In this document: positions 1 to 64,000 of the stretch, one piece after another | Layout of the letters: each line of letters begins with the position of its first letter | Numbering within the stretch: the stretch's first letter is position 1 | DNA from: Mesobacillus jeotgali | GTDB lineage: Bacteria > Bacillota > Bacilli > Bacillales > Cytobacillaceae | Reading direction: 5' to 3' | DNA: 64,000 bases | Assembly (NCBI RefSeq): GCF_031759225.1 | Contig: NZ_CP134494.1 | Location: 312,001-376,000, forward strand | Notes under the pieces: model-generated | What the model was told of the DNA's origin: nothing | The model's input: only the letters and a program-made list of their open reading frames with translations | The model's database searches: none | Position numbers and translations under genes: made by a program

Positions 1-14
1 GTTTGGTTATCATG

Positions 15-72
15 AAAATCTAAAAAATCGGCAGATTTTCAGTGGCCTGCTAAATGGCTGTTCTTTTTTTTG
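15..72 (+). terminator. Possible terminator of an upstream gene
   Basis: The first 84 bases hold no gene. An inverted repeat AAAATCT/AGATTTT (15-21, 34-40) is followed by a weak GU-containing stem and a T-run at about 62-71. It could end a plus-strand gene lying left of the window, facing the catalase gene. The pairing is weak, so this is tentative. Confidence 0.3.
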
Positions 73-84
73 TAGATAATAATT

Positions 85-942
85 TTAATTATTTAAATCA
101 TATAAACCTGGAGCATGCTCATTTGGCATATCTGGCATTTCAGGCACTGGATAGCCTTTAGGCGGGTCAATAACCGATAAATTGCCGCCGTTTCTGCTAG
201 GGGTTTGTCCCTGAAAGATTTCTCCAATCCTGGTATCATCCAGCCGGAAATTGAATTGTGCATTATGGAAGCCCAAGTCTACATATTTGCGGCACTCTGG
301 ATACTTATTTAAATCATAATTTGGAATCGGGAACAATTTGCCCCAATCCACCCCTAGCGTTTCCAAAGCTTTAGCAAAAGCATTTTGGTGGGCATTGTCC
401 CTGACAATCAAGAAAGCGATCGTTTCCCTTAATGTTTTATTATCGCTCATTTCATAAATCCTTGATTTTTGAAGGACACCGGTTGATTCTAATACAACAT
501 TATTTAAGAGATTTGCAGCTAAATTCCCGTGGTCATAAACCCAAGAACCATTCCATGGGTTGCCGCCTGCATCGACTGGCAGGGAGGCTTTTGCCCCAAT
601 AATATAGTGATGAGGATTTGCGCCGGATTGAATGACATCATCTAATGGGGCCTCATCCAATGCCTGATTGCCCGGCATATCGCCACCAGACTCATTCAAA
701 AGCTGATTGATTGTTGATTGAACCAGTTCCACATGTGAAAGCTCTTCGAGGAATACGCCCCTGATAAGGTCGCGGTATTGTTTAGCTTTTCCCCTGAAGT
801 TGGCACTCTGGAATGAAAACTGCATCATTGTCCGCATTTCGCCAAACTGTCCACCAAGGGCTTCCTGGAGTACTTTTGCGGCGTGGGGATCAGGTTTATC
901 AGGCACTATCATATTAATCAAATCTTCTTTATAGAAATACAT
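85..942 (-). CDS. Manganese catalase family protein
   Basis: 285 aa. Non-haem dimanganese catalase, disproportionating H2O2 in the cytosol or, for related CotJC/YdbD proteins, in spores. Candidate metal ligands sit at the family positions: E35 in GGQFGEM, E67 and H70 in EELSH, E152 in VLES, and H185 in RDNAHQ. An in-frame ATG 99 bases further upstream exists, but the ATG at 942 has an AAAGGTGG ribosome site 8 nt away and gives the family-like N-terminus, so it is preferred. The gene stands alone and faces away from the chemoreceptor remnant. The family call is firm; whether it is vegetative or spore-associated cannot be told. Confidence 0.9.
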   Translation of the reverse strand: MYFYKEDLINMIVPDKPDPHAAKVLQEALGGQFGEMRTMMQFSFQSANFRGKAKQYRDLIRGVFLEELSHVELVQSTINQLLNESGGDMPGNQALDEAPLDDVIQSGANPHHYIIGAKASLPVDAGGNPWNGSWVYDHGNLAANLLNNVVLESTGVLQKSRIYEMSDNKTLRETIAFLIVRDNAHQNAFAKALETLGVDWGKLFPIPNYDLNKYPECRKYVDLGFHNAQFNFRLDDTRIGEIFQGQTPSRNGGNLSVIDPPKGYPVPEMPDMPNEHAPGLYDLNN

Positions 943-1081
943 TCGAATCAGCCACCTTTTGTATAAAAGTTCTTGTATATGATGCCTGACATTATGAGCT
1001 ATTATTCCTTGCATGTATTTGTATAAAATTATCCACCGCACAGTGAACTGATGACAATACGAACCAAACAGTTATCGAAGT

Positions 1082-1261
1082 CTTACGGTATTCCTTTATG
1101 GGATTGCTTCTATTTCAAAAGAGTCATCCTTGCACAGCCAGAATGTTGCTGCTTCGGCTGAGGAACAATTAGCCTCCATGGAGGAAATAACAGCCTCAGC
1201 AAACAATCTGTCTACCATGGCAGACTCATTGAAGGATACGGTAACAGCCTTTAAGATTTAA
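1082..1261 (+). pseudogene. C-terminal remnant of a methyl-accepting chemotaxis protein
   Basis: No full gene is present, but the frame ending at the TAA 1259-1261 encodes a typical chemoreceptor tail: SQNVAASAEEQLASMEEI, then TASANNL, ending TAFKI. Recognisable similarity starts near 1100; further upstream the frame is unrelated and closed by TGA codons at 1049-1054. There is no start codon or ribosome site. It therefore looks like the last 50 or so codons of a receptor gene whose front was deleted. The remnant still ends at its own terminator (1268-1308). Confidence 0.75.
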
Positions 1262-1267
1262 AGTCTT

Positions 1268-1308
1268 AAACATCAAGCCATATCACAAATGGCTTGATGT
1301 TTTTTTAT
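1268..1308. terminator. Bidirectional intrinsic terminator
   Basis: Perfect 14-bp stem AAACATCAAGCCAT (1268-1281) / ATGGCTTGATGTTT (1289-1302), 7-nt loop, followed by a T-run on the plus strand. It ends the chemoreceptor remnant. On the other strand it overlaps the last codons of the NIPSNAP-like gene. Confidence 0.85.
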
Positions 1309-1648
1309 TTAAAGAGAGAGTGGAAACCAGCTTTTCATTTCTTGCTTCCAAGAAATATTGCTTTTGCACAAACTCCTTCCCTCCATGTTCCTCGTACCAG
1401 TCCTGAATTCGCTTAAGATGTTCTTTGTCGCTTCTGACATTGGTTTCTATATCGAGGTAAGCCTCGTAGTGATCATATTCCCAAATAGCGAAGACTTCTG
1501 TAGTTTCCTCATTATGCGGCAACATCCACCTGCCGATTAACCGTGCTCCGTATTTCAGCTGGTTAGGCAAGTTAATATCGTTAAATAATGTATTGAATGG
1601 TTCTATGAATTCATTTTTGACTATGTAAAATTTGCGGCGATAGAACAA
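1283..1648 (-). CDS. NIPSNAP family protein
   Basis: 121 aa. Small dimeric alpha-beta barrel fold of the NIPSNAP/EthD type; the molecular role is unknown. The N-terminal FYRRKFYIVK strand and the later RLIGRW and FAIWEYD segments are typical of the family. The likely start is a TTG at 1648 with a GAGGGAG site 8 nt upstream. The coding end runs into the terminator stem shared with the chemoreceptor remnant, so the last residues (TSSHL) may be a recent extension. It is a monocistronic gene. Confidence 0.7.
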   Translation of the reverse strand: MFYRRKFYIVKNEFIEPFNTLFNDINLPNQLKYGARLIGRWMLPHNEETTEVFAIWEYDHYEAYLDIETNVRSDKEHLKRIQDWYEEHGGKEFVQKQYFLEARNEKLVSTLSLNKKTSSHL

Positions 1649-1752
1649 TCGTTAGACTCCCTCTCTCTATTTGGTATACTCTTCCATATTATTCAACAAG
1701 GATAGCGGAACGTCAATCCATGACCATTTTTTATGGAAAGAAGTTTCAAATC

Positions 1753-1773
1753 TTAAGGTTCAGGAAACCTTAA
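1753..1773. promoter_or_regulatory. Inverted repeat upstream of yebE
   Basis: The 229-base gap 1649-1876 contains a perfect 8-5-8 inverted repeat, TTAAGGTT (1753-1760) / AACCTTAA (1766-1773), about 100 bases before yebE. No T-run follows, so an operator or leader hairpin is more likely than a terminator. The regulator is unknown. Confidence 0.35.
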
Positions 1774-1876
1774 AATAAGGTATCTTTTTAATAGGGAATT
1801 TGCAAGTTGCTTTACAAGACATTGGATTAATGCGAACATTAAGGCTTATTAGAAGAGATGTCTGGAGGGTGTTTAA

Positions 1877-2419
1877 ATGCTGGAGAATAGTTTTGTCATG
1901 GTGGCCATCATCTTAATCATCAATATCGTGTATGTGTCTTTTTTTACAATCAGGATGATCTTGACTTTGAAGGGGCAGCGTTACCTGGCTGCCGGGCTTA
2001 GCACAATTGAGGTTGTGATTTATGTTGTTGGGCTTGGGCTGGTGCTTGAAAATTTAAATGAGATACAGAACTTGATTGCGTATGCTGTCGGCTATGGAAT
2101 TGGTGTCATTGTCGGGATGAAGATTGAAGAGAAGCTGGCACTTGGCTATATTACGATCAATGTGATAACAAAGGAATATGATGTGGATCTGCCGAAGTCT
2201 TTGCGTGCACTTGGCTATGGTGTGACGGATTGGGCTGCTCACGGCCTTGAGGGCGACCGGATGGCGATGCAAATCTTGACGCCGCGTAAATATGAATTGA
2301 AGCTGTATGAGAAAATCAAGGAACTGGATCCGAAGGCTTTCATCATCGCGTATGAGCCGAAATCGATCCATGGCGGGTTCTGGGTAAAATCGGTGCGGAA
2401 AGGAAAGCTGTTTTCATGA
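1877..2419 (+). CDS. yebE: UPF0316 / DUF2179 membrane protein YebE
   Basis: 180 aa. Three hydrophobic helices span roughly residues 6-28, 35-55 and 60-80. A soluble C-terminal DUF2179 domain follows (about 95-175), containing ALGYGVTDW and GGFWVK. The biochemical role is not known; DUF2179 is found in membrane regulators and may bind a small ligand. GGAGGG lies 7 nt before the ATG. The stop overlaps the start of yebG (ATGA), so the two genes are translationally coupled. The position directly before purE is the same as in B. subtilis. Confidence 0.85.
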
Positions 2420-2622
2420 GCAAGGGTAAAAAGAAACAGATGTATGAAGTCGGTGAACATGAATCAATCGATGATTGTCTTAATAGAATGAAGAAGGATG
2501 GCTATGCGCCCGTAAGGAGGATGGAGAAACCCATCTTCAAGGAAGTGCAGAAGAACGGGGCAGTCGAGTATGAACCTGCAGGCAGACAGATCATTTTTGA
2601 GGCTAAGCCGGTGGAGGCATAG
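2416..2622 (+). CDS. yebG: NETI motif protein YebG
   Basis: 68 aa. Small basic protein of the NETI-motif family; here the motif reads [20 protein letters not shown] (residues 15-34), with E-S-I in place of N-E-T-I. Function unknown. It overlaps yebE by 4 bases (ATGA). The pair precedes the pur operon but is separated from it by a PurBox-controlled promoter, so it is probably not co-regulated with it. Confidence 0.8.
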
Positions 2623-2651
2623 GTTGCGTTATCCGTTTAAAGCACCAAAAC

Positions 2652-2690
2652 ACGAACAATGAAAAATAATTACTTTATTAATGTTCGATT
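2652..2690 (+). promoter_or_regulatory. Paired PurBox (PurR operator) of the pur operon
   Basis: Two inverted half-sites, ACGAACAAT (2652-2660) and AATGTTCGA (2680-2688), with 25 bases between CGAAC and GTTCG. This closely resembles the B. subtilis purE control region, where PurR binds paired boxes just upstream of the promoter and is released by PRPP. The second box ends 8 bases before the -35 element, as expected for repression. Confidence 0.75.
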
Positions 2691-2695
2691 ATTGG

Positions 2696-2725
2696 TTGAC
2701 AAAAAGTCGAAACGGCTGGTAATAT
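2696..2725 (+). promoter_or_regulatory. Sigma-A promoter of the pur operon
   Basis: TTGACA (2696-2701), 18-base spacer, TATA-like box TAATAT (2720-2725). Transcription should start near 2732, about 20 bases before the riboswitch aptamer. Confidence 0.8.
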
Positions 2726-2749
2726 GTAGATGTCAAAAGTGAAATTTAG

Positions 2750-2830
2750 TTTTTCCCTCGTATAATAATGGGGATATGGCCCATGAGTCTCTACCTGGCA
2801 ACCGTAAATTGCCGGACTATGAGGGAAAGT
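2750..2830 (+). promoter_or_regulatory. Guanine-type purine riboswitch (G-box)
   Basis: P1 pairs TTTCCCTC (2752-2759) with GAGGGAAA (2821-2828). P2 is TGGG/CCCA (2769-2772, 2780-2783) with loop GATATGG. P3 is CTGGCAA/TTGCCGG (2795-2801, 2809-2815) with loop CCGTAAA. The specificity-determining pyrimidine in GACTAT (2817) is C, the guanine/hypoxanthine class. When ligand holds P1 closed, its 3' strand cannot pair with CTACTTTC (2900-2907), so the terminator downstream forms. This matches the known riboswitch of B. subtilis purE. Confidence 0.93.
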
Positions 2831-2888
2831 AGTTTTTAAGTGAAGGGAAAAGAAATCTGCGTTCACTTATGGATTTCTTTGCTTGCAC

Positions 2889-2946
2889 ACCCGGACAGAC
2901 TACTTTCTCTTCTATTTAGAGGAAGCGGTCAATCCGGGTTTTTTGT
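2889..2946 (+). terminator. Riboswitch-controlled terminator before purE
   Basis: Outer stem ACCCGGA (2889-2895) / TCCGGGT (2933-2939), inner stem CTTTCTCT / AGAGGAAG, then a T-run at 2938-2944. The 5' half contains CTACTTTC (2900-2907), complementary to GAAAGTAG (2825-2832) in the aptamer P1, which gives the mutually exclusive antiterminator. Confidence 0.85.
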
Positions 2947-2974
2947 TTTAACACTCCAAAGGGAGGTCAGGATC

Positions 2975-3457
2975 ATGACGGTTGCAGTCATAATGGGGAG
3001 CAAATCGGATTGGGAAACGATGAAGCATGCATGTGACATACTTGATCAGCTCGAGGTTTCTTATATAAAGAAGGTCGTTTCAGCACATCGAACGCCGGAT
3101 TTGATGTTTGAGTTTGCTGAGAAGGCCAGGGAAGAAGGAATAAAAGTCATCATTGCTGGAGCTGGAGGAGCAGCGCATTTGCCAGGTATGGTAGCGGCCA
3201 AGACTACGCTGCCGGTCATCGGGGTACCGGTGCAGTCAAGGGCGCTCAACGGATTGGATTCACTATTATCGATTGTCCAGATGCCTGGCGGCGTGCCAGT
3301 TGCGACGGTCGCAATCGGGAAAGCGGGTGCCACGAACGCCGGATTACTGGCGGCTCAGATATTGGGTGCATTTGATGGTGAAGTTGCCGAAAGGTTGGAG
3401 CGGCTGAGAGAAGAAACAAAAATGTCAGTGATGGAAAGCAGTGATGAGCTTGTCTAA
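2975..3457 (+). CDS. purE: N5-carboxyaminoimidazole ribonucleotide mutase
   Basis: 160 aa, class I PurE. It moves the carboxyl group of N5-CAIR (made by PurK) to C4, giving CAIR. Visible motifs are GSKSD (8-12), SAHRTP (36-41, with the catalytic His38) and [10 protein letters not shown] (62-71). The ATG at 2975 follows GGGAGG and lies after the riboswitch terminator; the longer frame starting at 2840 would be translated through that terminator and is rejected. First gene of the operon; its end overlaps purK. Confidence 0.97.
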
Positions 3458-4604
3458 ATTGATTTTACCAGGAGAGACAATCGGGATCATCGGCGGCGGG
3501 CAGCTGGGCAAGATGATGGCGCAGTCAGCTAAGGCGAAGGGATTCAGGGTGATCGTACTTGATCCAACAGAGGATTGTCCGTGCGGCCAGGTGGCTGACG
3601 AGCAAATTGTCGGCAGCTATGATGATCTGGATAAAATAAAGCAGCTATCTGAACAAAGTGATGTGATCACGTACGAGTTTGAGAACATTGATGCGGATGC
3701 TCTTGAATGGCTAAATAAATATGCTTATGTGCCGCAGGGAACGGAATTGCTGCGGGTCACTCAGGACAGGATAGAAGAGAAGCGCCATATCGAGGCAGCA
3801 GGTGTAAGGGTCGCACCTTATGCTGTGGTCGCAAAAGTGGAAGATGTCAGGGATGGAGTCGAAAAACTGGGGCTGCCAGCTGTCCTGAAAACAGCTCGTG
3901 GCGGATATGATGGCAAAGGGCAGCTTGTGATCAGGTCCAAGGATGATATGGATTTGGCTGAAACACTTGTCAGCCAGGGAACTTGTGTACTGGAAAAATG
4001 GATTCCTTTTGAAAAAGAAATCTCGGTGATTGTTACTCGCGGTACGAATGGTGAGACTGCGATTTTCCCGGTCGCAGAAAATGTCCATGTGGAAAATATC
4101 CTGCATCAGACCATTGTGCCGGCAAGAATCAGTATGGAAGCTGAGACCAAGGCAGTAGAAGCAGCGAAACAGATTGCGGAGGCGTTAGGATTAATTGGGA
4201 CGCTTGCAGTTGAGATGTTTTTGGCTGCCGATGATGAAATTTACATAAATGAACTGGCTCCAAGGCCGCATAATTCGGGGCATTATAGTATTGAAGCATG
4301 TGAGACTTCGCAGTTCGAGCAGCATATCATGGCAGTTTGCGGCTGGCCATTGGGTAGTACGAATTTGCTGAAGCCGGCTGTGATGGTGAATATCCTGGGG
4401 CAGCATCAGCAGCCACTGCTGGAAAGAATCGCTGAATTGCAGGATTGGAAGATTCACTTATATGGCAAAAAAGAAGCGAAGTATAAGAGGAAGATGGGGC
4501 ATGTGACCCTTTTACGAGACACAGTGGAAATCGCGCTTGATGAGGCTGATAGAAGCGAAATTTGGAAAGGCGCAGCAGAAATGATCGGAGGACAAAAGAG
4601 ATGA
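3444..4604 (+). CDS. purK: N5-carboxyaminoimidazole ribonucleotide synthase
   Basis: 386 aa, ATP-grasp enzyme converting AIR, bicarbonate and ATP to N5-CAIR. The nucleotide-binding N-terminus contains [13 protein letters not shown] (about residues 13-25). The ATP-grasp region holds [11 protein letters not shown] near residue 150, and [12 protein letters not shown] lies near 270. The first 14 bases overlap purE. GTG at 3441 is an alternative start, but the ATG at 3444 gives the usual N-terminus. The purB ATG overlaps its stop (ATGA), so translation is coupled. Confidence 0.96.
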
Positions 4605-5893
4605 TAGATCGTTATACAAGACCGGAAATGGGAGCAATCTGGACGGAGGAAAATCGCTTTAAAGCATGGCTCGAGGTTGAGATTCTTGCATGTGAAGCAT
4701 GGGCAGAGCTTGGCGAGATCCCTAAGGATGACGTAAAGAAACTCCGCGAGAATGCTTCTTTTGATATTAACCGGATCAAGGAAATCGAGGAAGAGACGCG
4801 TCATGACGTCGTTGCTTTTACAAGGGCGGTGTCAGAAACACTGGGCGAAGAGCGCAAATGGGTGCATTATGGCCTGACTTCTACAGATGTGGTGGATACC
4901 GCTTTATCATATGTGCTGAAGCAGGCGAATGAGATTTTGCTTAAGGACCTTGAAAACTTTGTTGAAATCCTGACTAATAAAGCCAAAGAACATAAATACA
5001 CAGTCATGATGGGCCGTACACATGGTGTTCATGCGGAGCCGACGACTTTCGGTTTGAAGCTGGCGCTATGGCTGGAAGAAATGAAGCGCAATCTTGAGCG
5101 TTTCAAAATGGCTTCCCGTGATGTCGAGTTCGGCAAGATTTCCGGTGCGGTCGGGACATATGCCAACATCGATCCATTCGTAGAATCGTATGTCTGTGAA
5201 AAATTAGGACTGAAGCCGGCACCGATTTCGACTCAGACTTTGCAGCGTGACCGCCACGCTTTTTATATGGGGACGCTTGCATTGATTGCAACTTCGATTG
5301 AAAAATTCGCGGTGGAGATTCGCGGCCTGCAAAAGAGTGAAACTCGCGAGGTTGAAGAGTTTTTTGCGAAAGGTCAGAAGGGTTCATCGGCGATGCCGCA
5401 TAAGCGCAACCCGATTGGCTCTGAAAACATGACAGGTATGGCTCGTGTCATCCGCGGTTATATGACAACTGCTTACGAGAATGTGCCATTATGGCATGAG
5501 CGTGATATATCCCATTCCTCTGCAGAGAGAATTATTTTACCAGACGCGACAATCGCATTGAATTATATGCTGAACCGTTTCGGCAATATCGTGAAGAACT
5601 TGACGGTTTACCCGGAGAACATGAAGCGCAATATGGACCGGACGCTTGGCTTGATCTACTCACAGCGCGTGCTGCTAGCCTTGATCGACAAGGGCATGTC
5701 GCGTGAAGAAGCGTATGATACTGTCCAGCCTCGCGCGATGGAAGCGTGGGAGAATCAGGTGCAGTTCCGCAGCCTCATCGAGAGCGATGAAAAAATCGCC
5801 GGACTTTTAAGTGAAGCTGAAATCGATGACTGCTTCGATTACAACTACCATATCAAACATGTGGATATGATTTTTGAAAGACTAGGACTTTAA
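4601..5893 (+). CDS. purB: Adenylosuccinate lyase
   Basis: 430 aa, fumarase/aspartase superfamily. It cleaves fumarate from SAICAR (step 8 of IMP synthesis) and from adenylosuccinate. The signature [10 protein letters not shown] loop lies near residues 262-271, with further conserved regions TSTDVVDTA and [10 protein letters not shown]. The ATG at 4601 is preceded by GGAGG and overlaps the purK stop. A stem-loop follows the gene before purC. Confidence 0.97.
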
Positions 5894-5900
5894 TAAGAAC

Positions 5901-5925
5901 GGGCAAGATTTCTTGCCCTTCTTTT
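5901..5925 (+). terminator. Intra-operon stem-loop between purB and purC
   Basis: GGGCAAG (5901-5907) / CTTGCCC (5912-5918), 4-nt loop, then TTCTTTT. It resembles a weak terminator or an RNA-processing/stability hairpin. Because purC-purD follow in the same direction without an obvious promoter, partial read-through is expected. Confidence 0.6.
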
Positions 5926-5975
5926 ATCTGTAAGTGACTGAAGATTGCTAATTATCTCAATCGGAGGGCGTTAAA

Positions 5976-6689
5976 ATGGAAGAGCTGTTATACGAAGGGA
6001 AAGCGAAACGGATTTATGCGACAGATGATGAGCAGGTTGTAAGGGTTCAATACAAGGATTCGGCGACGGCGTACAACGGTGAGAAGAAAGCGGAGATTGT
6101 CGGCAAGGGGAGATTGAATAACGAGATTACAAGTCTATTATTCTTGAAGCTTCGCGAAGCGGGAATCCAATCGCATTTTATCGAAAAAATTTCTGGAAAT
6201 GAGCAGCTGGTGAAGCGTGTTGAAATCATTCCGCTTGAAGTGGTTGTCAGGAATGTTGCTGCCGGCAGCTTTTCTAAGCGTCTTGGTGTTGAGGAAGGGA
6301 AACAGCTTCCACGGTCGATTGTTGAGTTTTATCTGAAGGATGATTCGCTTGGGGATCCGCTGATTACGGATGAGCATGTTGATGTGCTGGAACTGGCTAC
6401 AAAAGAAGAAGTGGCTGAGCTGAAGGCAGCGGCTTTGAAAATCAATGACGTTCTGAGTGGGTTTTTCGCGGAGATTGGCGTTACTTTAATTGATTTCAAG
6501 CTTGAGTTCGGCAAGGACGCAGAGGGGAAGATTTTGCTGGCTGATGAGATTTCGCCTGATACGTGCCGCCTGTGGGATATGGAGACACAGCAGAAGCTTG
6601 ATAAGGATGTATTCCGCCGTGATTTGGGGAATCTGACAGATGCTTACGAAACCATTTTAACGAGATTGGGAGGACAAATGCATGTATAA
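5976..6689 (+). CDS. purC: SAICAR synthetase
   Basis: 237 aa. It joins CAIR and aspartate using ATP to form SAICAR. The family blocks [10 protein letters not shown] (5-14), [11 protein letters not shown] and LIDFKLEFG are all present, and [12 protein letters not shown] lies near residue 190. GGAGGG is 8 nt before the ATG. It is the first gene after the purB hairpin and overlaps purS by 8 bases. Confidence 0.97.
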
Positions 6690-6936
6690 AGTGAAGGTGT
6701 ATGTAACGTTAAGGGAAAGTGTTCTGGATCCTCAAGGAACGGCTGTGAAAAACTCACTGGCTACTCATGGGTATGAAGGTATCCAGGAGGTTCGCATCGG
6801 CAAGTATATGGAGCTGACTTTGGATGACAGCGTGAAGGATATAGATTCAGCGGTGAAGGAAATGTGTGAGCGACTGCTGGCGAATCCGGTAATCGAGGAC
6901 TACAGGTACGAAGTCGAGGAGGTTGTTGCACAGTGA
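6682..6936 (+). CDS. purS: FGAM synthase subunit PurS
   Basis: 84 aa. Small structural subunit that bridges PurL and PurQ in the three-part FGAM synthase of Gram-positive bacteria. The sequence [18 protein letters not shown] is typical of the family. GGAGG precedes the start inside the purC end. The stop overlaps the GTG of purQ. Confidence 0.95.
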
Positions 6937-7619
6937 AATTTGCAGTGATCGTTTTTCCGGGTTCGAACTGTGACATCGACATGTACCATGCGGTAAAGGA
7001 TGAGCTTTGCGAAGAAGCGGAGTATGTCTGGCATGACGCTGAAAGTCTAGAAGACTATGACGCGGTGCTATTGCCTGGCGGATTTTCATATGGCGATTAC
7101 TTAAGATCAGGCGCAATCGCGCAGTTCAGCAATGTCATGAAAGAAGTCGTAAAGGCGGCTGAAGCAGGGAAGCCGGTGCTAGGTGTCTGCAACGGTTTTC
7201 AAATTCTGCTGGAGGCAGGATTGCTGCCTGGGGCAATGCGACGCAATGACAGCCTGAAGTTCATCTGCAAGCAGGTGGAGCTGAAGGTGGAGAATAACGA
7301 AACAATGTTTTCGGCTGGCTATGAAAAAGGCGAGATCATCACGATTCCGGTTGCGCATGGTGAAGGCAACTATTATTGCGATGAGGAAACACTTGGCCGT
7401 TTAAAGTCTAATAATCAAATCGTGTTCACATACAATGGAGAGAATCCGAACGGAAGCCTGGAGAATATTGCGGGAATCATCAATGAGCGAGGCAATGTCC
7501 TCGGTATGATGCCGCATCCGGAGCGCGCGGTCGACGAGCTGCTTGGCGGCGCCGACGGGCTGAAGCTTTTCAAATCAATCGTCAAACAATGGAGGGAAGC
7601 ATATGCGCTTAATGCTTGA
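6933..7619 (+). CDS. purQ: FGAM synthase glutaminase subunit PurQ
   Basis: 228 aa, class I glutamine amidotransferase that supplies ammonia to PurL. It contains FPGSNCD (9-15), the nucleophile motif GVCNGFQ (Cys near residue 86) and the C-terminal HPERAVD. It starts with GTG overlapping the purS stop, with GGAGG 10 nt upstream, and overlaps purL by 17 bases. This tight packing suits a 1:1 complex with PurS and PurL. Confidence 0.96.
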
Positions 7620-9819
7620 ACCAAGTCCAGAGCAAATTAAACAGGATAAAATTTATCGTGAAATGGGACTGTCAGACAGCGAGTTTGCTTCTGCCGAAAA
7701 GATTCTTGGACGTACTCCTAACTATACAGAGACAGGTTTGTTCTCGGTCATGTGGTCAGAGCACTGCAGCTATAAGAACTCCAAGCCTGTGTTGAAAAAA
7801 TTCCCTGTCACTGGCGAGCGTGTTTTACAGGGGCCTGGAGAAGGCGCGGGTATCGTGGATATTGGCGATGGCCAGGCGGTCGTGTTCAAAATCGAAAGCC
7901 ATAACCATCCTTCCGCGATCGAGCCTTACCAGGGTGCTGCCACAGGTGTCGGCGGCATCATCCGCGACGTTTTTTCGATGGGAGCAAGGCCAATCGCATT
8001 ATTGAATTCCCTCCGTTTCGGTGAACTTGAATCACCACGCGTGAAATATTTGTTTGAACAGGTTGTTGCCGGAATTGCCGGATATGGAAACTGCATAGGC
8101 ATTCCAACAGTTGGCGGCGAAGTCCAGTTTGATGCTGCATATGAGGGCAATCCTTTAGTTAACGCGATGTGCGTAGGACTGATCAACCATGAGGACATCA
8201 AGAAGGGCCAGGCGCATGGTGTCGGCAATACGGTGATGTATGTTGGTGCGAAGACGGGCCGTGACGGAATCCATGGTGCTACTTTTGCTTCCGAGGAATT
8301 GAATGAGGCGTCTGAAGAAAAGCGCCCTGCTGTCCAGGTTGGCGATCCGTTCATGGAAAAATTGCTGTTGGAAGCTTGCCTTGAGCTTGTGAAAAATGAT
8401 GCGCTTGTCGGCATCCAGGACATGGGTGCGGCTGGTTTGACGAGCTCTTCTGCAGAGATGGCTAGTAAGGCTGGTTCAGGAATCGAGATGAATCTTGACC
8501 TTGTGCCTCAGCGAGAAACAGGCATGACGGCTTATGAAATGATGCTTTCAGAGTCACAGGAGCGCATGTTGATTGTCGTTGAAAAAGGCCGTGAACAGGA
8601 AATCATCGATCTTTTTTCAAAGTATGAGCTTGAAGCGGTGGCAATCGGAAAAGTAACGGACGACAAGATGCTCCGCCTTTTACATAAAGGGGAAGTGGTG
8701 GCCGAGGTGCCGGCTGATGCGCTCGCTGAAGAGGCACCTGTCTATTACAAACCTTCCAGTGAACCGGCTTATTTCCGAGAGTTCCAGTCGATGGATAATG
8801 AAATTCCTAATGTTGAAAACTACGGAGCTACTCTCTTGCAGCTGCTGCAGCAGCCAACGATTGCGAGCAAAGAGTGGGTTTACGATCAATATGACCATAT
8901 GGTGCGCACGAGCACGGTCGTTTCACCTGGTTCGGATGCAGCGGTGGTAAGGATTCGCGGCACAGAGAAGGGCCTCGCGATGACGACAGACTGCAACTCG
9001 CGCTATATCTATCTTGATCCGGAAACAGGCGGAAAGATTGCTGTTGCGGAGGCGGCACGGAATATCGTCTGCTCTGGCGGAGAGCCATTGGCGATCACGG
9101 ATTGCCTGAACTTCGGAAATCCGGAAAAGCCGGAGATTTTCTGGCAGTTTGAAAAAGCGGTCGATGGCATGAGCGAAGCTTGCCGGACATTGAGCACACC
9201 TGTTATCGGCGGAAACGTGAGTCTGTATAACGAAACAAATGGCACAGCTGTCTATCCGACACCGGTTGTCGGCATGGTCGGTCTTGTTGAAAACTTGCAG
9301 CATGTCACGACTCAACATTTTAAAAATGCAGGTGACCTGATTTATCTGCTTGGCGATACGAAGGATGAGTTTGGCGGGAGCGAGCTGCAGAAGATGATGT
9401 ATGGACGGATATTCGGCAAGGCGCCTGAACTCGATTTAGAAGTGGAAGCAAGCTATCAAGCTCAAATTTTAACAGCGATTAAAAATGGTCTTGTGTCTTC
9501 TGCACATGATGTAGCAGAGGGCGGCGTGGCAGTGGCGCTTGCTGAGTCCGTGATTGGCAGCAAGGGGCTTGGAGCCAGGGTTGTACTGGATGGCAACGCT
9601 GTATCAGCCTTATTCAGCGAATCGCAATCCCGCTTTATTTTATCGGTAAAACCAGAGCACCAAATTGAGTTTGAAAGTTTAACAGACGCGGTGCTGATCG
9701 GTAAAGTCGTCGATACGCCAGTTTTAAAGATTGATATAAACGGGGAGAACGTGATCAATCATGATGCAGAGGGGCTGAAGAAGGCCTGGAAAGGAGCCAT
9801 CCCATGCTTGCTGAACTAA
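7603..9819 (+). CDS. purL: FGAM synthase subunit PurL
   Basis: 738 aa, the small-type PurL of Gram-positive bacteria (about 740 residues), the catalytic ATP-dependent subunit converting FGAR to [24 protein letters not shown] lies near residues 93-112. The second half repeats the PurM-like fold, with [10 protein letters not shown] and [15 protein letters not shown] lies before the ATG within the purQ end, and the 3' end overlaps purF by 16 bases. Confidence 0.97.
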
Positions 9820-11216
9820 AAGGCTTGAATGAGGAATGCGGCGTTTTTGGAATCTGGGGACATCCCGAGGCAGCACAAATCACCTATTACGGTCTTCACA
9901 GCCTGCAGCATCGCGGTCAGGAAGGCACGGGCATCGTTGTCAGTGATGGCCAGCAGCTAAAGGGCCGGAAAGGCGAAGGGCTAGTGACGGAAATATTCAC
10001 TGCAGATGCGATGGAAGACCTCCAGGGTGTCGGTGCCATCGGCCATGTCCGCTATGCAACTGCAGGAGGAGGCGGCTACGAGAATGTCCAGCCGCTTTTG
10101 TTCCAATCGCAAAGCGGCGGCCTGGCTCTTGCGCATAATGGCAATCTCGTAAATGCAGATGCACTAAGGAACCAGCTTGAAGCACAAGGCAGCATCTTTC
10201 AGACTAGTTCTGATACCGAGGTGCTCGCACATTTAATAAAGAGGGGCGGCTTCAGCCAGCTGAGGGACCGCGTGAAAAATGCCTTGCCGATGCTGAAGGG
10301 TGCCTATGCCTTTTTGATCATGACCGAGACAGAATTCATGGTCGCGCTCGATCCGCATGGCCTGCGCCCGCTCTCATTGGGCAGATTGGGTGACGCTTAT
10401 GTCGTCGCGTCTGAAACATGCGCGTTTGATATCATCGGCGCTGAGTTTGTCAGGGACATCCTGCCAGGCGAATTGCTTGTGATTGATGCAGACGGCTTGC
10501 ATTCTGAAATGTACTCTATGAATTCAACCACGGCCATCTGTACGATGGAATATATTTATTTTTCAAGACCGGACAGCAACATTCACGGAATCAACGTGCA
10601 TGCAGCCCGTAAAAACCTCGGCAAGCAGCTGGCGAAGGAAGTTCCGATCAAGGCTGATGTTGTGACGGGTGTTCCGGATTCCAGTATTTCTGCAGCGATC
10701 GGGTATGCAGAGGAATCTGGCATTCCTTATGAGATGGGTTTGATCAAGAACCGCTATGTCGGCCGTACTTTCATCCAGCCATCCCAGTCATTGAGGGAAC
10801 AAGGGGTGAAGATGAAGCTTTCGCCGGTGCGCGGAATCGTTGAGGGCAAGCGTGTTATTATGGTGGACGACTCGATTGTACGCGGCACGACTAGCCGCCG
10901 GATTGTGAAAATGCTAAAGGAGGCGGGTGCGACCGAGGTCCATGTCGTCATCAGCTCGCCGCCAATCCAGAATCCGTGCTTTTACGGAATTGATACTTCG
11001 ACTCGAGAGGAGCTGATCGCTTCTGAACATTCGGTAGAAGAGATTCGTCAGTTAATCGGTGCTGACACATTGACGTTCCTGAGTGTCGAGGGCATGCTCG
11101 AGGCGATTGGGCGCAATGATGGCGGAGAGACGCGCGGCCAGTGTCTGGCATGTTTCACAGGGAAGTACCCGACGGAAATCTATCCGCAGGCCGTGCCTGC
11201 CGGGCAGAAGTGCTGA
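9804..11216 (+). CDS. purF: Glutamine PRPP amidotransferase
   Basis: 470 aa. Committed step of the pathway: PRPP plus glutamine gives phosphoribosylamine. An 11-residue propeptide precedes the nucleophile Cys12 (EECGVFG), as in the B. subtilis enzyme. The PRPP loop is [13 protein letters not shown]. Likely [4Fe-4S] ligands are Cys in TAICTME, NPCFYG and the QCLACF pair, the oxygen-labile type of PurF. It is followed by a 229-base gap that holds a 21-bp periodic array. Confidence 0.97.
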
Positions 11217-11256
11217 TCAGAGCTTTCTGAAGTGTTATTCCAAATAAAGGGGAATT

Positions 11257-11369
11257 GTGCAATTACAGCGGGTTTTCGTGCAATTAAATGGATTATGTGT
11301 GCAAATACTGAAGTTCTTTGTGCAATTATGATGAGTGTTTGTGCAATTCCGCCAGCTTTTTACGCAATC
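11257..11369 (+). repeat. Array A: six units, exact 21-bp period
   Basis: Core GTGCAATT or a close variant starts at 11257, 11278, 11299, 11320, 11341 and 11362, exactly 21 bases apart. The 13 bases between cores differ. It fills most of the purF-purM gap and would be transcribed in the operon mRNA. The period is divisible by three, so one frame reads as heptads beginning CAI. That frame overlaps purM, and the sister arrays have period 20, so a coding role is unlikely. Function unknown. Confidence 0.85.
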
Positions 11370-11445
11370 AGAGAAATGGCCGTAAAAAGACTGGCTCTTT
11401 TGTCACTTAGAATAAATTTAAACAGCCAAATCGGAGGTAGTGAAC

Positions 11446-12489
11446 ATGGCAAATGCGTATAAGCAGGCTGGTGTGGATATTGAGGCCGGGTACGAGGCGG
11501 TCGAACGGATTAAAAAGCATGTGAATCGGACAGTCCGGCCTGGTGTAATGGGGGCGCTGGGCGGTTTCGGCGGGATGTTCGACCTTTCCAGCCTTGATCT
11601 GAAGGAACCAGTTCTCGTTTCGGGAACGGATGGGGTCGGCACGAAGCTGATGCTCGCCTTTATGATGGACCGCCATGATACAATCGGCATAGATGCTGTC
11701 GCGATGTGCGTGAATGACATCGTTGTCCAGGGAGCGGAGCCATTATATTTCCTCGACTACATCGCCTGCGGCAAGGCTCAGCCTGAAAAAATCGAGGCGA
11801 TTGTCAAAGGGATTGCAGATGGCTGTGAGCAGGCTGGCTGCGCGCTTGTCGGTGGTGAAACTGCCGAAATGCCGGGGATGTACTCTCCGGAAGAATACGA
11901 TTTGGCTGGTTTTGCGGTCGGAGCCTGTGAAAAAGCTGATATAATCACCGGCCAGCAAATCAAGGAAGACGATGTGCTGATCGGTCTGGCGTCAAGCGGC
12001 ATCCACAGCAATGGCTACTCGCTAGTACGGAAGGTATTTTTCGAACAGTCCGGCTGGGAGCTTGACCGGTATGTTGATGAGTTCGGCTGTACGCTTGGCG
12101 AGGAGCTGCTGAAACCGACGCGCATTTATGTAAAATCGGTGCTTGCCGCGATGAAGCAGTTCGAGCTTAAAGGACTTGCCCATATTACTGGCGGCGGTTT
12201 TATTGAAAATATCCCAAGGATGCTTCCAGAAGGGCTTGGCGCTGAAATTGAGGAAGGCAGCTGGGAGATTCCTCAGGTGTTTAAAACGTTGGAGTCTTTA
12301 GCACAACTTGAGCGAACGGAAATGTATAATACATTTAATATGGGCATTGGCATGGTGGCAGCTGTTGATAAAAATATTGCCCATGAAGTGGTGAAGTATT
12401 TTAACGAGCAGGGTGAGAAGGCTTCGATCATCGGCACAGTTACTGGTTCAGAAGGGATCCAGATGAAAAGAGCTGGTGAGCGGGTATGA
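11446..12489 (+). CDS. purM: AIR synthase
   Basis: 347 aa. Closes the imidazole ring of FGAM to give AIR. The motifs [12 protein letters not shown] and [11 protein letters not shown] (residues near 139) are typical of PurM. An in-frame GTG lies at 11440, but the ATG at 11446 is 8 nt from GGAGG and gives the normal N-terminus. It starts after the repeat array and overlaps purN (ATGA). Confidence 0.96.
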
Positions 12490-13088
12490 AAAAAATAGCT
12501 GTTTTTGCATCGGGCAGCGGCAGCAATTTTCAAGCAATCGCGGTCGCGGCCCAGGCTGGCACATTGAATGTTGAAATTAGCTTGCTCGTTTGCGACAAGC
12601 CTGGCGCTTTTGCGGTCGATCGCGCCGAAATGCTCGGGATTCCGGCACTCGTCATCAGTCCGAAGAGCTATGCTTCCAAGGCGGCATATGAGACAGAGAT
12701 TTTACAAAAGCTTGCTGGACTTGAAATCGATATGATTGTCCTTGCCGGCTATATGCGCCTCATCGGGCCGACATTGCTCGGGGCTTATGAAGGAAAAATT
12801 CTCAACATCCACCCGTCATTATTGCCTGCATTCCCAGGGAAGGATGCCATTGGCCAGGCGCTGGCAGCGGGAGTAACGAAAACCGGAGTGACCATCCATT
12901 TCGTCGATGAAGGGATGGATACCGGGCCGATCATCGCGAGTACGGCTGTGAAAATCGCTCCCGGCGAGACGAAAGAGACCCTTCAGAAGAAAATACAGCG
13001 GATTGAACACAGTTTGTATCCAGAAGTTTTGGAGCAGCTGTTGAACGGAGAAGAGGAGGCAGTACAATGGGAAAAAAGCGTGCACTGA
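12486..13088 (+). CDS. purN: GAR transformylase (10-formyl-THF dependent)
   Basis: 200 aa. Formylates GAR at step 3. It contains the N-terminal [11 protein letters not shown], the catalytic [12 protein letters not shown] near residue 102 (Asn, His) and [10 protein letters not shown] (Asp near 140). The stop of purM overlaps its ATG, and its 3' end overlaps purH by 22 bases. Confidence 0.96.
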
Positions 13089-14605
13089 TCAGTGTTTCAA
13101 ATAAGGAAGGAATTGTTGAGTTAGCGAAGGAGCTTGTACAGCTTGGGTTTGAGATCGTTTCGACTGGAGGCACAAAACAAGCGCTGAAGGATGGCGGCGT
13201 GCCAGTCATTGGGATCAGCGATGTGACCGGTTTTCCGGAGATCCTTGAGGGGCGTGTGAAGACGCTGCATCCAAAAATCCATGGCGGCCTGCTTGCGAAG
13301 TATGACGACACATCGCACCAGAGTCAGCTGGCTGAAAACGAAATCGAAAAAATCGAGCTAGTCTGCGTGAATTTGTACCCTTTTAAAGAAACGATCTCAA
13401 AACCTGGTGTAACGCCAGAGGATGCGATTGAAAACATCGATATCGGCGGTCCGGCGATGCTCCGTGCATCAGCAAAAAACCATCAATACATAACCGTGCT
13501 AGTGGATCCTGCAGATTACCAGCAGGTGATTGAAGAGTACAAAACACAGAACGAAACTACGCTGGAAACGCGCCGCCGTTTGGCTGCGAAGGTATTCCGC
13601 CATACAGCTGCTTATGATGCGCTGATTGCTGAATACATGACGAATCTCGCTGGCGAGGAACAGCCGGAAAAAATGACGGTCACTTACGAGTTGAAGCAAA
13701 GTCTTCGCTATGGCGAAAATCCGCATCAGAAGGCTGCTTTTTACCAGAAGCCGCTTGGCTCGGCATTTTCGGTGGCGGCAGCTGAACAGCTACACGGAAA
13801 AGAGCTTTCCTATAATAATATCAATGATGCGAACGCTGCCTTGCAGATTGTAAAAGAATTCTCTGAGCCTGCTGCGGTTGCGGTCAAGCACATGAACCCA
13901 TGCGGAGTTGGCGCGGGCAAGGACATATTTGATGCTTTCGGAAAATCTTTCGAAGCGGATCCTGTTTCCATTTTTGGCGGCATCATCGCCTTGAATCGCG
14001 AAGTCGATGGTGAGACTGCTCGCAAGCTTTATGAAATTTTCCTTGAGATTATCATCGCTCCTTCTTTTAGCGAGGAAGCACTTGAAATTTTAACGGCGAA
14101 GAAGAATCTTCGCTTGTTGAAGGTCTCTTTTGATGGGGAAGCTTCAAAAGAAAATACACTATCTTCAATTGAAGGCGGTTTGCTCGTTCAGGAACAAGAT
14201 ACATTTGGATTTGATGAAGCGGAAATCTCCGTGCCGACGAAACGTGAACCGACGGAAGCCGAGTGGGAAGCGTTGAAGCTCGGATGGAAAGTTGTTAAGC
14301 ATGTTAAGTCCAATGCGATTGTCGTGGCGAATAAAGATATGACGCTCGGAATCGGTGCAGGACAAATGAACCGTGTCGGTGCCGCTAAAATTGCCTTGGA
14401 ACAGGCCGGGTCTAAAGCCGATGGAGCAGCGCTCGCATCTGATGCGTTCTTCCCGATGGATGACACTGTCGAAGCAGCGGCAAAAGCCGGTATCACGGCG
14501 ATCATCCAGCCGGGTGGATCAGTGCGCGATGCCGATTCTATCAAAAAAGCGGATGAATATGGCATTGCAATGGTGTTTACAGGCGTAAGGCATTTCAAGC
14601 ATTGA
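13067..14605 (+). CDS. purH: Bifunctional AICAR transformylase / IMP cyclohydrolase
   Basis: 512 aa, catalysing the last two steps to IMP. The N-terminal MGS-like cyclohydrolase domain (about 1-195) contains STGGTKQAL and [13 protein letters not shown]. The C-terminal transformylase domain contains KHMNPCGVG near residue 274 and the terminal PGGSVRD. GAGGAGG lies 7 nt before the ATG, inside purN. Confidence 0.97.
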
Positions 14606-14629
14606 TATCAGGAAAGTAATAGATGATAA

Positions 14630-16013
<1,384 letters not shown>

Positions 16014-16033
16014 AGTATCATCTCCTTTTTAGT

Positions 16034-16060
16034 AAGCCCCCAGAGTTTGGGGGCTTTTGT
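16034..16060. terminator. Terminator of the pur operon
   Basis: AAGCCCCCA (16034-16042) / TGGGGGCTT (16048-16056), loop GAGTT, with T-run on the plus strand. On the minus strand it would lie in the leader of the 37-codon gene, so it may also attenuate transcription entering that gene. Confidence 0.9.
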
Positions 16061-16106
16061 GTTAGGGTAATGTCGAGGCTGGACAAGGCATCTTGTGCCT
16101 TTCAGG

Positions 16107-16388
16107 TCAGCTTGGGTTATAAGGAATCCAGCCTTCAGAATCCCCGTTCTCCCCGTTCTCCGCGTTCCGGTCCTCCATCATGTCCTGGCCTTTTTCATAC
16201 GCAGCTGTCAGCGGACAGTAGCGGACAATTCCTTCGCCGACTTTCATTGCGCCCATCATTGCCATGAAGATATAGGAATCCTTCCATGGACGTTTTACCA
16301 TTTTTGATGTCGACCATGCCAGGATTGTCAGACCAGCTGTAATCCTGATGAGTGCGTTGATTATTCCGATATTCGGACGTACATTCAT
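16107..16388 (-). CDS. YgaP-like transmembrane domain (DUF2892) protein
   Basis: 93 aa. Two hydrophobic helices (about 8-26 and 38-56) with the DUF2892 pattern NVRPNIGIINALIRI and CPLTAAYE at the end of the second helix, then a hydrophilic tail rich in Asn, Glu and Asp. Standalone DUF2892 proteins are common in Bacillaceae, usually without a known role. AAAGGAG lies 10 nt before the ATG. It is divergent from yerA. Confidence 0.8.
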   Translation of the reverse strand: MNVRPNIGIINALIRITAGLTILAWSTSKMVKRPWKDSYIFMAMMGAMKVGEGIVRYCPLTAAYEKGQDMMEDRNAENGENGDSEGWIPYNPS

Positions 16389-16528
16389 TTACTCATCGCT
16401 CCTTTACTCCATTTTTACAATTAATTTGAAATTCTTTAATGCGTTAAACAGTGAAATATGTTACGATAGTACAATAATGTAAGGGCTTACACTTACTTCT
16501 TTTAACATAGAGAAAAGGGGAACATGGT

Positions 16529-18268
16529 ATGGAACAACGTTATCGATGGAAAAACAAACAATTGCGCGACCATGCTGCTGTTTTGGACGGCACCCTTTCA
16601 CCGACGGTCTTATTGAAGAATGCGACATATTTGAACCAGACATTCCGCAAGTGGATGACTGCGAACATTTGGATTTACAATGACAGGATTGTGTATGTTG
16701 GTGAAAACCTGCCTGAAAATACAAAGCAATGTGAAATAGTGGATTGCACCGGAATGAAACTGGTGCCGGGCTACATTGAACCTCATGCCCATCCATTTCA
16801 ACTTTATAATCCCCATTCTTTCGCTGCCTATGCATCGCAGACGGGGACGACGACACTGATCAATGACAATATGGTACTGGCTTTACAATTAGGTAAAAAG
16901 AAAGCGTTTTCTTTTATCAATGAGCTGAATGACAATCCAGTCACGATGTACTGGTGGTGCCGTTTTGATGCGCAGACCGAAATCCAGCACGAGGAGGAAG
17001 TTTTCTCGAACAGTAATGTGAGGGCATGGCTTGAGCATGAGAATGTCGTCCAGGGCGGGGAGCTGACGTGCTGGCCGAAGCTGATGAATGGCGACGACAT
17101 GATCCTTCATTGGATGCAGGAAACGAAGCGCCATCACAAGAAGATCGAGGGGCATTTCCCAGGTGCATCGGAAAAGACGCTGGCAAAAATGATGCTGTTC
17201 GGCGCCGATTGTGACCATGAGGCGATGACTGGCGAGGAAGTTCGCAGAAGGCTGTTGCAGGGATACATGGTGTCTTTAAGGCATTCGTCGATCAGACCGG
17301 ATTTGCCGAAGCTGCTCGATGAGATCCATGAACTGGATATCGCGGTGTACGACCGTTTTATGATGACAACGGACGGAGCATCTACTGCCTTTTATGAAAA
17401 TGGCGTCATCGATGAATTGATCCGTATTGCGATTGAAAAAGGCGTTCCCGTAATTGATGCCTACAATATGGCGACGATTAACGTGGCGCGTTATTATAAT
17501 TTCGAGCATCTTCACGGCAATATTGCGACAGGCCGGGTGGCGAACATCAATATTTTAAGTGATGAAATGAACCCGACACCTGTGTCCGTGCTGGCAAAAG
17601 GACAGTGGGTGAAGCGTGATGGTGAAGCAATCGATGCAGCTAAAGAGTTGGACTGGAATCAAATGGGTTTCGAGCCGCTTAGTATCGATTGGGACCTGAC
17701 GGTGGACGACCTTCAATTCTCGATGCCTTTCGGGATCAAGATGGAGAATTCGGTCATTACGAAGCCGTATTCCATTTCGATTGATGTCTCTGATGAAGAG
17801 CTGTCCTCGAACCATGATGAGTGCTTTTTCATGCTGATCGACCGTCAGGGAAAATGGCGCATCAATACGATGCTGAAAGGGTTTGCCACTGATTTGCAGG
17901 GGCTGGCAAGCTCGTTCTCCAATACTGGCGACATCATTCTGATTGGCAAAAGCAAGCCCGATATGATTGCTGCTTTTAACCGGATGAAGGAGCTTGGCGG
18001 TGGCATTGTTGCCTGTGAAAACAGCGTGCCTGTCAAGGAAATTCCATTAAGGCTTCAGGGCATCATGTCGAGTCATCCTGTGACGGAACTGATGGCGGAG
18101 GAGAAGAAGCTTCTTGGCTATTTAAAGGAGAAAGGCTATAAATTCGCCGATCCGATTTATTCACTACTATTCTTCAGTTCAACGCATTTACCTTATATCC
18201 GGATCACGCAGGAGGGTATCTATGATGTGATGAAAAAAACGATACTCTTTCCAACGATAATGCGTTAA
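16529..18268 (+). CDS. yerA: Adenine deaminase-related protein YerA
   Basis: 579 aa, amidohydrolase superfamily, AdeC group. The N-terminal barrel contains PGYIEPHAHPFQ (metal-binding His pair near residue 90). GHFPGASEKT lies around 210 and MMTTDGAS around 275. In B. subtilis the true adenine deaminase is AdeC and YerA is a close paralogue whose activity is less certain, so the substrate is inferred. The position next to the pur operon fits purine salvage. The start follows an AAGGGG site. Confidence 0.85.
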   Translation: MEQRYRWKNKQLRDHAAVLDGTLSPTVLLKNATYLNQTFRKWMTANIWIYNDRIVYVGENLPENTKQCEIVDCTGMKLVPGYIEPHAHPFQLYNPHSFAAYASQTGTTTLINDNMVLALQLGKKKAFSFINELNDNPVTMYWWCRFDAQTEIQHEEEVFSNSNVRAWLEHENVVQGGELTCWPKLMNGDDMILHWMQETKRHHKKIEGHFPGASEKTLAKMMLFGADCDHEAMTGEEVRRRLLQGYMVSLRHSSIRPDLPKLLDEIHELDIAVYDRFMMTTDGASTAFYENGVIDELIRIAIEKGVPVIDAYNMATINVARYYNFEHLHGNIATGRVANINILSDEMNPTPVSVLAKGQWVKRDGEAIDAAKELDWNQMGFEPLSIDWDLTVDDLQFSMPFGIKMENSVITKPYSISIDVSDEELSSNHDECFFMLIDRQGKWRINTMLKGFATDLQGLASSFSNTGDIILIGKSKPDMIAAFNRMKELGGGIVACENSVPVKEIPLRLQGIMSSHPVTELMAEEKKLLGYLKEKGYKFADPIYSLLFFSSTHLPYIRITQEGIYDVMKKTILFPTIMR

Positions 18269-18332
18269 AATATAACAGTGCATCTAGACATAGACAGCCA
18301 TGAAGGAACTTGGAGTTCAAGGGGTGGCGAAA

Positions 18333-19373
18333 ATGAGAAAAAAATGGATCGCTGTGCTGGCGGCCGCCATTGTGCTTACGGCCGGATGCAGCAGTAAAGA
18401 GACAGAGAAAAAAGAAGCAACAGAACATAAAGAAAAAGAAATAGAAGTAGATGAGGTTTCTGCACCGGAGGAGCTTCCATATCAATTCCCGCTGACAGGG
18501 GTGGGTACTGCTGAAGAGAGCACTGACAGGGCGGTGGCCGTGGTGGTCAATAACCATCCAAAGGCACGGCCTCAATCTGGTCTTCATAAAGCGGATGTCG
18601 TCCACGAGGTTCTCGCGGAAGGAGATGTGACAAGGTTCGTTGCGATTTTTCAAAGTGAGCAGCCAGAAAAAATAGGACCGGTCCGCAGTGCGAGGGAATA
18701 CTTCATCGACCTGGCATCCGGGTTTGACAGCTTTTTCATCGCCCATGGCTACAGCCCTGAAGCGAAGGATATGCTTGAACGCGGAATGATCGATAACATC
18801 AACGGAATGCAATATGATGGAACATTGTTCAAACGGGCCGATTTCCGTAAAGCGCCTCATAATTCTTATATCACCTATAAGAACATTGTAAAGGGGGCAG
18901 AAACGAGAGGCTACGCACTTGATGAAGCACCGGCTCCTGCAGTATTCTTGAGCAGTGAGGAAGCTGAAGGTCTTGAAGGTACTCCAGCCGAGGAGTTCAT
19001 GGTGAAGTACGGTTCGCCGTCGTTCGATTTAATCTACGAGTACAACGCAGATGAGCAAAAGTACCACCGTTTTAACGGCAGTGAAGAAAGTGTTGATTTG
19101 GAATCCAAGGATCCTGTTCTGCTCGACAACATCCTTGTCGTGCAAATGGATCATCGTGTAGTCGATGATGCTGGGCGCAGGGTGATTGATATGGAATCTG
19201 GCGGCAAGGGTTATCTGTTCCAAAAAGGCAAAGTGAATGAGATACAATGGAAAAATGAAGCTGGCAGGATCGTCCCCTATAAGGATGGAGCAAGAGCTGG
19301 TTTCGTTCCCGGGAAAACATGGATCAACATTGTCCCATCAATCAGCGATGTCTCATTCGACTCTCAACAATAA
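18333..19373 (+). CDS. yerB: DUF3048 lipoprotein YerB
   Basis: 346 aa lipoprotein. The signal peptide MRKKWIAVLAAAIVLTAGC ends in lipobox LTAGC with lipidated Cys19, followed by a Lys/Glu-rich linker. The DUF3048 body holds ARPQSGLHKADVV, GPVRSAREYF and, near the end, a second conserved region. The ATG at 18333 is 8 nt after AAGGGG; longer starts would put charged residues before the signal peptide. Function unknown; the family lies next to yerC in many bacilli. Confidence 0.85.
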   Translation: MRKKWIAVLAAAIVLTAGCSSKETEKKEATEHKEKEIEVDEVSAPEELPYQFPLTGVGTAEESTDRAVAVVVNNHPKARPQSGLHKADVVHEVLAEGDVTRFVAIFQSEQPEKIGPVRSAREYFIDLASGFDSFFIAHGYSPEAKDMLERGMIDNINGMQYDGTLFKRADFRKAPHNSYITYKNIVKGAETRGYALDEAPAPAVFLSSEEAEGLEGTPAEEFMVKYGSPSFDLIYEYNADEQKYHRFNGSEESVDLESKDPVLLDNILVVQMDHRVVDDAGRRVIDMESGGKGYLFQKGKVNEIQWKNEAGRIVPYKDGARAGFVPGKTWINIVPSISDVSFDSQQ

Positions 19374-19403
19374 CAAATTTGAGCGAAATAAGGGGTAAAC
19401 TAT

Positions 19404-19718
19404 ATGCAAATTGATAAACTTAGAGGAAAAGAGCTCGATCAACTATTCAAGGCGATTCTATCGCTGAAAGATCTCGATGAGGCATACCGCTTCTTCGACG
19501 ATCTGGCGACAGTGAACGAAATTCAGTCACTAGCACAGCGCCTTGAAGTTGCCCGCATGCTTCGTGAGGGCAAGACTTATCATAAAATCGAGACAGAAAC
19601 AGGCGCGAGCACGGCAACGATTTCCCGTGTCAAACGCTGCCTGAACTATGGAAACGATGCGTACGAAATGGCGCTAGAAAGATTGAAAGAACAGGAAAAC
19701 GCTGAGAAAGCGAAATAG
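19404..19718 (+). CDS. yerC: TrpR-like regulator YerC
   Basis: 104 aa. Small helical DNA-binding protein of the TrpR/YerC-YecD family. The N-terminus carries dimerisation helices. A helix-turn-helix follows at about 55-80 (VARMLREGKTYHKIETETGASTATISRVKRCL, quoted by position rather than in full elsewhere). YerC is not a tryptophan repressor in Bacillus as far as known. It is probably co-transcribed with yerB (30-base gap) and followed by a strong terminator. Confidence 0.85.
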   Translation: MQIDKLRGKELDQLFKAILSLKDLDEAYRFFDDLATVNEIQSLAQRLEVARMLREGKTYHKIETETGASTATISRVKRCLNYGNDAYEMALERLKEQENAEKAK

Positions 19719-19730
19719 TTTTAGATGAGG

Positions 19731-19760
19731 ACGGAACCGGATGTGGTTCCGTTCTTTTTT
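19731..19760 (+). terminator. Terminator after yerC
   Basis: ACGGAACC (19731-19738) / GGTTCCGT (19745-19752), 6-nt loop, then eight T-rich bases. Confidence 0.9.
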
Positions 19761-19772
19761 GTGGCGTGAGAT

Positions 19773-19930
19773 AACTGGGAAAAAACACGGATAATTTCCA
19801 ATTCGCTATAAAAATGAAAAAGTCGCTATATAAATGGAGAAGTCGCTATATAAATGAAAATTTCGCTATATAAATCAGATTATCGCAATATTAATAATTT
19901 CTTCGCTATTGATAAAGATGAGCGCTAAAA
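19773..19930 (+). repeat. Array B: seven units, 20-bp period
   Basis: The 327-base yerC-DUF3231 gap holds core TCGCTATA at 19803, 19823, 19843 and 19863, with TCGCAATA at 19883 and TCGCTATT at 19903, all exactly 20 apart. A shifted CGCTA follows at about 19923. Left of it (about 19773-19802) lies TAACTGG...TTTCCA, which matches the left flank of array C. The period of 20 cannot be a codon repeat. The bases 19931-20045 show nothing further. Confidence 0.88.
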
Positions 19931-20045
19931 AGTTCACTCTAGAATCTGCATTCGCGGACCGTTTCGATTGAATTACCCAAAACTGCTCGTATAAGATTGC
20001 CAATCCAGCAAAAAACTAATGAAAAATACGGGTAAGGGGTTAATT

Positions 20046-21083
20046 ATGGAATCGTTGAAGCCAATTCAGTTTGATACAAGCAAGGTAAGTCCAAAAGAAA
20101 AGTTCACCTCAGTGGAAATGGCAAAGCTTTGGGCAACATATATGGGCAATAGCCTTTCGCAGAAGATTATCAGTCACTTCCTTCAGCATGTGGAGGATGA
20201 AGAGATTAAAACGCTGCTTGAGAATGCGAAGGGGCTTACCGAGGATTTTATGGAGAAAATCAAATTTTTTATGGAAAATGAAAATTTCCCTGTGCCTCAG
20301 GGGTATACGGATCAGGACTTAAATTCAGCAGCACCGCGTTTATTTGAGGATGAGTTCTATGTCCATTACTTGAAGTATGCTGCAAAGGCGGGGCTGAGCA
20401 TCTATGCCATTGCCCTTCCGTTAGTGATGAGGCTGGATATCAGGGAGTTTTTTATTCATTGCGGCATGATGACGACGGAACTCCTGGCCCAGATCAACGG
20501 CCTCTTGATGGACAAAGGTTTTATTATCAAACCGCCTGTCCTTCCGAATCCGGAAAAAATCGATTTCGTCGAAAACAAGAGTTATCTGGATGGGTTTGGT
20601 CATAATCTCCGGCCGCTTCATGCCCTCGAGGTGACTCATCTGTATGACAACATTGAAAACAATGTTACCAGCAAAGCGTTGTTAATCGGTTTTAGCCAGG
20701 TGGCAAGAACGCAGCAGGTGCGTGATTTTTTCATCAAAGGAATCGAAATGACTGATAAAATGGTGGAGCAGTTCAAGGCAAAGCTTCATAAGGAAAATCT
20801 GCCGTCACCTGCCTTATTGGATCATTTGGTGACCAATTCAACGGTTTCCCCTTATTCCGATAAATTGATGCTTAGCCATAAAGCGGACATGTTCGCCATG
20901 AAGATCAGATCGATGGGAAACTCAATGGCGGTCAACGGTCGGAAGGATATCGGCCTGTTATATGGAAAAGCCCTGATGAATGTCGCCTTATTTGCAGAGG
21001 ATGCCGCGGAAATCCTGATCAGGCATGGGTGGCTGGAGCAGCCGCCACATGCCGCAGACAGGGGAAAACTTGCGTCAGAATAG
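20046..21083 (+). CDS. DUF3231 family protein
   Basis: 345 aa, all-helical. It has two homologous halves (about 5-165 and 180-335), as in DUF3231. The half-openings TSVEMAKLWATYMGNS and HALEVTHLYDNIENNV each begin a four-helix, ferritin-like unit. The function is unknown; several members are spore-associated in Bacillus. The chosen ATG is 6 nt after AAGGGG; an ATG 27 bases earlier lacks a site. The gene is bracketed by periodic arrays B and C and is absent from the usual yerC-pcrB interval, so it is probably an insertion. Confidence 0.8.
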   Translation: MESLKPIQFDTSKVSPKEKFTSVEMAKLWATYMGNSLSQKIISHFLQHVEDEEIKTLLENAKGLTEDFMEKIKFFMENENFPVPQGYTDQDLNSAAPRLFEDEFYVHYLKYAAKAGLSIYAIALPLVMRLDIREFFIHCGMMTTELLAQINGLLMDKGFIIKPPVLPNPEKIDFVENKSYLDGFGHNLRPLHALEVTHLYDNIENNVTSKALLIGFSQVARTQQVRDFFIKGIEMTDKMVEQFKAKLHKENLPSPALLDHLVTNSTVSPYSDKLMLSHKADMFAMKIRSMGNSMAVNGRKDIGLLYGKALMNVALFAEDAAEILIRHGWLEQPPHAADRGKLASE

Positions 21084-21090
21084 AATACAG

Positions 21091-21114
21091 AAGCCTGCAG
21101 ATGCAGGCTTTTTT
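21091..21114 (+). terminator. Terminator after the DUF3231 gene
   Basis: AAGCCTG (21091-21097) / CAGGCTT (21104-21110) with a short loop, followed by a T-run. Confidence 0.85.
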
Positions 21115-21165
21115 GCATTCGAGGTTGTTGTATCTGAATAGTCACATTCAACAATCTGCGCAAAA

Positions 21166-21290
21166 GGTAATTGGAAAAAAACAATGATATTTTCCAGTTC
21201 GCCAATAAAACTGAAGAATCGCCAATAAAAAATGAAAATCGCCAATAAAATTTGATTTTCGCCAAAAAAAATCGAAAAACGAAGTTAGTA
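21166..21290 (+). repeat. Array C: four to five units, 20-bp period
   Basis: Core TCGCCAATAAAA starts at 21199, 21219 and 21239, with TCGCCAAAAAAA at 21259, exactly 20 apart; a decayed fifth may lie at 21279. The left flank (about 21166-21198) contains TTGGAAAA/TTTTCCA, an inverted repeat also seen in front of array B. The array ends within 15 bases of the transporter remnant, as if it marks a deletion junction. Confidence 0.87.
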
Positions 21291-21300
21291 TAAAAAAGCG

Positions 21301-21480
21301 ACCCCGGCGGGCAGTCTGGCATCCTTGTTTCTTGGAAGTCTCGCAGTCTATCTTGGCGAAAAGGAGTTCATCAGCTTCTTCGGGCTTGACCCTATTTATC
21401 TGGCACTGATTGTCAGCGGAATCAGCTTCTATGTTTTTTCACGATTATTCACCGAGCAATACGAGCACCGTGATTTATGA
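21301..21480 (+). pseudogene. C-terminal remnant of an integral membrane transporter
   Basis: The frame closing at TGA 21478-21480 reads SLASLFLGSLAVYLGEKE, then ISFFGLDPIYLALIVSG and FYVFSRLFTEQYEHRDL: two transmembrane helices and a charged tail. The reading is open only from 21289 and has no start codon. This looks like the last 55-60 residues of a permease, possibly of the NCS1 (cytosine/purine) type, though the family is uncertain. It keeps its own terminator. The 5' part of the gene is missing, and array C sits at the break. Confidence 0.6.
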
Positions 21481-21490
21481 TTTTTCACCA

Positions 21491-21518
21491 AAAGCGTTCC
21501 ACCATACGGGACGCTTTT
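21491..21518 (+). terminator. Terminator after the transporter remnant
   Basis: AAAGCGTTCC (21491-21500) / GGGACGCTTT (21508-21517), 10 bp with one GU pair, followed by T residues. Confidence 0.85.
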
Positions 21519-21547
21519 TTCTACATATATAGATATATTTCTCACTT

Positions 21548-21735
21548 AGATAAGTGTCCAGCTCCAGCGCCTAGCCAGTTTTCATCCCTGATTATGCTCC
21601 TCGAGTATCTTGCGAGAAGCGTTAGCTTTGAGCAGCTCGAGTCGCTTCGGTCCGCCCAATGAAGTCAAAGAACGACTTCACCAGTCGACCCTCCAGCGCT
21701 TGTCGGGGCTGACTAAGGCGCTTGCGCTTTTCTCA
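21548..21735. repeat. Dispersed palindromic intergenic repeat, copy 1
   Basis: Begins GTGTCCAGCTCCAGCGCCTAG and ends with AAGGCGCTTGCGCTTTTC. The termini carry the inverted repeat AGCGCCT/AGGCGCT, and internal segments such as AGTCAAAGAACGACTT can form further hairpins. A shorter relative lies at 24841-24945. Repeats of this look are scattered through many Bacillus genomes. The frame crossing it is not a gene. Confidence 0.8.
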
Positions 21736-21766
21736 CATGTTTCCTTTTTTATATATACACAACAAA

Positions 21767-21775
21767 TGCTATAAT
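21767..21775 (+). promoter_or_regulatory. Extended -10 promoter of pcrB
   Basis: TGCTATAAT (21767-21775) is an extended -10 element with no clear -35 box. The predicted start near 21782 leaves about 30 bases before the pcrB ATG. Confidence 0.6.
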
Positions 21776-21811
21776 GGTGGAATGGATAGATAGAATGGGG
21801 GCAATTCAGGG

Positions 21812-22498
21812 ATGTACGATGTTCGCGAGTGGAGACATGTGTTCAAACTCGATCCAAATAAAGAGATAACTGATGAAGAATTAGATAGAATTTGCGAATC
21901 TGGAACAGACGCGATCATGGTCGGGGGCACGGATGGAGTCACTCTTGAAGGAGTCCTTGATTTGATGTCCCGAGTACGTCGTTACACGGTTCCATGCATT
22001 CTTGAGGTTTCGACGATTGATTCGATCACGCCGGGATTCGACTTTTATTTTATCCCGACGGTGCTGAATAGCGGCAATCCGCAGTGGATCACAGGCCTGC
22101 ACCATGAAGCGGTCAAGGAGTATGGCGACCTGATGGATTGGGATGAGCTGAAAATGGAAGGCTATTGCATCCTGAATCCTGATTGCAAGGCGGCAAAGCT
22201 GACTGACGCGAAGACCGAGCTTTCGATCGAGGATGTACGGGCATATGCGATGATGGCGGAGAAGATGTTCAACCTGCCGATTTTTTATTTGGAATACAGC
22301 GGGACATATGGGAATCCTGAATATGTGGAAGCAGCCAAAGGTGTGCTCGAAAACACGGTCCTCTTTTACGGCGGCGGGATCGAAACAGCAAAGCAGGCAG
22401 AAGAGATGTCCAGGCATGCCAATGTCATCGTGGTCGGGAATGTTGTGTACAGCAATCTTGACGAGGCATTGAAGACCGTAGCTGCTGTGAAAAAATAG
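21812..22498 (+). CDS. pcrB: Heptaprenylglyceryl phosphate synthase
   Basis: 228 aa TIM-barrel prenyltransferase of the PcrB/GGGPS family. It adds a C35 heptaprenyl chain to sn-glycerol-1-phosphate, an archaeal-type ether lipid step found in Firmicutes. The conserved [20 protein letters not shown] (about 32-40), [10 protein letters not shown] (about 160) and [14 protein letters not shown] are present. It directly precedes pcrA, the usual arrangement. Confidence 0.93.
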
Positions 22499-22511
22499 AT
22501 GATAGGACAAG

Positions 22512-22540
22512 TTGTTTGTTACATTGTTTTGAGATAAAAT
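22512..22540 (+). promoter_or_regulatory. Sigma-A promoter between pcrB and pcrA
   Basis: TTGTTT (22512-22517), 17-base spacer, TAAAAT (22535-22540), about 30 bases before the pcrA start. Confidence 0.5.
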
Positions 22541-22571
22541 AAGAACAAATGTTTGTATGGTGGTGACGAGT

Positions 22572-24821
22572 GTGCAATTTTTAACGGATAAATTATTGAA
22601 TGGCTTGAACCCGGAGCAGCAGAAGGCTGTCAGGACAGTGGATGGACCGCTGCTCTTAATGGCTGGCGCCGGCTCTGGTAAAACAAGAGTTTTAACACAT
22701 AGAATTGCGTATTTAATGGTGGAAAAAGGGGTAAACCCTTATAACATCCTTGCGATTACGTTTACGAATAAAGCAGCGCGCGAGATGCGCGAGAGGATCC
22801 AGAAGATGATGGGCGGAGCGGCAGAGGATATCTGGATTTCAACTTTCCACTCGATGTGTGTGCGGATTTTGCGCAGGGACATCGACCGTCTCGGCTACAA
22901 CCGAAACTTCACGATCCTTGATTCGACTGACCAGCAATCAGTCATCAAGTCGATTTTGAAGGACAAGAATATGGATCCGAAAAAATATGATCCTCGTGCG
23001 ATTCTTGGAACGATCAGCTCGGCGAAGAATGAATTGATTACTCCTGAGGAATATGCGAAGACGGCGGGGGATTATTTTTCCCAGAAGGTCAGCGATGTGT
23101 ATACGGAGTACCAGCGCAGGCTTCGCAAGAATAACGCGCTTGATTTCGATGACCTGATCATGACGACGATCACACTGTTCATCCGCGTGCCGGAAGTGCT
23201 GGAGTACTACCAGCGCAAATTCCAGTACATCCATGTCGATGAGTACCAGGATACGAACAGGGCACAATACATGCTGGTCAAATTGCTCGCGCAACGATTC
23301 CAGAACCTATGTGTTGTCGGTGATTCTGACCAGTCGATCTATCGCTGGCGCGGTGCGGATATCACGAACATCCTTTCATTTGAAAAGGACTACCCAAGGG
23401 CAAGTGTGATTTTGCTCGAGCAAAACTATCGCTCGACGAAAAAGATTTTGCTGGCTGCGAATATGGTCATCCAGAACAATATGAACCGCAAGCCGAAGAA
23501 CCTTTGGACAGAAAACCCAGAGGGCAACAAAATCTTGTACTATCGCGCGGACAGTGAACAGGGCGAGGCTCAGTTCGTTATCGGCAAAATCCAGGAACAG
23601 GTTCGCAATGGCCGCAAGCTGTCTGATATCGCGATTCTCTATCGTACGAACGCCCAGTCACGTGTAATCGAGGAATCTTTCCTGAAGTCGAACATCGATT
23701 ACTCGATTGTCGGCGGCATCAAGTTCTATGACAGAAAAGAAATCAAGGACATCCTTGCTTATCTTCGTTTGATTTCGAATCCTGATGATGACATCAGCTT
23801 GCAGAGGATCATCAATGTTCCGAAGCGCGCGATCGGTTCGACTTCGATTGATAAAATCGCCAACTTCGCAACCATGCATGATCTGTCGATGTTTCAGGCG
23901 CTGGAGACGATTGAAATGATCGGCCTCAGCCCGAAAGCGGAGAAGGCAGCGGCTGAATTCCGCAACCTGATCAGCAATTACACACACCAGCAGGAATACC
24001 TTTCTGTGACGGAGCTGGTGGAGGAAGTTCTCGATAAAACAGGCTACCGTGACATGCTTAAGGCGGAAAAATCGCTGGAATCACAGAGCAGACTTGAAAA
24101 TATAGATGAGTTTTTAACCGTTACAAAGAGCTTTGAAGAAAGCAGTGAAGATAAAAGTCTTGTCGCGTTCCTGACGGATTTGGCGCTTGTCGCTGATATT
24201 GACCGTCTCGACGATGATGGCGAGCAAAAAACAGATTTCGTCACTTTAATGACATTGCACTCAGCGAAGGGACTTGAGTTCCCGGTTGTCTTCCTGATTG
24301 GAATGGAAGAAGGGGTATTCCCGCACAGCCGCTCATTGATGGAGGAGGATGAGATGGAGGAAGAACGCCGTCTTGCCTACGTGGGAATCACCCGTGCCGA
24401 GGAGGAGCTTTTCATTACGAATGCCCAGATGCGTACCCTTTTCGGCCGTACGAATATGAATCCGGAATCACGGTTCATTAAGGAAATACCAGCTGATTTG
24501 GTTGAAGACGCTGTTCCAAAAGTCAGAAGACCTGCACCAACAAGCGGAGGCAGACCAGCAGCTGGCGGTGGGAGACCAGGCACTTCAGCAAGACCGTCCA
24601 TGCCAACTCGCGGAGCTGTTTCCCGTCCGGTCGCAGCTGCAAGCGGAGGCGAAGGCATCGATTGGAAGGTTGGCGACAAAGCTCAGCATGGCAAGTGGGG
24701 AACAGGAACCGTTGTCAGCGTAAAAGGGTCGGGAGAAGGCACAGAGCTTGATATTGCATTCCCAAGCCCAACCGGAATCAAACGATTGCTGGCCAAGTTT
24801 GCACCGATTACAAAGGCGTAA
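22572..24821 (+). CDS. pcrA: ATP-dependent DNA helicase PcrA
   Basis: 749 aa, superfamily 1A 3'-5' helicase used in repair and plasmid replication. Walker A GAGSGKT is at 32-38, followed by [42 protein letters not shown] and [11 protein letters not shown]. The Gly/Pro-rich linker near 660-700 leads to the C-terminal Tudor-like RNA polymerase-binding fold. An ATG lies at 22557, but the GTG at 22572 has GGTGGTGA 5 nt upstream and aligns with the B. subtilis start. Confidence 0.95.
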
Positions 24822-24840
24822 TCAATCTACACATAAATTA

Positions 24841-26984
<2,144 letters not shown>

Positions 26985-26998
26985 GAGGTGTACACGCC

Positions 26999-28216
26999 AT
27001 GAGGAAGCTCTCAATGGTCGCTCTATCTCTTGTCCTTTTGCTGACGGCCTGCGCCCCTAATTTTCAAAAGCAGGAAGAGGTCGTCCAGGAGAAGGATGAT
27101 GAAACAAAGGAAAAAGCGATTATTCCGAAGTATAAAATTTCGGACAAATATTACCGTACCATTATGCCGTTCGAGCCTGGGGAAGCTCGCGGCATGGTCG
27201 TCAACAATCTGAATACCCGATATGACATCACCGAGTTTGAAACGGGATTGATGCGGGTTGCCCAAAATTCTTTTCCGACAGATGAATATGTTTTTAAAGA
27301 AGGCCAGTATCTCAAACGCAGCACTGTAACATCGTGGCTGGAGCGTGAAATGACTCCGGCTCAGGTAGAGGCAAAGGAAAAAGAGTTACAGGCTAAGGCA
27401 AAAAAAGAAAATAGAAATGAAAAGATTACAGTTAAAAACTTGGGGTTGAATCCTCCTTTACCTGGGAATGGCGATGTCCATGAACAGAATAAAAAGAATC
27501 CTATTTATCTAGCACATATCCTGGAGCATAACTATCTCGTCCAATCAGGGAAAGAGGACACGTACCAGCTTGGCGGCATTGCAATCGGGCTGGCGCTGAA
27601 TTCTGTCCACTATTATCAAACAGAACAATATGGGGCAGTGTATGAGAAAAATATTTCCCGTTCCGTTCTTGAAGCGGAAGGGAAGAAAATCGCCCAGGAA
27701 GTCATCAACAGGATCAGAGGAATCGAAGAATTGAGAAATGTACCGATTACGATCGGATTGTTTGAACAGGAAAGCCGCTCCTCTGTTGTTCCTGGCAACT
27801 TTTTCACCTATGCAGAAGTTTCCCAGGGCAGCAACAATATCGGCAGCTGGAAGGATATAAAAGAAGAATACATCCTGTTCCCGTCAGAAAAAGCCGAGAA
27901 GGATCACAGGGATGACCTGACATTCTTCCAGAACTTCAAGCAGGATGTTGAGGAGTATTTCCCTAACTTCAACGGCGTCATCGGCAAAGGTTTTTATCTC
28001 GATGGCCAGCTGCAAGAGTTGAATATCGAGATTCCTATCCAGTTTTATGGCGAAGCCGAGGCGATTGGTTTCACCCAGTATGTAACAGGACTGGTCATGG
28101 AGCACTTCCCTAACTATATCTCCGTGCAGGTCAGCGTATCATCTGTACTGGGACAGGAAGCCCTGATCGTGAAAAAGCCAGACCAGGACGAACCATTTGT
28201 GCATATCTATCAATAA
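26999..28216 (+). CDS. camS: CamS family sex-pheromone lipoprotein (YerH)
   Basis: 405 aa. The signal peptide ends in LLTAC with lipidated Cys18, so the protein is membrane-anchored outside the cell. The CamS body includes YYRTIMPFEPGEARGMV and LAHILEHNYLVQSG. In enterococci the signal peptide of the homologue is processed to the cAM373 pheromone; in Bacillus the role is unknown. It is co-transcribed with ligA and ends at a terminator. Confidence 0.88.
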   Translation: MRKLSMVALSLVLLLTACAPNFQKQEEVVQEKDDETKEKAIIPKYKISDKYYRTIMPFEPGEARGMVVNNLNTRYDITEFETGLMRVAQNSFPTDEYVFKEGQYLKRSTVTSWLEREMTPAQVEAKEKELQAKAKKENRNEKITVKNLGLNPPLPGNGDVHEQNKKNPIYLAHILEHNYLVQSGKEDTYQLGGIAIGLALNSVHYYQTEQYGAVYEKNISRSVLEAEGKKIAQEVINRIRGIEELRNVPITIGLFEQESRSSVVPGNFFTYAEVSQGSNNIGSWKDIKEEYILFPSEKAEKDHRDDLTFFQNFKQDVEEYFPNFNGVIGKGFYLDGQLQELNIEIPIQFYGEAEAIGFTQYVTGLVMEHFPNYISVQVSVSSVLGQEALIVKKPDQDEPFVHIYQ

Positions 28217-28249
28217 AGCAAAGAGCATGGATCTCTTTGCTTTTTTTTT
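28215..28249 (+). terminator. Terminator after ligA-camS
   Basis: GCAAAGAG (28218-28225) / CTCTTTGC (28233-28240) extended by AAA/TTT, loop CATGGAT, then nine T residues. Confidence 0.92.
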
Positions 28250-28488
28250 ATGGAATGGTGTATCGTATTTATCTGTTTCGTCGTCCTATTTTTAAGGAGG
28301 CGGAGGGATGTGAAGATACAAGCTCTGAGTTTAAGTAAACTGCCGGGGGTCTTTGCTTTTTAAATGCATTTTTTAATATCAAGGATTGTCTGTAAGTGCA
28401 TGCCTTTTTTGAATGATAGATAAATTCGCTAGATTAAGGGAATTCCCTGCTGAATCACTGTGTGATTTTATTACTATGATCATTTTAT

Positions 28489-28602
28489 TGGCGAAAATTT
28501 GATGATATTGACCACATTTTTGAATATATCAGCGGATTTTAAAATATATCGACTTCTTTTTCGATTATATCGACCACTTTCACAATTTTATCGACCAACT
28601 CT
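28489..28602 (+). repeat. Array D: about six units, 20-21-bp period
   Basis: In the 547-base camS-rocA gap, related cores (TTGGCGAA, TTGACCAC, TCAGCGGA, TCGACTTC, TCGACCAC, TCGACCAA) start at 28489, 28509, 28529, 28549, 28570 and 28591, at steps 20, 20, 20, 21 and 21. ATAT or TTTA precedes most cores. It is more decayed than A-C. The rest of the gap (28250-28480 and 28610-28690) shows no gene. Confidence 0.75.
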
Positions 28603-28691
28603 GAAACGAGCCATAAAGTGGGCTGAATTACAATATTGCCATAATAAATATTGTGAAAATTTGCAATCCAAGACTTGCTAGTACGTTGTCA

Positions 28692-28745
28692 TTGAACACT
28701 ATGAGAGTCTCATGATAGAATGGGAAAGGAATGAAAACGTTTTAA
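28692..28745 (+). promoter_or_regulatory. rocA promoter with palindrome and cre-like site
   Basis: TTGAAC (28692-28697), 18-base spacer, TAGAAT (28716-28721). Within the spacer sits the perfect 6-1-6 palindrome ATGAGA-G-TCTCAT (28701-28713), a candidate operator. Just downstream of the expected start, TGAAAACGTTTTAA (28732-28745) matches the CcpA cre consensus at all but one position. This suggests carbon-catabolite control plus a second regulator. B. subtilis rocA uses a sigma-L/RocR system instead. Confidence 0.6.
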
Positions 28746-28763
28746 TACATAGGAGGGGATAGA

Positions 28764-30311
28764 ATGGTTCAGCCATACAAACACGAGCCTTTCACGAATT
28801 TTAAAGATGAGGAAAACCGTGAAGGATACCTAACAGGATTGAAAACTGTAGAAGGCTATCTTGGCCAGGATTACGACTTGGTGATCGGCGGAGAGAGAAT
28901 CTCGACTGAGGACAAGATTGTATCTTACAACCCATCCAATAAAGAAGAAGTTATTGGGCGTGTTTCTAAAGCAAACCGCGACTTAGCTGAAAAGGCTATG
29001 CAGGCTGCAGTTGAAGCGTTCAAGACTTGGAAAAAAGTGAAGCCTGAAACACGTGCAGATGTATTATTCAAGGCTGCTGCGATCATTCGCCGCCGCAAGC
29101 ATGAGTTCTCAGCGCTTTTAACAAAGGAAGCAGGTAAGCCATGGAACGAGGCAGATGCTGATACAGCTGAAGCAATCGACTTCCTTGAGTACTATGCCCG
29201 CCAAATGCTAAAAATCAAAGACGGAATGCCAGTTAATAGCCGTCCAAATGAATATAACCGTTATGATTACATTCCTCTTGGAGTGGGAATCGTCATTTCA
29301 CCATGGAACTTCCCATTGGCGATCATGGCTGGTACAACTGTTGCAGCGATCGTTACAGGCAACACAGTTCTATTGAAGCCGGCTTCTACAACTCCAGTAG
29401 TTGCAGCTAAGTTTGTTGAAGTTATGGAAGAAGCAGGTCTTCCTGCAGGCGTCCTTAACTTCGTACCAGGAAGCGGCGCAGAAGTGGGCGACTACCTTGT
29501 TGACCACAAAGACACTCGCTTCGTAAGCTTCACAGGTTCACGTGATGTGGGTCTGCGTATTTACGAGCGCGCTTCTAAATTGAGCGAAGGCCAAATCTGG
29601 CTTAAGCGCGTAATCGCTGAAATGGGCGGAAAAGACACAATGGTTGTTGACAAAGATGCTGATCTTGAATTGGCTGCTCAAGCAATCACTGCTTCTGCAT
29701 TCGGCTTCTCAGGACAAAAGTGTTCTGCATGTTCACGTGCTGTCATCGTTGAAGATGTATACGACCAGGTTCTTAACCGCGTCGTTGAATTGACAAACGA
29801 GCTTAAGCTTGATGATCCTACAGATCAAAGCACATTCATGGGTCCAGTAAACGACCAGGGTGCGTTTGACAAGATCATGAGCTACATCGAAATTGGCAAG
29901 GAAGAAGGCCGTTTGATGACTGGAGGCGAAGGAGACAGCTCTAAAGGCTACTTCATCAAGCCGACAGTATTCGCTGATGTCGATCCACAGGCTCGCATCA
30001 TGCAGGAAGAAATCTTCGGACCGGTTGTTGCTTTCGCAAAAGCGAAGGACTTCGACCATGCGCTTGAAATCGCGAACAACACGGAATACGGCCTGACTGG
30101 AGCAGTCATCACTCGCAACCGTGAGAATATCCAGAAGGCACGTGAAGATTTCCATGTAGGAAACCTTTACTTCAACCGCGGCTGCACAGGCGCAATCGTA
30201 GGTTACCAGCCATTCGGCGGCTTCAACATGTCAGGAACAGATTCAAAAGCTGGCGGACCAGACTATCTGCTTCTTCACATGCAAGCTAAGACTACTTCTG
30301 AAATGTACTAA
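28764..30311 (+). CDS. rocA: L-glutamate gamma-semialdehyde (P5C) dehydrogenase
   Basis: 515 aa, aldehyde dehydrogenase superfamily. Oxidises pyrroline-5-carboxylate to glutamate with NAD in proline and arginine degradation. It contains SPWNFPLAI near 175, the catalytic Cys near 320 (GQKCSACSR) and the Glu in VIAEMGGKD near 290; the C-terminus [16 protein letters not shown] is typical of RocA/PruA. AGGAGGGG lies before the ATG. No proline dehydrogenase gene is nearby. Confidence 0.93.
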
Positions 30312-30322
30312 TACAGACCTAG

Positions 30323-30356
30323 AATCCCTTTCTCGTTGTGAGAAGGGGATTTTTTG
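30323..30356 (+). terminator. Terminator after rocA
   Basis: AATCCCTTTCTC (30323-30334) / GAGAAGGGGATT (30340-30351), 12 bp with one GU pair, then T-run. Confidence 0.93.
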
Positions 30357-30403
30357 TGTTTTATGGCTTTTCCAAACATTGATTGGAGAGTTAAGACCAG
30401 GTA

Positions 30404-30497
30404 TCGCACCGTCCCCGCTATTAATTGCACCGAAAAGAGGAGGAATTGCACGTTCTGACTACATAATTGCACGCTTCATAAGCATAATTGCACCGTT
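30404..30497 (+). repeat. Array E: five units, exact 21-bp period
   Basis: In the 333-base rocA-aceB gap, TCGCACC at 30404 is followed by TTGCACC or TTGCACG at 30425, 30446, 30467 and 30488, exactly 21 apart, mostly preceded by AA. It lies between the rocA terminator and the aceB promoter. The reverse complement of the core resembles that of array A, with shared TGCA. Confidence 0.85.
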
Positions 30498-30565
30498 TAC
30501 CTATTTATGGAATAAGGGGCTATAGCCCCATTTTAAAAATTTTTCAGAAAAATTTAACAAAATAG

Positions 30566-30593
30566 TTGCAATCTAATTCTTCTGTTATATAAT
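30566..30593 (+). promoter_or_regulatory. Sigma-A promoter of aceBA
   Basis: TTGCAA (30566-30571), 16-base spacer, TATAAT (30588-30593). Expected start near 30600, leaving a 45-base leader. No cre site is evident. Confidence 0.7.
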
Positions 30594-30644
30594 ACATATT
30601 AGAGTTATCGATACTGTACTATAACAAAGGGGTGAAGACAGTAA

Positions 30645-32240
30645 ATGTCGACACAAACTACAGGAATTGAAATTGTAGGCAGCATGAAAAAAGGATACGA
30701 AGAAATTTTGACACCAGAGGCTCTTGATTTTGTAGAGCGGCTTGAAAGGCATTTTGGCGAGCGCCGGGTAGAGTTGCTGGCAGCCCGTGAAAAGCGCCAG
30801 GAGGAAATTAACGGAGGAAAGCTTCCGGACTTTTTGCCAGAGACAAAGCACATTCGTGAAAGCGAATGGACAATTGCCCCTCTGCCGAAGGACCTGCAGG
30901 ATCGCAGAGTTGAAATCACTGGTCCGACTGACAGGAAGATGGTCATCAATGCGCTCAATTCCGGAGCGAAGATTTTCATGGCGGACTGCGAGGATTCAAC
31001 TTCTCCCACATGGGAAGCGATTGTTGAAGGGCAGATCAACCTAAGGGACGCGGTGAACAGGACGATCTCTTTTGAAAACGCAAATGGCAAAAAGTATCAA
31101 CTGAATGAAGAAACAGCTGTTTTAATGGTTCGCCCAAGAGGCTGGCACCTAGAAGAAAAACATGTATTGCTCGATGGCAAACCGATTTCCGGCGGATTAT
31201 TCGATTTCGCGATGTACTTTTTCCATAATGCGAAAAAGCTGGTAGAGCAGGGCACAGGCCCATATTTCTACCTCCCTAAGATGGAGAGCCACCTAGAAGC
31301 GCGCCTATGGAACGATGTGTTCGTTTATGCACAGAATCATCTCGGCATACCACAGGGAACGATTAAAGCAACTGTTTTGATTGAAACAATCCTGGCTTCA
31401 TTCGAAATGAATGAGATTCTATATGAACTGAAAGAGCACTCCGCTGGATTGAACTGCGGACGATGGGATTATATTTTCAGCTATCTAAAAAAACTGCGTT
31501 CACAGGATGATGTGATTTTACCGGATCGCTCTCAGGTAACAATGACGGTTCCGTTCATGAGGTCATACTCCTTGCTGACAATCCAGACCTGCCACCGCCG
31601 CAAAGCTCCGGCAATGGGCGGCATGGCGGCGCAAATCCCAATCAAAAATGACGAGGAAGCAAATGCAGAAGCATTCGCAAAGGTACGCGCCGATAAAGAA
31701 CGCGAAGCCCGCGACGGCCATGATGGCACATGGGTAGCACATCCTGGGCTGGTTCCTGTAGCAATGGAGGCATTCAACAAAGAGATGCCGGAACCGAACC
31801 AGATTGAATCTGGAAAGCAGATGGATGTTGAAGTGAAAGCAGCTGATCTGCTTGCTGTACCAGAAGGGACTATAACAGAAGCTGGCGTCCGCATGAACAT
31901 CAATGTCGGCATCCAGTATGTAGCTTCCTGGCTGAATGGCCGCGGCGCAGCGCCAATCCATAACCTGATGGAGGATGCGGCAACAGCGGAGATTTCCCGT
32001 GCTCAGCTATGGCAATGGATTCGCCATCCAAAAGGAGTCCTGGAAGATGGCCGCAAAGTGACGGTTGAAATGTACCATGAGCTGAAGGAAGAGGAGCTTG
32101 AAAAAATCAAGCTGGAAGTCGGCAAAGCGGTATTTGAAAATGGGAAATTCGAGCAGGCGGCAGAAATGTTTGATGAATTGATTTTAAATGATGAGTTCGT
32201 TGAATTTTTAACATTGCCTGGCTATCAGGCTTTAGCTTAA
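30645..32240 (+). CDS. aceB: Malate synthase A
   Basis: 531 aa. Condenses glyoxylate and acetyl-CoA to malate, second enzyme of the glyoxylate shunt. Conserved blocks are [14 protein letters not shown] (near 109), [25 protein letters not shown] (near 271) and [20 protein letters not shown] lies before the ATG. It forms an operon with aceA (45-base gap). B. subtilis lacks this shunt, so the pair is an addition relative to that reference order. Confidence 0.95.
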
Positions 32241-32285
32241 TAGATTGATAGATTCATATAAAACAAACATTAGGAGGAACAAATA

Positions 32286-33566
32286 ATGACTCAAGATCGT
32301 GTAAAGCAGTTGCAGGAAAGCTGGGAATTGGATAACAGATGGGCTGGAGTGGAAAGAACTTATAGTGCGGAGGATGTCATCAAGCTTCGCGGCTCCATTG
32401 ATATTGAGTATACACTGGCACGCCGCGGTGCGGAGAAGCTTTGGAAGCTTGTACATGAAGAGGATTTCGTTAACGCTCTTGGAGCTTTAACTGGGAACCA
32501 GGCTGTCCAGCAGGTAAAAGCTGGCCTTAAGGCAATCTACTTGAGTGGCTGGCAGGTTGCAGCGGACGCTAACCTTTCCGGAAACATGTATCCTGACCAG
32601 AGTTTGTACCCGGCGAACAGCGTTCCAGCTGTTGTTAAACGCATCAATCAAGCTTTGCAGCGTGCTGACCAGATCACCCATGGTGAAGGAGACGATTCCA
32701 TCGACTGGTTCGCACCAATCGTGGCTGATGCCGAGGCAGGATTCGGAGGACAGCTGAATGTATTCGAATTGATGAAAGGGATGATTGAAGCAGGCGCAGC
32801 AGGCGTTCACTTTGAGGATCAGCTATCTTCTGAAAAGAAATGCGGACACCTTGGCGGAAAGGTACTGCTTCCTACACAGACAGCAGTCCGCAACCTGATT
32901 GCCGCCCGTCTTGCGGCAGATGTCATGGGAACGCCAACTTTGATTGTAGCCCGAACTGATGCGAATGCGGCAGATTTGATCACTAGCGATGTCGATCCAT
33001 ACGATGCTCCATTCATCACAGGGGAGAGGACGCCTGAAGGATTCTTCCGTGTGAAGGCTGGCCTTGACCAGGCAATTGCGCGCGGCTTGGCTTATGCTCC
33101 GTATGCTGACCTTGTTTGGTGTGAAACTTCTGAGCCGGATCTGGATGAAGCTCGCCGTTTTGCTGAAGCCATTCATGCGAAGTATCCTGGCAAGCTGCTT
33201 GCTTACAACTGCTCGCCATCATTCAACTGGAAAAAGAAGCTGGATGACGAAACAATCGCGAAATTCCAGGTCGAGCTTGGCAAAATGGGCTACAAGTTCC
33301 AGTTCGTTACACTAGCAGGCTTCCACGCCTTGAACCACAGCATGTTCGAATTGGCCCGCGGCTACAAAGAGCGCGGTATGGCTGCATACTCCGAGCTTCA
33401 GGAGGCTGAATTCGCCAGCGAGCAGTACGGCTACACAGCTACAAGACACCAGCGCGAAGTCGGAACAGGTTATTTCGATGATGTATCAATGGTCATTTCC
33501 GGAGGAACTTCATCAACGACTGCATTGAAAGGCTCTACGGAAGAAGCGCAGTTCACTACTTCTTGA
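32286..33566 (+). CDS. aceA: Isocitrate lyase
   Basis: 426 aa. Splits isocitrate into glyoxylate and succinate. The active-site [10 protein letters not shown] lies near residues 182-191; [19 protein letters not shown] and [10 protein letters not shown] are conserved. AGGAGG lies 9 nt before the ATG. Encoded with aceB, it allows growth on acetate or fatty acids. Confidence 0.96.
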
Positions 33567-33590
33567 TTTAGCTTTTATCACGGGTTACCT

Positions 33591-33704
33591 CTTCGCCTGG
33601 GCCCTCCAACTCAGGCGAAGATTTACCATAACTGTTTTTGATTTTTTAACCTTGCATTCTCCTATTTGTGTCCTTCTCTTCTATCTGAAGAGGAGGTTTT
33701 TTTT
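33591..33704 (+). terminator. Tandem terminators after aceBA
   Basis: A first stem TCTTCGCCTG (33591-33600) / CAGGCGAAGA (33613-33622) has only a weak T-run. A second stem CCTTCTCTTC (33672-33681) / GAAGAGGAGG (33687-33696) is followed by eight T residues (33697-33704) and is the stronger terminator. Confidence 0.8.
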
Positions 33705-33851
33705 GTGCAAAATAGGATAACCTTAAACTAGCACAGACTTTTGGGCGGAAACATACATATAAGGGTGAATCTGCAAATAGGAGATTTAGTATTGCGGACG
33801 TTAAAAAAATTGGAAAGAATAAAAACATGAATCGATATGATGAAGAATAAG

Positions 33852-34085
33852 GATGTACCCAAAAAGGGCTGAAACCCAAGATTTCGGTAACAAGTAAGGC
33901 CAATATGTGCCCGAAAAAGCAAGGAATATAGGATTTCGGTAACAAGTAGGGGCCAATATGTGCCCGAAAAAGCAGGGAAACGAGGATTTCGGTAACAAGT
34001 TAGGGGCAACATGTGCCCGAAAGGACATATACGACTGCCTGGGTTAAAATTGTAGTGTATTTAAGGATTGCGGAAACAAGTATAT
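33852..34085 (+). repeat. Array F: 52-53-bp period repeats
   Basis: The 537-base aceA-yueI gap contains ATTTCGGTAACAAG at 33881, 33933 and 33986 (steps 52 and 53), each followed by about 15 bases and then TGTGCCCGAAA. A decayed front unit (ATGTACCCAAAAAGGG) starts near 33853, and a degenerate ATTGCGGAAACAAG lies at 34067. TTTCGG and CCGAAA within each unit are inverted, so each unit can form a hairpin. Minus-strand open frames across it are only translations of the repeat. Confidence 0.88.
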
Positions 34086-34103
34086 GTGGAGGGGGTGACT
34101 TAG

Positions 34104-34550
34104 TTGAGCGATAGTAAACTGGATGATTATCTGCAGCAGGGGATCCATGGTGCAAAACAGACTAAGCCGGATGAGAGACGGCGTTTCCTTACGACACTAA
34201 GGGAGCGGGTGGTCATTGCGCTTACGCAGGGCGAGGTGATGAGGAAGGGTGTTGAACCTGAGGTCGAGCAGCTGATGGATGAAAATCGTGAAGCCCACCT
34301 CTTTTTAAATGGAAATATATCATATCCTTATTTATCTGAATACATTAAAGCGGCTGAAAAGCGGGGCATCGAGTTCACGATCGTGACAAACAAGGATTAC
34401 GATTCCGAGCTCGGACTTGTTTTGGCCCATGACCATGCGATTGATAAAGAGGAGATTTATCTTGGTAAAAAGAAACCGGTGATCCAGACAGCTCAAGCCA
34501 GCAAGAAAAAGGGTTTCTTTTCTGGATTTGGGAAGTTATTTGGGAAGTAG
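34104..34550 (+). CDS. YueI family protein (DUF1694)
   Basis: 148 aa soluble protein. The DUF1694 core covers about residues 5-120 (RRRFLTTLRERVVIALTQGEV, quoted by region, and HLFLNGNISYPYLSEYIK), with a Lys/Gly/Phe-rich tail ending GFFSGFGKLFGK. Function unknown. TTG start with GGAGGGGGTGA 5 nt upstream. It directly follows array F. Confidence 0.8.
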   Translation: MSDSKLDDYLQQGIHGAKQTKPDERRRFLTTLRERVVIALTQGEVMRKGVEPEVEQLMDENREAHLFLNGNISYPYLSEYIKAAEKRGIEFTIVTNKDYDSELGLVLAHDHAIDKEEIYLGKKKPVIQTAQASKKKGFFSGFGKLFGK

Positions 34551-34553
34551 AGA

Positions 34554-34590
34554 CGAGGGAGCAGCCTTATAGGTTGCCTCTTTTTTTTTT
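34554..34590 (+). terminator. Terminator after the yueI-like gene
   Basis: GAGG...GCAGCC / GGTTGC...CCTC stem (about 34555-34580) followed by ten T residues. Confidence 0.85.
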
Positions 34591-34637
34591 GCCTCCAAAT
34601 TACTTTTTAAAAAAAAGCCCAAAGTTCATAAAAGTGG

Positions 34638-34696
34638 TTGTAAAACGACATGAGTGTCGTTATAATTAAATTAACAAAAATGACACTCGTGTCGTT
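34638..34696 (+). promoter_or_regulatory. MFS-TetR promoter with two palindromic operators
   Basis: TTGTAA (34638-34643), 17-base spacer, TATAAT (34661-34666). Operator O1, AACGACA-TGAG-TGTCGTT (34644-34661), fills the spacer exactly. Operator O2, AATGACA-CTCG-TGTCGTT (34679-34696), lies just after the expected start, 35 bases centre to centre. The near-identical half-sites strongly suggest a dimeric repressor, most likely the TetR protein encoded in the same operon. Confidence 0.85.
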
Positions 34697-34715
34697 TTAA
34701 AATGGAGGGATTATA

Positions 34716-35981
34716 ATGAATGGTCTTTCAAGAAATAAAGCGTTTATTACATTGATGGTAGCGCAGTTAATATCAAGTGTTGGTGACTGGTTAAGCGTCA
34801 TTGCGATCATAACGATGGTTGGATTGAAGTGGGAGGCATCTCCAATGGAGGTGTCCATGATTATCCTTTGTTTGGCGGTACCAATGGCACTGCTTGGGCC
34901 CTTTACCGGAACGATTGCTGACAGATTCAACAGAAAAGCATTAATGATACTTTCAGACTTAGTGAGAGCAGGCCTTATTCTGATTCTGGCTTTTGCCAAT
35001 TCTTTATGGACTGTTTATATATGCTTGTTCATGATTGGAATACTTTCAGCTGTATTTGTCCCGGCAAAGAACGGCAAGCTTAAGGAGCTTATAGATCAGG
35101 AGAATATGAAAAGTGCCATGTCGATTACTTCCATGATTGATTCCGGGACGAAGGTGCTCGGGCCATTGTTGAGCGGAATGTTGGTCTCAGCTTTTGGCAC
35201 CCAGCTGGTGTTCTTTATCGACTCTGGAACCTTTGTCCTTTCAGCTCTTCTGCTTCTTGCATTGCCAAAGGAAGCGGCAGCAATAGGGAGTGATGCCGCT
35301 GAGCCAGGGAATGCCTCATTTAAAGAGGACATCTTGGAAGGCATCAGGTTCATTAAAGGAAATCATTTTTTAATGGTGGGAATTTCAGTGTTAGGGATAA
35401 GCCTGTTAATTTTGCAGCTCTCTGACTCCCAAATCATCGTATTGCTCAGGGAACTGTCGAATGTTTCACCAGACCTGTTCGGTTATATCGTCACAGCTTC
35501 AGGGGTCGGAATGTTTTTGGCAGGAATGCTCTTGGCTAAAAAAACAGATTACAATGCCCTGGTTTTGATGTTCATTGGAGTTTGTGGGATTGGGGTCGGT
35601 TTTAGTATGATGGCTGTATGTACAGTATGGGATTTAGCCCTGCCAACCTTGTGGGGGCCAACTCTCGGATTGGTTGCTGGATTTTCTGGAGGATTGGTGT
35701 TCATTCCATTTCAGGCTGCTGTCCAAACCGACACTCCGGTACACATGACAGGCAGGGTTTTTGGTGTATTAAATAGTGTAACCACCACTGCGACGATCAT
35801 TGGGCCATTGGTTGGAGGATTGCTTGCTACTATTTTGGGAGTGATCCCGACATTTGTGATTACTGGAATCTTATTGGTTGCAGTCGCAGTGGTTGGTCTC
35901 ATTTTTAAAAGTAAAATAGAACGGGGGAGAGTCAATGTCTCCGAAGGTCAGTCAGGAGCACATGGAACAGCGTCGAGCTGA
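34716..35981 (+). CDS. MFS transporter, MefA/EntS-like exporter
   Basis: 421 aa with about 12 transmembrane helices. The loop GTIADRFNRKALMILSDLVRA (residues 69-89 by position) holds the MFS motif A-like D-R-x-x-R/K. The profile is that of MFS_3 transporters, which export macrolides, siderophores or other small molecules; the substrate is unknown. GGAGG lies 10 nt before the ATG. It is co-transcribed with and overlaps the TetR gene by 47 bases. Confidence 0.85.
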   Translation: MNGLSRNKAFITLMVAQLISSVGDWLSVIAIITMVGLKWEASPMEVSMIILCLAVPMALLGPFTGTIADRFNRKALMILSDLVRAGLILILAFANSLWTVYICLFMIGILSAVFVPAKNGKLKELIDQENMKSAMSITSMIDSGTKVLGPLLSGMLVSAFGTQLVFFIDSGTFVLSALLLLALPKEAAAIGSDAAEPGNASFKEDILEGIRFIKGNHFLMVGISVLGISLLILQLSDSQIIVLLRELSNVSPDLFGYIVTASGVGMFLAGMLLAKKTDYNALVLMFIGVCGIGVGFSMMAVCTVWDLALPTLWGPTLGLVAGFSGGLVFIPFQAAVQTDTPVHMTGRVFGVLNSVTTTATIIGPLVGGLLATILGVIPTFVITGILLVAVAVVGLIFKSKIERGRVNVSEGQSGAHGTASS

Positions 35982-36558
35982 AATTTTAAAGGCGGCAGAG
36001 AAAGTTTTCATTGAATATGGATTTGAGCGGGCCACGATGAAGCACATAATGGACGCTGCGAATGTCAGCAGAGGCGGGCTGTATCAATATTTTTCAAATA
36101 AAGAAGCAGTGTTCGAAACCATTCTTGAAGAAGGATTATCGCTGGAATTGGATGAGACATTGCAGATGTTAAAGGAAAATGCGACATCTTACTGGGATAT
36201 GCTGATGAAAACCATCTTTGGGGAGGGCGGTGAGCCTGATGATGAGATGGATCCTTTAGCCCCGGCAAAACTCGAATTCTTTATCATCGGAAGGAATGAT
36301 GAGCACAGGAGAGCATACGGAACAACACGATACAATAATGGATTGAAAATATATGCCCATATTATCGAACATGGCCAAAGGAGCGGTGAGTTCAGCACGA
36401 GGTATGACCATGAAATCATCGCACGTTCAATCATTGCCTTCATCGACGGCTTAGCCGTAGAGGACGCGATGTTATCAAGAGAAGATTTGAAAATCAAAGA
36501 GCAATCCATCTTGTTTGTCGAATATTTAAAATTAGCCCTAGGAATAAATGGTGACTAA
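35935..36558 (+). CDS. TetR/AcrR family regulator
   Basis: 207 aa. The N-terminal DNA-binding domain (about 10-60) contains RAEILKAAEKVFIEYGFERA and the recognition region NVSRGGLYQYFSNKE (41-55). The helical ligand domain follows. GGGGGAG lies 5-6 nt before the ATG, within the end of the transporter gene. It probably represses its own operon by binding the two TGTCGTT palindromes at 34644-34696 until a substrate of the exporter binds. Confidence 0.9.
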   Translation: MSPKVSQEHMEQRRAEILKAAEKVFIEYGFERATMKHIMDAANVSRGGLYQYFSNKEAVFETILEEGLSLELDETLQMLKENATSYWDMLMKTIFGEGGEPDDEMDPLAPAKLEFFIIGRNDEHRRAYGTTRYNNGLKIYAHIIEHGQRSGEFSTRYDHEIIARSIIAFIDGLAVEDAMLSREDLKIKEQSILFVEYLKLALGINGD

Positions 36559-36585
36559 GCTGGATTAATTTAATCACACAGCAGC

Positions 36586-36615
36586 AGGAATGGTGTTATT
36601 CGCCATTCCTTTTTT
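36586..36615 (+). terminator. Terminator after the MFS-TetR operon
   Basis: AGGAATGG (36586-36593) / CCATTCCT (36603-36610) then T-run. Confidence 0.88.
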
Positions 36616-36791
36616 ACTGATAAGAGTAACAAAGTTAATTATATTCCATAAAATAGTCTTCTTTCCTGCGATCACATATCTCTCATGTTAAAATAGTACA
36701 AACAGCAAGGCTTGTATTGCTTTAACGTGGAAAACTTTGTTATGATCATTATTATTATTATTGTCAGACGATTTAAGATGGAGGTGCTTTT

Positions 36792-37082
36792 ATGTCAAGG
36801 ATTTCTGAGGAACAGGTGAAGCGTGTTGCACACCTGGCAAGATTGGCGATTACGGAAAATGAAGCGCAAATGCTGACGGAACAGCTGGATAAAATCATTA
36901 CATATGCGGAGCAGCTTAATGAGCTGGATACAGATAATGTGGAACCGACTTCCCATGTTCTTGAAATCAAGAATGTCATGCGAGAGGATCGTGCCCAACA
37001 AGGACTTCCTCGTGAGGAAGTGTTGAAGAATGCACCTGAGCACCAGGATGGGCAGTTCAAAGTGCCAGGGATTATGGAATAG
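36792..37082 (+). CDS. gatC: Asp-tRNA(Asn)/Glu-tRNA(Gln) amidotransferase subunit C
   Basis: 96 aa. Small subunit that wraps GatA and GatB in the transamidosome. The [16 protein letters not shown] start and the [18 protein letters not shown] segment are typical. GGAGG lies 7 nt before the ATG; gatA follows after 11 bases. The preceding gap contains an ATT microsatellite at about 36745-36763. Confidence 0.94.
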
Positions 37083-37093
37083 GAGGACCGGTG

Positions 37094-38551
37094 ATGAGTT
37101 TATTTGAACATAAGATTTCCGAGCTGCATGAGCTTATACATAAAAGAGATTTGAGCGTTTCCGATTTGGTCGACGAGTCGTTCAAGCGAATTGGCGAGGT
37201 CGAGGGCAAGGTCCAGGCTTTCTTAACTTTGGATGAAGAAAATGCGAGGGCAGCGGCTCGATCATTGGACGACAAGATGATCCAGAGTGCACCAACGAGC
37301 AAGCTGTTCGGCCTGCCAATTGGGATCAAGGACAATATTGTTACAAAAGGGCTGCGTACGACCGCAGCGAGCAAGATTCTAGAAAACTTTGACCCTATTT
37401 ATGATGCGACTGTCGTTCAGAAGTTGAAGCAGGCTGAAACAGTGACCATCGGCAAATTGAATATGGACGAGTTCGCGATGGGATCCTCCAATGAAAATTC
37501 CGGTTTTAAAAATACATTAAACCCATGGAATCTTGACCGTGTACCTGGTGGTTCCTCGGGCGGTTCGGCTGCATCGGTTGCTGCTGGGGAAGTCCTTTTC
37601 TCGCTTGGTTCCGATACAGGCGGATCGATTCGGCAGCCGGCATCATTCTGCGGAGTTGTCGGCATGAAGCCTACATATGGACTGGTTTCACGCTTCGGCT
37701 TGATTGCCTTCGCTTCCTCTTTGGATCAGATCGGCCCGATCACACGCAATGTAGAAGACAATGCTTTTCTTTTAAAAGCAATCGCTGGGCACGATGAAAT
37801 GGATTCGACATCTGCAAATGTGGACATCCCAGACTATATCGCTTCATTGACTGGCGATATCAAGGGCTTAAGAATCGCTGTGCCGAAGGAATACCTTGGC
37901 GAAGGAGTCAGCGAGGAAGTACGAAAATCGGTGATGGATGCGCTTGTGATCCTGGAACGCCTTGGGGCAACGTGGGAAGAAGTATCCCTGCCACACTCCA
38001 AGTATGCGCTGGCAACTTACTACCTGCTGTCTTCATCGGAGGCGTCCGCTAACCTGGCGCGCTTTGATGGCGTCCGTTATGGCTATCGTTCACCAAACTC
38101 AGAAAACCTTCTCGATATGTACAAGATGACACGAGAGGAAGGCTTTGGGGAAGAAGTAAAGCGCCGGATCATGCTGGGGACGTTTGCGCTTAGTTCTGGT
38201 TATTATGATGCTTATTATAAAAAAGCACAGAAGGTCCGCACACTGATCAAGCAGGATTTCGAAAAGGTATTCGAACAATACGATATCATCGTTGGGCCAA
38301 CAGCTCCTACGCCGGCCTTTAAAATTGGCGAGAACACGAGGGATCCGATGACGATGTATGCGAATGATATTTTGACTATACCGGTTAACCTGGCTGGTGT
38401 GCCTGCGATTTCGGTTCCATGCGGCTTTGACAAGGGTCTGCCGCTTGGACTGCAAATCATCGGCCGTCATTTTGATGAAAGCACAGTCTATAAAGTCGCC
38501 CACGCATTTGAACAGGCGACAGATTTCCATAAACAACAACCTGAGCTGTAA
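37094..38551 (+). CDS. gatA: Amidotransferase subunit A
   Basis: 485 aa, amidase-signature enzyme releasing ammonia from glutamine. The Ser-cisSer-Lys triad is visible in GIKDN (Lys near 77) and [14 protein letters not shown] (about 151-164), with [11 protein letters not shown] (about 174). The ATG at 37094 is 7 nt from AGGAGG and aligns with known GatA starts; the GTG at 37091 is rejected. Confidence 0.96.
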
Positions 38552-38564
38552 AGGGGTGAAAACG

Positions 38565-39992
38565 ATGAAGTTTGAAACGGTAATTGGCCTTGAGGTCCAT
38601 GTAGAATTAAAAACAGAATCGAAAATCTTTTCGGCGAGCCCGAACCATTTTGGTGCCGAGCCGAATACAAATACTAGCGTAATCGATCTTGGATATCCGG
38701 GAGTATTGCCAGTCGTGAATAAAAAAGCGGTTGAGTATGCAATGAAAGCCGCTATGGCTCTGAACTGTGAAATCGCGGAGCATACGAAGTTCGACCGGAA
38801 AAACTATTTTTACCCAGATAACCCGAAGGCCTACCAGATTTCCCAGTTTGACAAGCCGATCGGTGAGAACGGCTGGATTGAGATCGAGGTGAATGGCTAT
38901 ACAAAGAAAATCGGGATTACCCGGATCCACATGGAAGAGGATGCAGGAAAGCTGACACATGGAAAGGGATATTCCCTTGTTGACTACAACCGCCAGGGAA
39001 CGCCGCTGGTCGAGATCGTATCGGAGCCCGATATAAGCACTCCTGACGAAGCTTATGCCTATCTTGAAAAGTTGAAGTCCATCATCCAATACACGGGCGT
39101 ATCGGATTGCAAGATGGAAGAAGGTTCACTCCGCTGTGATGCGAACATCTCCATCAGGCCAGTGGGGCAGAAGGAATTCGGAACGAAAACTGAGCTCAAG
39201 AACCTGAATTCATTCAACTTCGTCCGTAAAGGGCTTGAGTACGAAGAAAAACGTCAAGAACAGGAAATCCTCGCTGGCCGCGAAATCCAGCAGGAAACAC
39301 GCCGCTACGATGACGCGTCAAACACCACCATTTTAATGCGTGTAAAGGAAGGCTCTAATGATTATCGTTATTTCCCTGAACCGGACCTTCCGGATCTTTA
39401 TATCGATGAAGATTGGAAAGCGCGTGTCCGTGCGGAAATCCCAGAGCTTCCCGACGAGCGCAAAAAGCGATATGTCGAGGAAATGGGACTGCCAGCTTAT
39501 GATGCAGAGGTGCTAACAGTATCAAAAGAAATGGCTGATTTCTTTGAATCGGCTGTGAAAGCCGGGGCGGATCCTAAGCAGGCATCCAACTGGCTGATGG
39601 GCGAGTTCTCTGCCTACCTGAAGGCTGAATCGAAAGAGCTGAATGAAACAGCATTGACTCCTGAAGGAATTGCCGGATTGATCAAGCTGATCGAGAACGG
39701 CACGATTTCCTCAAAGATTGCCAAACAAGTCTTTAAGGAATTGGTCGAAAAGGGCGGTGACCCGGAGAAAATCGTTAAGGAAAAAGGACTTGTCCAAATC
39801 TCTGACGAAGGTGAATTGCTCAAAATCATCACCGAAATCATCGACGCCAACCCGCAATCCGTTGAGGACTTCAAAGGCGGTAAGGATAAGGCAAAAGGCT
39901 TCCTTGTCGGCCAGATCATGAAAGCGACAAAAGGCCAGGCGAACCCGCCGCTAGTAAACAAGTTGCTAGTCGAAGAATTGAATAAGAGATAA
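38565..39992 (+). CDS. gatB: Amidotransferase subunit B
   Basis: 475 aa. Kinase/transferase subunit that activates Glu or Asp on misacylated tRNA. It starts [15 protein letters not shown] and contains [15 protein letters not shown] and [13 protein letters not shown] [11 protein letters not shown]. The C-terminal YqeY-like tail begins near 405. AAGGGGTGA is 5 nt before the ATG. The operon ends at a strong terminator. Confidence 0.96.
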
Positions 39993-39997
39993 TAGCG

Positions 39998-40027
39998 AAA
40001 GCTGGCGAACCAATCGCCAGCTTTTTT
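39998..40027 (+). terminator. Terminator after gatCAB
   Basis: AAAGCTGGCGA (39998-40008) / TCGCCAGCTTT (40014-40024), loop ACCAA, T-run to 40027. The remaining bases to 40284 are AT-rich and show no gene or clear promoter. Confidence 0.92.
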
Positions 40028-40284
40028 GTCGATATTTCCCGGGAAAGAGGGAAATTTACACCGAAAAATAGTTCTTTAAATACATATTCTTACAAACGTG
40101 CTGGTGCTAATATAAGCTTAAGGGGCTGACCTTATTTTACTTAGGAATATTTAGTTGGATATAGCCTTTATTGAACAGGAAGATTTAATGAGCCAGCCTT
40201 CTTTTTAAACTGGAATTCTGGTAGAAAAAGCACACGGAGCAGGAAACGAAGTGGCTGGATACTAAATATAACGGTGGTGCAAAA

Positions 40285-41496
40285 GTGGTCAAATTTTTGA
40301 AGGAAGGCAATGTAAGAATACGGATTAATGATGACGGCGTAGTATCAGTGAAAATTAATGAAGACAATCTCAAGGAATCAATAGCCTATATTCAAGAACA
40401 CCAGATTAATAATGTCGATATTTCTTATGAGCTGGAGCATGTAAATTTTTTAAATGAATGTCCAGAAATTGAAAGGCTTTCCATTGGGGGCGAAGACTTA
40501 AAAGATGTTTCAGGACTTTACCATTTAAAAGACCTAAAGTCGCTGTCAATCAATGAAACGAGACCATCTCTGGAGATTGATTTTGAAAGGATGCCTTTAC
40601 TTGAAGTGCTTTATGGGCAGCTTCCGTCCAAAGCAAAAGGGATAGAGACATTGGAGAACTTAAAAGAAATGAGGCTCTGGAGTTACAAGCCGAAGACTAA
40701 AAACCTTGAACAATTTTCAGACCTTAAGAATCTGGAATCCCTGGAGTTGATCCAATCTAATATCACTTCATTATTGGGGGTGGAGGGACTGGAAAGCCTG
40801 GAAAAGCTGGGCTTATTCTATTTAAGGTCCTTTCATGATTTGAAGGACATTAAAAATCTATCAAAAAGCCTGAGAGTTTTAAATATCGAGAAATGTAAAA
40901 AAATCGATGATTATACTCCTATTGCAGAGTTAAAAGGATTAGAAAAGCTACTTCTGATGGATTGCGAGGAACTAGCCTCAATCCAGTTTGTCAATTCATT
41001 GCCTCATTTAAAGTTGCTTGCTTTCGGAGGGACCACTGTGCTTGATGGGGATTTACATCCATGTGAACGTATAGAGGAGGTCTATTTTACACAGAAAAAA
41101 CATTACACACATCGGTTGAAGGATTACACCGCTGTAAAGAAAAAGGAGGATGAAATTTTGGCAAAGCCACAATCAAATGAAACAATCCCAACTGTTCTAT
41201 GGAGAGCGCGAATGAAAGATGGAGATGATATGTTCAGCGAGGAGGCTATAGCCGCTTCTGAAAAAGCACTTCAGAGGTATGTCTCTTCTCTTGAGTCTTT
41301 GAACAACCCTACGGAAAAGGCTATTCTGAAGAAAGTAAAAGAAGTCGTAATCGAATTTAACAGGCTCAACGACGAATACGATTATTTCATAGAAACACTG
41401 GAACGCGAAGAATTATATGAATTCATTGATGGAAAAGCCCGGGAAGCCGGTCTTGAGCCTGACGAGGATATTACTGAAGAGTGGAGAGAGTGGTAA
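40285..41496 (+). CDS. Cytosolic leucine-rich-repeat protein
   Basis: 403 aa, no signal peptide. Leucine-rich repeats of 20-24 residues run from about 50 to 265 (e.g. LKDLKSLSINE, LESLEKLGLFY, LKGLEKLLLMD). A charged helical C-terminal domain (about 285-403) rich in Glu and Lys follows. LRR proteins of this layout occur beside toxin-immunity loci and as orphan scaffolds, but no specific role can be assigned. GTG start, 5 nt after GGTGGTG. First gene of an AT-rich three-gene cluster absent from the usual gatB-opuE interval. Confidence 0.65.
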   Translation: MVKFLKEGNVRIRINDDGVVSVKINEDNLKESIAYIQEHQINNVDISYELEHVNFLNECPEIERLSIGGEDLKDVSGLYHLKDLKSLSINETRPSLEIDFERMPLLEVLYGQLPSKAKGIETLENLKEMRLWSYKPKTKNLEQFSDLKNLESLELIQSNITSLLGVEGLESLEKLGLFYLRSFHDLKDIKNLSKSLRVLNIEKCKKIDDYTPIAELKGLEKLLLMDCEELASIQFVNSLPHLKLLAFGGTTVLDGDLHPCERIEEVYFTQKKHYTHRLKDYTAVKKKEDEILAKPQSNETIPTVLWRARMKDGDDMFSEEAIAASEKALQRYVSSLESLNNPTEKAILKKVKEVVIEFNRLNDEYDYFIETLEREELYEFIDGKAREAGLEPDEDITEEWREW

Positions 41497-41515
41497 GGAG
41501 AATGAGGGGGTCAAA

Positions 41516-42175
41516 ATGGAATTAAAGGAAATTATACTGTCTGACATGACAAACAGGCCAAAAAAGGGCGAGACAGGTTTTAACCATCAAACCAGAATCT
41601 TTCAATTGCTGATGAGCAGATATTTAAAAGGGATTGAGACCAATGAAGACAGATGTTTACATATTTATTGCATTGATAAAGTAAAAGAAATTGAAATTGA
41701 TGATTATACAATTGAAAATGGACGGACCGTGAAGATCCCTTATAATCCGATTGAGTTTTTGAAGCTTAATACTGTTGAAGATAAATATGAGGAGTATGTA
41801 AGAATCTTCGACAATTATATTGCTCCGGTTTTTCGGGAACTGGACTGGAGTTACTCTCCTGTCATTCAGGCGCTTGAAAAAATTAAAGACCATCATTACC
41901 AGGCTGAATTTCTGTTAAAAAACACACCTAAAAAGAGTCCGGATAAAAGATATACAGCAATAGTGCTTGGTATTCACAGTGTGAGTTCTTTTCAGCTGAT
42001 CGCCAGGATTTTTGATAAAGACGGCTTGATGATAAAAGAGAAGGTTTTGGCGAAAGAGGTTCCAAATGAGATAGTTTATGGAAGGTTTTTAGGAGTAGCA
42101 GCCTGGAAAGATCATCAAACCTTTGAGGTCCGTTCGAAATCCAGCCAGTGGGCAGGTATAATTTCAGTTGATTAA
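41516..42175 (+). CDS. Uncharacterised protein, 219 aa
   Basis: Not recognised. A soluble protein starting MELKEIILSDMTNRPKKGE, acidic/basic mixed, with an aromatic-rich middle (RELDWSYSPVIQALEKI, about 119-135) and a beta-rich C-terminus ending WAGIISVD. No signal peptide, membrane segment or known catalytic motif is visible. GAGGGGG lies 5 nt before the ATG. It follows the LRR gene by 19 bases and precedes a 61-residue gene by 18, so the three probably form one operon. Confidence 0.6.
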   Translation: MELKEIILSDMTNRPKKGETGFNHQTRIFQLLMSRYLKGIETNEDRCLHIYCIDKVKEIEIDDYTIENGRTVKIPYNPIEFLKLNTVEDKYEEYVRIFDNYIAPVFRELDWSYSPVIQALEKIKDHHYQAEFLLKNTPKKSPDKRYTAIVLGIHSVSSFQLIARIFDKDGLMIKEKVLAKEVPNEIVYGRFLGVAAWKDHQTFEVRSKSSQWAGIISVD

Positions 42176-42193
42176 AATCCAGGAGTTGTGGTC

Positions 42194-42379
42194 ATGTATG
42201 ATGAATTTCTGCAAAAGATAGACAAGCTTTATGAATATGACCGAAAAAAACTTAGGACTGGCACAATCCTTTATGGAAAGCAGGTTAATACCTATAAAAC
42301 TTTGACGGGGTTGCTGGAAGCAGTATATGAGGAAGGCGAGAGGCTGGTTTTTAACAATGAATATCTTGATTTTGAATAA
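42194..42379 (+). CDS. Uncharacterised small protein, 61 aa
   Basis: Not recognised. Starts MYDEFLQKIDKLYEYDRKKL and ends ERLVFNNEYLDFE; probably a short helical protein with an acidic end. AGGAG lies 8 nt before the ATG at 42194; a GTG at 42188 is an alternative. Third gene of the LRR cluster, ending at a bidirectional hairpin. Confidence 0.55.
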   Translation: MYDEFLQKIDKLYEYDRKKLRTGTILYGKQVNTYKTLTGLLEAVYEEGERLVFNNEYLDFE

Positions 42380-42380
42380 G

Positions 42381-42416
42381 AAAACTAAAAGGCCCTTCTA
42401 TCTGGGCCTAGTTTGG
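42381..42416. terminator. Hairpin between convergent genes
   Basis: AGGCCC (42390-42395) / GGGCCT (42404-42409) extended by AACT/AGTT. On the minus strand it is followed by TTTTAGTTTTC, a reasonable terminator for the minus-strand gene; it may also stop the plus-strand cluster. Confidence 0.65.
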
Positions 42417-42417
42417 A

Positions 42418-43155
42418 TTATTGCCGGTCGCCATACGTCAAAATTCTAATCAATGTTTCCTTATCCTCGACCGTCTGCTGAAGAAATTCTGTATTAAAGA
42501 TCAAGTATATTGGTGCTGTATATATTCGAAGCTCTGGATAATGTGTCTTCTTCAATTCCTCCATATTATCTGATATCTGAAAGGAATCAAGCTTTTCCTT
42601 TACCTCTTCAGGAATGTCAAACTTTTCTGACTCTCCACGTGGAACAATCGCAAGGACAGCGAGTTTTTCCGGATCCTTTGATAAAAAATCATATAGGGGT
42701 GGAAGTTCTTCGATATCGAGCTTTACATAGTAAGTACTAAATTCCTTTCCCCATACCGCTTTTATCTTAAAATAGGTTCTTTCCATGTAAGGGTTTTTTG
42801 GAATGGGAATGCTATTACCTTCAACAGTCTTCTTTTCCATGCCTGGCAATGTATTTATCTGGCTGATTAAAATAGAATCAGGGACTATTTCTGGAGGAAA
42901 TGAGACTTCTAGTGTTTCTCTTTCCTTCACCCTGGATGGATTCATGCCAGCCATGGCATTGAGCGGATCCACTTTCTCCGTTTTGGTGCCATGCCAATCA
43001 TATTGGCCGAGAATTTGTGGAATCTCCTGTCCATTCACCGTTACGATTGGTACAGGCGGCTTTTCCTCTTTATATAATTTATAGCTGTCCATGGCAATCA
43101 ATACGATCAACAGCAATATGGCAGTTGTTCCATAGAATAGCAGCTTTCTCTTCAT
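42418..43155 (-). CDS. Membrane-anchored protein of unknown function
   Basis: 245 aa. One N-terminal transmembrane helix (about 3-22, LLFYGTTAILLLIVLIAM), then an extracytoplasmic domain with VTVNGQEIPQILGQYDWHG and VSFPPEIVPDSI. It has no lipobox cysteine. This layout resembles the many small Bacillus membrane proteins of unknown role. GAGGAG lies 6 nt before the ATG at 43155; the ATG 18 bases earlier has no site. It is downstream of opuE, behind a terminator. Confidence 0.7.
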   Translation of the reverse strand: MKRKLLFYGTTAILLLIVLIAMDSYKLYKEEKPPVPIVTVNGQEIPQILGQYDWHGTKTEKVDPLNAMAGMNPSRVKERETLEVSFPPEIVPDSILISQINTLPGMEKKTVEGNSIPIPKNPYMERTYFKIKAVWGKEFSTYYVKLDIEELPPLYDFLSKDPEKLAVLAIVPRGESEKFDIPEEVKEKLDSFQISDNMEELKKTHYPELRIYTAPIYLIFNTEFLQQTVEDKETLIRILTYGDRQ

Positions 43156-43234
43156 CAGTTTCTCCTCATGCATTAATTTATCATTATTGAATTCTATCGA
43201 TGATATGTAAATTCCTGTAATGTTTATTCGGAAT

Positions 43235-43268
43235 GCGAAAATACCACAGAGAAAAATCTCTGTGGTAT
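43235..43268 (-). terminator. Terminator after opuE
   Basis: ATACCACAGAGA (43241-43252) / TCTCTGTGGTAT (43257-43268), 12-bp stem with a 4-nt loop, then a short T-stretch on the minus strand. Confidence 0.8.
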
Positions 43269-43273
43269 CGAAT

Positions 43274-44749
43274 TTACGATTTTAAGTTTTCAACACTCAT
43301 ATCGAATTCTTTTTCTATCTCAGGGTTTGGTTTATAAGTGGCCAAGCTGACAACCACGGAAATGATCAGGTTGATAATGAAACCTGGGACGATTTCGTAC
43401 ATGACATCGCTCAGGCCGACATTGCTCCAAATGACGACGGTAGCTGCACCGGCAATCATACCGAGAATCGCACCCCAGTTGGTCATCTTCTTCCAGTACA
43501 GGCTTAGGATGATGATCGGTCCGAAGGCTGCGCCGAAGCCTGCCCATGCGTATGCAACCAGGCCAAGGATCGTGTCGTTCTGCACCCATGCAAGTGCTGC
43601 GGCAATTATTGCAACCGCAAGTACTGCCATACGTCCGAAAAATACGTATTGCTTATCAGACTTTTCTTTTTTGAATAAGATTTTGTATAAATCCTCAGTG
43701 AGTGCGCTGGACGTTACGATCAGCTGAGATGAGATTGTGCTCATGATTGCAGCAAGGACGGCTGCCAGCATAAGGCCGGCGAATAATGGATGGAAGAAGA
43801 TTTGCCCGAGTACGATAAAGACTGCCTCAGGGTTATCCAGCTTAACATCCGGATTCTGTGTGAAATAGGCAAGACCGATCAATGCTGTCAGTATGGCTCC
43901 CAATAAGGAGAAAATCATCCATCCCATACCGATTCTTCTTGCACTCTTTGTTTCTTTTATTGATGTGATTGCCATGAAACGGGTGATGATATGTGGCTGG
44001 CCGAAGTAGCCAAGACCCCATGCTGCAGTTGATATGATACCTAGAACAGTCGTACCTTTGAATAAATCAAGCAATGCAGGATCGATCGAACGGATAGTAT
44101 CGAACGTTTCTGCAGGTCCCCCTGTTTTCGTGAAGCCGATAATCGGCACGAGCAGCAGGGCGAGAAGCATCATCATTCCCTGGATGAAATCTGTATAGCT
44201 TACTGCCAGGAATCCGCCGAATAACGTGTAAGCAACAACGACTGCGGAAACAAGCAACAAGCCGGTATGATAACCGAGGCCAAAAGAACTTTCGAAGAAA
44301 ACAGCTCCGGCGACCATTCCGGAGGAAACGTAGAAAGTAAAAAATAGAAGAATAACAATTCCAGATACAATTCTTAAAAGCTTAGTATCATCTTTAAAAC
44401 GGTTTTCAAGGAAGCTAGGAATCGTGATGGAGTCATTCGCCACATGGGTATATGAGCGAAGTCGAGGTGCTACATAAAGCCAGTTGAGATACGCGCCGAC
44501 GGTCAATCCGATGGCAATCCATGCATTCGCTAAACCGCTTACATAAATTCCCCCTGGAAGACCCATCAAGAGCCAGCCGCTCATGTCTGCTGCACCCGCG
44601 CTTAGCGCTGTGACTGCCGGACCAAGCGATCTGCCGCCAAGCATGTAGTCAGTAAGATTGCTAGTCTTTTTATAGGAATACCAGCCGATATAAAGCATCG
44701 CGGCCATGTAGATCCCTATGGCAATGATTTGGTACATTTCATTGGACAT
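43274..44749 (-). CDS. opuE: Sodium/proline symporter, OpuE/PutP type
   Basis: 491 aa, SSS family with about 13 transmembrane helices. Conserved GGRSLGPAVTALSAGAADMSGW lies at about 38-59 (given by position), and GGFLAVSYTDFIQG, GLGYFGQPHIITRFMA and SQLIVTSSALTEDLYK are present. The position next to gatCAB matches B. subtilis opuE, the osmoprotective proline importer, so that role is more likely than catabolic PutP. AAGGGGGAAAG lies before the ATG. A possible promoter, TTGTTA-18-TAGAAT on the minus strand, lies near 44815-44850. Confidence 0.85.
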   Translation of the reverse strand: MSNEMYQIIAIGIYMAAMLYIGWYSYKKTSNLTDYMLGGRSLGPAVTALSAGAADMSGWLLMGLPGGIYVSGLANAWIAIGLTVGAYLNWLYVAPRLRSYTHVANDSITIPSFLENRFKDDTKLLRIVSGIVILLFFTFYVSSGMVAGAVFFESSFGLGYHTGLLLVSAVVVAYTLFGGFLAVSYTDFIQGMMMLLALLLVPIIGFTKTGGPAETFDTIRSIDPALLDLFKGTTVLGIISTAAWGLGYFGQPHIITRFMAITSIKETKSARRIGMGWMIFSLLGAILTALIGLAYFTQNPDVKLDNPEAVFIVLGQIFFHPLFAGLMLAAVLAAIMSTISSQLIVTSSALTEDLYKILFKKEKSDKQYVFFGRMAVLAVAIIAAALAWVQNDTILGLVAYAWAGFGAAFGPIIILSLYWKKMTNWGAILGMIAGAATVVIWSNVGLSDVMYEIVPGFIINLIISVVVSLATYKPNPEIEKEFDMSVENLKS

Positions 44750-44902
44750 AATCTTTCCCCCTTTATTATGATGGAAAAATATTAAAAAAATATTGCTAAT
44801 ACAATTAATATTCTATCATTTCTCATAAATGATTAACAATCTATTTTTCCTCTAAAAATACTATTCTGCAAATAGTAATTTACTTTAGTAATATATCTAT
44901 AA

Positions 44903-44935
44903 GAAAAAAGAACCATGGCCCTGAAAGCCATGGTT
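44903..44935 (-). terminator. Terminator after the plsY-like gene
   Basis: AACCATGGC / GCCATGGTT (44927-44935, 44911-44919), 7-nt loop, then CTTTTTT on the minus strand. Confidence 0.88.
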
Positions 44936-44939
44936 AGAG

Positions 44940-45560
44940 TTACATCTTAAGATCTTTTGGAGGCAGGCGGTCACCTTTCACTTTTTTATCATTGATTTTC
45001 GGTTCCTTGCCGTTAAAAAAGTTCTGCAGATTCGAACGATGGAGGAAAATTAAAAATAAAATAAAAGCAGTAAAGATGAATGGCTCATGAATTTCCGGAG
45101 AGAAAAATGAATAAATGAGCATCGCGATTCCCACCGAAATCGAACCCATGAATACATATTTGGTAAGCAAAATGACCGCAAAGAAGGTCACATACACAGC
45201 CAGGAACATTCCGATGTCAACAATCAGCAGCGCCCCTGCTGTTGTGGCGATTGCCTTGCCTCCTCGGAATCCTGCAAAAATCGGAAAGCAATGGCCAATG
45301 ACCGCAATCAAGCCGGCATACAGCGGCTCAACAGGAGTATCGAAAATCAGCGGAAGAGAAGCCGCCAGCATTCCTTTCGCCACATCCACAAGCAGCACCA
45401 CAATCGCTGCACGCTTGCCCATGACCCGCAATGTATTCGTCGCGCCAGGGTTTTTGCTGCCGTGATCCCTGATATCCACATGGAAAAAATATTTGCCAAT
45501 CAATAGAGCGGTAGGAATGGAACCAACCAAATATGCTGCCAAGAGACAGATCCAAGTCAT
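44940..45560 (-). CDS. PlsY-like acyl-phosphate:glycerol-3-phosphate acyltransferase
   Basis: 206 aa, five to seven membrane helices. The three PlsY signatures are present: SIPTALLIGKYF (14-25), GSKNPGATNTLRVMGK (34-49) and GHCFPIFAGFRGGKAIATT (about 88-106). It makes lysophosphatidate from acyl-phosphate. The canonical B. subtilis plsY lies near parEC, so this may be a second copy; whether it is the only one in this genome cannot be seen here. The C-terminal tail is basic (KKVKGDRLPPKDLKM). Confidence 0.85.
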   Translation of the reverse strand: MTWICLLAAYLVGSIPTALLIGKYFFHVDIRDHGSKNPGATNTLRVMGKRAAIVVLLVDVAKGMLAASLPLIFDTPVEPLYAGLIAVIGHCFPIFAGFRGGKAIATTAGALLIVDIGMFLAVYVTFFAVILLTKYVFMGSISVGIAMLIYSFFSPEIHEPFIFTAFILFLIFLHRSNLQNFFNGKEPKINDKKVKGDRLPPKDLKM

Positions 45561-45775
45561 ATAGTGTCACCCTTTTAATCTAGTTAAAGAATTTTATTCT
45601 AAAATAGTCATGGTCAGAATGTTTTTTTACGAATTTAAATTGCTGTACAGGAACAAAAACCTTGGGAACCTTTATACCGTTTAGCACGTCTGTTTTATTA
45701 TAAGGCACGTATAATGATGCCTTTTTTTACAAAAGCAATTGAAATGACAAAACCGGCAAGGTATTCAATTTCCTC

Positions 45776-45847
45776 TTAAATAATCGTCAATGCTGACTCA
45801 TTAAGGGCCTGTAATTTTGCCCAGCGTGTAAAACGGGTATAAGCCAT
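45776..45847 (-). CDS. Possible 23-residue peptide gene
   Basis: ATG at 45847 with GGAGG 9 nt upstream, encoding MAYTRFTRWAKLQALNESAL and ending TII. After its TAA the frame stays open for 25 more codons to 45698 (IEYLAGFVISIAFVKKG), so this may be a longer gene interrupted by one stop. The strong start site is the main evidence. The basic N-terminal half could be amphipathic. Low confidence. Confidence 0.3.
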   Translation of the reverse strand: MAYTRFTRWAKLQALNESALTII

Positions 45848-46046
45848 AAATCTGTACCTCCATATAACGGGCAGGGGTTTCCAATTTATGTATCCATCCT
45901 CTCTGTATTGTAAAAAAGAAAGAGGATGAATGGAAGAGTTTTTCGAAAAATACGATAGTTAACACTTTAAATAAATAGTGAGTCTTTTTTGGCAAATGGA
46001 GAGAAAATCGTTTATGATATATCCGGTAGAATTGATATTGAGGTAA

Positions 46047-46075
46047 TTGCCTGGATATTCATTATGGGCTATGAT
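46047..46075 (+). promoter_or_regulatory. Sigma-A promoter of dgkB
   Basis: TTGCCT (46047-46052), 17-base spacer, TATGAT (46070-46075). The predicted start near 46082 makes the in-frame ATG at 46084 leaderless and supports the ATG at 46120. Confidence 0.7.
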
Positions 46076-46119
46076 GTAAAAGAATGGAATATAAAATGAT
46101 ATTAAGTAGGATGATGGGT

Positions 46120-47061
46120 ATGAAAAGAGCAAGAATCATTTATAATCCGACTTCAGGTCGTGAAATTTTTAAAAAGCATCTTGCTGAGGTCTTGGTGAAG
46201 CTGGAGAATGCTGGCTATGAAACCTCATGCCATGCAACGACAGGTGAGGGGGACGCGACGCAGGCTGCGAGGATAGCGGTCGAGCGGCGTTATGACCTAG
46301 TTATTGCGGCTGGCGGAGATGGCACGATCAATGAAGTGGTCAATGGAATCGCTGAACAGGATTACCGCCCGAAAATCGGTGTGATTCCGGTCGGCACAAC
46401 GAATGACTTTGCACGCGCACTCCATATCCCAAGGGATATAGAGGCTGCGGTCGACATCATTGTTAAAGGCGAAACAATTCCGGTCGATGTAGGCCGAATC
46501 AACGATAAATATTTCATTAATATCGCAGGCGGCGGCAGACTGACGGAGCTGACATATGAAGTGCCGAGCAAACTCAAGACGATGCTCGGACAGCTCGCCT
46601 ATTACCTAAAAGGAATCGAGATGCTGCCATCCATCCGTGCTTCTGAAGTAAGCATTGAGTATGATGGAAAGCTGTTTGAAGGCGAAGTCATGATGTTCCT
46701 CGTCGGGCTGACGAATTCCGTCGGCGGTTTCGAGCGCCTGGCACCAAACTCTTCAATCAATGATGGATTGTTTTCTTTATTGATTTTGAAAAAGACGAAC
46801 CTGGCCGATTTTATCAGGATCGCCTCACTCGCAGTCCGCGGTGAGCATATAAATGACCCAGGCGTGATTTACACACAGGCTAACCGCATCAAGGTTCAAT
46901 CCAAGGAAACGGTCCAATTGAACCTCGACGGTGAATACGGCGGCAATCTGCCAGCTGAATTCGAAAACCTGTTCAGGCACATTCAAGTTTATGTACCGCT
47001 GGATGAAATCCGACCAGAAGACCGGCCGGAGAACCTGGAATTGAACTTTAAAGCAGAATAA
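46120..47061 (+). CDS. dgkB: Diacylglycerol kinase DgkB
   Basis: 313 aa. Soluble lipid kinase that phosphorylates diacylglycerol released in lipoteichoic acid synthesis. The GGDGTINEVVNGI catalytic loop (about 66-78), VGTTNDFARAL (about 94-104) and the C-terminal LNLDGEYGG are all present. MKRARIIYNPTSGREIFKKH matches B. subtilis DgkB from its first residue, supporting the start at 46120. In B. subtilis yefA follows directly; here about 11 kb of other genes intervene. Confidence 0.95.
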   Translation: MKRARIIYNPTSGREIFKKHLAEVLVKLENAGYETSCHATTGEGDATQAARIAVERRYDLVIAAGGDGTINEVVNGIAEQDYRPKIGVIPVGTTNDFARALHIPRDIEAAVDIIVKGETIPVDVGRINDKYFINIAGGGRLTELTYEVPSKLKTMLGQLAYYLKGIEMLPSIRASEVSIEYDGKLFEGEVMMFLVGLTNSVGGFERLAPNSSINDGLFSLLILKKTNLADFIRIASLAVRGEHINDPGVIYTQANRIKVQSKETVQLNLDGEYGGNLPAEFENLFRHIQVYVPLDEIRPEDRPENLELNFKAE

Positions 47062-47065
47062 ACGG

Positions 47066-47096
47066 AAGCCACTCCTCGATTGGAGTGGTTTTTTTT
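47066..47096 (+). terminator. Terminator after dgkB
   Basis: CCACTCC (47069-47075) / GGAGTGG (47082-47088), 6-nt loop, then T-run to 47096. Confidence 0.9.
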
Positions 47097-47160
47097 GTGG
47101 AAATGAAAACCCCGGGCTATGCCTGGGGTTCCAAAAAGCTTTCAGCGTGGTATTAAAAAA

Positions 47161-47223
47161 ACTTCCCCACGGTGCTAAAATATTTTTTGGTTCGCCAACC
47201 AAAAATATCTGCACGGAGGAAGT
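47161..47223 (+). promoter_or_regulatory. tnpA leader structure that can hide the ribosome site
   Basis: An inner hairpin ATATTTTTGGTT / AACCAAAAATAT (47180-47208) is enclosed by an outer stem in which ACTTCCCCACGG (from 47161) pairs with CACGGAGGAAGT (about 47212-47223). The outer 3' strand contains the GGAGG of tnpA. Such SD-sequestering leaders are known to keep IS200 transposases poorly translated. Confidence 0.7.
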
Positions 47224-47226
47224 CCT

Positions 47227-47709
47227 ATGTCTAAAGACAATAACAGTTTAGCACACACTACCTGGAATTGTAAGTATCACATCGTATTCGCCCCAAAGTA
47301 TAGGAGACAGATCATTTATGGGAAAATCAAAAAAGATATTGGAGAAATACTACGCACATTATGTGAAAGAAAAGGTGTAGAAATAATCGAAGCGACAGCT
47401 TGTAAGGACCACGTACATATGTTAGTGAGTATACCGCCTAAAATAAGTGTCTCCTCATTTGTCGGTTACTTAAAAGGAAAAAGTAGTTTAATGATATTTG
47501 ATCGGCACGCAAACCTGAAATACAGATATGGAAATCGAAAATTCTGGTGTACAGGTTATTATGTCGATACCGTTGGAAGAAACAAAAAGGTAATAGAAGA
47601 TTACATTCGAAATCAAATACAAGATGATATAGTCGCAGAGCAATTAACGATGATGGAATACATTGATCCATTCACAGGAGAAGAAGTGAAGAAAAAGAAA
47701 CGAAGTTAG
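47227..47709 (+). CDS. tnpA: IS200/IS605 TnpA transposase (Y1 HUH)
   Basis: 160 aa single-strand-specific transposase. The HUH metal-binding pair is H62-V-H64 (DHVHML), and the nucleophile is Tyr126 in EDYIRNQ. Full length for IS200 TnpA (about 150). GGAGG lies 6 nt before the ATG but can be paired in the leader. Intact, so the element may be mobile. Confidence 0.95.
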   Translation: MSKDNNSLAHTTWNCKYHIVFAPKYRRQIIYGKIKKDIGEILRTLCERKGVEIIEATACKDHVHMLVSIPPKISVSSFVGYLKGKSSLMIFDRHANLKYRYGNRKFWCTGYYVDTVGRNKKVIEDYIRNQIQDDIVAEQLTMMEYIDPFTGEEVKKKKRS

Positions 47710-47850
47710 AAGGGGAGAAGGCCTTTGAGGTCTGGCCAGTAGAAGTAGTACAATTGGCGAACCTTTCAGTAGCCCTTTAGGGTTTGGTCAGTAACAAAGG
47801 CTTTCAGCCGCAGAGAAAACCACCCGTTCTCACGGGTGGTTCGTATTATA

Positions 47851-47887
47851 GAGTTAACCAGTATTTACTGGTTGGCTCTTTTTTTTA
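47851..47887 (+). terminator. Terminator between the two insertion sequences
   Basis: AGAG..AACCAGTA / TACTGGTT..CTCT stem (47851-47880) then T-run to 47886. It sits between the IS200 right end and the IS110 left end; it may be the original target site of one element. Confidence 0.85.
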
Positions 47888-47920
47888 TAGGACCTATTAT
47901 TTCAGTAGCCAGGGTAGAAC

Positions 47921-48044
47921 GTACGGGTGCGTGGGAGTTAGATCTCGTAATATAAACTGTTCGCCCCCTACTTGTAGAATGATGTTTGAGGCTGGTTGGG
48001 ACAATTTTGATCTCGTATAACAAGCGAAGCTATGGAACTACAGG
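47921..48044 (+). ncRNA. Candidate IS110 bridge RNA
   Basis: The non-coding left end can form stem I, GTACGGGTGCG (47921-47931) / CGCCCCCTAC (47962-47971), with a 30-nt loop. Stem II is CTTGTAG (47971-47977) / CTACAGG (48038-48044) with a 60-nt loop. Both loops contain GATCTCGTA (47941-47949 and 48009-48017). Two large guide-bearing loops sharing a core are the design of IS110 bridge RNAs, in which one loop pairs with target and one with donor. The base pairing is seen; the role is inferred. Confidence 0.5.
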
Positions 48045-48089
48045 AAGGTATTGGGGTTACTGGCGAGTAAACAAAGGGAGAGATAATCA

Positions 48090-49292
48090 TTGAATCCAGT
48101 AGTTGGCCTGGATGTGGCCAAAGGAGAAAGTGAAGCTCAGGTATTTCTAGATAAAGACAAGCCATTTGGAAAGAGCTTCAGGATAAAACATATCAAGGAG
48201 GATTTAGATACCTTCATCTCTTTTTTGAAAGAGATAGAAAGAAAGACTGGCGTTAGACCAGCAGTAATTCTTGAATCTACAGGTCATTACCATACACCAA
48301 TTATTCAATGTCTGGAGGAGAGTCAATATCTATATATCTTGGTAAACCCCATCATTTCTCATCAGGCCAAGAAAACCAGTCTTAGAAAGGTAAAGACGGA
48401 TGCCGTGGATGCATATCAACTTTGTGTTTTGTATTACAAGGAAGAATTTGAGCCTTATAAGAAACGAGGACTAAGGCTACTAAATTTAAGAACACTGTCA
48501 AGGCAATACGAAGCCGTTTCGAACCTTTACATTCAGGCAAAACTTCAATTCCACACAATTCTTGACCAGGTATTTCCGGAATATAGGGGAGTCTTTGGAG
48601 ATCTATTTTCAAAAGTTTCTCTACAGATTTTAAAGGAGTTTCCTACATCTGAAGATGTTCTGAGGACTGGTGAAGTAAAGATACTGGAGCGAATTGTGGG
48701 AATGCGTATAAAACGGTCTGAAGGTTGGGCCAGGGAGAGGGTAGCTAAATTAATAGCTTCGGCTGAGCGAAATCCTTTCCAACAAGGTGTGTATCAAAGT
48801 CAGTTGTTCAGTTTGGATATGTATATCTCTATGCTTCTTCAGTACCAAGAACACCTATCCAATATAGAGGCAGAGATAGATGTCCTGGCAGAAGAAATTG
48901 AAGAATGTAAGATAATCCAATCAATTCCCGGTATAGGAGGAAAGATCGCGGCAACGATCATTTCCGAAATCGGAGAAATTGACCGGTTTAATCACCCTAA
49001 AAAACTTGTGGCTTACGCTGGAATTGATCCAAGTGTCCATTCATCAGGTAAGTTTACAGCTACTATAAATCATATTACTAAACGAGGTTCAAGCCGTTTA
49101 CGGCACGCTTTGTATATGGCCGTTTTATGCGGTATAAGAAGCTCCAGGAACAAGAAGCTAAAAGAGTATTATGATCGGAAACGAAATGAAGGAAAGCCTT
49201 CAAAAGTAGCACTGATAGCTTGTGTAAACAAGCTTTTACACTGGATTTATGCAATCCTAAAAAGGAATGAGCAGTTCCTAGATATGGCTTAA
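48090..49292 (+). CDS. IS110-family transposase
   Basis: 400 aa. The N-terminal RuvC-like DEDD domain begins VVGLDVAKGESE (Asp8), with ILESTGHY near 62 and KTDAVDAYQL near 100 supplying further acidic residues. The C-terminal Tnp20 domain has SIPGIGGKIAATI and YAGIDPSVHSSGKF with the catalytic serine, near 310. TTG start with GGGAG 9 nt upstream. Intact. Confidence 0.93.
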   Translation: MNPVVGLDVAKGESEAQVFLDKDKPFGKSFRIKHIKEDLDTFISFLKEIERKTGVRPAVILESTGHYHTPIIQCLEESQYLYILVNPIISHQAKKTSLRKVKTDAVDAYQLCVLYYKEEFEPYKKRGLRLLNLRTLSRQYEAVSNLYIQAKLQFHTILDQVFPEYRGVFGDLFSKVSLQILKEFPTSEDVLRTGEVKILERIVGMRIKRSEGWARERVAKLIASAERNPFQQGVYQSQLFSLDMYISMLLQYQEHLSNIEAEIDVLAEEIEECKIIQSIPGIGGKIAATIISEIGEIDRFNHPKKLVAYAGIDPSVHSSGKFTATINHITKRGSSRLRHALYMAVLCGIRSSRNKKLKEYYDRKRNEGKPSKVALIACVNKLLHWIYAILKRNEQFLDMA

Positions 49293-49318
49293 TGAACAAG
49301 ATAAAACAGTTAATGAAA

Positions 49319-49345
49319 AACCTTCCAAACAGTATTTGGAGGGTT
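49319..49345 (+). terminator. Hairpin after the IS110 transposase
   Basis: AACCTTCCAAA (49319-49329) / TTTGGAGGGTT (49335-49345), 11 bp with one GU pair. Only a short T-stretch follows, so it is a terminator or an end structure of the element. Confidence 0.55.
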
Positions 49346-49465
49346 ATTTGGCGTGCCTCCAAAAGTATAACACGGAAGAACAAATATTTTAATAAGAAGT
49401 TCTTGACTCCTATTAGCTGGTTTATTATTTGTGCGTTGGGGTAGGGTATAGGAATCTACTATAGA

Positions 49466-49549
49466 TTATCTGAACCTGGTGTGACTTCGGACAAAACGAA
49501 GAGGAGAAGCTGGGAATTTATCTGAACCTGGTGCGACTTCGGACAAAAC
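49466..49549 (+). repeat. Array G: two 52-bp direct repeats
   Basis: TTATCTGAACCTGGTG begins at 49466 and again at 49518 (step 52), each followed by a near-identical GACTTCGGACAAAAC. One base differs (TGTG/TGCG). It lies just right of the IS110 element in the 392-base gap before pncA. The period equals that of array F, and both units contain a TTCGG..CAA segment. Bases 49550-49684 show nothing clear. Confidence 0.85.
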
Positions 49550-49684
49550 CTTATCCAGTGTCAGTTTTGAATAATATATCCAGTAACTAACCAACCAAAA
49601 TACCTTGCCGATATGAAAAATTTGCCTGTAAATCATATTTGGAAGAAAATAAAAGATAATAAGATAAAAGGATGTGGATACATA

Positions 49685-50236
49685 ATGGGGAAGAAGGCCT
49701 TGATCAATATCGATTATACGTATGACTTTGTTGCGGGTGATGGGCGGCTGACTTGTGGAGAGCCTGGGCAGGCGATTGAAGCGAAGCTTGTCGGTGTCAC
49801 GAAGGAGTTCATCGGAAATGGTGACTATGTTGTTTTCGCTATTGATGTCCATGATGAGGGCGATGAATTCCATCCGGAGACAAAGCTGTATCCTCCGCAT
49901 AATATCCGCGGTACGAAGGGCAGGGATTTGTACGGAAGCCTGCAGGAGGTTTATGAAAACAATAAGCATCTCGACCATGTGCATTATATCGATAAAACGA
50001 GATATTCAGCGTTCGCCGGTACCGACCTGGAGATAAAGCTTCGCGAGCGGGGAATCACCGAGGTGCATCTCGTCGGTGTCTGCACGGATATTTGTGTCCT
50101 TCATACGGCGGTGGATGCTTATAACAAAGGATTTAAGGTTATTATTCATAGAGATGCTGTTGCTTCCTTTGACCAAATCGGCCATGAGTGGTCGCTCCGT
50201 CATTTCGAGAGTTCGATTGGAGCACAGGTCAAGTAG
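49685..50236 (+). CDS. pncA: Nicotinamidase
   Basis: 183 aa, isochorismatase-like hydrolase converting nicotinamide to nicotinate. The catalytic Asp near 9 (INIDYTYDFV), Lys near 101 (DKTRYSAF) and Cys near 133 (GVCTDICVLHTA) are present, as is a metal site (DVHDEGDEFHPE, about 50-61). The ATG at 49685 matches the family start; the frame extends upstream without a ribosome site. It pairs with pncB. Confidence 0.92.
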   Translation: MGKKALINIDYTYDFVAGDGRLTCGEPGQAIEAKLVGVTKEFIGNGDYVVFAIDVHDEGDEFHPETKLYPPHNIRGTKGRDLYGSLQEVYENNKHLDHVHYIDKTRYSAFAGTDLEIKLRERGITEVHLVGVCTDICVLHTAVDAYNKGFKVIIHRDAVASFDQIGHEWSLRHFESSIGAQVK

Positions 50237-50293
50237 TCCTGGGCGGCGTTATAACAGCAAGCTATTGATGGCAGTAAATTTGGAGGTTTTTTG

Positions 50294-51772
50294 ATGAGCA
50301 CTAAATTCAGAGACGACAGCTTGATGCTGCATACGGACTTATATCAATTAAATATGATGGAAACATACTGGCGCGATGGCGTTCATAATCGCCGCGCGGT
50401 GTTTGATTTATTTTTCCGGAAGCTTCCTTTCGGCAATGGCTACGCCGTTTTTGCCGGACTAGAAAAAATCATCAGCTATATCGAGAACTTTGGCTTCACG
50501 GAAGATGATATTCAATATTTAAGAGAGGAAGGAAAGTTCGATGAGGATTTCCTTGCCTTTTTAAAAGAGCTGCGTTTTACAGGCTCAATCCGTGCGATGC
50601 AAGAGGGAGAGATTGTTTTTGCCAATGAGCCCCTGGTAAGGGTAGATGCACCCTTGGTTCAAGCGCAATTGATTGAAACGGCACTGCTTAATATCGTCAA
50701 CTACCAGACATTGATTGCGACCAAAGCTTCGCGAATCAAACAGGTTGTAAAAAACGAAATCGCGATGGAGTTCGGCAGCCGCCGTGCACATGAAATGGAT
50801 GCTGCTCTATGGGGCACGCGTGCTGCGTATGTTGGAGGCTTTGATTCCACTAGCAATGTGCGTGCAGGCAAGCTGTTCGGAATCCCGATTTCCGGGACGC
50901 ACGCTCACTCGATGGTACAGGCGTACAGAGATGACTATACCGCTTTTAAAAAATACGCAGAGACACACAGGGACTGCGTTTTCCTTGTCGATACGTATGA
51001 TACGCTAAGGTCAGGAGTGCCGAACGCAATTAAAGTTGCTAAGGAATTCGGCGATAAAATCAATTTCATCGGCATCCGTCTCGACAGCGGGGACTTGGCT
51101 TACCTTTCAAAGGAAGCTCGTAAAATGCTGGATGAAGCCGGCTTTAAGGATGCGAAAATCGTAGCATCAAGCGACCTGGACGAGTATACGATCATGAACC
51201 TGAAAGCTCAGGGTGCGAAAATCGATACTTGGGGAGTCGGCACGAAGCTGATCACCGCTTATGAACAAGCTGCCCTTGGCGCTGTTTATAAAATCGTCTC
51301 AGTAGAGCGGGCAGACGGAACGATGGAGGACACCATCAAGATTTCGTCCAATCCGGAAAAAGTGACGACGCCTGGCATTAAAAATGTGTACAGGATCATC
51401 AACAAAGCCAATAATCGTTCAGAAGGGGACTACATCGCGCTTGAGGGAGAGAATCCGCAGCAGGAAAAGCGGCTGAAGATGTTCCACCCGGTCCATACCT
51501 TTATCAGCAAATTCGTCACGAATTTCGACGCGAGGGATCTGCATCACGATATCTACAAGGAGGGCAAGCTTGTGTACACCCAGCCGAGCCTGGAAGAAGT
51601 CCGCAAGCATTCTAAGTACTGTCTCGGCGTCCTATGGGAAGAATACACACGTATGCTCAATCCCGAAGAATATCCAGTCGACCTCAGCCAGAAATGCTGG
51701 GACAACAAAATGCGCAATATAGAAGAAGTGAAAGAGAAGGTCATGGAGATGACCGGAGAGAAGATGGAATAG
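50294..51772 (+). CDS. pncB: Nicotinate phosphoribosyltransferase
   Basis: 492 aa. Makes nicotinate mononucleotide from nicotinate and PRPP; with pncA it forms the NAD salvage route. It contains HTDLYQLNMMETYWRDGVHN (14-33 by position), EFGSRRAHEMDAALWG near 158 and SGTHAHSMVQAY near 200, with the active-site His. The TTG at 50291 is rejected for the ATG at 50294, 7 nt from GGAGG. Confidence 0.94.
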   Translation: MSTKFRDDSLMLHTDLYQLNMMETYWRDGVHNRRAVFDLFFRKLPFGNGYAVFAGLEKIISYIENFGFTEDDIQYLREEGKFDEDFLAFLKELRFTGSIRAMQEGEIVFANEPLVRVDAPLVQAQLIETALLNIVNYQTLIATKASRIKQVVKNEIAMEFGSRRAHEMDAALWGTRAAYVGGFDSTSNVRAGKLFGIPISGTHAHSMVQAYRDDYTAFKKYAETHRDCVFLVDTYDTLRSGVPNAIKVAKEFGDKINFIGIRLDSGDLAYLSKEARKMLDEAGFKDAKIVASSDLDEYTIMNLKAQGAKIDTWGVGTKLITAYEQAALGAVYKIVSVERADGTMEDTIKISSNPEKVTTPGIKNVYRIINKANNRSEGDYIALEGENPQQEKRLKMFHPVHTFISKFVTNFDARDLHHDIYKEGKLVYTQPSLEEVRKHSKYCLGVLWEEYTRMLNPEEYPVDLSQKCWDNKMRNIEEVKEKVMEMTGEKME

Positions 51773-51778
51773 AATGGG

Positions 51779-51809
51779 CTGCTTTCCTTGAGGGGAAAGC
51801 AGTCTTTTT
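51779..51809 (+). terminator. Terminator after pncAB
   Basis: CTGCTTTCC (51779-51787) / GGAAAGCAG (51794-51802), then TCTTTTT. Confidence 0.9.
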
Positions 51810-51890
51810 AAATATGCGTGAATACTATCGAACCTGATCCTTAGGTTCTTTTTTTTTACGGAAAAAATAAACAAAAACCTTGTCTGAATG

Positions 51891-51919
51891 TGTTAACTTT
51901 TCAATAGGATAAACGTTAT
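51891..51919 (+). promoter_or_regulatory. ECF-sigma-type promoter
   Basis: TGTTAAC (51891-51897), 16 bases, CGTTAT (51914-51919). This fits the AAC-N16-CGT pattern of ECF sigma promoters and lies 17 bases before a gene encoding an ECF sigma N-terminus, as expected for autoregulation. Confidence 0.55.
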
Positions 51920-51936
51920 GTAAGCGGGAGGTCGGT

Positions 51937-52140
51937 ATGGGAGATGTAAATCAAGATCTTAATGATGAGCTGAACATTGTGTATAGGTACCTGCTGAAGC
52001 AAGGGATTGCCCATGTCGATGCGGAGGACATTGTTCAGGAAACCGCGGTTGTTACGGGGACCCCTGAAGAATTGCAGCGATTCAGGAAGCTGGATTTTAT
52101 CAGGGCATCGGTACTTGGAGTGACAATCGATAAATATTAA
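51937..52140 (+). pseudogene. Truncated ECF sigma factor
   Basis: 67 codons. The first half, NIVYRYLLKQGIAHVDAEDIVQETA (residues 13-37, given by position), is region 2 of an ECF sigma factor. After QETA the sequence changes to TPEELQRFRKLDFIRASVLGV and ends IDKY, with no region 3 or 4. The simplest reading is an in-frame deletion joining the sigma start to the tail of another gene, perhaps its anti-sigma factor. The ribosome site (GGGAGG, 5-6 nt) and ECF-like promoter are intact. It could still make a small protein. Confidence 0.55.
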
Positions 52141-52234
52141 TTCTAATTCGTCACTATTTCCCTTTTTTATAAAAGGATTTCCCCTAGTTATAAAGAATTA
52201 TTAGGGAACGAATCTTTTCTAAGGGTGTTGCCGT

Positions 52235-53308
52235 GTGAATGACGAGAGTAGCGCAGTGGATTATGAACAATTCATACCGAGGGAAACAGGCTTCATATTT
52301 AAGTTCATTAAAAAGGACAACCAGTTCATCCATACTTTCATTGAAGGCAAGCTAATAGAAAAGGTGGGTCTTTGCCCTGATCTTGTCATCGGAAGGTCTT
52401 TGACGGGATTTTTGCCGGCTGACCAGGTAAAGCGCAAAGAGGTTTTTTACGAAAAGGCGTGGAATGGTGAGCAGGTTAACTATGAGGGAAGCGTTGGCGG
52501 AATCCATTATTTAGCTGTTCTGAATCCAATCCGTGTAAATGGAGAGACGGTTGAGGTCATCGGGACAACCATCGATATAACGAAGGAAAAAATAAGAGAG
52601 AAGCAGGCCCAGCAAATGGAGAAGCTATCTGTAGTTGGGGAGCTGGCAGCAGGGATTGCGCATGAAATCCGGAATCCGCTCACCTCGTTGAAAGGCTTTG
52701 CTAAAATCGTCAAAGAAAGCGTTACGGATCAAAAGTTGATTCCGTATCTTGATATCATGCTGGATGAGATGGACCGGATCAATCAAATCGTCAATGAGTT
52801 CATGTTCATTGCCAAACCGAAGGAGAATGTTCGTTTTCAATATACAAACATAAATAAACTGTTGAGGGATTGTATCCAATTCATGGGACCGCAGGCCAAT
52901 TTGAAAAGCATCAACATTGAATTAGAAGCGGAAGTACAAATCAATTTGAATTGTGATGGGAATCAGATAAAACAAGTCCTGATCAATATTCTGCAAAACG
53001 CGATAGAAGCCACGGAGAACAACGGCCATTTTATCGGGGTAAGCTTGGAAGAGATGAGTGCTGAGTCCGTAATGATCACCGTCTCTGATAAAGGCTGCGG
53101 AATATCGGAATCAAGATTCAATCGCCTTTTCGAGCCTTTTTATTCAACGAAGGAAAAAGGAACAGGATTGGGCTTGCTCACCTGCAAACGGATCATCGAT
53201 CTTCATCACGGAAGCATTGATATTGAAAGCCAGCCTGGAGAAGGCACGACCATAAGGATTGTGCTCCCTCGAAATCGAAATGTAGAGTCAATGCTGATCG
53301 CAGAATAA
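52235..53308 (+). CDS. PAS-domain sensor histidine kinase
   Basis: 357 aa, soluble. A PAS domain spans about residues 15-115. The dimerisation/phosphoacceptor helix has H143 in AGIAHEIRNPLTSLKGF. The HATPase domain contains NILQNAIEAT (N box), VSDKGCGIS (G1), FEPFYSTKEKGTGLGL (F and G2). The HEIRNPLTSLKGF type is shared with sporulation kinases (KinA-KinE), so a role in the sporulation phosphorelay is likely but inferred. No response regulator is adjacent. GTG start after AAGGGTG. Confidence 0.85.
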   Translation: MNDESSAVDYEQFIPRETGFIFKFIKKDNQFIHTFIEGKLIEKVGLCPDLVIGRSLTGFLPADQVKRKEVFYEKAWNGEQVNYEGSVGGIHYLAVLNPIRVNGETVEVIGTTIDITKEKIREKQAQQMEKLSVVGELAAGIAHEIRNPLTSLKGFAKIVKESVTDQKLIPYLDIMLDEMDRINQIVNEFMFIAKPKENVRFQYTNINKLLRDCIQFMGPQANLKSINIELEAEVQINLNCDGNQIKQVLINILQNAIEATENNGHFIGVSLEEMSAESVMITVSDKGCGISESRFNRLFEPFYSTKEKGTGLGLLTCKRIIDLHHGSIDIESQPGEGTTIRIVLPRNRNVESMLIAE

Positions 53309-53312
53309 AAGG

Positions 53313-53345
53313 TGCCATGCTTCTTTTGGGAGCATGGCATTTTTA
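53313..53345 (+). terminator. Terminator after the histidine kinase
   Basis: TGCCATGCT (about 53313-53321) / AGCATGGCA (53331-53339), then TTTTT. It also shows that the long upstream extension of the recQ frame is not translated from 53312. Confidence 0.85.
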
Positions 53346-53431
53346 CTGTCGTTCTCCAAGGCTTATCTGTTAAAATGAAAGAGCAACCCCTATATTCCCC
53401 ACATTTTCTCACTGAAAGGAGCCACCTCGCA

Positions 53432-55564
53432 ATGCTGCAAAAAGCCCATCAATTATTGCAAGATCATTTCGGTTATTCTTCATTCCGATTGGGACAGGAA
53501 CAGGCGATTTCCTCTGTGCTTGAAGGGAAAAACACAGTCTGCGTCATGCCGACTGGAGGAGGTAAATCGATCGTCTATCAAATCCCGGCGCTCGTGCTGC
53601 CCGGGACAACCATCGTTATTTCTCCGCTGATTTCCTTGATGAAGGACCAGGTAGATACGCTCGTCCAGCTAGGCATCCCAGCGACGTATATCAACAGCTC
53701 GCTTACTGCCGGAGAAGCTGCCGCTCGGATGGATGACGCCAGGAACGGAAAGTACAAGCTGTTGTACATCGCTCCAGAGCGGCTGGGATCCTGGGAATTC
53801 ATCGACGACCTTCAGGACATGGAAATTCCGTTGATCGCCGTCGATGAAGCGCACTGTATCTCGCAGTGGGGACATGATTTCCGGCCAAGCTATCTGCAGA
53901 TTTCCGGTCTGGCCAATAGACTGCCGAAAAAGCCGATCGTACTTGCTTTGACGGCAACTGCGACACCGAAAGTACGGGAGGATATTTGCGCTTCGTTAAA
54001 AATAAACCCCGAGAATACGGTCATAACAGGGTTTGAGCGCAGCAATTTAAGCTTTTCTGTCGTAAAAGGCCAGGACCGCCAGGCATATTTAAGGGATTTT
54101 ATCAAAAAGAACGAAAAAGAAGCCGGCATCATTTATGCGGCAACAAGGAAGATTGTCGACCAGCTATATGAATGGCTGCAGAAGGAAGGTTTCAACGCTG
54201 CCCGCTACCACGCAGGAATGAATGATGAAGACCGAAACAGCGAACAGGAGCGGTTTTTACAGGATGAGGCGACTGTTATGGTTGCGACTTCAGCTTTTGG
54301 AATGGGTATCGATAAAAGTAATATCAGGTACGTCCTCCACTTCCAGATGCCGAAGAATATGGAGAGCTACTATCAGGAAGCTGGCCGTGCCGGTCGTGAT
54401 GGCCTGGACAGTGAATGTACCGTGCTGTATTCATCACAGGATGTCCAGGTTCAGCGCTTCTTGATCGACCAGTCCGCCGACCGCGAACGGATTGGGCCAG
54501 AGCTGGAAAAATTGCAGCAGATGGTCGGATACTGCCATACCGAGGAATGCCTGCAATCCTATATCCTGCATTATTTTGGCGAGACAGACACCGAGCCTTG
54601 CGGACGCTGCGGCAATTGTACGGACTCCCGTGAAACAGAGGATGTCACAAAGGATGCGCAAATGGTGCTTTCATGCATCATCCGGATGGGCCAAAAATAC
54701 GGCAAGGCCATGACGGCCAATGTATTGACAGGCTCCAGGAATAAAAAGGTCCTTGAGTTCCGCCTGGATAAATTGCCGACTTACGGACTGATGAAGGACC
54801 GGAATGCCAAGCAGGTCAATGACCTGATTGAGTTTTTGATTTCACAGGAGCTGATCGGCGTCGAGCATGGGACTTACCCTACGATTTATGTACCGGAAAA
54901 AGGGAAGGATGTTTTGCTCGGAAAAACGAAGGTCTTCAGGAAGGAAGCGGTGCAGGTCAAGCAGGTTTCCAACGATGATCCATTGTTTGAAGAACTGCGT
55001 GAGTTGCGGAGAGAGGTTGCCGCTGCGGAAAAAGTGGCGCCATTTATGATTTTCTCCGATTCCTCTCTGAAGGATATGTGCCTGAAGCTGCCGCTGACGG
55101 ATGCGGAGTTTCTCAATGTGGCTGGTGTTGGTGAACACAAGCTGCAGAAATATGGTGCGCCATTCATTCAGCGGATTATCGAGTTTTGCGAGAAGCATCC
55201 TGAGCGCCAGCCGGTGATGAATGCTGTTTCGGAACCGGTGAGGAAACCGGCGAAAAAAGCTGTCGGCGATTCCCATCTTGAAACCTACAAGCTGCATCAG
55301 GAGAAACTGCCCGTAGCCGAGATAGCTGCAAAGCGCGAGCTGGCAGAAAGCACGGTTGAAAATCACTTGATCCAGTGCATCCAGCAGGGAATGGAAGTCG
55401 ACTATGACGTGCTGATTCCTGCCCGGTATATCGATGACCTCGAGCAGGCCGTCGCAGAAGCCGGCCGCGACAAGCTCAAACCCATCAAGGAACTGCTGCC
55501 CGATGACGTCAGCTATTTTATGATCAAGGTATTTCTCTATATGTCTAAGAAAAAGGTACATTAA
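53432..55564 (+). CDS. recQ: ATP-dependent DNA helicase RecQ
   Basis: 710 aa. Domains in order: DEAD helicase core with Walker A MPTGGGKS (near 43) and VDEAHCISQWGHDFRPSY (near 138); helicase C with GMGIDKSNIRYV and QEAGRAGRDG; zinc-binding CGRCGNC (near 390); winged-helix RQC; HRDC (about 525-600); and a C-terminal helix-turn-helix domain. AAAGGAG is 10 nt before the ATG at 53432. Longer than B. subtilis RecQ/RecS. Confidence 0.92.
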   Translation: MLQKAHQLLQDHFGYSSFRLGQEQAISSVLEGKNTVCVMPTGGGKSIVYQIPALVLPGTTIVISPLISLMKDQVDTLVQLGIPATYINSSLTAGEAAARMDDARNGKYKLLYIAPERLGSWEFIDDLQDMEIPLIAVDEAHCISQWGHDFRPSYLQISGLANRLPKKPIVLALTATATPKVREDICASLKINPENTVITGFERSNLSFSVVKGQDRQAYLRDFIKKNEKEAGIIYAATRKIVDQLYEWLQKEGFNAARYHAGMNDEDRNSEQERFLQDEATVMVATSAFGMGIDKSNIRYVLHFQMPKNMESYYQEAGRAGRDGLDSECTVLYSSQDVQVQRFLIDQSADRERIGPELEKLQQMVGYCHTEECLQSYILHYFGETDTEPCGRCGNCTDSRETEDVTKDAQMVLSCIIRMGQKYGKAMTANVLTGSRNKKVLEFRLDKLPTYGLMKDRNAKQVNDLIEFLISQELIGVEHGTYPTIYVPEKGKDVLLGKTKVFRKEAVQVKQVSNDDPLFEELRELRREVAAAEKVAPFMIFSDSSLKDMCLKLPLTDAEFLNVAGVGEHKLQKYGAPFIQRIIEFCEKHPERQPVMNAVSEPVRKPAKKAVGDSHLETYKLHQEKLPVAEIAAKRELAESTVENHLIQCIQQGMEVDYDVLIPARYIDDLEQAVAEAGRDKLKPIKELLPDDVSYFMIKVFLYMSKKKVH

Positions 55565-55592
55565 GACGAAGCCCGCGGGCTTCGTCTTTTTT
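55563..55592 (+). terminator. Terminator after recQ
   Basis: Palindrome AAGACGAAGCCC / GGGCTTCGTCTT (55563-55588) followed by T residues. Confidence 0.92.
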
Positions 55593-56041
55593 AGGTTTAA
55601 TGTGTGCACGTAAATTGGGGGTTATTTCAGGAAGTCACCCATTTATCGTCATAAAAAATGATTTGAATGTCCCAGCCTTGTGCCCGTGAAAGAGGAAATT
55701 GCGAAAGCACGGTCACAAGAAGCGGAAACATCTCCAGTTTTTCTTTACATTATCCTCTTTATTTCCTATTCTCCCGGCGAGGCAGAATAAAAAACTCAAA
55801 AAAAATACTTTTCTGAAAAATTAAAAATGGTAAAATATAACTAGTGTGAAAATAGGCATGTATCTGATTCTCAAGTTCGCTGAATTTTATTCTGTCGTAG
55901 AAATAGAATAAGCAGCTAGATGTCTGCGCTGCGGATGCGGAGTTACCTGATGAAGGTCTCCATTATGAGGATAGAGGAGATTGAGAGAAAGGTAGAATGC
56001 AGCTTAATGGTTCAATAAAATATAGTCCATCAGGAGGCTTC
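55593..56041 (+). other. Long intergenic region before the permease pair
   Basis: About 450 bases. At 55680-55732 lies one decayed unit related to array F (GTGCCCG then CGGTCACAAG and GGAAACAT). An AT-rich stretch with TAAAATATAAC near 55840-55850 may be a promoter. No gene is evident; a 36-codon frame over the repeat unit has no ribosome site. Confidence 0.5.
55680..55732 (+). repeat. Single decayed unit related to array F
   Basis: GTGCCCG (near 55682), CGGTCACAAG (near 55712) and GGAAACAT (near 55724) occur in the same order and with nearly the same spacing as GTGCCCG, CGGTAACAAG and GGCAACAT in the array at 33852-34085. It suggests that the 52-bp module is dispersed in the genome, not confined to one array. 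Confidence 0.5.
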
Positions 56042-56995
56042 ATGGTTTATTTTAAAAAGGCAATCGAGCAGTTTGTGTTATGGATCGTCTGCGTATTTTT
56101 ATTTATTGGGATATTGTTTTTGCCGGCTAAGACGGATTATGAGACAGGACAGGGCGGGCAGTTCAAATCCGCCAGCTACGACTATGAATTGGACATGCAT
56201 ATTCAGAATATCAAAGGTTTCTTTGCTTATATAAAAGAGAACCCCAACCTCGGAGAGTTTGTCCCTGGCCAGTCGTACGCGAATCGGATTGCGGGCAAGG
56301 CTTGGAAAAGCTTGCTATTGATTGTGCCCACCTTGATTCTGGCCTATATTCTAGGCGTCTTGAAAGGAATCTTTGATTTTAGGATGCAAAAAAGAAAGCT
56401 GAACTTCCTTGGCAATGGGACGACGTGGCTATTCATCTCAATGCCGGACCTCTTTTTCATCATCACCATCCAGATTGGCCTGATGTTTTTATATGAAAAA
56501 GGTTTGTTTTTCCATGTGACGTTATATGGAAGTGAAAAGCTCGAAACCTATGTGGTGGGGATTCTATTTCTGTTGATTTACCCTGTTTTCTACCTTGCGA
56601 ACATCACCAATGTGAGTCTGCAGGAGCAGTCAGGCAATGATTACATCCGGACGGCGAAATCAAAGGGAACTCCGGGGATGAAAATATTGTTCATACATAT
56701 TCTGAAAAATTCGTTTCCGAGGATCCTGGCGCATGGAAATACAATCACGCTCTATGTATTATCGAACCTGTTTATCGTTGAAAAATTAATGGACTTTCAG
56801 GGTGCAGCAGATGGGCTGTTTAACGCGGTGCTGAGGGGAACAGGTTTCAGGATTGGGCTGGATATCATGGTCGACGGTATTTCTGCCGTCGGATATACGG
56901 TCTTCTTTGCCACAATCATTTTGCTTTCAAATTTGGTCACACAGATTTCTAAGAGTCTTGTCACCCCGGCATCACAGGAGATGAATCATGAATAA
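56042..56995 (+). CDS. ABC transporter permease, DppB/OppB-like
   Basis: 317 aa, six transmembrane helices with the binding-protein-dependent permease signature in the second half (LQEQSGNDYIRTAKSKGTP near 195, the EAA loop). Peptide/nickel permease family, first of a pair. AGGAGG lies 4 nt before the ATG at 56042. No ATPase or binding-protein gene is nearby, so its partners must be encoded elsewhere. Overlaps the next gene by 8 bases. Confidence 0.8.
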   Translation: MVYFKKAIEQFVLWIVCVFLFIGILFLPAKTDYETGQGGQFKSASYDYELDMHIQNIKGFFAYIKENPNLGEFVPGQSYANRIAGKAWKSLLLIVPTLILAYILGVLKGIFDFRMQKRKLNFLGNGTTWLFISMPDLFFIITIQIGLMFLYEKGLFFHVTLYGSEKLETYVVGILFLLIYPVFYLANITNVSLQEQSGNDYIRTAKSKGTPGMKILFIHILKNSFPRILAHGNTITLYVLSNLFIVEKLMDFQGAADGLFNAVLRGTGFRIGLDIMVDGISAVGYTVFFATIILLSNLVTQISKSLVTPASQEMNHE

Positions 56996-57878
56996 ATCAT
57001 TATTTTTTGGCCTGACGATCTTATCATTTCTATTTGTTATTGTCCTTATAGCACCATATCTTCCGTTCGTGGATACATCGCTGAAAGAAACAGTGATGAA
57101 GCAAAAAGAAGGTGGTGGATTCGAGCTTCCGCCGTTTGCGCCATCTGCGGATTTCCCGATTGGCTCGGATGCGAATGGCAAAGATTTATTGAGCAGGGTG
57201 CTTTTAGGTACGAAAGAGACATTGTTAACGATACTCGCCATTGTCCTGATTCGATACATCATTGCGATTCCGCTCGCGATGGCAAGTTTTTATATGAAAT
57301 TTTTTCGCCGCATACTGATCATTTGGAATCGATTGTTCTCATTCATGCCGCCAATATTCTTTGTGATCTTGATCATTGGCACTCCATTCGTTACATTTTC
57401 CGATAATCGATATCTCTGGATCATGCTGGTGCTTGCTCTAATTGAAGCGGGCAGGATTGCCGATATTTTTTACCAGGGAATGGTCGATATCTCAAGGAAA
57501 CCTTATGTAGAGGCCGGGATTGTCTCTGGCTCATCGGCTTTGACGATGCTGAAAAATTATTATTGGCCGCCGCTAAGACCGTTTTTCATCGTCCAGTTTT
57601 TCTCCGACCTAGGAAGAACGCTTTTCCTGATCGGCCAGCTTGGAATCGTGGAAATCTTCTTGAGCGTCGAATTCGTTTCCCAGCTCAGTGGAGGGTATAA
57701 AGCGATGAACACATCCAATGCATGGCCAACCTATTTCGCAGAGATCACCCACCATATCTGGTCACACCCGTGGCTGCCGATTACCGGCACGGTTGCCATT
57801 GGGATTACCATATTGGCTTTCTCCATGACCAGCAGCGGACTGCAGCAATATTTTGATAAAAAGTATAAAAGAGCATAA
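56988..57878 (+). CDS. ABC transporter permease, DppC/OppC-like
   Basis: 296 aa, about six transmembrane helices. The N-terminal extracytoplasmic part is short; the GSDANGKDLLSRVLLGTKETL segment (about 58-78, by position) is typical of DppC. The EAA loop PYVEAGIVSGSSAL lies near 172. It forms a heterodimer with the preceding permease. The substrate is unknown. Confidence 0.82.
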   Translation: MNKSLFFGLTILSFLFVIVLIAPYLPFVDTSLKETVMKQKEGGGFELPPFAPSADFPIGSDANGKDLLSRVLLGTKETLLTILAIVLIRYIIAIPLAMASFYMKFFRRILIIWNRLFSFMPPIFFVILIIGTPFVTFSDNRYLWIMLVLALIEAGRIADIFYQGMVDISRKPYVEAGIVSGSSALTMLKNYYWPPLRPFFIVQFFSDLGRTLFLIGQLGIVEIFLSVEFVSQLSGGYKAMNTSNAWPTYFAEITHHIWSHPWLPITGTVAIGITILAFSMTSSGLQQYFDKKYKRA

Positions 57879-57885
57879 ATGGAGA

Positions 57886-57916
57886 GGGGAGGTGTAACGG
57901 GCACTTCTCCTTTTTG
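57886..57916 (+). terminator. Terminator after the permease pair
   Basis: GGGGAGGTG (57886-57894) / CACTTCTCC (57902-57910), two GU pairs, then five T residues. Confidence 0.8.
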
Positions 57917-58013
57917 TTTAAAAATGGGTGAATTGGTTTATCTATTTATGTAACCTTTTGTGCCATTCTCCTGACAAATAGATAAAGAGTTTATTCAACA
58001 GGAGGGTCGGGCA

Positions 58014-58463
58014 ATGAGAAAATTATGGATGCTAGTGCTGATGGGTTTACTGGTAACCGGCTGTGGAACGGGAAACCAGGTTTCGAATAATGACGAGGAT
58101 CAAGGAGGTGCCGGAATCGTGGCAGGAGAAATGGCTGCAAGTCTGACAGAGGAAAAACCGTTGATTTTTCAATATGAAGTAAAGAATCAAACGGAAGAAG
58201 AAGTGACTCTCGAATTCTCGAGTTCACAAAGATACGATTACTCGGTAAAAACGAAAGATGGCAAAGAGGTTTTTCTGTTCTCAAGCGTTGCGTCTTTTTT
58301 ACAGGCATTGGGGGAGGAAAAAGTAAAACAGGGTGAGGCTTTGAACTATAAAATCGACCTTCATGAGCTTTCCCTTGAAAAAGGGGACTATGTTCTTTCT
58401 GTCTGGATGACGCCCAAGGGCGGGGAAAAGTATGAAGTGACTAAAGAGTTTTCTGTGGAGTAG
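58014..58463 (+). CDS. BsuPI-type proteinase inhibitor domain lipoprotein
   Basis: 149 aa. Signal peptide with lipobox LVTGC (Cys17). The BsuPI domain spans about 45-148: FQYEVKNQTEEEVTLEFSSSQ and RYDYSVKTKDGKEVFLFSS (both given in part). BsuPI of B. subtilis inhibits an intracellular protease; here the domain is outside the membrane. AGGAGG is 8 nt before the ATG. Probably co-transcribed with the next lipoprotein gene. Confidence 0.78.
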   Translation: MRKLWMLVLMGLLVTGCGTGNQVSNNDEDQGGAGIVAGEMAASLTEEKPLIFQYEVKNQTEEEVTLEFSSSQRYDYSVKTKDGKEVFLFSSVASFLQALGEEKVKQGEALNYKIDLHELSLEKGDYVLSVWMTPKGGEKYEVTKEFSVE

Positions 58464-58475
58464 GGGAATATTGGG

Positions 58476-58811
58476 ATGAAGGCTATTAAACTCTTTTTCG
58501 CGGTGATGATGATGCTGGCAATATACCTTGCCGGTTGTGCTAAAGCAGAAGAACCGAGAGAGGGCTTTGTTTTAGAGGTGAAAGACGAATCAATCCTTGT
58601 CGCACAAAATATCACCATGGAAAGATACAACGAGCTAAAAGATGTTTCCAGTGAGGCATTGATTGACCAGGGCGGACTCGATTTGATCTGGCTGACGTAT
58701 GAAAAAGCAGCTGATTTTAAAAAAGGAGATCAAGTGCAGTTCTGGCTGGATGGCGATGTAAGAGAGAGCTATCCAGCACAAGCTGATGCGAGGAAAATAG
58801 AGCACAAGTGA
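58476..58811 (+). CDS. DUF3221-like lipoprotein
   Basis: 111 aa. Signal peptide MKAIKLFFAVMMMLAIYLAGC with lipobox YLAGC (Cys21). The small beta domain, EGFVLEVKDESILVAQNI and GDQVQFWLDGDVRESYPAQA, matches the DUF3221/YobA type. Function unknown. It starts 12 bases after the BsuPI lipoprotein. Confidence 0.7.
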   Translation: MKAIKLFFAVMMMLAIYLAGCAKAEEPREGFVLEVKDESILVAQNITMERYNELKDVSSEALIDQGGLDLIWLTYEKAADFKKGDQVQFWLDGDVRESYPAQADARKIEHK

Positions 58812-58894
58812 ATTATCCAGGGCCGGTGCGTTTCGCAATCCGGCCTTTAATATGATAAAATCTGACTTAGCTAATTCACAGCAAAGGACTTGAA

Positions 58895-60268
58895 ATGATG
58901 AGTAAAACAATCCCGGTTAAAAAGAACGATTTTATAGATGTAGTATTTGAGGATTTGACGCATGACGGAGCGGGTGTGGCCAAGGTTGAGGGCTACCCGA
59001 TTTTTGTACAGGGCGGACTTCCAGGCGAAAAAGCAAAAATCAAAGTGACTAAGGTGAACAAGGGCTACGGCTTTGGCCGCTTGATGGAAATTCATGAAAA
59101 AAGTACGTTCCGGGTAGAGTGTCCAGCTGATGATGCCCATAAATATGGTGGTTGTCAGCTGCAGCATATCAGCTATGAGGGTCAGCTGAAGTATAAGGAA
59201 AACCAGGTGAAGCAGGTGCTGACGCGGATTGGCAAACTCGATGATGTGGTAGTTCACCCAATCCTGGGGATGGACAATCCCTGGCATTACAGAAACAAAG
59301 CACAGGTGCCGGTTGGCGAGAAGGACGGAAAGCTGATTGCAGGCTTTTTCAAGCCGCGCAGCCACGAAATTGTCGATACGGATGAAAGCCTGCTGCACCT
59401 ACATGAAATTAACGAGGCAATCAAGGCGGTAAAAGAAATCGCCAGCGAGCTGGGCATTCAGCCATATAATGAGGAAAAGCATAAAGGTGTGCTTCGCCAC
59501 ATCATGGCCCGTTACGGGAAAAGTACCGGTGAGTTGATGGTTGTTATTGTGACCAGGGTTAATGAGATTCCTCAGCAAAACAAGCTGGTGAATGAAATCG
59601 TCGCAAGGCTGCCTAAGGTAAAATCAATCGTCCATAACATAAACTCCAAGAAAACGAATGTCATAATGGGAGACAAAACAGAAGTCCTATGGGGCAGCGA
59701 GGTCATATACGACAATATCGGTGACATTAAGTTCGCGATTTCTGCGCGTTCGTTCTATCAGGTGAACCCTGGACAGACAAAGGTGCTCTACGACAAAGCG
59801 CTTGAATATGCTGAACTTACAGGTGAAGAGTCCGTTATTGATGCCTACTGCGGCATTGGCACAATCTCGTTATTTTTAGCGCAAAAAGCTAAGAAGGTAT
59901 TCGGCGTCGAAATCGTCCCCGAAGCCATCGAAGACGCAAAACGGAACGCAGAGCTTAACGAAATCTCAAACGCCGAATTCGCAGTAGGCGAAGCCGAAAT
60001 AGTCATCCCAGCTTGGTACAAAGAAGGCAACAGCGCCGACGTATTGGTCATAGACCCGCCGCGAAAAGGCTGTGACGAAGCGCTTCTGCAAACTATCTTA
60101 GACATGAAACCAAAGAAGGTTGTGTATGTATCATGTAACCCGGCTACATTAGCGAGGGATCTGAGAATCCTAGAGGACGGCGGATATAAGACTGTTGAAG
60201 TACAGCCAGTTGATATGTTCCCGCAGACGACGCACTGTGAAGCGGTAGCAAAGATTGTACTTGCATAA
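58895..60268 (+). CDS. rlmCD: 23S rRNA (uracil-C5) methyltransferase RlmCD
   Basis: 457 aa, homologue of B. subtilis YefA, which methylates U747 and U1939. An N-terminal TRAM domain spans about 8-65. The SAM-binding region contains [14 protein letters not shown] near 314. The catalytic Cys is in [13 protein letters not shown] near 412. AAAGGA lies before the first ATG (58895); 58898 is equally possible. It follows dgkB in B. subtilis order, split here by insertions. Confidence 0.94.
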
Positions 60269-60275
60269 TTTCGGG

Positions 60276-60307
60276 AGCCTTATCCATTAGTGGATAGGGC
60301 TTTTTTA
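60276..60307 (+). terminator. Terminator after rlmCD
   Basis: AGCCTTATCCA (60276-60286) / TGGATAGGGCT (60291-60301), 4-nt loop, T-run. Confidence 0.93.
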
Positions 60308-60339
60308 GTGCTCAGTTTACCGATATTTCCCCTTCCCGA

Positions 60340-60353
60340 ATGTGACGTCACAT
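60340..60353. promoter_or_regulatory. 14-bp perfect palindrome upstream of the glycosylase gene
   Basis: ATGTGACGTCACAT reads the same on both strands and lies about 95 bases before the glycosylase start. No T-run follows. A dimeric regulator site is likely; CRP/FNR-like half-sites (TGTGA/TCACA) are present, but with a 2-base instead of 6-base spacer. Confidence 0.45.
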
Positions 60354-60447
60354 CAAAGCCTTTATCACAATGCTGCTCGCTGCCATTTATAATAACTCCC
60401 CAGTAGGAAATACTGTATACACAGATTATAAAATGGGGGGCAAAATT

Positions 60448-61251
60448 ATGCCTGAGTTGCCAGAGATGGAAACATATAAAGCATTACTGGGTTCAAAGAT
60501 AGGTGGCCTAAACATTTCGGCTATTGAGATTGGGCGGGAAAAGTCTATTAATGTACCAGTTGACAAGTTTACGATGCAAGTTTCAAATCAAGCTGTAAAA
60601 ACGATTACTAGAAGGGCAAAATATTTAGTTTTTCAATTACAGAATGGCAAATGTTTATTATTACACCTGATGCTTGGCGGATGGATGTTTTTTGGAAAAG
60701 AGGAAGATAAACCAAACAGGACGATTCAAGTAAAGCTATCATTCGGTGAACAACATTTATTTTTCATTGGACTGCGATTGGGCTATCTGCATCTTTTATC
60801 ACCTGAAGAGGTCGAGGAAGAGTTTAAAAAACTGGGGCCTGAAGTGCTTAATCCTGATTTTACACTGGATGCCTTTCATCAATTAATGCATAAAAGAAGA
60901 GGAGCAATTAAAACAACATTAATCAATCAAGAAGTGTTAGCTGGAATAGGGAATGGGTATTCTGATGAAATTCTTTGGCATGCAGAGATTCGCCCTGATC
61001 AAAAAATCAATGAGCTTGACGATCAACAATTATCACGGCTATATCATTCGATTCAGTTTATCCTTAAAAGAGGAATTCAACAAGGTGGTTATATGGAAAA
61101 CCCGCTATATATAGGAGATGATAAAACAGGAGGCTATCAATTTTATGTTTATGACAGAGAAGGTCAAGGATGCTCTCGTTGCAATTCGTCCATTATAAAA
61201 AGTGAAATCTCTTCACGGAAAACTTTCTTTTGCCCCAATTGCCAACAATAA
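60448..61251 (+). CDS. Fpg/Nei family DNA glycosylase
   Basis: 267 aa. Base-excision repair glycosylase/AP lyase. The catalytic PELPEME (Pro2, Glu3) follows the initiator Met. The helix-two-turn-helix contains NQEVLAGIGNGYSDEILW near 170. The zinc finger at the end has CSRC and CPNC. The sequence differs from the usual MutM of bacilli, so this may be a second Fpg-like enzyme. GGGGGG lies 7 nt before the ATG at 60448. AT-rich relative to the operons to the left. Confidence 0.88.
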   Translation: MPELPEMETYKALLGSKIGGLNISAIEIGREKSINVPVDKFTMQVSNQAVKTITRRAKYLVFQLQNGKCLLLHLMLGGWMFFGKEEDKPNRTIQVKLSFGEQHLFFIGLRLGYLHLLSPEEVEEEFKKLGPEVLNPDFTLDAFHQLMHKRRGAIKTTLINQEVLAGIGNGYSDEILWHAEIRPDQKINELDDQQLSRLYHSIQFILKRGIQQGGYMENPLYIGDDKTGGYQFYVYDREGQGCSRCNSSIIKSEISSRKTFFCPNCQQ

Positions 61252-61308
61252 ATAACAGTTCGAAGAAACACATTGTAAAGTTGTTTGAAAGTATCTATTT
61301 GCAAATTT

Positions 61309-61338
61309 AGAGCTTTATTCCTTGGCCGATAAGGCTCT
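61309..61338 (+). terminator. Hairpin after the glycosylase gene
   Basis: AGAGCTTTAT (61309-61318) / ATAAGGCTCT (61329-61338), 10 bp with one GU pair. The T-run is weak, so termination is uncertain. Confidence 0.45.
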
Positions 61339-61442
61339 TCATTAGGTTGTTTTATTTCCAACTTTTGGTGTGTTATATTGGTATGAGTATTTAGAAGCCC
61401 TTGAAGTTAATCGCTAACTTAATAAATGGGAGTGGACTGAAT

Positions 61443-62060
61443 TTGGATAGTATAATTTTTGATCTAGATGGAACCATCTGGGATCCAATAGACACAGTGC
61501 TTAGTGCCTGGAATAACGTTATAAGAAAAAGTAGTCTCATAAATAGTGAATTAACCCGGAAAGACTTTGAAGGTACGATGGGTTTACAGATGAATGAAAT
61601 AAGTCTGAAACTCTTTCCTACCTTAAATAATGAAGAACGGCAAAAATTAATAATAGACTGTTGTGAAGTAGAACAATCTATCCTAGAAAAAAACGGAGGA
61701 GTTCTTTTTCACAATGTAGAGAATGTCCTAAAGGAGCTTTCTCAAAAATACAAACTATACATCGTAAGTAACTGCCAAGATGGTTACATAGAAGCGTTTT
61801 ATAAGTTTCATAGGCTTGATCAGTATTTTTTAGACTTTGAAAACCCAGGCAGAACGGGTCTATCAAAAGGTGAAAATATTAAATTAGTGATTGAGAGAAA
61901 TAACTTATCAAATCCAGTTTATGTGGGTGACACACAAGGTGACTTGGAAGCAGCCAGATTTGCAAATATTCCCTTTATTTATGCTGAATATGGATTTGGT
62001 CAAGTAAGTGAATATGATATGAAGGTTAAGAGTTTTGAAGAACTTTTAAAAGTGTTCTAG
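61443..62060 (+). CDS. HAD superfamily hydrolase
   Basis: 205 aa. Motif I is FDLDGT (6-11, with two Asp), motif II YIVSNCQD near 107-114, and motif III/IV YVGDTQGDLEAA near 162. A phosphatase, probably of the phosphoglycolate-like subgroup; the substrate is unknown. Chosen start is a TTG at 61443 with GAGTGG 7 nt upstream, giving MDSIIFDLDGT; a longer TTG start at 61401 lacks a site. Confidence 0.8.
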   Translation: MDSIIFDLDGTIWDPIDTVLSAWNNVIRKSSLINSELTRKDFEGTMGLQMNEISLKLFPTLNNEERQKLIIDCCEVEQSILEKNGGVLFHNVENVLKELSQKYKLYIVSNCQDGYIEAFYKFHRLDQYFLDFENPGRTGLSKGENIKLVIERNNLSNPVYVGDTQGDLEAARFANIPFIYAEYGFGQVSEYDMKVKSFEELLKVF

Positions 62061-62090
62061 CAGTCGTAATAACGAAAGTGAGGGTTTTGT

Positions 62091-62750
62091 ATGAGAGTAA
62101 TCGGAATTGACCTATCAGGGCCAAGAAATCATAAGGATACAGTTCTCACTATTTTTAAACAAGAGGGAAACCACCTGCAATTGGTTAAGTGGGTAAATAA
62201 TTTAAGTGATCAGGATATATTGAAAGAGGTTTTTGAGCAAAGTCAATTAGATGAGCTCGTTATCGGGATTGATGCCCCATTGTCTTATGAAGACGGTGGT
62301 GGAGATAGAAAAAGTGATCGGGAGCTAAGAAAGTTTATTGTAAGTTTAGGGATGAGAGCTGGGTCAATCATGCCACCAACCTTAAATAGAATGGTGTATC
62401 TAACTTTAAGGGGAATAAAACTTAGCAGAGAAATAGAGAATCTAAAAGCCGCGTATCCAATTTCTTTAGTAGAAGTCCATCCAGGGGCCATAATTGGATC
62501 GAGACTGTCCAGACAAAATATTGAATATGTGTTGGCTTACAAAAAAGAACAATCAGCCAGAAGTTTTATTCGGAATTTGCTTACGGAGCAGGGACTTACA
62601 CAATTACCTATTGAAATTGAAGCAGAAAGCCATTCTATCGATGCATGTGCAGCTGCTTTAGGTGCATGGCATTGGAAGGATCCTTCTTATAATGAAAAAT
62701 GGATCTACCCGGCTTGCCCCCCGCAGCATCCTTATGACTATTGCTGTTAA
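62091..62750 (+). CDS. DUF429 family protein
   Basis: 219 aa. Ribonuclease H-like fold predicted nuclease family. It starts VIGIDLSGP (3-11) with the first acidic residue. IGIDAPLSYEDGGGDRKSDRE (about 57-77 by position) and VEVHPGAII near 137 are the other blocks; HSIDACAAALGAW near 193 closes the fold. Function unknown. It follows the HAD gene by 30 bases. Confidence 0.75.
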   Translation: MRVIGIDLSGPRNHKDTVLTIFKQEGNHLQLVKWVNNLSDQDILKEVFEQSQLDELVIGIDAPLSYEDGGGDRKSDRELRKFIVSLGMRAGSIMPPTLNRMVYLTLRGIKLSREIENLKAAYPISLVEVHPGAIIGSRLSRQNIEYVLAYKKEQSARSFIRNLLTEQGLTQLPIEIEAESHSIDACAAALGAWHWKDPSYNEKWIYPACPPQHPYDYCC

Positions 62751-62913
62751 ATTCAACGGTAGTTTGCCGTGAGTATTGGAAATACGTTAGTTTTGGTTAG
62801 TTGTTATATCTTAGTATTCATTGCAGTTACCTCAATCAATTCCATCTTTAGATTTCGACCAAGGTAATAATGTAATGAGTATTTTAGGCAGATGGAATAG
62901 AGGAGGTAAGTAT

Positions 62914-63675
62914 ATGGATGCAACATATATTGTTGAAAGAATTAATGATTTATTTAATATAACGAATAAGAAAATTTTTTCAAGTGAATCGGGGATTACA
63001 TACCAGGCAGATAAAAGGATTAAGAAATTGGGATACTGTGTTAATCTAACGCTTGAAACGATAGAGGAAGCAAAGATTCAGGGTGTTGATATGATGGTGA
63101 CACACCACGATGCCTGGGATGAAATATATGGATTAAAAGAGGCGTGCATAGAAAAACTAGCAAAATACGGCATAAGTCACTACTATAATCATTTGCCACT
63201 TGATGACTGTAACTTTGGCACAAATGATAGCTTATTAGAAAAATTGAATTTAGAAATTGTTAAGAGAACCCACGAATGGGAAGGGTTACATTTTGGCAGA
63301 GTCGCAGAGTATGATGAAGAAATAGAATTTAATGACTTAGTAAAAAATATTGAACTTCTGCTTGAAGAGCCAGTGAAATATTGGCGGTTCAATGACAGAA
63401 AGGTGAAGCGAGTGGGCTTGGTCTGTGGCAATGGAGCGCCAACAGCCTGCCTTAAGGAAGCAGTTGAAAATGAATGTGATGTATACATTACAGGTGAATG
63501 TAATTTGTATACGATTCAATATGCTCAGTTTAAAGGGATGAATTTGATCATTGGGAGTCATACTTTCACAGAATTCTTTGGAATTGAAAGGTTAGCATTG
63601 AAATTAAATGAGCATATAAAAGAACTTGAAATAGTGAGACTTAATGAAGAGCATTATGAAGCGAATATGAAATAA
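62914..63675 (+). CDS. Nif3-like dinuclear metal protein
   Basis: 253 aa, Nif3/YbgI family, hexameric dinuclear metal-binding proteins with hydrolase-like folds. The metal site is in VDMMVTHHDAWDE (near 58-70, His pair) and later YITGECNLY and IIGSHTFTEFFG (His and Glu). B. subtilis has YqfO of this family; this shorter one is a paralogue. GGAGG lies 7 nt before the ATG at 62914. The role is unknown. Confidence 0.78.
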   Translation: MDATYIVERINDLFNITNKKIFSSESGITYQADKRIKKLGYCVNLTLETIEEAKIQGVDMMVTHHDAWDEIYGLKEACIEKLAKYGISHYYNHLPLDDCNFGTNDSLLEKLNLEIVKRTHEWEGLHFGRVAEYDEEIEFNDLVKNIELLLEEPVKYWRFNDRKVKRVGLVCGNGAPTACLKEAVENECDVYITGECNLYTIQYAQFKGMNLIIGSHTFTEFFGIERLALKLNEHIKELEIVRLNEEHYEANMK

Positions 63676-63726
63676 GAATAATAAATGAGAAATAACCTTC
63701 ATGGAGTTTTCCTCTTATATTTCAGC

Positions 63727-63918
63727 TCACCCAAAAAGAAATGACTCACAGTCACCAGACCTTATGTGCATTACGATCGGCGCACCTGGAGTGTGTGGCA
63801 TAAACTTATTATCAAGAAAGGCAACTAACCAATAGTTGTCTTTTTTTAGTCCTTCTTTTAAAGGAACAAAACCTTATGGCCAGTTTTCACGGTCTTCAAT
63901 ATAAAACTTAACCTCCAT
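63727..63918 (-). pseudogene. Small gene interrupted by one TAA
   Basis: ATG at 63918 with AGGAG 5 nt upstream starts a 64-codon frame, MEVKFYIEDRENWP, then an in-frame TAA (63876-63874), then GFVPLKEGLKKDNYWLVAFL, DNKFMPHTPGAPIVMHIRSG and DCESFLFG ending at TGA 63727. Apart from the single stop the frame looks like normal coding sequence. A nonsense mutation is the simplest reading; a sequencing error is possible. The protein is not recognised. Confidence 0.55.
63817..63847 (+). terminator. Terminator of the Nif3-like gene
   Basis: AAAGGCAACTA (63817-63827) / TAGTTGTCTTT (63833-63843) then T-run. It lies within the interrupted minus-strand gene. Bases 63919-64000 show no feature. Confidence 0.75.
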
Positions 63919-64000
63919 TAAAGCTCCTACCTTCATTTATGTTCTAAGACAAATGTGGATTTTCACCACCGATTCCGGATTTTAAATGAATAGTCCAATC

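Follow-up and report, generated by a model that had tools for sequence, protein, structure and literature searches.

Intergenic arrays of near-identical words two helical turns apart in Mesobacillus jeotgali are composite elements that may seat a DNA-wrapping protein

What are the rows of a short word, repeated every 20 or 21 bp between genes, that recur in this part of the Mesobacillus jeotgali chromosome, and what keeps them in step? The window analysed here is a stretch of 64,000 nt (NZ_CP134494.1, assembly GCF_031759225.1, positions 312,001 to 376,000 of the forward strand; coordinates below are those of the window), in which five arrays, A to E, were all found, every one of them in a gap between genes of annotated length (Table 1). 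An array amounts to about six near-identical words set two helical turns apart. Array B lies downstream of yerC and, judged by eye, of a terminator-like hairpin, and a relic of a symporter gene follows array C.

Table 1. Arrays of the window and their leaders (window coordinates)
Feature	Position	Strand	Description	Unit starts
Leader of array A	11235..11256	+	TTCC-n-AGG type	
Array A, class GTGCAATT	11257..11369	+	5 cores and a degenerate sixth, step 21, purF-purM gap	GTGCAATT 11257, 11278, 11299 (one mismatch), 11320, 11341; degenerate 11362
Leader of array B	19773..19803	+	imperfect inverted repeat AACTGGGAAA...TTTCCAATT	
Array B, class CGCTATAWA	19804..19912	+	6 units (2 degenerate), step 20	CGCTATAWA 19804, 19824, 19844, 19864; degenerate 19884, 19904
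Leader of array C	21169..21199	+	imperfect inverted repeat AATTGGAAA...TTTCCAGTT	
Array C, class CGCCAATAA	21200..21268	+	4 units, last degenerate, step 20	CGCCAATAA 21200, 21220, 21240; CGCCAAAAA 21260
Array D	28485..28595	-	GTCGATAT cores, CGCTGATAT at position 4, CGCCAATAA core at 3' end	
Array E, class GTGCAATT	30402..30493	-	4 cores and a degenerate fifth, step 21, before malate synthase	AATTGCAC 30423, 30444, 30465, 30486
Leader of array E	30494..30515	-	TTATTCC-n-AGG, type as in array A	

The original prediction, that these are one intergenic family of shared design with steps of 20 or 21 bp, is borne out by all five arrays and by the recurrence of 7-mers across 33 intergenic stretches of the window, whose gene borders were picked manually from the ORF list. 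Recurrence reached 38 at lag 20, 30 at lag 21, 24 at lag 40 and 12 at lag 42, where 100 dinucleotide shuffles never exceeded 8 at any lag; the counts at lags 52 and 53 (30 and 36) belong to a separate repeat family. Lags 20 and 21 were also prominent in 39 more 20-kb stretches of the genome, and chains of at least four units at these steps numbered 13 in 844 kb of the genome and 45 in 80 loci of relatives, the latter figure counting orthologous arrays repeatedly, as compared with 0-1 and 0-2 chains, respectively, for control step pairs without 20 or 21. The anticipated genome-wide enrichment and occurrence in related Bacillaceae are thus both present. The step was 21 in 38 of 38 class A pairs of this genome with 19 to 22 permitted, a few of the listed class A pairs from other genomes deviating from this value, and class B holds to 20, not 21 (40 of 44 steps). 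Some arrays mix the two steps. The proposal that all cores lie on one face of the DNA is only approximately right, as at 10.5 bp per turn of relaxed DNA the class B cores would drift by about 5 bp over five steps.

Array-specific cores, which had also been proposed, did not hold up. Arrays A and E belong to a single class read from opposite strands, their cores being reverse complements, the cores of arrays B, C and D recur elsewhere in the genome, and the pair patterns of the four core classes have 79, 37, 38 and 6 whole-genome matches. Several families coexist per genome, namely classes A/E, B, C and D, with two more in L021. Within the genus, class C is present in 20 of 21 genomes; outside it, single matches occurred in 2 of 172 genomes, where a reversed control pattern likewise matched 2; class B is present in 18 of the 21 and in 0 of 40 others; class A is present in 15 of the 21 and in two genomes from a single other genus, with single matches in 2 more of 172 other genomes. 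One complete same-genus genome, G080, returned none of classes A, B and C in pattern searches, and 300 kb of it contained 0 step-20/21 chains, where a hand estimate from an unselected sample of the M. jeotgali genome (9 chains in 774 kb) predicts about 3.5. Because this bacterium lives without all three classes, they are dispensable. Beyond the taxonomic family, 9 genomes of the same order, represented by a small sample of 330 kb in all, also contained 0 such chains. A blastn search with one class C element against 72,556 plasmid and 50,697 phage records found no match; among IMG/VR sequences 11 stretches held a class C pair, and a chain search listed four of them. Of these four, only L124 surrounds the match with a repeat, of four 21-bp units whose spacers are conserved and which may be coding. 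For the arrays themselves, the mixing of steps 20 and 21 and the placement between genes fit a non-coding character; 20 of 72 arrays overlap a predicted ORF, mostly a short one, and these ORFs are probably spurious.

The repeated word is one part of a larger whole. A common inverted-repeat leader precedes class B and class C arrays, and a TTCC..GG leader stands before 8 of 12 readable class A arrays. Allowing three mismatches or fewer, the B/C leader pattern has 33 whole-genome matches versus 1 for the reversed pattern, and 29 of the 33 run straight into CGCCAATAW or CGCTATAW, 3 into a one-mismatch version and 1 into neither. At the other end, the class A trailer TTTTTCCAG follows 7 of 12 arrays at a single fixed distance, with a background of 12 matches in 1.6 million positions; no conserved 3' end was found for class C, and some class B elements have, by eye, TGGAAAAA / TTTTTCC matches at both ends. 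In 14 of 26 class B/C elements the 25 bp before the leader include a run of five or more T, a possible sign of terminators to which we attach no weight. The dispersed copies have in common both the leader and a spacer grammar, and each array is a composite element whose ends and words are conserved while its spacers change freely.

Comparison of orthologous arrays separates what is kept from what is free to change. Core identity was 0.947 and 0.961, values inflated by accepting later units that mismatched at as many as 2 of 9 positions, whereas same-rank spacers reached 0.539 and 0.577, near the 0.480 and 0.483 of random spacer pairs; for orthologs of array B, placed by position only, the corresponding values were 0.863, 0.541 and 0.505. 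Across about 20 genomes, then, core and step are constrained, with cores about 95% identical and steps still 20 or 21, while the spacers drift to near randomness. Of the idea that a protein recognises the phase and not the exact core, the half concerning the fixed two-turn step stands, and the half that discounts the exact core is contradicted. An array lies after trmB, at a constant position, in 20 of 21 genus genomes, and at pgi in 17 of 21, plus one relic (L267), with 3 of 21 lacking an array. Detected unit numbers at the two sites range from 1 to 7 (the pgi array of L266 has six cores), and L057 holds an array of 46 units. Repeated 41-bp spacer pairs in L260, and a changed core common to most units of array D in L043 (NZ_BASE01000002, B. 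selenatarsenatis), indicate that some concerted change of units arises by unit duplication, without any protein.

The AT blocks are phased with the helix, which suits the suggestion that a protein bends or wraps this DNA. In classes A, B and C a second AT block lies about one turn from that of the core, and AA/TT power at 10-10.5 bp, to which the repeated core itself contributes in part, was 1.17-1.62 for classes B/C (n=26) and 0.74-1.50 for class A (n=12), as compared with 0.22-0.24 in mononucleotide shuffles of the B/C arrays. Folding of the arrays as RNA gave no such signal (mean z of +0.4 and +0.1 on the two strands, n=26); leader plus array reached -0.5 and -0.7 (n=26), and the B/C leader alone is able to form a hairpin (-2.1, n=26). 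At gathering thresholds Rfam matched nothing at the arrays, its sole match in the window being a purine riboswitch elsewhere.

Placement on the chromosome is uneven. On a contig that begins at dnaA, the origin-proximal half holds 29 of 33 leaders, 15 of 16 class A and 17 of 21 class C matches, the leader and class C sets overlapping, in contrast to 14 of 35 52-bp chains and 19 of the 40 stretches scanned; this bias may reflect the conservation of gene neighbourhoods around the origin. Of 24 class B/C elements, 17 have their leader side towards the 3' end of a gene; over all classes this holds for 11 of 21 arrays of this genome and 21 of 31 of relatives, counts that leave out 10 arrays of each inside predicted ORFs, so that the tie of arrays to gene ends is a tendency at best. 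Only 1 of the 24 elements lies in a divergent gap. Among 40 scanned of their 46 distinct neighbours there was no common family that would mark a regulon, and no gene for a cognate protein was recognised; four are DNA-binding regulators from four families (a sigma-54 activator, HTH_17, TetR and a response regulator), one is a DDE transposase (L025) and three have no Pfam match.

These properties are best accounted for, in our assessment, if each array is a composite element in which the words form a row of sites for a putative sequence-specific protein that wraps or polymerises along the DNA, a reading we hold to be somewhat better than an even prospect. One or a few such proteins would bind an asymmetric core at every second turn and oligomerise with the adjacent copies, wrapping or bending the DNA, and the end motifs would place or cap the assembly. 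Because the genes on either side of the arrays are unrelated and the arrays are concentrated in the origin-proximal half, the assemblies might, more tentatively, serve chromosome organisation or insulation between genes and not the switching of single genes. It is doubtful, though conceivable, that the arrays are specifically organising sites of the origin domain, in which a lineage-specific family of wrapping proteins would assemble on leader- and trailer-bounded arrays, the core co-evolving while the architecture is kept; the core would then switch per genus, and sometimes in one array of one species, and G080 would have lost the system.

Mobility offers a different account, in which the arrays are non-autonomous MITE- or BIME-like elements or their remains, the ends and cores being sites of a transposase-like enzyme and the elements copied around. 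Many dispersed copies of one composite, the terminal matches of some class B elements, genus-specific classes and the one transposase neighbour all lean this way; yet the trmB element occupies the same place in nearly every genome, which marks that copy as old and inherited, class C lacks a conserved 3' end, no target duplication was established, and the kept step and core require that selection acted once the element had inserted. The absence of an array, seen in 3 of 21 genomes at pgi and in 1 of 21 at trmB, fits loss equally with insertion, and overall we regard this account as unlikely. Slippage and unequal exchange could instead homogenise the units of neutral satellites with no bound protein, as the variable unit number after trmB and pgi, the 41-bp duplicates and the 46-unit array would allow. 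Exchange would homogenise the spacers too, however, and these are near random where cores and steps are kept, which makes neutral satellites the most improbable of the explanations considered.

Action as RNA, whether as small RNAs, sponges or RNA-protein platforms, is improbable. Such roles are discussed by Subirana and Messeguer, mainly for a 52-nt class, and the 52-nt repeats of B. coagulans are reported to be transcribed (PMC8161180, PMC8625621). The hairpin-capable leader would agree with this, but the arrays show no folding tendency on either strand, gene orientation is mixed, and both the helical phasing of AA/TT and the two-turn step are features of DNA. A multi-site intergenic layout, the presence of several core classes in one genome and the four regulators among the neighbours could likewise point to operators of ordinary transcription factors, one per class and each with its regulon. 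This is very improbable given that the neighbours have no common family, the four regulators come from four families, a divergent gap is occupied once in 24 elements and array A sits between purF and purM. Selection that acts on core and step but hardly on spacers, together with the conserved end motifs and a genus-mate lacking classes A, B and C, makes the question of function open to direct experiment, and if a wrapping protein of drifting specificity is indeed involved, Bacillaceae would have a chromosome-structuring system of a new kind.

The arrays had been thought to match no named repeat class, but such a class was already described by Subirana and Messeguer in 2021 (PMC8161180), who catalogued tandem repeats of Bacillus with a constant size of 20-21 nt and variable sequence, 30 of them in the close relative B. 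selenatarsenatis (their Table 4, NZ_BASE01000145). They noted that this size equals two helical turns, proposed nucleoid proteins or small RNAs, and termed the constant-size repeats, listed without known function, enigmatic. Our arrays agree with that class in the features tested (constant size, several families, group-specificity and non-coding character) and in their many copies per genome, and its repeats likewise hold a short conserved signal (TCGCGG in B. weihaiensis). The portions of PMC8161180 consulted contain no leader or trailer, spacer grammar, orthologous comparison of core and spacer, AA/TT phasing or origin bias, and a literature search found no later paper naming a binding protein. 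End motifs, spacer grammar, core-versus-spacer constraint, AA/TT phasing, origin clustering and the genus-mate lacking classes A, B and C go beyond this prior work. The 52-nt repeats of the same authors coexist in this genome (window positions 33853-34022; 774 kb held 33 chains at 51-53 bp, control 7 at 45-47 bp) and are near five helical turns in length as the array steps are near two; unlike the arrays, they have no origin bias and are present in G080 (7 chains in 300 kb, control 0).

The BIME/REP sequences of enterobacteria resemble the arrays in being dispersed, intergenic, often at gene 3' ends and without tie to a regulon. REP units, however, are imperfect palindromes of about 35-40 bp, and identity is rejected as the array units are direct and asymmetric, with 9-11-bp cores at 20/21-bp steps. 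CRISPR loci combine repeats of about 23-47 bp with unique spacers and cas genes and are rejected also, the entire array unit being 20/21 bp with its 9-11-bp core. Plasmid centromeres and iterons usually occur as one site per plasmid beside the gene of their own protein. ParR-parC centromeres, iterons and, reportedly, parS of pSM19035 are also phased, tandem, system-specific repeats that seat an oligomerising protein, whereas the arrays have dozens of chromosomal copies, several cores and no cognate gene recognised alongside. The TAACTGA repeats of Beggiatoaceae (PMC4679880) are abundant intergenic sets of direct repeats of one word; they differ in being a single heptamer, mostly a few nt upstream of start codons, and are thought to act post-transcriptionally. 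RemA sites of B. subtilis are periodic AT-rich direct repeats thought to be wrapped round a ring protein (PMC8481266); their period is about 10 bp, made up of 7-bp protections separated by 3 bp, and their conservation is modest, in contrast to the steps of 20/21 bp and near-invariant core of the arrays.

Our findings place five intergenic arrays, A to E, of 20/21-bp units in the window (table), each where the original prediction had put it. A unit consists of a short core word and a variable spacer, and successive unit starts are separated by one step. Across the 33 intergenic stretches of the window, exact 7-mers recurred 38 times at lag 20 and 30 times at lag 21, with 24 and 12 recurrences at lags 40 and 42, compared with at most 8 at every lag in 100 dinucleotide shuffles. 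The enrichment continues in the rest of the genome, so that the absence of enrichment named as a refutation of the prediction does not apply: in 39 stretches of 20 kb beyond the window (774 kb without N), exact 8-mers recurred 141 times at lag 20 and 165 times at lag 21, and 16 to 67 times at the remaining lags from 10 to 30. When an array was defined as a chain of at least four 8-mers at given steps, 20/21-bp steps yielded 13 arrays in 844 kb of this genome (a total that takes in the window) and, in relatives, 45 across 80 loci around pcrB, where orthologs are counted repeatedly; control step pairs containing neither 20 nor 21 yielded 0-1 and 0-2 chains, respectively. One record, titled Chryseobacterium sp. 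ISL-80 (L050), contains a Mesobacillus-like region whose PcrB is 91% identical, so this label looks wrong.

Coordinates of arrays and other features in the window, in further stretches of the same genome and in other records
Feature	Sequence	Coordinates	Strand	Remark
Array A	window	11257..11369	+	class A core
Array B	window	19804..19912	+	class B core
Array C	window	21200..21268	+	class C core
Array D	window	28485..28595	-	class D core
Array E	window	30402..30493	-	class A core
52/53-bp tandem array	window	33853-34022		second constant-size class, very abundant
Purine riboswitch	window	2738-2839		RF00167, 93.1 bits
Gene relic	window	21269-21480		3' relic, 3' of array C; gene intact in relatives
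Intact counterpart of relic	L042	8439-9869		sodium:solute symporter family
B and C arrays in tandem	L051	8061-8305
B and C arrays, seemingly fused	L047	9450-10005		intervening gene apparently lost
Two more core classes	L021	13595-13928		TATCTCCAGTTG and GATAATCCCCGTT, ~100 bp apart, within a single 465-bp predicted ORF, probably spurious
TGCAAATA array	L057	from 16448		46 units; regular higher-order period of three or four 21-bp steps, then one 19-bp step
Four-unit 21-bp repeat	L124 (IMG/VR contig)	6668-6760		contains class C word; spacers conserved; perhaps a coding seven-residue repeat
Masked, read as N	L026 (own genome)	12501-17500
Masked, read as N	L034 (own genome)	16247-16972

The cores had been thought specific to each array; instead, arrays A and E carry one core on opposite strands, and the core classes recur genome-wide. 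Pair-pattern searches of the whole genome returned 79 matches for class C (CGCCAATAA), 38 for class A (GTGCAATT), 37 for class B (CGCTATAWAA) and 6 for class D (GGTCGATAT), and 0 for each reversed pattern. Class C is present in 20 of 21 genus genomes; of 172 other genomes in the family, 2 gave single matches, no more than chance predicts because the reversed pattern also matched 2 of the 172. Class B is found in 18 of the 21 and had no match in 40 others. Class A is found in 15 of the 21; outside the genus it matched two genomes of one other genus (18 and 7 matches) and, as single matches, 2 more. Other Bacillaceae present the same layout with different cores (e.g., CGCGGATA, GTCCAAAA, GCAGATAT, TATCGGTC and TATGCTCC). 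Oriented alike, most cores appear to comprise a variable GC-containing head and then an ATA-like tail.

Motifs also flank the cores. In the 21 class C elements of this genome, an inverted-repeat leader (AACTGGAAA-n-TTTCCAGTT or variants) lies directly 5' of the first core, with two clear exceptions (L018 and L176); six cores were detected in 15 elements, five in five, and four in array C. Class B has the same leader, and the shared pattern matches 33 times genome-wide versus once for its reversed control. Twenty-nine of the 33 continue into CGCCAATAW (18) or CGCTATAW (11), three into a one-mismatch core version and one into neither core. Class A end motifs, scored on the 12 readable of 16 loci, are a TTCC-n-GG leader in eight and a trailer near GAATAATTTTTCCAG in seven, starting in all seven 25 bp from where the last detected core begins; 1.6 million background positions yielded 12 matches to this trailer and 1178 to the loose leader. 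In class D, a CGCTGATAT-type unit tends to stand mid-array, and a CGCCAATAA core closes array D as well as its orthologs and one paralog (L248). Class C units come in two forms: those of 21 bp have an additional TTGTGAA motif in their spacer, and those of 20 bp lack it.

Comparison between genomes indicates which parts of the unit are maintained. An array follows trmB at the same site in 20 of 21 genus genomes and pgi in 17, with a leader relic in one additional genome. Core identity in these arrays is 0.947 and 0.961, values biased upward because later units were allowed up to 2 of 9 mismatches; same-rank spacer identity is 0.539 and 0.577 versus 0.480 and 0.483 for random spacer pairs, and 152 of 156 steps are 20 or 21 (four are 19). 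In array B orthologs from six genomes, with units set by position alone and the step forced to 20, the corresponding values are 0.863 for the core, biased downward because two arrays contain a 19-bp step, 0.541 for spacers and 0.505 for random spacers. Cores and steps are kept while spacers are near random, and selection therefore acts far more strongly on word and step than on spacer. Spacers are nevertheless under some constraint and not wholly free: about one helical turn away from the AT block of the core, arrays of classes A, B and C carry a further AT block, and AA/TT power is highest at a period of 10-10.5 bp.

The arrays also vary between genomes. Of the 21 genus genomes, 6 lack class A and 3 lack class B, and a single one (G080, rated 100% complete) lacks all three of classes A, B and C; the 20/21-bp arrays are therefore dispensable. 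In 300 kb of G080 there was no 20/21 chain (~3.5 expected) but there were 7 chains of 51-53 bp, so that the two repeat systems are separable. Core changes can be concerted, in part at least through unit duplication: most units of array D in L043 read GTCGAATTA in place of GTCGATATA, and L260 has CGCGAATAA in five of six units, with 41-bp spacer pairs duplicated. The deletion that left the gene relic in this lineage terminates at or near array C, and the layouts of L047 and L051 look as if arrays were recombination sites.

Of the 24 scored class B/C elements, 18 occupy tandem gaps, 5 convergent gaps and 1 a divergent gap, with the leader toward the neighbouring gene's 3' end in 17. This tendency is weaker over all classes (11 of 21 arrays here and 21 of 31 in relatives, 10 of each having been dropped). 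Of 46 distinct neighbouring proteins, the 40 that were scanned belong to unrelated families. The contig starts at dnaA, and its GC skew switches sign between 2.30 and 2.42 Mb; counts in the origin-proximal half are 29 of 33 for leaders (p = 1.1e-5), 15 of 16 for class A arrays (p = 5e-4) and 17 of 21 for class C arrays (p = 0.007), the last set overlapping the leader set. In a second genome whose contig starts at dnaA (G075), 6 of 7 class A loci are origin-proximal. Gene content may explain this bias. The 52-bp chains show no origin bias, with 14 of 35 in the half that holds 19 of 40 sampled stretches.

In summary, the 20/21-bp arrays are a real, non-random, selected feature of a described yet unexplained class, most likely a row of putative protein sites on DNA. 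The original prediction knew of no named repeat class, and here it must give way: the available text of Subirana and Messeguer (2021; PMC8161180) describes two constant-size, sequence-variable classes, of 20-21 and 52 nt, with several species-specific families per genome, and the arrays are thus members of the former. The latter recurs here, with 4811 exact 8-mers at lag 52 over 774 kb. The same text gives a count of 30 for 20-21-nt arrays in B. selenatarsenatis (its Table 4), states that this species has its repeats in common with B. boroniphilus and B. subterraneus (its Table 1 note), and proposes a polymerising protein or small RNAs as agents; all three species are among the window's nearest PcrB relatives, which also indicate that the genome belongs to Mesobacillus. 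Relative to that text, the anatomy of leader, trailer and unit is new.
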